Virus record (IMG/VR): IMGVR_UViG_3300030382_003394
Span: 1 to 28,664 of that record
Origin: a virus
Direction: 5' to 3' (one strand)
DNA length: 28,664 nt
The position numbers and the translations under genes are program-made. Below, one piece after another: positions 1 through 28,664 of the stretch. Each line of letters begins with the position of its first letter. Positions within the stretch are counted from its first letter, which is position 1. The notes beneath the pieces are model-generated. The model searched no databases, was not told where the DNA came from, and was given only the letters and a program-made list of their open reading frames with translations.

Positions 1-214
1 CATCAGTATAGCGATAGAACCCAAACCCGTGTCTAAAATCCTCCTGGGTTAGAGTCTGATATAGCCCTAGCTCTGAATATGAAATTGATGCGCCTGTTGC
101 TGTGGAAGCACGAGGACTGAAGTCTACAATATCCCTGCGCTGATAAGATGTTACATCTATTCTATAAGGCTTACTGTTGATTAAGACATCGCCTTCAATT
201 CCAACCGTTGCCAT
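1..214 (-). CDS. Start of a further structural (tail or neck) protein, partial
   Basis: The ATG at 212-214 lies two bases after the connector stop (TAACTATG). The frame stays open for 71 codons to the left edge. The visible part begins MATVGIEGDVLINSKPYRID and ends with RHGFGFYRYTD, an aromatic-rich stretch common near the start of large beta-rich tail proteins. No domain can be assigned from this fragment. It continues the late operon and is most likely a tail or receptor-binding component, by position only. Confidence 0.65.
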   Translation of the reverse strand, partial: MATVGIEGDVLINSKPYRIDVTSYQRRDIVDFSPRASTATGASISYSELGLYQTLTQEDFRHGFGFYRYTD

Positions 215-216
215 AG

Positions 217-1365
217 TTACTCACTACTCGAAAAAGGATAATCCGAAGGTAGCTGATCCCCCACCGTATCTTTCTCCATCCAGAGAGTACCTTTTGGCAT
301 GCGCCATTTGTTCTGAAGTTTATATGCCTCTGACCGAGACTCCCAGAACTGATGTAAATATCGGTGTCTATCCTGGTCTGACCTGCTATCAGCCACTTTC
401 ATTCCGTGCAACAAGGCCATTGCCTTTGCTGTCACAAATCCAGAAGGTATTATAGTTGTGCCAGATTCGGCACTCAGAGCGGCTGGCTTTGCAATGTACT
501 GAATACGAAAATTCATACCATGAGACCGGGTATAGCGTGATGTTAAGTACATCTTAGTAGGCCATATAGCCTGATCAAAGCGTAATGAAGGAATTCTACG
601 CCAAGCATATTGTTCGGTTAGTGTATCTTTAATAACGTATTTACTTGTATTATCTGGCGCGGTGGTGCCAGTACCTAGCCAGGCGGCAACCCTCACTTCA
701 TCGTTATTTAACGTGTCCGTAATAGTAGCGAACTGCCCTTTGCCTGTTCCATCATAGATGGCCACCTGCATACCATTCCACTTATCATCGTCCCAGGACT
801 GACCGTCATCAACGAGGCCAGACCCACTGGTGGCATTCCCACTTGCAGTACCCCTAAACTTATCACTTACCTCTTCTATCCACACCTGTGTTACATAGTA
901 AGGTGCTGTGCCAGTGGGTAAGCTGTACTCCATTGTTTCTTCTAAATGAATAATTGTTTCATCCATCACAGTATCAAAGAACTCGGGGAAACCATCATCA
1001 ATAGCATCATTGATGGCATCATGCATCTGTAGTGCATTCCAGGGCGAATGAATCTCATATTCGTCGGTATTTGCAACAGCAGCACTGAACGGCTCTACCA
1101 CAGCAATACTTCTAGTACTGTTCACGAAGTCTGATATCAAACGCACCTCACCGTCATTGTCAGTCCCGGACGTATCATTGACAATATAAAGCCAGGACCC
1201 GTTCCAAAAGTCATTTGCCTGTCTTAATCTGTTGGTGTCTATAAGCTCGTTGGTACCACCATCGGTGGCAGTTGAGGATGCACCTATACGTAATGCAAAA
1301 TCCATATTTAATCGGCGGGCTAGTTCTTGTCGGAGTGCAGCTCGTGTACTAGTAGGTTCTGCCAT
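217..1365 (-). CDS. Probable head-tail connector/adaptor protein with inserted beta domain
   Basis: In this 382-residue protein the N-terminal part has ALRQELARRLNMD, then DTNRLRQANDFWNGSWLYIV, and later DEYEIHSPWNALQMHDAINDAI. Together these resemble the adaptor/neck proteins of podo- and siphophages that sit under the portal. Residues about 170-245 look like an inserted beta-sandwich with the recurring phage motif DGTGKGQFATITD and a closing SKYVIKD strand. The C-terminal part is helical, with MALLHGMKVAD and the charged DQDRHRYLHQFWESR. The order portal, capsid, then this gene fits a connector. Its start is one base after the previous stop (TAGTATG) with only a weak ribosome site, so it is probably translated by coupling. 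Confidence 0.6.
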   Translation of the reverse strand: MAEPTSTRAALRQELARRLNMDFALRIGASSTATDGGTNELIDTNRLRQANDFWNGSWLYIVNDTSGTDNDGEVRLISDFVNSTRSIAVVEPFSAAVANTDEYEIHSPWNALQMHDAINDAIDDGFPEFFDTVMDETIIHLEETMEYSLPTGTAPYYVTQVWIEEVSDKFRGTASGNATSGSGLVDDGQSWDDDKWNGMQVAIYDGTGKGQFATITDTLNNDEVRVAAWLGTGTTAPDNTSKYVIKDTLTEQYAWRRIPSLRFDQAIWPTKMYLTSRYTRSHGMNFRIQYIAKPAALSAESGTTIIPSGFVTAKAMALLHGMKVADSRSDQDRHRYLHQFWESRSEAYKLQNKWRMPKGTLWMEKDTVGDQLPSDYPFSSSE

Positions 1366-1366
1366 A

Positions 1367-2089
1367 CTATACTCTAGATGCTATTGGCAAGGATTCGCTT
1401 TTGATACCATACTTCTGGTCAATAGCCTGCATACCACGCGATATTGCTGTGTCCTGTTTAATATTATCTGCATCCAGTAATTTCTTCTTCTCGGCAAGCA
1501 CAGCCCTATCAAGGTCCTGTGATTCCAGGTAATCTACCACTGGACGGGGAACTTCTACCTCAACATTCGGAGGTATGATGTATTGCATACCGTTCAAATT
1601 GACCACCTCTGGTTGCATTACTAAACCCTGCGGAGTAGTAATGGGCCTACCAGGTCTTGTGATCTTTACTTTAGGCGCATTATTCATGAAAGCTTTCTTC
1701 TTAAGATCGTCTACATTCCTATTGGCACGTATTGATTGTGTCATCTGCTGGACCTGTTGCATAGTTTCCGCCTGTGATTGTGCTCTTACATCATTCGGTA
1801 CACTTTCAGCACGGTCACGCCACATGTTCTCGTACTTCGCACGATTGTCCTCAAAGGTTTTAGCAAATGCTTCCATCTCTGCAGTACGTTCCTTGAGTCT
1901 AGACATCTCATCTGACATACGTTGCGCATTCTTATCAACCTTCGACACCTTTTCAAGTAGAGAGTCTTGTCCACGCAACAGTCTTTGTAACTGTAAAGCT
2001 ATTTCTAAAGCCTCACTATCGCCCATCTCTAAGAAACTATCATCTTTGAGAGCTTTAACTGCAGAATGTTCCTGTGAAATTATTGTCAT
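1367..2089 (-). CDS. Coiled-coil structural protein of unknown function (240 residues)
   Basis: The open frame extends upstream to 2119, but that start would lie inside the hairpin. The ATG at 2087-2089 (MTIISQEHSAVKALK) has AAGGAGGG eight to nine bases upstream and is chosen. Residues about 30-130 form a long coiled coil (QLQRLLRGQDSLLEKVSKVD, then SDEMSRLKERTAEMEAFAKT). The C-terminal third has a short beta motif, LNGMQYIIPPNVEVEVPRPV, followed by helices. This 'ipp-x-v-x-V-e-V-P-x-x-V' motif occurs in head-proximal proteins of many phages, whose function is mostly unknown. The gene is preceded by the decoration-like gene and followed after one base by the connector-like gene, so a head-completion role is plausible. 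Confidence 0.7.
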   Translation of the reverse strand: MTIISQEHSAVKALKDDSFLEMGDSEALEIALQLQRLLRGQDSLLEKVSKVDKNAQRMSDEMSRLKERTAEMEAFAKTFEDNRAKYENMWRDRAESVPNDVRAQSQAETMQQVQQMTQSIRANRNVDDLKKKAFMNNAPKVKITRPGRPITTPQGLVMQPEVVNLNGMQYIIPPNVEVEVPRPVVDYLESQDLDRAVLAEKKKLLDADNIKQDTAISRGMQAIDQKYGIKSESLPIASRV

Positions 2090-2105
2090 TGTGTATCCCT
2101 CCTTG

Positions 2106-2135
2106 CGGGGCATCAACATCTCAGATGATGCCCCG
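2106..2135 (-). promoter_or_regulatory. 10-bp-stem hairpin directly upstream of the coiled-coil gene's ribosome site
   Basis: Plus-strand CGGGGCATCA (2106-2115) pairs perfectly with TGATGCCCCG (2126-2135) around a ten-base loop. In the minus-strand transcript the stem ends one or two bases before the AAGGAGGG ribosome site of the gene starting at 2089. There is no U-tract after it, so it is not a classical terminator. It may control access to the ribosome site, or protect or process the mRNA after the decoration gene. Confidence 0.7.
2114..2131. repeat. 18-base sequence repeated exactly at 16929-16946
   Basis: CAACATCTCAGATGATGC occurs here in the loop and arm of the hairpin, and again in the same orientation inside the giant gene, where it encodes part of A-S-S-E-M-L-D. 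The core CATCTCAGATG is itself an odd-length palindrome. Flanking bases differ, so the identity is limited to these 18 bases. Confidence 0.85.
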
Positions 2136-2164
2136 AAGGGTTATTCTATTGTTTGTTGAGTAAC

Positions 2165-2554
2165 TTAGTTACCTACGACATGAATGGTCACTGTCATATT
2201 CGCGGGAGAACCAGCTCCAGCAACTTCGTCAATGTCGAGGTCGAATACAGCCGCCTCGGAAAAGAGTGCCGTGCCGTTACTGTTCATGTCGCTCCGCGTA
2301 ATGGTGGCAGTGCTACCATTAGTGTCATCATGCGCCAACTGAAGCGTATCAGCTGCCCAGAGGTCGTTAGAACCGTTGGCAACCATCGCTTCGTTAGCAG
2401 CCGAACCAGAACCGTTCTCCTGCACACATAGTGTTACACGCTCAATGTAACCATCGAACGGCATAACACATGCAGCTTGGCTATCGCCAGCAGAAAGAGT
2501 TCCGTCCACGTGCATGATAAGAGTTGCCCATTTTCCAGAATGATTATAGCTCAT
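2165..2554 (-). CDS. Probable capsid decoration or head-fibre protein
   Basis: The 129-residue protein is small and predicted all-beta: short alternating hydrophobic strands (GYIERVTLCVQENGSG, ATITRSDMN, MTVTIHVVGN) with many Gly, Ser, Asn and Asp. It has no signal peptide or helix-rich part. This composition and its place immediately after the major capsid gene are typical of decoration proteins that bind and stabilise the outer shell. The start is set by GGGGA eight bases upstream, which overlaps the capsid stop (TAGGGGAATAAATCATG), so translation is probably coupled to capsid synthesis. Function is inferred from position and composition, not from a recognised family motif. Confidence 0.6.
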   Translation of the reverse strand: MSYNHSGKWATLIMHVDGTLSAGDSQAACVMPFDGYIERVTLCVQENGSGSAANEAMVANGSNDLWAADTLQLAHDDTNGSTATITRSDMNSNGTALFSEAAVFDLDIDEVAGAGSPANMTVTIHVVGN

Positions 2555-2565
2555 GATTTATTCCC

Positions 2566-3597
2566 CTATGCATCCGTAAATTCATTAGCATGTTCAAGGC
2601 TGATAATCCAGTTTGCGTTAAGCATAGCTGTATCATGAGCCGCTTTCCATGCTACTGTTCCACGTTGGTTTAGTGGATCTTCTGCACCACCAGAACCTAG
2701 AGGTTTCACGATCAAATCCACTGGAGCAAGTGAGCGACCCTTGCCAGTATTTACGGCAAAGGGATCGTTTCCGGCCCCATCCACATCACGTGGATCTATG
2801 TTACCAACACCAACTACACCATATGCCTCACGTCCGATGAACAAGGCAATGTAAACATCTGCGGTACTTGAGTCGCCGGCATCTGCATACTCACGAGCAT
2901 TACCAGAAATGTAGATGTCTACATTCAAGAATGTGCCCATAAAGCCTGTGCGCATTGGGTTACTGTCGTTGTCACGTGGTGAAGCGTGAAGGAACGTATT
3001 AACGAACCTGTCTGTATTCATAAGTGTTGCATAAGTATGTGGGTGCAATATGCAAGCATATCGCGCACCATCGACAGGAAGTGCACTGTTTGCCATCAAA
3101 ACCGCAACAGCTTTGAGGAAATCAATGTATAAAATCTTGTCGTTGGATGAGTCTATATTCCCCCGGGCAGTAGCCGAACCAGCGAAACGCGTGGTAGGCG
3201 AAGAGCCCAGGATATCTTCCCGAATAAGTGTGTCAATTGCCAATCCCGCATGTTCACCTAAAACATTAGAGAACTCGGAGACAATCGGATCATACGATGT
3301 CATCTCAAGTTCATCTGTGTGCTGTAGGTACGAACCATAGAACGCAGGTGTTGCTGTAACAGTTGAAACAGAAGTGCTTTCGCTATCAGGAGTCACGCCT
3401 TCAGTAAGAGCATCAGGACCACCTGCAGCTACACTGATAGCACCGAATTTACGCCATTCGAGGCTACCGTAGCCGGAGATATTGGCCTTCTCGCCGAAGC
3501 GGCCATGAATCAAGCGGGGCACTGCCCGCATCAACAGTCGTCGCAAATATTGGGTTTTGACAGAATCACTCAGAGTAGTTTGAGTCTGAGTAGCCAT
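2566..3597 (-). CDS. Major capsid protein, N4-gp56 family
   Basis: The 343-residue protein forms the icosahedral shell and has the HK97 fold expected of this family. Recognisable family marks in order are RLIHGRFGEKANISGYGSLE near residue 28, LTEGVTP at 64-70, FYGSYLQHTDELEM at 86-99 (the 'YG-x-Y-x-x-x-tD' signature), YACILHPHTY in the middle, and the C-terminal PLNQRGTVAWKA followed by AMLNANWIISLEH. That ending is highly characteristic of N4-gp56 capsid proteins. Length agrees with the family (about 300-400). No cleaved N-terminal delta domain is evident, consistent with a separate scaffold gene upstream. GGGAGA lies about ten bases before the ATG. Being a high-copy product, it probably has its own expression control, perhaps through the hairpins at 4446-4485. 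Confidence 0.88.
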   Translation of the reverse strand: MATQTQTTLSDSVKTQYLRRLLMRAVPRLIHGRFGEKANISGYGSLEWRKFGAISVAAGGPDALTEGVTPDSESTSVSTVTATPAFYGSYLQHTDELEMTSYDPIVSEFSNVLGEHAGLAIDTLIREDILGSSPTTRFAGSATARGNIDSSNDKILYIDFLKAVAVLMANSALPVDGARYACILHPHTYATLMNTDRFVNTFLHASPRDNDSNPMRTGFMGTFLNVDIYISGNAREYADAGDSSTADVYIALFIGREAYGVVGVGNIDPRDVDGAGNDPFAVNTGKGRSLAPVDLIVKPLGSGGAEDPLNQRGTVAWKAAHDTAMLNANWIISLEHANEFTDA

Positions 3598-3622
3598 AGT
3601 CTATATTTCTCCCAAAATTTAT

Positions 3623-4414
3623 TTATTGTGGCAGTTGGTCGGACCCTATTTGTCCTCTCTCTGCCTTTTTATAGATGGCATCCCATTCCTCGTAAGGAAT
3701 GTCGTTCCATCTAGCTTGTCCGGGTGTGGCCCCCTGGGGTACCGAAGTGGTAACTTGGGGAGGTTGAACCCGATTCTGTTGAGGCTGAACACTTTGTGGA
3801 GCCGGTTGCAGCTGTTGCTGTTGCTGCTCCTGCATATGCCGCATCCGAGCATTGGAGTATCTTAGTGCCGAGTGTTGCATATTCTCGATTGACGAGTTAT
3901 CCAACTCCGACATAGGAATACCCATTTGCTGGTAATACCCACGCCACTGTTGCATAGCATCCGCATATTCTAGCTGATATGACATGTTCGATACATGTTG
4001 TTGCGCTTCCTCTGCTCTGTTACGATAGAGGTCACGTTCATAAGCAACACGTTCCGAATCGCTCATGTCAGACATTTGCATCTGCTGAACCTGCTGTGAC
4101 ATGTGTTCACGTTCACTTGCCCACTCTTCTTCCCGCGATCTTAATGCACGGTCCGAAGCAGAAAGTTGGCTTCGCATACGGTTCAGTTGTTGCTGGGCCT
4201 GCTTCAGCTGCGCTTGCGTTTGCGTTGCTATAGTAGCTGGATCAGGCTGTTGCGCTTGGGTTGGGCCGGTACTTTCGTGTACCGGGGCGGCCCCGGGTGA
4301 TGCTCCCGCTTGCGCGGCAGGATCTGCCCCTTCTGACTGTGCTCCCTGTGGTATATACTTCACACCACTTGTGGCAGGACTCTCAGAAGTTTGCTGAGTG
4401 TGATCTTCAGGCAT
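3623..4414 (-). CDS. Probable capsid scaffold protein
   Basis: This 263-residue protein has the make-up of a phage scaffold, which guides capsid assembly and is then lost. The first 70 residues are Ala/Gln/Pro-rich and disordered. Residues about 70-145 form a strong coiled coil (QAQLKQAQQQLNRMRSQLSA and SREEEWASEREHMSQQVQQM). A second helix pair follows, then a Gln-rich tract (EQQQQQLQPAPQSVQPQQ). It ends with a short charged segment (YEEWDAIYKKAERG) suited to docking on the capsid shell. It lies directly upstream of the major capsid gene, the usual scaffold position. AGGAGGG five bases before the ATG is one of the strongest ribosome sites in the window. No protease motif is seen. The call rests on composition and position. 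Confidence 0.7.
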   Translation of the reverse strand: MPEDHTQQTSESPATSGVKYIPQGAQSEGADPAAQAGASPGAAPVHESTGPTQAQQPDPATIATQTQAQLKQAQQQLNRMRSQLSASDRALRSREEEWASEREHMSQQVQQMQMSDMSDSERVAYERDLYRNRAEEAQQHVSNMSYQLEYADAMQQWRGYYQQMGIPMSELDNSSIENMQHSALRYSNARMRHMQEQQQQQLQPAPQSVQPQQNRVQPPQVTTSVPQGATPGQARWNDIPYEEWDAIYKKAERGQIGSDQLPQ

Positions 4415-4445
4415 ATTGCCCTCCTATAAAGTTGTTAAAGCCTAC

Positions 4446-4485
4446 TGTTCATACAATGAACATTATACAAGAATTACTCTTGTAT
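4446..4485 (-). promoter_or_regulatory. Two adjacent perfect inverted repeats between giant and scaffold genes
   Basis: In the 79-base gap (4415-4493), plus-strand bases 4465-4485 read ATACAAGA-ATTAC-TCTTGTAT (8-bp perfect stem, 5-base loop). Bases 4446-4462 read TGTTCAT-ACA-ATGAACA (7-bp perfect stem, 3-base loop). Only two bases separate them. Neither is followed by a U-tract in the minus-strand transcript, so they are not ordinary intrinsic terminators. They may be RNA-processing or stability hairpins decoupling capsid-gene expression from the giant gene, or paired protein-binding sites on DNA. Confidence 0.7.
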
Positions 4486-4493
4486 GGCAAGCA

Positions 4494-7400
4494 TTACTGT
4501 TGCACTACTGTACCCGCAGCACTGGGCTCAACATAACCTTCTTGCCACGGATATACCACTGGATCCTGCGAAATATTCTCACTAGGTCCTCTAGCTAATG
4601 CCAATTTACGTAACCTATCTAAAAAGTTTTCCCAACTATTATACGGCTCTACTCTTGCCTTGAGTGATTCTAAATATTTCAAAGTCTCATCACTTACTGA
4701 ACCCGACAATATCTCATCCAATGCTACACCAGAAATTTGAATAGTAGGCCACGGAGAAGGCCCTGTTGCTTTGGCGCCTTTTCCTAGATCAGTCATAGAT
4801 ACATTCTTATAACTATCTCGCAAGAACCCTGGGCCTACCGCATAATGGTACATGTTACCACCTGCCGACCCTATAGTACCCATGCCAGACGAAGTTCCAG
4901 TGCTTTTTGATGGGTCGATACCACCATACTCTACCGACAATGGATCTTTGCCCTTATAATTTTCTGGGTCATAATATTTTTGCCATAATGGATAATCTAT
5001 ACCATACACTTTTTTCAAATCCCATCCTGATTCAAGGGTTTCATAATCTTCAGGGAACTGTTCGCGCCATTCAGCCCGGTCTTTCGGAGACATATCAAAG
5101 TATCTTTGTTCTTGTCCTCTCCAATCAGGCCCATACATTTTCTCGCGATGTTCCTTGAAGTCCTCGTTGAGTTCTTCCACCTGTGCCCATTCGCTAATCA
5201 TCGAATCGGATGGCTCGTCTAATCCAAGAATCTCTGCAGTTGCATACACTGCATTGTAAACTTTCATAAAGAACTCTTCGTCCCAATTAACCCAAACACC
5301 TCTATCACCTAGCTGTCTTCTTTCAGATTTCATCATATCTAAAAGAGCATCTTTTATATCATCACCAAAGTTTTTACTAAGAGTTGACAAGAATTTTGAT
5401 TTTTTAGGTCCAGCCCATCCATATATTCTATAGATCTCTGCACCATCGTTTTCTCGTTTAGTACTACGTTGTTCCTCCCTATCTTCTATAGTGACTCTAT
5501 CCTCACCTTCTCCATAACGTGCGGCCAATACCACACCGTCAGACCACTTACCTTTATACTCTGGTACTTCATTCATCCATTGTAATAATTGTGCATCGCT
5601 TGGGCCACCTGGATACTTCTCTTTGTATGCTAATTCTTTTTCAGTTCGAGCATAACCCTTAGCATCACCTATGTAATCCCAATAACCTCCCCAATAATTG
5701 TCTCTCCACACCCTATTCATAGCATCATACAAGTCATCATTCATTGTATCCCAGCCATTCCATCGACTTCCATTTGCCATAGATAGTAATTCTTTTTTGG
5801 CTGCTAAATCTGTACCACCCATCAATTTATGGAACATGTTAACTTTTTCACCTGTCGGCTCATAATAATCATCTAACACATCTTGTTCCACATTTATACC
5901 AATAGCTGCCATATCTCCAACAAACCCAGAAAACTGTGTTTCTGCTATTTTAGGTAATAGAGCAGTCTCCCACTCTAATATTTTCTCTTGGTACTCTGGA
6001 TATGTTTGCAGAATGGGGTCATAACTTGGCCTAGTATCACCTAATTTATTCATCCACTGATCTATAATATAAGTTTTGATTGTATCCTCGTGCTTATTGT
6101 AAGGTTTCCAATCTTCTTTAGTGGCATCTGGGAATCTTTCTTTTAGACTTTCTATGCCCTGACTATACTCCTCATAGTATGGTTGCAACACTTCCCAAGG
6201 AGTGCCAACTGGATGCGAAGCAACTTGTAAATCTCGAACTCTTTTGATTTGTCCCCTTGCCGCAACCATAGCCATCATCTCGGTTTGTAAAGCAAGCTGT
6301 TTTTGTATTGCTTCCCAGCGATCTTCTCCATGCAAGGCCTTCCCATCTTCATCCGTAACCCATCCGACAGTAGAATAGGTAGCCCCTATAATACCTTCAG
6401 CCGTATTATATCGCTGTTCCTGACGTATTTTTTCAAACCCCGCGTGCTGTTCTATCAAGCCTTTCAATATATTGTTTTCATCTCTAATTTTATATAACTC
6501 ACCTTCATAATCATGTCCTGATTTCATGTATATACCAGTGAAGTAACCAATCAGACGAGCAAAGTATTCGTCTTTTTCTAATGTCTTACGAGCTGCTATC
6601 CAAAGTGAATCTTCTTTATGAAACTCTTCAGTTCCCTTCATATAATTATTTACATCAGCATCAGGACGAGTTTCTATCGCATGTTTTGCAGCTAACGCAA
6701 TTTGCTCTCTGGTAGCTCTATCTGATTCAGGTACACCATCAATCTGCTCTAATGCAGTAAGTAACACCTGTCTTTCAATCAAGAAGTCTTTCCATGTAAC
6801 CTCTGGGGTAATGAGGTCATGCTCAAAATTCATACGCAATGTGCCATCAAGCTTGGTTTTCATATCTCTTTGCATCCATTCTGGTATTAAATCTATTTGC
6901 CCAACCGGAGACCTTTTAGGATAATCCTCCTCATTTATCACTTTTGTCCATCGCAATGGCGCAACCCACCAAGGACCTAAATGAAATCCTAGGCGTGGGC
7001 CATAAGCAAAGAAATAAGCAGCGATTTTATTCATTACAGGTTCTTCTGGGTCAGGAGCTTTATAAGATACAGAACGCCAATCTGGTACAGCTTGAGAGAC
7101 AGAAAATGGAGACAATGGGTTGTACCACCAATTGGTGCCGGCTAAATTGAGGTAGCCCTTGAACCTAGCCAATGGTTTACCATAGCTGTTTACGTGTCCT
7201 TCATCATAAGCAACTCGCTCAGACATGTCTTGGATTTTATTGAAAGTGGCAAGTAATTTAGGATTAGTTGCTAGTTGCTGACCCCAAAAACTTAGTGATC
7301 TCGTAGGAAACACCCAAAATGGAAATATTGACTTCATTATTTGATCCAAGTTAGTTTGACTACCGTAGTCAACCATTATATCGCCCACTTCTTTTACGGC

Positions 7401-10400
7401 ACCTTTTATCTGCCTTAGCTCAGAATAAGTTTGACTGTTAGAACCATTTATTAGACGGCCTAATAAACCTGGGTTATTCTGCCAATTGTGTGTATATGGA
7501 TTCGCGGTAGATGCAAAAAATCCCGGAGCAATAATATCAACATCTTCGGGACTCGGCATCCCACGAAATTCCGCCGCCGTTCGTTGGCCCTCAAGTGGAA
7601 GCAGAGTTTTCTGTGGTAATAATGAGCCCTTTTTCAATCTTTTCCAGTTTATCCATTCACGCGGATCGCTTTTCAACCAATCTACATATTGTTGATACCT
7701 TTCATTGAAAAATTTTAGTCCTTCGTCACCATATTCTGAACGTATCTCCCCCTGCATTTTATTCAGTCGGTATCCACCATTATTCACGTTGTTTGGGTCA
7801 TATTTCATGTAGTCTTCAAGGAAGTTATCAACATTCTGTTCAGCAATAAAATCACGCCTGAAAGCTTCTTGCATCGATTCCCAGAACTCATCGGTTTTAT
7901 TTGCAAGTTCCAAAAATTCACTCGGCACCTGACTGGCAAATCGTGGTTTAGCTGCAGAGCCAATATCATAATCTTTTGGTTTTGAAGTGCCGTGCATAGA
8001 AACTCTTTTGGCGATCTTTAAGCTTGGAATTACATCGGTTTGTAATTTTTCAAGTATCAGTACTAATTCTTCGGGGTCTATACCCATTGTTTTCTTCATG
8101 CTACCTTCTGGGTCTACAAGAGTAATAAACCACTTGTCAAGCATATTATTATAATTTTCATAAGCCTCTCGTAGAAGTTTCTTTCCCAATTCCGGACCGC
8201 CAGGTCCTATGCCTTCTTTTGAACTAAGGTTGAATATTGATCCCCAGCTACCAAACATACCTTCATCCCCAAAAGGATTCCGCCAAAAATTAGGATTACC
8301 GGCTATTGTCTTATTGCCTTCTATTGTGTGTGACCCTGCAGGCAGGGTAGTGCCTGCATCTAGTAACCTCTCAGGTAAATAGTCTGTTTTGGTGTATTGT
8401 ATTGGAGCTTCACTAGAAATTCGTATATCAAAAGGTATCTGCGCCTCGCTTAATTTTAATTGAAGTTGAGCATGTGCATTAGTGATTCGATCATTGATAC
8501 GCTGTAGTAAAGCTTCCTGAGTTGTAATCAAGCCTTCACTAAGTTCACTGATTTTACCATCAGCACCCTCCGTTAAGGAACTTACCAAGACTCTTTCATG
8601 CTGGGGCATAAGACGGTCTATCACATCCGCATAATGCCAAACTGTGGGTTCATCCATCAATTGTGGTACTTCTTGTGCTTTACCAAATATACCACCACGA
8701 ATTTCGTTAAGTATTTGAATTTCGGTTTCATCCAAAAAGTGTATACCTATGCCTGTGCCATCTACTTTATTACGAACTGTTCCCAATAAGAAATCTGCAA
8801 TTCCTCCACCTACAAAAACTCCTTTCCTGGTTCCAGGTATAGTAGACCAACCTGTACTGAAAGGTTTGCTTGTTTTGCCAGTACCTTTATTGCTAGCTAG
8901 TAACTCAATTGGATTGAATAATGCCTCATTAATATCATTCAATTGCCGTGTTATAAACTTGCGGTATACTTCAGCATTGTCTGTTAAATCAGACATATCT
9001 TTCATGTTCTGCGGAATCGTATAAGCAGCAATGTCGTCAGCCATCTCTGGCTCTAGTAACATTGCTGCTAGTCTACTTCTGAGTATTTTCCCTCGCTCAG
9101 AAAATACAAACACAGGTTCAGCTCCTGTATCAACGTGCTTGAATACTTCGGTTAAAGATGTCTCAGGTATAAATCCGTGATTCAAAAGCATATCGTCAAT
9201 AGTTTTCCAAAACGCAATCCAAGTCTGTGGTGTAATAAATTTATCAACTTCTCCACTTTTGCCCATCTCGCTTAACATTTCTACAACTTCTTTTGACTCT
9301 CTAAGTCGTTGAAAGGCTACTATTTCTGCAGGCTCCCATGCGTTTCTTACCTGTTCTGTTGCCCATCGCTTGAATGACTCTTGAACAACCCCTGGATATT
9401 GAGATACTTCGTCTATAGATTCCCACGGACCTATTGACATAGGAGATATCCGACCTTTTTGATCCCATAAGTCTTGATTGCCTTCCTTATTGAAAACCTC
9501 GTCCAATAATGTCTTATCGAATTCTTCTACATTTTTTAACGCCATAGCTTCTGGGGTTTCAAGTAGTAGCTGATATTGTTCGCGATTGTAATTTCTCCAT
9601 ATCTCTTTGGGAGATTGTGTGCTCTTTTCTTTCATACTACGCACAAATTTGCCCATCTTATCGGCATCCTCTACAAATTCTATGTCAAGTACAAAACCGA
9701 ACTTAAGGGCTTGATACCTTACTTTTTGTTGCGGGTCTTCAAATTTGACAAGAATGTTTCCAAGTGCTGATCCTCCACCCTCCAATTGAGTAACATCGGC
9801 GGTATCTCCAGATCGTCCAAGTTGTATGATATCGCTTGTTTGGTTGTCAACGATTCGTTCTGCTCGTATTCTGGCTCGTCCAGGGACGGCATTGTTTCTG
9901 ATGGCATTTAAGAAGTGCTCCTCGGGCTGTAGCCCTGATATACTGTCTACTATTGTGTCTGTATAACTAAATCGCACGTAGTGCTTACCTTGGTCTAAGA
10001 AATTGGCGGCTGGTACATTTCTTTTTATATTTGCTATATATTCTGCAATAGCCTTACTAATATTTTGATCGTAATTTGGCTGTGTTGCCCTTGAGATCAA
10101 ACGCATCAACTCTGTTAAAACTTCATTTTCTATCATCGCTTTACTGTGATAGCGATTGTTCGGAGAAATTAAAGTCTCAATTACGTCCTCTAAAGCCAGG
10201 TTGGGAAGGAACATTCTAGCTTTTGTTACCATATCTGCAGCGTGTAATATTTCATCAAGCATCCGAGCTTCAAGTGGTAAAGTCTTTAGATTGGTATACT
10301 GCATTAACACTTCATCAAGTAATGTGCGTATGTATACATCTGAATTTCTCGTATAATGATTAGCTAAATTATGTGCAATAACTAAGTTGTCTTTTCCTAA

Positions 10401-13400
10401 TAAATCTATAAACGCCGCACGCGCTAATCTATCTGCTAACACTTCTGCTGATACATCTTTAGCAATATTGCTGGCCTGTACGTTTATAGCTCCCCACGAA
10501 GCTTCATCGCCAGCATTAAGATTAATTTTCGTGCTGACCTCATCTAGAAATGCTTTTTCTTTTTCCCAAATCTTATAGAGGGTATCTAAATTATCATCAA
10601 GTAGTTGTGGGTTATTAGCTATCCTTATCATCCGCATAATTTCGGACTGTTGCACTGGCTCATCAATCATTTTCACTAACACCCAATTATTCCCGGAGTT
10701 AATTCGATTCATGATAAATTCATTTTGCTCAGGGTTATCACCCAAGATTCCATGCTGCATTAATGTCTTTTGGTCTTTTACAGCTTTTTGGTATTGCAAC
10801 CAATTATCGTGGTGGGTATCCAAGTTGTTCGCCAAGTTCAGTATATTTTCTGACCCGGGGTATCTGGAATACTTATTCATCAATAGCATATTGATACGAG
10901 CATTGCCATCAATAACATTACCGTACCGGTCTATCACCGGCATACCTGAACCAAAGATTCTATGGTCCTCCAAAAGGCGATTGATATTTATGCTTTGAGC
11001 ATTCAACCTTATTGCCTCTGCTGCCACTTGTGGATTTTTTGGAACAACTATATTCCAATTTGTAGGCGCATTAGGATTGAGTACCATTTCAAACTGACCT
11101 AATTTATCAGTAGCTAATATGTGTTGAGGCGTTGCATCGTCTATATTTATTAACACAATTTTAGTAGTAACTGTTTTCTGGTCGACACCATCACTAGCTA
11201 GAGTGCTAATGTTGTAACTCTCTTTCCCGTAAATCGGTTCCATGCTCCACGTTGGAACATCAGTAGAATACTGGGCACTAATAGTGAAGTCATCCACGCT
11301 ATGAAAATGAATATCATTTGTCATAACATATTTTTTCTTGTTCCATGTGACCTCGACACCCTCAAACCCGGATACGTGTCCCATCGTAAACTTGCGCACC
11401 TCACCTGGATACTGCTTTTTTGGCACCAACTTATAACCTCTCTCAGGCGCGATCAGTACCACATCGTCTCCATTGATTTTGAATGGATCTCTAAGTCGTA
11501 AAGATTTATTGTCTTTTATTCTTTTTAAAGTTGCTCCAGATTTTGTCTGAGCCGCAGCAAACTTGGTGCCTTTAGGTTTTGCTATGCGCTCAGGTGGGAA
11601 ATTCTGTAAATTAACATCAATTACACTACGCTTCTCCAAATCTTGGAGATACGCATCCCACGACAACGGCCCACCCTCTAAAGGATGATACTCCCGTAAC
11701 CCAAAAGTATGCCCAGGCTCTGTATAATAATCGTAACGAGCCCTTATCTCATTTGTTATTTTTCTATAATCAGGATGTTCTGCAATTTCTTCTTGAAAAT
11801 TGAAAAACTTCCAACGTCGCCAATTATCGTAATCATTCCCGAATACATCACGCCAATCATCTGTTATTCGCCACTCTAGTTCGGGAGATACATGCAATCC
11901 TTGTATATGGGTAAGTGCATTTAGTTTGTCAGCTGCATCTTGAGCATCGGCCCTGTGGTTAAATACCCCCCCACCTGCTACTGCAGTTCCGTTTTTGTTG
12001 TAAATTTTATACCCTTTGAAATACATTGGATCTTCATTTCTGGCATAAAGCGACGGTACATCGTATAAGGCCGCAGGTTGCAATGTCTCTAAAACATCTA
12101 ACTGGTCCGATAAGACCTTTTTAATTGTTGCGGCTTCATCTAAGCCTGATTGCACCAGTTCTTGGGATAGTTTGCGTGCGGCCTCTAAATCTTTTAGCAT
12201 ACCCCTTATGACATGTATGCCCTCTTGAGGATGATTTATGAAATCAACCCGCCGAGCCGCTTCTCTAAAGAATCGTTCGTATAATTCTGTTCCTTTCACA
12301 AGTTCTCCGGTTCCCTCGAATAGTTGTGCCCCTTCCAAGAACGACTGGTCTTCTACATTTTTATATGCCTGTTGTTTTAATAGTTTATCCCAACTGTTTT
12401 TCAGCTGCTTGATTTCAGATTCAGTAGCCTCTGCTTTTTTAGGTATCCAGTTTTCAAGTTTTTTAGCCTGGCCAACATCTGCTTCAGTCAACATTTTCGC
12501 ATAAGTCGTGTCTACTTGTAGTTGTGGAGCTAACTCTGCCAGAGCCCTTCCACTTTTTGATATCGACATGCCTAATTCTTCCGGATCCCTATATGGCAGC
12601 AAATACCCTAGGGTTTGTGCTGTGTCTGCATGCCTAGCAAACTCTCGTGTTGCTTCTAAGTTCTTATTCTGCCCTATATAAAAACGTGTAATAGCATAAT
12701 TACGGTAATCATGTGGTCTTAGTTCCCTCTTATCTAGGATAGGCTTTCCGCTCGCGTCTTTCGCATCTTTTGCAGCTTTTTCCATGTGGCTACGTAATTG
12801 AGTTGGTATTTTTTTAGGTGCGCTTTTAAACTTTGTCTCACCCGGCAACCAAGTAAACAGCAGCCTGTTATCCCAATCCGTCTTTTCAGCAGTTTTTAAA
12901 ACACTCCTAACAAAGCCCTCGTACTTCGTTAGTGCCTGAATTGCATCCTCTTGTAATCGATATGCACCTCCCTCATTTTTTTCTACTCCCTTCCAAAGCT
13001 GGCCTTCTAGTTTAGGATTATGCAACCAAACCTCACCAAGTTCCAAATCTAGGTCTCCCCAGCTAAGATGTGACATAGCATCCCATCGTGAATTAGTGCC
13101 TGCTAACAACTCAGATAAAGCCCAAGTACGCATACGCTTTGCTTTTACGCCTGGTTCTAAGCCTGTTTCCAGAGCTTCGTTTTTAAGATATGTTAGGATT
13201 TGGTGAAAATCCCCAAATCTAGGCCTTATAGCATCAGGCCTAGTATCTTTTATTTTCACCTTTTTACCTAATGTAGACTCTGGATCACTCAAATGGGCTG
13301 CAATTGATTTTGATAACTTATTACGATTGTCATGCCAAGTTGCATCCAATGAATACACCTTGTCATCCACTAAAGTAAGACGATTTGTAATCTCTGTTTC

Positions 13401-16400
13401 AGCACGCTTCCATGCCTCAGCTATCGTTGCTTGTTTCTTAGCTTGCTGAGGATCTACAACATGTTTTATTCGTTTTCGCTGGGCTTCCCACTGTTTTGTT
13501 TTGAAATTAATGTTACTACGTACTTCTACTAGTAGGTCTCGTGTCTTTATTAGCTCACCTAAATTACCGGTATTTATTCTAACGTCATCTAAAGCCATCA
13601 GCATAGATACAATTTTTGGCAACTTCGCTCTACCTTTGGAATCGACTACACCTGCTAATTGTCTTCTTTTTTCTCTAGCAGTCAGTTTTTCATATTTGGT
13701 ATTATAATCAGCCCAGTACTCAGCCGCAATCTCATTGTATTCTGTAAGGTCATTCCATATAGCATGTTTAGTTGATTTAACCCTTGTGAGACCTCCACCA
13801 CCTGGTCCAAGTAATTCTCCTGGGCCTGCGGCAGATAATAATAATTTACCAACTCTATTTCTCTCATCAATTAAGGCGTCATACTCCAAAAGAAATTGAG
13901 TAGGAACATTCTTGCCGCCCCTCACAGCCTTTTTTAATATATCAAACCGTGCCTTCCTTACTTTGTTTATTACTTCTTTATCTTTCCATGCCAAACCGGT
14001 CATGTTATCTATATTTTTATGCCCCTGTCTACCAGACAACACAGTCATTATCCTGGCATGCTCTTTATCTGTAAACCATTGCCAACCATATTTTCGGGCT
14101 TTCTCTTCATCAGCCATACGCAACCAAACCATAAAATCTTCTAAACTTAATAGCCAGGGAATAGCATCGGGTGGAATTTGCTTCTTATATAAACGGTAAG
14201 TTGGTATTCTTCCGTCTTCCCGATAAATTGCATAACGCCAGCCGGCATCTAAACCCTCTGAATTTCTTACAGCATTATTTGCTACTTCATTGAGGCGGGC
14301 CCTAGCATGTTTAACACTAAATTGCACGTCTTCTAGAACCCCTTCAGCTACTGTGGCAAGCTCCCACCCTTCCATATGAAGTCTTTCAGGACTTATTAGT
14401 TCATCTGGAGCAAAGTCTAGACTGTCAAAAGCTGCCTCTTGAGCTACAGAACGATGTTTAGAATATTTTTTACTAAACCCTCGTGCCAATTCACGGTCTT
14501 GGAATAACTCGATAAGACGTTGTTCCGTTGCTAATGCCGATACCAATACATGATCTGGAAGTATTTGGCCTTCCTGAATTGCTTTACCAATATGATCTAA
14601 ATAATTAGTGTAACGTCTAGCCTGAATTTCCCTGTTTGCTTTGCTTTCCCATGTCAATGCTAAACTTGTAAAAGGATCTGCCTTCGCATATTCGACACCA
14701 AACAAGTCCGCATATAAAGCACGTGCCTCTTCCATTACATCGTCATCGCTAAGACGATCAGGCATTTTTCCGTTTTCCAATAAACTTTTTATTTCAATTT
14801 GATCAAGATCTTTAAAGATGTTATCCAACCTTTGCATATTTACTATATGGTTAGCAAAATCCTTTTTACCGATACCTTTAGCTGCGCCCTTGGGGAATAA
14901 AATTCGATTCCATTCAATGCCATTCAATCTTGCTATTGTGCTTAATACTTTCCAATCTTCTTTGGCAAGGTTTTCGGCAGTATACTCAGTTGCACCAGTT
15001 AGATAATTACGTACTCTAACTTTCTTTTCTGCCTTCAAGCCCCAACCCGGGGTTGTTCCACCATCGTCTAAAATATGAGGTATTAAAGCACCAGAATCTG
15101 GGTGTGTTAAATACTCTGACGCAGTATTTCTTAGAATAAGTGATTTGTGGTACTCCATTACTGGGTCTGCCTTTCCTGTTTGACTTACTAGCTTTTGTGT
15201 GTCAGCTAGTAAGGTATGTTCCTTTTTCATAATATTTTGGAGAGCCAACATACCACTCTCGTGATTGGGTACTTTTTTCATGCCTTCTACAATTGCTTTT
15301 TCTTCTAATCTTATTGTTAACTGCTCCGCATAAGTTTCTAGGTGCCCCAAATCTCGAGCAATATAATCAGGAGTGCTACCTTGCCCTTTATAAATTATTT
15401 TCTTGTGATTTAGAGTACTTACTATCATCTGAAGTTCACTAATACTTTGTTCTTCCGGTGGAAATTTGTCCAGCATGCTCTCAGTTTGTCCGGCTCCTAC
15501 CAAACTAGCATTAAGATCATCGGTAGCTGTTGCTTTTCCTATGGGATTTACTTTACCGTTTTCGACGACATCTTGCAAATCCAATGCCTTTTGGGGTGAA
15601 GTTACTTCTTCCACCGCTTCTTCCACCGCTTTTTTCAAAGGCGGCGGCGTTCCAACTTTTCGTTTTGGTTCATCAAATAAGTAACCCAGTGCATAATGGT
15701 CATACTTCACTGGTACCTTCGTAACAACGCCTTTGAAAGAATCTAGTTTCATTGTTGTTGCAGTGTGCCAACCACGCCAGAGATAGCCGTCAGACGTCAT
15801 AAGGTATGGGTCAAATTTTCGACCATTCGTTAGTGCCAACAAAGGCTTAAACGATTGAGGTTTTTCAGGAATTACCTGCATGTGTAGGATATGGTTCGGC
15901 TTTGGTACTGAGTTCTCTGACTCCCAGCCCAGGTTATAAAAATCATCTATACCCATTGTACTATTTTCAGGATCTCTAATAGCACCACCACTAAGAAGAT
16001 CGTCTAACTCTCCGGCTTCGTGTTCAACCGGAATATCAAATCCAGCTACCTTTACTGTGCGCTCAGGGGATTTTATAAAGACTGGGTCGAGACTCGTTGG
16101 CTCCACCCATTCTTTGAAATCAATCATACCGAGCCACCCTTTTGCAAACTCTGGTTTTTTGAAATGTACACCAATCCTGCCGGGCATTTTTTTCAGGTCG
16201 TTGTATAAATTTATATCGTCTTTCTTTAATTTCTCTAAAAACCTTGTCCACGCTGTTGGATCTTCATCAAGCTTCAGCACGGTATATAACGTATCCCATC
16301 CTTTCCCTTCTTCCCCAAATGCCGCAGTAAGCCAGCCCTTAGTAGATTTCAACTCGTCTAATTTTAGCAGTGCTTCATCTAAATGGTTTATTATCTCTTC

Positions 16401-19400
16401 TACATGTTTATGAAGTTCAATTTGATTTACGCGTCTTTTGCCTTCCTTTGTAAAAATACCGTCATTTAGTATTTTAATAGGAAACAAATGTTGGTCTATA
16501 ATATCTTGGTAAGCAGCATTGATTCTCGCATTCATAACCATCGCCATACGTTGTTGTACTTTGTAAGCATCCACACCCTTCCCGGTTTTTTCGCCGGTAA
16601 GTGGAGCTGTATGTCGCCCTCTAAAGGGTGCAACTACTCCCTTATTTTTCCATATATCTTTGGGACCTGCTGCATCCATTACCATTGCATCTTGTAAAGC
16701 TGACCCTGGTAGATAATGGACGAACATGTCGCGGTTTAAGTCATTTATTTCTTGTGTAGCCTGCTTGATATTCGCTAAGAAATTATCGGCTCTTTTTATT
16801 ATATCTTCACCATCGACTATTAGTACACCGCTAGATATTAGTTCTTTCGTCTGCTTTGAGTTAAGTAGGGTTCTAAGTTTTTTGACAGTGGTTTCTGTCT
16901 GCGCATTTATATCTTTAACCCGGTGGTCCAACATCTCAGATGATGCGGCATATGCAGGAGTGTAACTTTCTTTAGACTCGTGTAATGTCTCACTGCCCTT
17001 CCCTTTTCCGCTATACTTTGCATGGTCGGCTTCCGACACGTCACTCAGTACATATTCAACTGATGGCCTCGTTTCTTCAACCACTTTTCCTTCACCACCA
17101 CCACCCGGTTTGGGGTGAGGGTCTGTAGGAAGACCTACGTTGCCAGAACCCTTAGCACTATCGTTCGCGTCCAATTGCTTAAGAACTTTTTGAAAACTTT
17201 CATCCAGAGTGTGCCGATGTCTCCTAAATATGTCTATCACATCTTGAGCCCCCAAACTACCTCTACGCGAATGTGGAGTATGAGCATTCAGTGTTTTCAC
17301 TATATCGTCTTCAATAGCTTTCTGTATTCTAGCAAAGTCTTGAGCCACAACTTTGCTTACATTATATTCCCTCAATAATTCTGTGCCCAACTTGTAATTC
17401 TGTAGCACTTCAGGCAAAAAAGGTGCAGCATGTAGCTGACCAGTAGCATCATCTATAGCCAGGGACACAAATTTCATAAGGTCCTCGGGATTTTTAGTAC
17501 GCCTACCTATTACATGCTTTAGTAATTCTTGCCCACTCTTCTTAATGCCAGGGGTTTCGTATATTATTCTCTCAAAAATAAATTCTGCCATACTATCATA
17601 TGTTTTCCAATATTTTTGATCATAAAGCCTTATCCTCATCATTACCTCAAAAGCTTCATTGTAATCCCTCATCATCTCTACAAAAGTAGCGTAACTAGCA
17701 TCTATCTTTCCCCAGGGTGCACCCTCGGGGAACTTTTTGAAATCGAATTGGAATATTTTTTTCCAAAAAGGCCAACCTTTGCGTCCAATCGGATAAGGAA
17801 AAACTTCAAAAGCAGTTCCCATCGGTAAGTCCTTTACCCCTGCCGCGATCAGTTTTTCTCTATGGCTTGCACTTTGACTAATGTCACTAATAGCTTCTAT
17901 CCAATCGTTAAATTTCCAAAATCTTGGCAGACGTTTTCTTTCTAGCCACTTCCTCGCTATGTGGCCAAGCTCAGTGCCAGCAAAAGCCGCCAATACCTCT
18001 TGAGCTATTGGAGTATTCTCCAGAATCTCATGTATATCCCTTCTCAAAAACTCTGGTCCATTTCCGCCCACCAAGGCACGGAAAGTAGAATCAATAACAT
18101 TACGCACAGTAAAGCCAGGCCTAGCACTTAAGTTGGCTTCTATCCACAATCTACGCAACCACATAGGAGTTTTACCAACAATTTCATCTACCTGTGTCCC
18201 ATCAACCTCTATCTTATTACCATGTCGGTCATATACAATAGCACCGACAGGCATCCCGTGCCTTTTAAAAAACTCATTTTTTAGACGGTTCGTGAACTGC
18301 TCCATAATAAGCTCATGCTGTCGTCTCACACCGAGCTCTGTCCACATCTGTTGGCCATCAACCCCATCGGGTAAAAGCTGTTTAGCTCTTTCCATACTAT
18401 CATCTAAAATGTCTAATATGCCTTGAAATGGATCTCCTTTAGCAGTCGCAGCTTGCACCTCATCACTATATCTTAAGAGGTTTTCTACTTGTTTCATACG
18501 TCCCAAAAAGCTTTGTGCCAAACCACGTCGCAAAACATGCTCTACTGCACCTCCCGGCTTAGGCTTAATTTTAATCGTTTTCAAAGTCCCCGGTAAATGG
18601 TATGTCTTTCCAGGTAGCGGTACGTTTTTAGACTGCATTCCTACTAGATGAAATCTGTAAAATAATGTTCGTTGGTCTGCTACAGGAACTAGTCCTGTTC
18701 TTATCTTCATATCCTGTTCAGCGACCTCTTCTATAATATGACCACCCCCTTGAAAATCGATTCCTTTACCTGTACGTCGTCTTAGTTCCTCTTCAAGAAA
18801 TTTTAGGTGCTCTTCTTCATCTAATGAACTAAAACTCCAATGACCTCTTTGTGCGCCTTGCTTCCCAGGGTCACGTGGAATTGCATCCCTAATAATTTCT
18901 TTAGTTCTATCTATCTCCTTAAGAAGTTCATCGTCAGCCATTTTGGCGTACTCGAAAAAGTCTCCGCCTATAAGAGTTTTGACTAATCTTTTAAGTACAG
19001 GGCCACCAACAGGTCTTCCGCCCAAATCAGGCAATATGTTATCTATCTTCCCTATAGGTCGTAGACCTTCAAGGTCTTTAAGAATTTTCCCGTCAATATC
19101 AACAGCACCTCTCCAAATTACACTTCCGTCCTCTGCGCTTAGAGTAATAACTTTGTCTGTCGCAGACCCAATATCCCAAGGCTTACTATCAATAACTATT
19201 CCGCCCAACTCACTGACATTTGCTTTTCTGGCTGGAGATTTAAAAAGGCCAGTATCTACAAAATTTCCCTGACCAGTAGCAGTTTTCCACAACAACGCAC
19301 TAACATTCTTATCACCGCCACCTGTATTTACCTGTTGATTAACAACACTTTCTAAAACGTCTTCTCCATCAACTGTTCTAATTAATGCATCTATTCCTTC

Positions 19401-21545
19401 TTGGCCGGTCTCTACAACATCTCCCACTAATTTATCACTACTAGAATTTAATGCCTGAGCAAATAATTGTTTGACAGCCGGGATTTTTTCCACTTGTTTC
19501 CACAACTGCTTTGTTGCCCAACTCAATCCAGTATACTTAGTGCCTACTCCTAATACCCCCTTAACCCATGGTGCTGGTGTAAAATTAAAAAAATCAAAGA
19601 AAAATTCAGCCGCCATTTGAATATTAGGGTCTTCGTATCTCATCTTTAGTTCGTCAGTCTCATGATGGTTTAAGCCGCGTGGCGGTAAACCTTGATTTGC
19701 TCTGTCAGCATTTATATGCTTTAGTAAATAATATTTTTCTTTATAATAATCTTCTTCTGCTTTTGCATCATAAAGCCATGTATACGAAAAATCTTTAGCT
19801 TCGTCATATCTTAATTTTGCTTCTTCTTCGGTCCAGTTTTTACTCCAAGGATGTAATATCTGGTCCACCAATGAGCGGTGTTTTGATAATGCTATACCAA
19901 TATATTCAGCGTAATGAGAAGAATATCTGTCTGTAGGATCCGTAGCTGGATTAGTACGTGTCGCAAACTTTTCTTCTGGGTCGGCACTATAGATTTCTTT
20001 TAGCTTCCGTCCGGACCACTTAAGAAAACCTTCTTCTTCTCTGTGGTCAGGCAGACTAGGAGCCAAAATTTCTCCAGTTCGGGCCAACCTATTTTTAAAA
20101 TGCTGCCAACCCTTTCTCCCGCCCTCTACAAGGCTGTCAGGCTGTGGCTCACTATCCATGCGTGCCTTAATTGCTTTTATGTTCTCAAACGTACCTGAAG
20201 ACATTACTTGGCCATAGCGCGTAGGCCCTGTAATGAACCCACCTGGCCTTATCATAGCCGCCACCGCATGGAACGGTATCATCACGCCTGCTCCAATTGT
20301 ACTTATAGTTGATGCGATACCACCAAGTATAGAAACACCTCTATCGTACATACCTCCAATAAACTCTACTTGCGCCTTACCTCTAGGGCCAGACTGATAC
20401 ATTAAACCTGCCTTTTGTTCTATCCAATTCCAACCAATTGATTCTAGACTGTCTAATAGCTTTTGTATGCCAGTAGGTGGGCCAGTCTCGATGTGTTGAC
20501 CCGCTATATATAGAGGGTCAACACTTTTCCCGCCCTTATTTCTATACTCTACATCACCTTCAAAGAAATAGGTTGGTGCTATGTTACTGCCTGGAGGAGG
20601 ATCTGGTAAGTTTTTATATGAAAAATCTTCAAATGGGGGTAAACCACTTGCTGTACCATCTATTCCTTTACCATCAGCAAACACGGTATTTCTAAAGCTA
20701 GCAGGTAACTTTCCTCCAGTAGTGTGGTATATCCATGCCAAAGTCATTGCTTCGGTATCTTTATAGCTTTGTGTATACACATTCTCCCTTGCTACAAATC
20801 CTCCTTTAACCTCAATATGCCGACCCACAAACTCTGCTAACTCTGCCCTCTGCAAGTTTTGCATTCTCCCCCGACGGTACCAATGTAATATTAGAGGCAC
20901 ATAATAACCAAGCTGATTGTTAGCATTAAATCTCCATTCATTAAAATCATCCGGCCCAAATGTTTTGCTATCCTCTATTGCTCCTCGTTTTCTAAGTTCA
21001 TATTCAACATGTCGTCTTTCTGCGGAAGTCATACTGAATATACCAACCGCATCGCCATGTACTCTTTCTTCATCACCACCAGAACGCGCCTGGATAATGG
21101 CCAAAATCACGTGTAATGGACCATCTATCCGAGTTCCTTTAAAACCTGCACTCTCTATAAGTGCAGTAGCTTCCTGGAAAAACTTCAGGGCACCTGCCTC
21201 TTCATCAATTACCTCAGATAGATCCTCAGCTAGTTCGCGTGGATCTCTTTCGTCTAACCGGGGAGCATCACTAGGTGCATCTGCCGGCTCTTCATCAGCT
21301 ACTTCAGGCGGCCTAATAATGTCTGGCATTCCCTCCGCAGCCTGTACCTGAGTCGCAACCTGCTCTTGTCTAACACGCGCTGGCCTACCTTCCTGTATTG
21401 AGGGAGTAACAACAGATGGTTTATCAATGCCAATAGGCCGAGGACCACCTGCTACCGGTGTTCTAGGTTTGAGTTCCTCGGCCCATCGTGCAAAACCGCT
21501 TTTTATTCGTTTTTTTCTTACTGCTTGTTCTCTTATGATAGCCAT
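4494..21545 (-). CDS. Giant polyvalent virion-type protein (5683 residues)
   Basis: One open frame of 17 kb without stop or frameshift, among the largest single phage genes. Order seen: basic start (REQAVRKKRIKSGFARW), acidic linker (about 70-115), lysozyme-like region lacking its Glu (138-243), hydrophobic segment (404-432), mixed helical region with LSARPGFTVRNVIDS (1139-1153), Gly-rich linker (about 1462-1486), tyrosine-recombinase domain (2764-2999), ddrB-type ParB-like domain (3504-3650), aromatic FPFWVFPTRSLSFW segment (4741-4754), Trp/Tyr-rich charged C-terminus. Position between portal and capsid genes is where N4 and T7 relatives keep ejected internal proteins. The domain mix matches known phage polyvalent proteins, packaged and delivered with DNA. 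No RNA polymerase motif was found, so this does not look like an N4 vRNAP. The ATG follows TAA-TAT with no good Shine-Dalgarno, implying translational coupling. Virion location is inferred. Confidence 0.85.
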   Translation of the reverse strand: MAIIREQAVRKKRIKSGFARWAEELKPRTPVAGGPRPIGIDKPSVVTPSIQEGRPARVRQEQVATQVQAAEGMPDIIRPPEVADEEPADAPSDAPRLDERDPRELAEDLSEVIDEEAGALKFFQEATALIESAGFKGTRIDGPLHVILAIIQARSGGDEERVHGDAVGIFSMTSAERRHVEYELRKRGAIEDSKTFGPDDFNEWRFNANNQLGYYVPLILHWYRRGRMQNLQRAELAEFVGRHIEVKGGFVARENVYTQSYKDTEAMTLAWIYHTTGGKLPASFRNTVFADGKGIDGTASGLPPFEDFSYKNLPDPPPGSNIAPTYFFEGDVEYRNKGGKSVDPLYIAGQHIETGPPTGIQKLLDSLESIGWNWIEQKAGLMYQSGPRGKAQVEFIGGMYDRGVSILGGIASTISTIGAGVMIPFHAVAAMIRPGGFITGPTRYGQVMSSGTFENIKAIKARMDSEPQPDSLVEGGRKGWQHFKNRLARTGEILAPSLPDHREEEGFLKWSGRKLKEIYSADPEEKFATRTNPATDPTDRYSSHYAEYIGIALSKHRSLVDQILHPWSKNWTEEEAKLRYDEAKDFSYTWLYDAKAEEDYYKEKYYLLKHINADRANQGLPPRGLNHHETDELKMRYEDPNIQMAAEFFFDFFNFTPAPWVKGVLGVGTKYTGLSWATKQLWKQVEKIPAVKQLFAQALNSSSDKLVGDVVETGQEGIDALIRTVDGEDVLESVVNQQVNTGGGDKNVSALLWKTATGQGNFVDTGLFKSPARKANVSELGGIVIDSKPWDIGSATDKVITLSAEDGSVIWRGAVDIDGKILKDLEGLRPIGKIDNILPDLGGRPVGGPVLKRLVKTLIGGDFFEYAKMADDELLKEIDRTKEIIRDAIPRDPGKQGAQRGHWSFSSLDEEEHLKFLEEELRRRTGKGIDFQGGGHIIEEVAEQDMKIRTGLVPVADQRTLFYRFHLVGMQSKNVPLPGKTYHLPGTLKTIKIKPKPGGAVEHVLRRGLAQSFLGRMKQVENLLRYSDEVQAATAKGDPFQGILDILDDSMERAKQLLPDGVDGQQMWTELGVRRQHELIMEQFTNRLKNEFFKRHGMPVGAIVYDRHGNKIEVDGTQVDEIVGKTPMWLRRLWIEANLSARPGFTVRNVIDSTFRALVGGNGPEFLRRDIHEILENTPIAQEVLAAFAGTELGHIARKWLERKRLPRFWKFNDWIEAISDISQSASHREKLIAAGVKDLPMGTAFEVFPYPIGRKGWPFWKKIFQFDFKKFPEGAPWGKIDASYATFVEMMRDYNEAFEVMMRIRLYDQKYWKTYDSMAEFIFERIIYETPGIKKSGQELLKHVIGRRTKNPEDLMKFVSLAIDDATGQLHAAPFLPEVLQNYKLGTELLREYNVSKVVAQDFARIQKAIEDDIVKTLNAHTPHSRRGSLGAQDVIDIFRRHRHTLDESFQKVLKQLDANDSAKGSGNVGLPTDPHPKPGGGGEGKVVEETRPSVEYVLSDVSEADHAKYSGKGKGSETLHESKESYTPAYAASSEMLDHRVKDINAQTETTVKKLRTLLNSKQTKELISSGVLIVDGEDIIKRADNFLANIKQATQEINDLNRDMFVHYLPGSALQDAMVMDAAGPKDIWKNKGVVAPFRGRHTAPLTGEKTGKGVDAYKVQQRMAMVMNARINAAYQDIIDQHLFPIKILNDGIFTKEGKRRVNQIELHKHVEEIINHLDEALLKLDELKSTKGWLTAAFGEEGKGWDTLYTVLKLDEDPTAWTRFLEKLKKDDINLYNDLKKMPGRIGVHFKKPEFAKGWLGMIDFKEWVEPTSLDPVFIKSPERTVKVAGFDIPVEHEAGELDDLLSGGAIRDPENSTMGIDDFYNLGWESENSVPKPNHILHMQVIPEKPQSFKPLLALTNGRKFDPYLMTSDGYLWRGWHTATTMKLDSFKGVVTKVPVKYDHYALGYLFDEPKRKVGTPPPLKKAVEEAVEEVTSPQKALDLQDVVENGKVNPIGKATATDDLNASLVGAGQTESMLDKFPPEEQSISELQMIVSTLNHKKIIYKGQGSTPDYIARDLGHLETYAEQLTIRLEEKAIVEGMKKVPNHESGMLALQNIMKKEHTLLADTQKLVSQTGKADPVMEYHKSLILRNTASEYLTHPDSGALIPHILDDGGTTPGWGLKAEKKVRVRNYLTGATEYTAENLAKEDWKVLSTIARLNGIEWNRILFPKGAAKGIGKKDFANHIVNMQRLDNIFKDLDQIEIKSLLENGKMPDRLSDDDVMEEARALYADLFGVEYAKADPFTSLALTWESKANREIQARRYTNYLDHIGKAIQEGQILPDHVLVSALATEQRLIELFQDRELARGFSKKYSKHRSVAQEAAFDSLDFAPDELISPERLHMEGWELATVAEGVLEDVQFSVKHARARLNEVANNAVRNSEGLDAGWRYAIYREDGRIPTYRLYKKQIPPDAIPWLLSLEDFMVWLRMADEEKARKYGWQWFTDKEHARIMTVLSGRQGHKNIDNMTGLAWKDKEVINKVRKARFDILKKAVRGGKNVPTQFLLEYDALIDERNRVGKLLLSAAGPGELLGPGGGGLTRVKSTKHAIWNDLTEYNEIAAEYWADYNTKYEKLTAREKRRQLAGVVDSKGRAKLPKIVSMLMALDDVRINTGNLGELIKTRDLLVEVRSNINFKTKQWEAQRKRIKHVVDPQQAKKQATIAEAWKRAETEITNRLTLVDDKVYSLDATWHDNRNKLSKSIAAHLSDPESTLGKKVKIKDTRPDAIRPRFGDFHQILTYLKNEALETGLEPGVKAKRMRTWALSELLAGTNSRWDAMSHLSWGDLDLELGEVWLHNPKLEGQLWKGVEKNEGGAYRLQEDAIQALTKYEGFVRSVLKTAEKTDWDNRLLFTWLPGETKFKSAPKKIPTQLRSHMEKAAKDAKDASGKPILDKRELRPHDYRNYAITRFYIGQNKNLEATREFARHADTAQTLGYLLPYRDPEELGMSISKSGRALAELAPQLQVDTTYAKMLTEADVGQAKKLENWIPKKAEATESEIKQLKNSWDKLLKQQAYKNVEDQSFLEGAQLFEGTGELVKGTELYERFFREAARRVDFINHPQEGIHVIRGMLKDLEAARKLSQELVQSGLDEAATIKKVLSDQLDVLETLQPAALYDVPSLYARNEDPMYFKGYKIYNKNGTAVAGGGVFNHRADAQDAADKLNALTHIQGLHVSPELEWRITDDWRDVFGNDYDNWRRWKFFNFQEEIAEHPDYRKITNEIRARYDYYTEPGHTFGLREYHPLEGGPLSWDAYLQDLEKRSVIDVNLQNFPPERIAKPKGTKFAAAQTKSGATLKRIKDNKSLRLRDPFKINGDDVVLIAPERGYKLVPKKQYPGEVRKFTMGHVSGFEGVEVTWNKKKYVMTNDIHFHSVDDFTISAQYSTDVPTWSMEPIYGKESYNISTLASDGVDQKTVTTKIVLINIDDATPQHILATDKLGQFEMVLNPNAPTNWNIVVPKNPQVAAEAIRLNAQSININRLLEDHRIFGSGMPVIDRYGNVIDGNARINMLLMNKYSRYPGSENILNLANNLDTHHDNWLQYQKAVKDQKTLMQHGILGDNPEQNEFIMNRINSGNNWVLVKMIDEPVQQSEIMRMIRIANNPQLLDDNLDTLYKIWEKEKAFLDEVSTKINLNAGDEASWGAINVQASNIAKDVSAEVLADRLARAAFIDLLGKDNLVIAHNLANHYTRNSDVYIRTLLDEVLMQYTNLKTLPLEARMLDEILHAADMVTKARMFLPNLALEDVIETLISPNNRYHSKAMIENEVLTELMRLISRATQPNYDQNISKAIAEYIANIKRNVPAANFLDQGKHYVRFSYTDTIVDSISGLQPEEHFLNAIRNNAVPGRARIRAERIVDNQTSDIIQLGRSGDTADVTQLEGGGSALGNILVKFEDPQQKVRYQALKFGFVLDIEFVEDADKMGKFVRSMKEKSTQSPKEIWRNYNREQYQLLLETPEAMALKNVEEFDKTLLDEVFNKEGNQDLWDQKGRISPMSIGPWESIDEVSQYPGVVQESFKRWATEQVRNAWEPAEIVAFQRLRESKEVVEMLSEMGKSGEVDKFITPQTWIAFWKTIDDMLLNHGFIPETSLTEVFKHVDTGAEPVFVFSERGKILRSRLAAMLLEPEMADDIAAYTIPQNMKDMSDLTDNAEVYRKFITRQLNDINEALFNPIELLASNKGTGKTSKPFSTGWSTIPGTRKGVFVGGGIADFLLGTVRNKVDGTGIGIHFLDETEIQILNEIRGGIFGKAQEVPQLMDEPTVWHYADVIDRLMPQHERVLVSSLTEGADGKISELSEGLITTQEALLQRINDRITNAHAQLQLKLSEAQIPFDIRISSEAPIQYTKTDYLPERLLDAGTTLPAGSHTIEGNKTIAGNPNFWRNPFGDEGMFGSWGSIFNLSSKEGIGPGGPELGKKLLREAYENYNNMLDKWFITLVDPEGSMKKTMGIDPEELVLILEKLQTDVIPSLKIAKRVSMHGTSKPKDYDIGSAAKPRFASQVPSEFLELANKTDEFWESMQEAFRRDFIAEQNVDNFLEDYMKYDPNNVNNGGYRLNKMQGEIRSEYGDEGLKFFNERYQQYVDWLKSDPREWINWKRLKKGSLLPQKTLLPLEGQRTAAEFRGMPSPEDVDIIAPGFFASTANPYTHNWQNNPGLLGRLINGSNSQTYSELRQIKGAVKEVGDIMVDYGSQTNLDQIMKSIFPFWVFPTRSLSFWGQQLATNPKLLATFNKIQDMSERVAYDEGHVNSYGKPLARFKGYLNLAGTNWWYNPLSPFSVSQAVPDWRSVSYKAPDPEEPVMNKIAAYFFAYGPRLGFHLGPWWVAPLRWTKVINEEDYPKRSPVGQIDLIPEWMQRDMKTKLDGTLRMNFEHDLITPEVTWKDFLIERQVLLTALEQIDGVPESDRATREQIALAAKHAIETRPDADVNNYMKGTEEFHKEDSLWIAARKTLEKDEYFARLIGYFTGIYMKSGHDYEGELYKIRDENNILKGLIEQHAGFEKIRQEQRYNTAEGIIGATYSTVGWVTDEDGKALHGEDRWEAIQKQLALQTEMMAMVAARGQIKRVRDLQVASHPVGTPWEVLQPYYEEYSQGIESLKERFPDATKEDWKPYNKHEDTIKTYIIDQWMNKLGDTRPSYDPILQTYPEYQEKILEWETALLPKIAETQFSGFVGDMAAIGINVEQDVLDDYYEPTGEKVNMFHKLMGGTDLAAKKELLSMANGSRWNGWDTMNDDLYDAMNRVWRDNYWGGYWDYIGDAKGYARTEKELAYKEKYPGGPSDAQLLQWMNEVPEYKGKWSDGVVLAARYGEGEDRVTIEDREEQRSTKRENDGAEIYRIYGWAGPKKSKFLSTLSKNFGDDIKDALLDMMKSERRQLGDRGVWVNWDEEFFMKVYNAVYATAEILGLDEPSDSMISEWAQVEELNEDFKEHREKMYGPDWRGQEQRYFDMSPKDRAEWREQFPEDYETLESGWDLKKVYGIDYPLWQKYYDPENYKGKDPLSVEYGGIDPSKSTGTSSGMGTIGSAGGNMYHYAVGPGFLRDSYKNVSMTDLGKGAKATGPSPWPTIQISGVALDEILSGSVSDETLKYLESLKARVEPYNSWENFLDRLRKLALARGPSENISQDPVVYPWQEGYVEPSAAGTVVQQ
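7236..7337 (-). other. Aromatic FPFWVFPTRSLSFW segment of the giant protein
   Basis: Residues 4737-4770. A strongly aromatic, hydrophobic stretch (IFPFWVFPTRSLSFWGQQLA) followed by a helix (TNPKLLATFNKI). Similar 'PF-x-x-F-x-x-x' patches occur near the C-termini of other very large phage internal proteins. The role could be membrane association or contact with the portal or core; neither is shown. Confidence 0.4.
10596..11036 (-). other. ddrB-type ParB-like domain inside the giant protein
   Basis: Residues 3504-3650. The core GSGMPVIDRYGNVIDGNAR matches the ParB/ddrB signature 'G-x-P-V-x-D-x-x-G-x-V-x-G-N-[GA]-R' (G3547-N-A-R3550). It is followed about 90 residues later by MIRIANNPQ, the 'x-x-a-N' strand typical of this superfamily, and then by a helical region. 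ddrB-type ParB domains are known from phage and conjugative-element polyvalent proteins and are thought to bind nucleotide or act on DNA. The exact activity here cannot be read from sequence. Confidence 0.6.
12549..13256 (-). other. Tyrosine-recombinase (phage integrase family) catalytic domain inside the giant protein
   Basis: Residues 2764-2999. Box I reads TNSRWDAMSHLSWGDLD and lines up without gaps with the Xer pattern 'TGLRxSELxxLxxxDI', giving R2820. K2856 sits in VEKNEGGAYRL, the expected beta-hairpin. LLFTWL matches the conserved 'LF' strand. Box II reads RPHDYRNYAIT, giving H2945 and R2948. ARHADTAQTLGY gives H2972 and the nucleophile Y2981, exactly nine residues apart as in XerD. 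All six catalytic positions are filled, so the domain may be active. Members of this family cut and rejoin DNA at short inverted-repeat sites. A core-binding domain probably precedes it but is not clear by eye. Confidence 0.75.
20250..20336 (-). other. Hydrophobic, glycine-rich segment of the giant protein
   Basis: Residues 404-432 (starting VSILGGIASTISTIGAGVM, then IPFHAVAAMI) carry no charge apart from one His. They are long enough to cross a membrane once, or twice as short helices around Pro424. In an ejected internal protein this could insert into the host membrane. It could also be a buried core helix. Confidence 0.5.
20817..21134 (-). other. Lysozyme/transglycosylase-like region of the giant protein, catalytic Glu replaced
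   Basis: Residues 138-243. The run ILAIIQARSGG followed by GDAVGIFSMT resembles the transglycosylase core 'AIIQxESGG ... GxxGLxQ'. The later NANNQLGYYVPLILHWY resembles the 'Ni-x-x-G-x-x-Y-L' helix. The residue at the catalytic Glu position is Arg154. Either the domain is a non-cleaving wall-binding relic or my alignment is off by a position. T7 gp16 likewise carries a transglycosylase at the N-terminus of an ejected protein. Confidence 0.5.
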
Positions 21546-21548
21546 ATA

Positions 21549-23066
21549 TTACAGTATCGCCACATTCGGTGCTTCATCCCAGAAAGACTCTAGGCCCGGT
21601 ACGTATGGATTGACCAGTAAAGCAAACACCGCATCAAGCCCTGCAGCGCCTTGTCCTTCCGCCGATCTCATCAAAGACTCATACGTGCGCTGAAATTTCT
21701 CTTTGTTTAAGCGGGTTATGTTGTCTCCAACATACATCTGTAAAGCTTCTATACCTCTTATGAGCCATCGAAGAGGCATTAGCCCTGAACCTATCAAAGC
21801 TTGGTCTCCACCAGCTTTTGCTCTCAATGCGGTCTCTAAAGCCTTAAGAGTGAGGCCCATGTTTCGCCAGCGATCACCATTGAAAAAGTCGTCCCAATTC
21901 TCGCCACCCATTACAGCTTGTGGTATAGCATTATAGTTTGCGAATACTTCGTCATTGAATACATTCATTTGATTCCCCATCAATTGCCTATCTGTTTGTG
22001 ATAAGTATGGCAACATAGCATTAGACAATGCTAAGAATATCGAATTCGGGTTAAGTTCGGCTGGAACATAGGGTATCCACCAACCATCTACTGCGCCCCC
22101 ACCTTCCTTCACGTAACTTGCGCCAAGATCTCTTTCGGTGTGCCCATATACATCAACAGCCCAATTAGCGATAACATCGCCAGCTGCAGAAGAAGTTCTA
22201 CCTGCATTGGGTTGTCCTGTAGTGCCGGCGGGTGTACCTCCGTCGCCGGCTGTTGTGGTCAGGCCGCCGGTACCCTCACTAAAATTTGGAAAATCCACAG
22301 CATATTGACCAAGCATTTTTTCTGCAATAACCAGTGTCTCTGGAAGCCACTTATAATTAGCCATAGCCCCTTCTGGACCTAAAGCCGCGACCTCACGCAC
22401 TATGAACGCCATGTTTTGTAACTGATCCCAAGGGCCTTGTCGTCCACCTATTAATAGCTTTTCATCATATGTTTCTGGAGGTATATCAGGTACTGCCGCA
22501 GAGTCCTTACTATTTGTATAAGGATTAACCTGGTGTTGATAGTTAGGGTCAGCTGCTCTTCGCATATCTTCGTAGTACTGCCATCCGGCTGCTTTTTGTG
22601 CATCGACAAATCCTAATCTCTTTTTCTGAGTATCAGTTTGAGCATTCTCACGAGCTTCGGCAGCTTCTTTAGCATCAGCTTCAATCTGTTTGTCAATCTC
22701 TACAACATCTCTAGGATCAACTACATCATAAGGTTCGCCATAATTGAAATAGTCTTGGTCTGTACCTGTTTTTATGTCAGGATCCACATAATCATCCCTA
22801 AAAATTTCTCCTCCAGGTCCAAACTGGTCGAAGTATGGGAGTTCTGGGTCTGGATTGTTTTGTATTCTAAACCCTGTTTCATGTGGATCATTTTCGATAA
22901 CTGTATTATTGTTATCCTCGTAGCTTCTATCGATGACACCGTGGACAATCTGGGATCGGTCAAACCATTTCTGTAAATAAGTTCTGGTGTCAGGCCCCTC
23001 ATCACCTGGTTTCCACCTGCCAACAGCAGGGGGTTTTGTAATACCTACTCTAGCTATTCTAGCCAT
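21549..23066 (-). CDS. Uncharacterised probable virion protein (505 residues)
   Basis: I do not recognise this protein. A longer open frame begins at 23111, but that start lies inside the preceding gene without a good ribosome site. The ATG at 23064-23066 (MARIARVGITKPP) has AGGAG eight bases upstream and follows the 78-residue gene's stop by two bases, so I chose it. The protein starts basic, becomes Asp/Asn-rich (residues about 50-110) and has a charged helical stretch (EADAKEAAEARENAQTD). A Gly/Thr-rich linker at about 259-296 (GLTTTAGDGGTPAGTTGQ) separates a mostly helical C-terminal half. No signal peptide or clear membrane helix is seen. It ends three bases before the giant gene. Coupling to that gene suggests a partner or co-packaged internal protein, but this is inference. 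Confidence 0.75.
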   Translation of the reverse strand: MARIARVGITKPPAVGRWKPGDEGPDTRTYLQKWFDRSQIVHGVIDRSYEDNNNTVIENDPHETGFRIQNNPDPELPYFDQFGPGGEIFRDDYVDPDIKTGTDQDYFNYGEPYDVVDPRDVVEIDKQIEADAKEAAEARENAQTDTQKKRLGFVDAQKAAGWQYYEDMRRAADPNYQHQVNPYTNSKDSAAVPDIPPETYDEKLLIGGRQGPWDQLQNMAFIVREVAALGPEGAMANYKWLPETLVIAEKMLGQYAVDFPNFSEGTGGLTTTAGDGGTPAGTTGQPNAGRTSSAAGDVIANWAVDVYGHTERDLGASYVKEGGGAVDGWWIPYVPAELNPNSIFLALSNAMLPYLSQTDRQLMGNQMNVFNDEVFANYNAIPQAVMGGENWDDFFNGDRWRNMGLTLKALETALRAKAGGDQALIGSGLMPLRWLIRGIEALQMYVGDNITRLNKEKFQRTYESLMRSAEGQGAAGLDAVFALLVNPYVPGLESFWDEAPNVAIL

Positions 23067-23068
23067 TA

Positions 23069-23305
23069 TTAGACTCCTAGTCTTGGCATGCCACTCATTA
23101 GTGACATCCACTCATCGGCCTGACCTCGCCCATAAGTATCTTCTAAATGCTTACGTTTGTTTGGGGTCATAGCACTATACATTGTTTTTTCGCGTGGGTA
23201 GCGATTCATTACATTGCGCCATTGCTTATCTGCATCATCGCCCAGCCCATGCCATAATTTCATAACTTTAAACTGGCGCGTGTCTGGTTTGTATCTACTT
23301 GCCAT
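23069..23305 (-). CDS. Small hypothetical protein (78 residues)
   Basis: I do not recognise this protein. It is short and strongly charged, with a basic N-terminal half (MASRYKPDTRQFKVMK) and a basic middle (YPREKTMYSAMTPNKRKH), ending in a Met/Gly-rich tail (MSLMSGMPRLGV). It has no membrane segment. It is supported as a real gene by AGGAG seven bases before the ATG, by starting one base after the portal stop, and by ending two bases before the next gene's ATG. Its place between portal and internal-protein genes suggests a minor head component or chaperone; this is inference from position only. Confidence 0.7.
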   Translation of the reverse strand: MASRYKPDTRQFKVMKLWHGLGDDADKQWRNVMNRYPREKTMYSAMTPNKRKHLEDTYGRGQADEWMSLMSGMPRLGV

Positions 23306-23306
23306 A

Positions 23307-25124
23307 TTATGCTCCTGTCATGGGTACTCCACCCAATTCTCTTGCTGCTCTAAATACTTCTTCACTGGGCTCTTGTCCTGAAGGAGCGAACCCACGCTCC
23401 TGTTGCGTTACCTCTCCTCTAGTAGAAGTAGGTAATCCCGGAGATTGTTCTGGTTTAGGGCCTCCTGGTGCTGGTCCTCTAGGACCACCGCCACCAAGCT
23501 GTCCACCCTGTTGTAACTTCTCTAATACAGCCGCCGCTGCTGGATCACCTTCTTTCGCTAAGTCCCTAAACAGCGCAGTCATTTGATACTCTACCATCAT
23601 TGGATGCTTCCTGGCCATGTCACGCAATATACGAGTAGTCTCCTGGTCCGGCTGCTGTATCCCGAGATATTTTTCCATTCGAGTCTCAGCCGACAAAGTG
23701 TCTTTCGTTTGTGTAGCCATAGCAACCTTTCGTACCTCATCATTGGGGAATTGTGGTTTCAGTTGGAAATTGACCCTAAAACCCATTGTATCTTTACCGG
23801 TCAATTGACGGCTATATGGAGCACCAGCCTTATCTCCATACACCTCTACAGTGTAGTCAGGCGCAAAAGTTCTCAACAAACCTAATGCTTTACGTGCCCA
23901 AATAGATAAAGACCGTTCCTGTTGTTTCTGTGGTTGTGTTAGTCGTATTCGTCCAGCATCGCCCTGTTGTGATAATGCATAACCTGAAGCCGCACTCGGC
24001 CCCTCGCCATACATCACTGCCGGGAAAGATGCGTCTGCTATCTCAGTAGCCACCATCGCCATCTGATCTTTGAAATCAGGGGCTGTTCCGGGCCACACCG
24101 GAAATGCAATATCTTCGCCTTCGTTCATCTGCACCACATCTCCAAATGCCGCATCGACTTTTACTGGTCGTCCATCTCGTGTTCTAGCTATCAATGGCAT
24201 ATTCGCAAACACATTCAATAAACGTGTCTGTCGATTGACCCGCCATTCAAGCTCTTCCACCATATTTTTTACTGGGCGCAAAATAGAGTGTCCCCAATCT
24301 TCCGGATTCACATGCCCAATTGGCTTATAAAACATCATTGTGATAGGTATATCCTTATACCCTTCCATAATCCGAGGGCCATCTAGCAATCTATTATCAT
24401 ATAAAGTTGCATTCTCGATACCCCAACTACCGTCCGGCAAAGGAACTTCACCCCAATAGTCTATAAATGTACCTTTCCTCATTTCTTTTTGCTTGGTAGT
24501 AAGCGAGTTGTATTTTTCCATAGGGCCATACTCTCGCTCCATATCATCAATACTGCGCTCAATAGCATAAAACACATGCTTCCATCTACCTAATCTGCCG
24601 CCTGGAACAGGGAATAAATACTTGGCCGGTATTACATGTGTAGTAAGTGGTAGCTGATCATAAACAGCACGCTGGTTGCCTTCTTCGTCTGACTGCACCT
24701 GTAGGGTACTATCGAAGCCATTGTCCCATACAGTTTTTAGGCCTACTGCCCCATCTCGTACCTGATAGAATGTCCAGTCGTATCGTAGGTCAGTTTCCTG
24801 CCTTTCGGAGTTTATATAGATAACACCGTCTAAGAACTGCTCTACTAAACTGGCCTGCTTCTTTAAAGATTCGCTCTCTTCCGGAGAAACAGCCTGTATA
24901 TTGAGCTCATTAGCCGTCAATATTCCCACTGCAAGGTCTACAATATTTGTACCTTTAGTCAGTGTGATACGTCTTTCTCCTGGCTTTGGGGTATCTCTGT
25001 AATGGTCTAAATCGTAAAACCTTTCGTGCTCTTCAATACGATTATGCCACTTATCAGTCATTGCCTTGCAGCGATGAAATTTTTCTAATAAGTCTGCTTC
25101 CCTGTTCATTGATATTTCTGCCAT
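23307..25124 (-). CDS. Portal protein
   Basis: The 605-residue protein fits a phage portal, the dodecameric ring at one capsid vertex through which DNA is packaged and ejected and on which the neck assembles. The N-terminal helical part contains a conserved-looking segment (TLTKGTNIVDLAVGILTANE) followed by the wing region. The middle carries ILRPVKNMVEELEWRVNRQTR and VATEIADASFPAVMYGE, resembling the stem and crown-proximal helices of podovirus-type portals. The tail after about residue 520 is Gly/Pro/Gln-rich (QQGGQLGGGGPRGPAPGG) and probably disordered. Length is typical for portals (about 500-700). AGGA lies eight bases before the ATG. Its gene is followed after one base by a 78-residue protein whose Shine-Dalgarno lies in the portal's last codons, so the two are probably coupled. 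Confidence 0.75.
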   Translation of the reverse strand: MAEISMNREADLLEKFHRCKAMTDKWHNRIEEHERFYDLDHYRDTPKPGERRITLTKGTNIVDLAVGILTANELNIQAVSPEESESLKKQASLVEQFLDGVIYINSERQETDLRYDWTFYQVRDGAVGLKTVWDNGFDSTLQVQSDEEGNQRAVYDQLPLTTHVIPAKYLFPVPGGRLGRWKHVFYAIERSIDDMEREYGPMEKYNSLTTKQKEMRKGTFIDYWGEVPLPDGSWGIENATLYDNRLLDGPRIMEGYKDIPITMMFYKPIGHVNPEDWGHSILRPVKNMVEELEWRVNRQTRLLNVFANMPLIARTRDGRPVKVDAAFGDVVQMNEGEDIAFPVWPGTAPDFKDQMAMVATEIADASFPAVMYGEGPSAASGYALSQQGDAGRIRLTQPQKQQERSLSIWARKALGLLRTFAPDYTVEVYGDKAGAPYSRQLTGKDTMGFRVNFQLKPQFPNDEVRKVAMATQTKDTLSAETRMEKYLGIQQPDQETTRILRDMARKHPMMVEYQMTALFRDLAKEGDPAAAAVLEKLQQGGQLGGGGPRGPAPGGPKPEQSPGLPTSTRGEVTQQERGFAPSGQEPSEEVFRAARELGGVPMTGA

Positions 25125-25190
25125 GATATAGTTCCTATTGTACTACACAATTGCCTATTTCTACCATAAATCCACTCCCTCCATTAGATA

Positions 25191-27203
25191 CTACCATCCC
25201 CAAGTTGTAGTTGGGTCAGCACCGCCTACCCCATATTTTTCTGCACGTTCAAAGTCAGTGAGTTTCTTTTTCTGGCCTTTGCTGACCGGATCCTTTTGTA
25301 CTGGCTCTGCCTTTTCTCGCTCTTCTTGTCCCCAAGTTGTAGTTGGATCACCACCGCCAACTCCCCCATAGAAATCTTCCATCGCTTGAACACTTTCAGT
25401 AAAATCACCCTCATCTTCTTCAGTATCATCAGACATCAACCAATTTGCATAAGCATCAGGCCCCCAAAATCCATGTGTATTTGCAATCTCCTGCTGCCAC
25501 TCTTCATACTTCGATACTGTTGCTTGAGTATCTACAGGAGCCTGCACTGGTTCCGGGAAAAGAATACCCCCCTCCTCGTATTCACTGATTACTGCCCGTG
25601 CAGGACCATGCTTGTCGGTCCACGTGGCTGTTGAAGTTGATGATGTAGACGTGCTTTCTGCCTGTGCTTCTGGCAACCCGGATGAATCCGGGAAGGTAGC
25701 ACCTACATTATCAAAAACAAGTTCTCCAGTTTCTGGATCTATTTGCGGATTTAATGCCTCGAGCAGCCTTTCGTCAATTGGCACGCTTTCACTCCACAAT
25801 CCTTCCTCTTCTCCCCAATACTTTTTATTCCATTCATAATCTAATACAAGCCTTTCTTTGGTCCAATCCTCAAATGATAATTGTGTCCAGCCTATGACAT
25901 CATGATCATGAACATAATGTTCCCAACTACCTTCCCCGAACTCTCCGCCCTTTGCCTCCGTGCTGTACATCAGTTCGTCTAAAGGAATATTATCAATATC
26001 GATGCCAAGTATTCTAGCTGCGTCTGCTATGTTGCCAGCTTTTTTCACGTTCTCCCCTAGTTCAGGATCCCATTCCCATCCAAATACTTCCGATTCTGAC
26101 ATATGTACAAACCAAGGCGACATAGTAGGCCACCTTTCTTCTACAGCCGCTTGTGCATGGAGTGCCCTCACTGCTTCCTCAAACCCTATTCCGTTTTCTT
26201 GAGCATACTGTTTAATTGCAGATTGTGGCATACCAGCCATTTGAAGCTCATACAACATATTTACATCTCCGGTAACACCCTCTTCATAACTAGCAAAAAA
26301 TACATTGTCCGGGTAAGATATAGGGCCTTGGCCGCCCTGACCGCCTTGGCCGCCCTGACCGCCTTGACCGCCCTGGTCGCCTTGGTACTCATATGGACTT
26401 CCCATCGACTGGTCCCAATCAAATTTCCCAGAATTCATCCTTAATGTTGGGTTTACTTGGTTTGTGACCCATCCTGCCCGGGCTTCCTGTACGCCTGCAA
26501 TGGCGGCACCAATGGGGTCATTTCCTATCCTCATATCAGTAGCTCCGCCTAGCTCATCTCTAATACTGCCTTGACTCATACCTGTAGATGCCTGCATAAA
26601 GCCCATAGATGCGCCAGGAGGCATTTGAGCCAAGCCTGGAGACCTATTCGGGGGAATGTTACCAGACATCATTGCAGGCATGCCTCCACCTAGATCAAAT
26701 CCTAATACGGGGACACCTTGATGTGTTGCTTCACCCATGTTGTCGGCAGGAGGTTCATTGCCCCAAAACACCTCTACAGGAGTTTTCTTATCTCCTATGT
26801 TCATTTGGTGTCCTACCTCAGGGCTTACTTCAATAACCTTGTCTTCCTTTTTCCACTGATACCACCGCTCCGGATCTACTGCTTTAATGACAGAAAATGG
26901 GCCGGCCCATCTTCTTTGCTCGTCACGGACACGTATCCATATCTTTTTACCTACATCTTTAGGAGACATCATTTGCACAAGACCCATATTGTCTTTCCAG
27001 GCCGCATTGCCTGATGTAGCCATTTGCATTTGTTGTGCTTCGCTAAGAGATTCTTGAGATATAGATGCATTACCAGCCACCCATATAGCTGTTTCCTGGT
27101 CTAATGTTGCCGCATCAACAGCTACCTGAATATCGCCTTGCTCATTTTTGAAGTCATTAAGAGACAAACCGTATTCAGTTAAGCCTGGGTAGTCTTGTGC
27201 CAT
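25191..27203 (-). CDS. Uncharacterised low-complexity structural-region protein with GGQ repeats
   Basis: I do not recognise this 670-residue protein. Residues about 82-135 (start PKDVGKKIWIRVRD, end DKVIEVSPEVG) look like a small beta-rich domain. The next part is Met/Gly/Pro-rich, then comes a (Gly-Gly-Gln)n stretch near residue 280. The C-terminal half is acidic and Trp-rich, with a Ser/Thr run (STSTSSTSTATW). It ends with two copies of G-V-G-G-[AG]-D-P-T-T-T-W-G, the second being the extreme C-terminus. No signal peptide or membrane helix is evident. The start overlaps the previous stop as TAATG, with AGGAG ten bases upstream inside a perfect CTCCTAGGAG palindrome. Location just before the portal suggests a virion or head-assembly role; low complexity and repeats would fit a flexible internal or assembly protein. 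No biochemical function can be given. Confidence 0.75.
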   Translation of the reverse strand: MAQDYPGLTEYGLSLNDFKNEQGDIQVAVDAATLDQETAIWVAGNASISQESLSEAQQMQMATSGNAAWKDNMGLVQMMSPKDVGKKIWIRVRDEQRRWAGPFSVIKAVDPERWYQWKKEDKVIEVSPEVGHQMNIGDKKTPVEVFWGNEPPADNMGEATHQGVPVLGFDLGGGMPAMMSGNIPPNRSPGLAQMPPGASMGFMQASTGMSQGSIRDELGGATDMRIGNDPIGAAIAGVQEARAGWVTNQVNPTLRMNSGKFDWDQSMGSPYEYQGDQGGQGGQGGQGGQGGQGPISYPDNVFFASYEEGVTGDVNMLYELQMAGMPQSAIKQYAQENGIGFEEAVRALHAQAAVEERWPTMSPWFVHMSESEVFGWEWDPELGENVKKAGNIADAARILGIDIDNIPLDELMYSTEAKGGEFGEGSWEHYVHDHDVIGWTQLSFEDWTKERLVLDYEWNKKYWGEEEGLWSESVPIDERLLEALNPQIDPETGELVFDNVGATFPDSSGLPEAQAESTSTSSTSTATWTDKHGPARAVISEYEEGGILFPEPVQAPVDTQATVSKYEEWQQEIANTHGFWGPDAYANWLMSDDTEEDEGDFTESVQAMEDFYGGVGGGDPTTTWGQEEREKAEPVQKDPVSKGQKKKLTDFERAEKYGVGGADPTTTWGW
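25198..25366 (-). repeat. Direct repeat pair at the C-terminus of the 670-residue protein
   Basis: Two copies, at about 25198-25226 and 25330-25358, share CCCCAAGTTGTAGTTGG exactly (plus strand), followed by a further similar dozen bases with two mismatches. They encode G-V-G-G-A-D-P-T-T-T-W-G (C-terminal copy) and G-V-G-G-G-D-P-T-T-T-W-G. Between them lies a basic segment of about 30 residues (KGQKKKLTDFERAEKYG). The arrangement suggests duplication of a short docking or assembly peptide. Confidence 0.85.
26323..26388 (-). repeat. Tandem 9-bp repeat encoding (Gly-Gly-Gln)n
   Basis: About six near-identical 9-base units, GGCGGTCAG and its synonymous variants, run in tandem and encode collagen-like GGQ triplets within the 670-residue protein. 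The units alternate between GGC-GGT-CAG, GGC-GGC-CAA and GGC-GGT-CAA, so copies have diverged only at silent positions. Such arrays commonly change copy number by slippage. They are much more GC-rich than the surrounding sequence. Confidence 0.9.
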
Positions 27204-28489
27204 TAAGCATAACTCCTAGGAGGATATGTAATATCCCTTTTGCTTTTACCGAAACCTTCTATCACTTGTCCTTCTCGTCCTCTGATAAAACCCGTCTTCA
27301 ATGTAGGATTCGCGGCAATAGATGTCGATTCTTCTCTATTAGCTGCAATTCTTTTTTGGGACCATTTTTTCCCCTGCGCTCGTAAATTCATTTTAGTTGT
27401 AGTATCAACACCAGCAAGAGCATCTTCTACTGCCTCATACATACTGCCATATCTATCATGAAACTGCGCCACAGACCCCTGCATTTTCCCTAATAGTTTA
27501 GTAGCTAAGTTTGGCCCATCTTGATACCCTTGATTTAAAAAATACTGTCTCCATTGCAATATGTTTAGCCCTTCTTTTCCGCGCTTTTGATTCATCATAA
27601 ACCAAAACGAGTTTTCAGGATTCTCTCGCCATTCTGGGCTATATCCATGTATATCATGCACCTGTGCTAAACCACGAGATCTTGGATTATCCATGATATC
27701 CGGATCCTCATAATCCCCTTTAGCATTTGGGTTTCCCCTGCTTTCTGTAGCAATAGTAGCAAGCAAATACTTTGCCATAGTAAGATTGCCTTGTGTCCAG
27801 CGTAATGCTGGCTGAAGCCAGCGCATGGTATCACCCAATACGGCTATATTATCAAATGTCATACCAGGTACACGCGCATCCTCTGCAATAACTGTATTGT
27901 CGGCTGATCTTGTCTCGGCTGTCCGTTTTGAACTAACTCGAGGCCCGGTGAAGAAAGGAATTTTCTTTTCGTTATCACGCTCAACAACAGACCTGCCTGT
28001 AGCAATGTTCTCCTTACGTGCCTGTTCTTTGAACCAAGACCTTGTCAACCGCTCAATGCCACCGGCTATCAGGGCTCCACTGTCATCAAACACCTGATTC
28101 TTATATGCTGCAGTTTCTGGGAAAAAGGCAATATGTGCCTTGTCCCAGTCGCCTGCTAAATGTAACCCAAGCTCCCTCGCTTTTTCCCTTTGTTTCTCAA
28201 AATACAAGTTTCGACCCTTCATCCCTTCTAATTGCGGGTCCCCTGTTGCGGGGTTAGTGGGCCACACATCGACAGCAAGACCAACCCTGTGCCAACTGGC
28301 CATAGTCTGACTGGTACCTTTTTCTACATATTCCCGTTGTTTATCCTCGGTTCTCCATCCTTCCGTTATGGTCGGGTAAAACTCTACCTCCCCTCTATCA
28401 TACAACTCCCGCATATAAAGGACCAATTGATCAATTAAATCATCAAAACGGGCTTTTGATGTCGACGTTACGTGGTATGGGTGGTGCAT
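27203..28489 (-). CDS. Two-domain peptidoglycan hydrolase: M15 peptidase plus lytic transglycosylase
   Basis: The 428-residue protein appears to cut both peptide and sugar bonds of the cell wall. Residues about 40-125 match M15 peptidases. TEGWRTEDKQ is the usual entry motif, ASWHRVGLAVDVW supplies zinc ligands H67 and D74, and DWDKAH supplies D116 and H119 with the D-x-x-H spacing of phage-type M15 endolysins. Residues about 238-300 look like a soluble lytic transglycosylase: ATIATESRGNPNAKG carries the catalytic Glu (E249), followed by RGLAQVHDI, the usual 'G-L-x-Q' strand. There is no signal peptide or membrane segment. Sitting between terminase and portal rather than beside a holin, it is more likely a virion-associated, entry-phase enzyme than the lysis endolysin, but that is inference. 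Its stop overlaps the next start (TAATG). Confidence 0.8.
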   Translation of the reverse strand: MHHPYHVTSTSKARFDDLIDQLVLYMRELYDRGEVEFYPTITEGWRTEDKQREYVEKGTSQTMASWHRVGLAVDVWPTNPATGDPQLEGMKGRNLYFEKQREKARELGLHLAGDWDKAHIAFFPETAAYKNQVFDDSGALIAGGIERLTRSWFKEQARKENIATGRSVVERDNEKKIPFFTGPRVSSKRTAETRSADNTVIAEDARVPGMTFDNIAVLGDTMRWLQPALRWTQGNLTMAKYLLATIATESRGNPNAKGDYEDPDIMDNPRSRGLAQVHDIHGYSPEWRENPENSFWFMMNQKRGKEGLNILQWRQYFLNQGYQDGPNLATKLLGKMQGSVAQFHDRYGSMYEAVEDALAGVDTTTKMNLRAQGKKWSQKRIAANREESTSIAANPTLKTGFIRGREGQVIEGFGKSKRDITYPPRSYA

Positions 28490-28491
28490 GA

Positions 28492-28664
28492 CTAATTCCT
28501 AAACATTACTGGTAAAGACTCTTCAGCCCACGCTACAGGACCTCCTGCATCGTCAGAAAAGTGAGATGTAAGAGATAAAGGCTTATCAATTATATAGGCC
28601 CCGTTAGTAATGGTGTGGTAAGCTGAGGCCGCTAACGATACCACAGAGTCTATCTTGGAGCTAG
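28492..28664 (-). CDS. Probable large terminase subunit, C-terminal end (partial)
   Basis: Only the last 56 codons lie in the window; the reading frame enters from the right edge and stops with TAG at 28492-28494. The visible tail contains SKIDSVVSLAASAYHTI, which resembles the 'K-I-D-x-V-x-A-L-A' helix that often ends phage large terminases, the ATPase/nuclease motors that package DNA. No ATPase or nuclease motif is visible because those parts lie outside. Position supports the call: the gene leads a head-assembly cluster containing portal, scaffold and capsid genes. The stop is two bases before the next ATG, and the AGGA inside the last codons is the ribosome binding site of the next gene, so the two are probably translationally coupled. 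The alternative is any other phage protein with a similar helical tail. Confidence 0.5.
   Translation of the reverse strand, partial: SSKIDSVVSLAASAYHTITNGAYIIDKPLSLTSHFSDDAGGPVAWAEESLPVMFRN

Follow-up and report, generated by a model that had tools for sequence, protein, structure and literature searches.

The gene described here raises the question of whether a tailed phage can carry a site-specific recombinase into the cell within its own particle, rather than expressing it there. The recombinases known from phages are synthesised from their genes once infection has begun. In the 28,664-base virus record that we analysed (the window, by which we mean the whole of this stretch of DNA), a single minus-strand open reading frame at positions 4494–21545 extends over 5683 codons with no internal stops, and a preliminary description had placed a tyrosine recombinase domain at 12549–13256, corresponding to residues ~2764–2999 of this giant protein. 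Whether that domain is real, whether it is likely to be active, and whether the protein that contains it enters the virion are considered in turn.

The giant gene is situated among the virion genes, all of which are encoded on the minus strand. Upstream of it are a probable portal protein gene (23307–25124), identified from weak portal matches and 36% identity to the protein of the related contig G008 that matches phrog_156 (portal) at 8e-5, and a conserved gene, P5 (21549–23111), which adjoins the giant gene and has positional homologues in the related contigs G003, G008, and G009. Downstream are a probable scaffold gene (3623–4414), conserved and assigned from its composition and its position preceding the capsid gene only, and an N4-gp56 family major capsid protein gene (2566–3597; TIGR04387, 146 bits, above the cut-off). 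Related contigs were retrieved from a scan of viral contigs in which the capsid protein served as the query, and their giant genes were then compared with that of the window. The order of portal, P5, giant, scaffold, and capsid genes is common to the window, G003 (IMGVR_UViG_3300027847_000980), and G009 (48 kb), and G008 (44 kb) has the portal, P5, and giant genes and retains downstream homologues of P10 and P11; no capsid homologue was matched in G008 by BLAST. The position of the giant gene between portal-side and scaffold/capsid genes, as first described, is therefore borne out by the gene order in both the window and its relatives. The giant homologues, whose gene position is kept, are 5544 (G003), 4455 (G008), and 4117 (G009) amino acids long, and that of G006 (IMGVR_UViG_3300035100_000612) exceeds 4205, a lower bound because its frame of 4205 codons runs off the contig end. 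Elsewhere in the window, a 428-residue protein (27203–28489) has an N-terminus matching endolysin/peptidase M15 and, at 231–280, a weak segment resembling an SLT transglycosylase, and a terminator-like GC-rich hairpin (2106–2135) is located around the start of gene 1367–2119 and the gap before gene 2165–2554.

First, residues ~2773–3005 of the giant protein (12531–13229, minus strand) constitute the catalytic domain of a tyrosine recombinase. The window domain matches PHROG 216 (integrase) with E=4.6e-6 and Pfam PF00589 (Phage_integrase) with E=1.1e-4 and 22.5 bits, below the curated cut-off of 27.1 bits; taken by itself the window match is only suggestive, and the identity of the domain is settled by relatives that lie above the cut-off, the homologous embedded domains of G006 and G003 scoring 41.1 and 57.0 bits respectively. 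The G006 giant protein aligns both to the window domain and to its flanks (BLAST E=2e-40, 28% identity over 509 columns), with 28–34% identity between the aligned domains, and the G003 domain sits at the collinear position within its 5544-codon frame. A three-row profile made from the giant-protein domains alone finds XerA, an XerC-like protein, XerD (twice), and IntI4 as its top five matches in the PDB (E=1.3e-4 to 2.8e-3), and single-sequence PDB searches with the window region returned chance matches only. No Pfam match to a SAM-like core-binding domain is seen in the window copy or in the two embedded homologues. The PHROG match, the Pfam scores of the homologues, and the predicted fold (see below) thus uphold the proposal of a tyrosine recombinase domain inside a 5683-residue protein, including the significant integrase-family match on which it depended.

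The fusion is carried by three distinct sequences only, all of the recombinase-bearing records being fragments of 12–30 kb, and no further carriers emerged from the viral contigs when the domain of every one of these lineages was used in turn as the query. We read the recombinase-bearing phages as marine from the origins of the samples and from their relatives. The sub-threshold Pfam score of the window domain by itself could be taken to favor an assembly chimera or a chance resemblance, but this has practically no probability and is ruled out, as one more contig encodes a protein 100% identical to that of the window, and the fusion recurs, uninterrupted by stops or frameshifts, in two diverged contigs that come from other samples.

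The predicted structure agrees with this assignment. A first AF2 model (residues 2617–3014, three rows) had a pLDDT of 47.5 and was too poor for use, residues 2617–2772 being badly modelled and the helices upstream of the catalytic part predicted at low confidence. A second, with a 25-row alignment, reached a pLDDT of 82.8 and a pTM of 0.80 over the catalytic part. In a Foldseek search the second model has XerA as its top match (E=6.5e-7), and VIA-align superposes it on XerA with a Z score of 17.6 over 178 residues at 3.7 Å and on Cre chains with Z of ~15, such that the superposition suggested at the outset gives a predicted domain resembling XerA and Cre (Z 15–18). Because the second model draws on 22 integrase rows it is supporting rather than independent evidence, and on this model the fold of the catalytic domain is that of a Xer/Cre-type tyrosine recombinase. 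The fold is also common to topoisomerase IB (2h7f, 1k4t), and the domain might accordingly relax DNA in the manner of a type IB topoisomerase, or be a telomere resolvase, working on DNA that is entering or replicating without site-specific exchange between two sites; however, the nearest matches in both sequence and fold are to Xer, IntI, and Cre proteins, with topoisomerases ranking lower, and we regard this as very improbable.

Secondly, the catalytic residues are conserved. R2820 (catalytic Arg I, 13086–13088), K2852 (catalytic Lys of the beta2-beta3 hairpin, 12990–12992), H2945 (His II, 12711–12713), R2948 (Arg II, 12702–12704), H2972 (His III, 12630–12632), and the nucleophile Y2981 (12603–12605), all on the minus strand, are identical in the three giant proteins (alignment A1) despite only 21–34% identity among them. 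R2820, H2945, R2948, and Y2981 likewise show no variation in the 25-row alignment (A7) of the three embedded domains and 22 stand-alone phage integrases, in which H2972 is conserved at a level of at least 90%. The preliminary description had named five of these six positions, along with the H-to-Y distance of nine, which is correct, and R2820, R2948, and Y2981, whose conservation in homologues it had singled out, were checked and are all invariant. Its lysine does not stand: residue 2856 is K, R, or N in the three proteins, and K2852, within WKG, FKG, or IKQ, instead has the position expected of the catalytic lysine. The chance of finding six of six such residues among the 35 invariant columns of 247 gap-free ones is ~5e-6, an estimate in which the lysine was chosen after alignment. 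From this pattern of conservation the embedded recombinase is probably active. One alternative is that strand exchange has been lost and that the domain persists as a DNA-binding or structural module, in the manner of the recombinase-derived regulators MrpR, YopR, and SroF, which have the same fold (8a0a, 8bpz, and 9rd5 in the fold comparison); the window copy is moreover divergent, with an end branch of 1.61 in the tree described below, and scores under the Pfam cut-off. The invariance of all six catalytic residues through three lineages so far apart counts against a silent DNA-binding role, and we consider this alternative quite improbable.

Thirdly, the embedded domains appear to have a common history. 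In a tree with 22 stand-alone integrases the three form one clade with support of 95/93, consistent with a single gain, and the recombinase module was apparently gained once and then retained. None of the 27 comparator integrases is embedded, all being encoded in frames of 170–540 codons, and the integrase of the distant relative G008, which is 315 residues long and includes a SAM-like domain, is encoded separately at the opposite end of its contig, in agreement with the earlier remark that an integrase is normally a stand-alone gene. Comparison of the window with G003 (L042/L043) is informative as to how the giant gene evolves, in that the capsid and portal proteins are 95% and 84% identical and the neighbouring proteins also nearly identical, whereas identity between the giant proteins ranges from 15 to 44% along their length. 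On these figures the giant gene changes, by divergence or by exchange, much more rapidly than the genes around it, and both giant proteins keep the catalytic hexad despite their deep divergence.

The giant protein has a conserved part towards each of its ends. A conserved C-terminal part (residues ~4613–5649; 4599–7709, minus strand) is 28–43% identical in all of the relatives, with or without a recombinase, and a conserved N-terminal part (residues ~1046–1450; 17196–18410, minus strand) is common to the giant proteins of G008 and G009, which share the two terminal parts of the window protein at 24–30% identity. The recombinase domain is absent from the giant proteins of the distant relatives G008 and G009, and these have an SF2/Strawberry-notch helicase in mid-protein (L036 of G008, 4889–18256; L040 of G009, 771–13124). 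The occurrence of a helicase there and a recombinase here, between common ends, points to exchange of enzymatic modules. Scanned in turn for the conserved C-terminal part and for the capsid protein, the bacterial and archaeal genome collection yielded no prophage. PF00589 has no match in the giant gene of either Vibrio phage 1.232.O or Ruegeria phage 45A6; in the latter phage a match lies in a separate 416-codon frame.

The giant protein is made up of several unrelated domains. In addition to the recombinase there is a DdrB-like ParB domain, with its core at residues ~3509–3555 (10881–11021, minus strand), which matches PF18763 at E=0.0088, below the cut-off, and in the G006 homologue at E=2e-5, also below the cut-off. 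Known modules of phage polyvalent proteins include SWI2/SNF2 helicase and ParB domains (PMC5512222), and the ParB domain, together with the helicase in homologous proteins, indicates a polyvalent make-up of the DarB/DdrB kind. Judged by its domain content, the giant protein is a phage polyvalent protein with a tyrosine recombinase module. Near its N-terminus (residues 120–270, window 20736–21188) there is a conserved motif, VIxAIxQARSxGDEExxxGDAxGxFxM, which by eye is lysozyme- or SLT-like, another residue taking the place of the catalytic Glu; the PDB profile search lent no support to a lysozyme fold of the SLT type over residues ~120–270, and this reading was rejected.

Polyvalent proteins have mainly been interpreted as conflict effectors (PMC5512222), and the recombinase could accordingly be a weapon or counter-defence function, delivered with the DNA and rearranging host or competitor DNA (prophages, plasmids, or dif-like sites, for example) or disturbing the host Xer system. 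The sister giant proteins, with an anti-restriction-type helicase and no recombinase, would fit such a role. Tyrosine recombinases are nevertheless site-specific and reversible, and make poor general nucleases, and we think it unlikely that this is what the domain does.

Several giant proteins of this general type are virion components. JC1 gp69, a DarB-like protein of 4515 amino acids, was represented by 51 unique peptides in virions (PMC9144972), P1 DarB and DdrB are virion proteins (PMC9024508), and the N4 virion RNA polymerase (vRNAP) is a giant virion protein (PMC12633501). The conserved C-terminal part of the window protein has no BLAST-level match to giant proteins of cultured phages, so the argument for packaging is one of analogy and gene position; on that footing the giant protein is probably packaged in the virion and ejected.

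We propose the following sequence of events. The conserved N- and C-terminal parts of a polyvalent protein would flank exchangeable enzymatic modules, one of which, in the window lineage, would be a Xer/Cre-type tyrosine recombinase with an intact active site, with the DdrB-like ParB domain nearby. The giant protein would enter the head by the portal/scaffold route and be ejected together with the phage DNA, and the recombinase would then perform site-specific strand exchange on the newly entered DNA before phage genes are expressed. Candidate outcomes are a Cre-lox-like circularisation of terminally redundant DNA, the resolution of multimers, or integration. As a whole explanation, a packaged polyvalent protein whose recombinase acts on incoming phage DNA seems to us evenly poised between right and wrong; the more specific claim, that the giant protein of a tailed phage is packaged and ejected with a site-specific tyrosine recombinase inside it, such that circularisation, resolution, or integration starts ahead of expression, we hold tentatively, at slightly under an even chance.

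The location of the gene can also be read differently. Lying between the portal and scaffold genes, it should be a late gene, active at the stage at which concatemers are resolved, and the giant protein could work in the producing cell during portal-side assembly, resolving concatemers or dimers or aiding packaging, and not be needed in the next cell. Late resolution would require no fusion to a giant protein, however, the integrase of the distant relative G008 is a separate protein, and known giant proteins of virion modules do enter the virion, all of which make this reading distinctly unlikely. As regards the sites on which a recombinase would act, a search for lox- or dif-like palindromes found no shared recombination site. 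Two lox-like palindromes occur within the giant gene of the window, at 20494–20523 (TGTTGACCCGC-TATATATA-GAGGGTCAACA) and 15184–15213 (CTTACTAGCTT-TTGTGTGT-CAGCTAGTAAG), each with 11-bp arms containing one mismatch and an 8-bp spacer; the arms of the two are unlike each other, and both palindromes are missing in G003 and G006 and barely exceed chance.

If the proposed delivery with the phage DNA is correct, the principle would be the one by which retroviruses carry an integrase in their particles, here in a virus of bacteria. With a recombinase built into a packaged giant protein, the earliest processing of the DNA (its circularisation or integration) would no longer await gene expression but would come with delivery. 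The repertoire of polyvalent proteins would gain an enzymatic class new to it, and there would be a natural example of DNA and a site-specific recombinase delivered jointly. The question is directly testable by comparison with the sister phages, whose homologous protein has a helicase and one of which encodes its integrase separately.

Comparison with known systems shows which of these features are shared and which are not. With Xer/IntI-type recombinases and phage integrases (PF00589, PHROG 216 and 1) the window domain has in common the catalytic fold and the R-K-H-R-H-Y residues, its nearest structures being XerA, Cre, and XerD; it differs in being a domain of ~230 residues within a 5683-residue virion-module protein and in lacking a recognisable SAM-like core-binding domain. 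In the Cre-loxP system of phage P1, a tyrosine recombinase can circularise terminally redundant phage DNA after its entry, and P1 likewise has DarB and DdrB in its virion. The arrangement in P1 is nonetheless different, as Cre is separate and regarded as a post-infection product, whereas here the recombinase is within the giant protein; we note that mass spectrometry of P1 virions detected nine proteins with two peptides each, four of which, including Cre, were excluded by the authors as non-structural (PMC9024508). The N4-like phages (Schitoviridae) likewise combine an N4-gp56 family capsid protein with a giant protein and deliver a packaged enzyme with their DNA, but that enzyme is an RNA polymerase, and no RNA polymerase domain was found in the window giant protein. 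Bacillus phage Pony (Pagevirus), which by its capsid protein (33% identity) is among the nearest isolates, has the same order of portal, scaffold, and capsid genes, but is without a giant gene between portal and scaffold and has no PF00589 match in its genome. Searches of the literature, covering open-licence papers, turned up nothing in the way of a packaged or virion-associated phage recombinase, in accord with the earlier statement that no such system has been described, and the survey of polyvalent proteins (PMC5512222) uses neither "integrase" nor "recombinase" in its main text. Among the closest parallels are the polyvalent proteins themselves (Iyer et al. 2017), such as DarB and DdrB of P1, the DarB homologues of Bcep22-like phages, and the vRNAP of N4-like phages, which are similarly very large, multidomain, and encoded in the virion module, and from which the window protein differs by its tyrosine recombinase domain. 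The setting is one already known from polyvalent proteins, and what would be new is the recombinase module within one of them.
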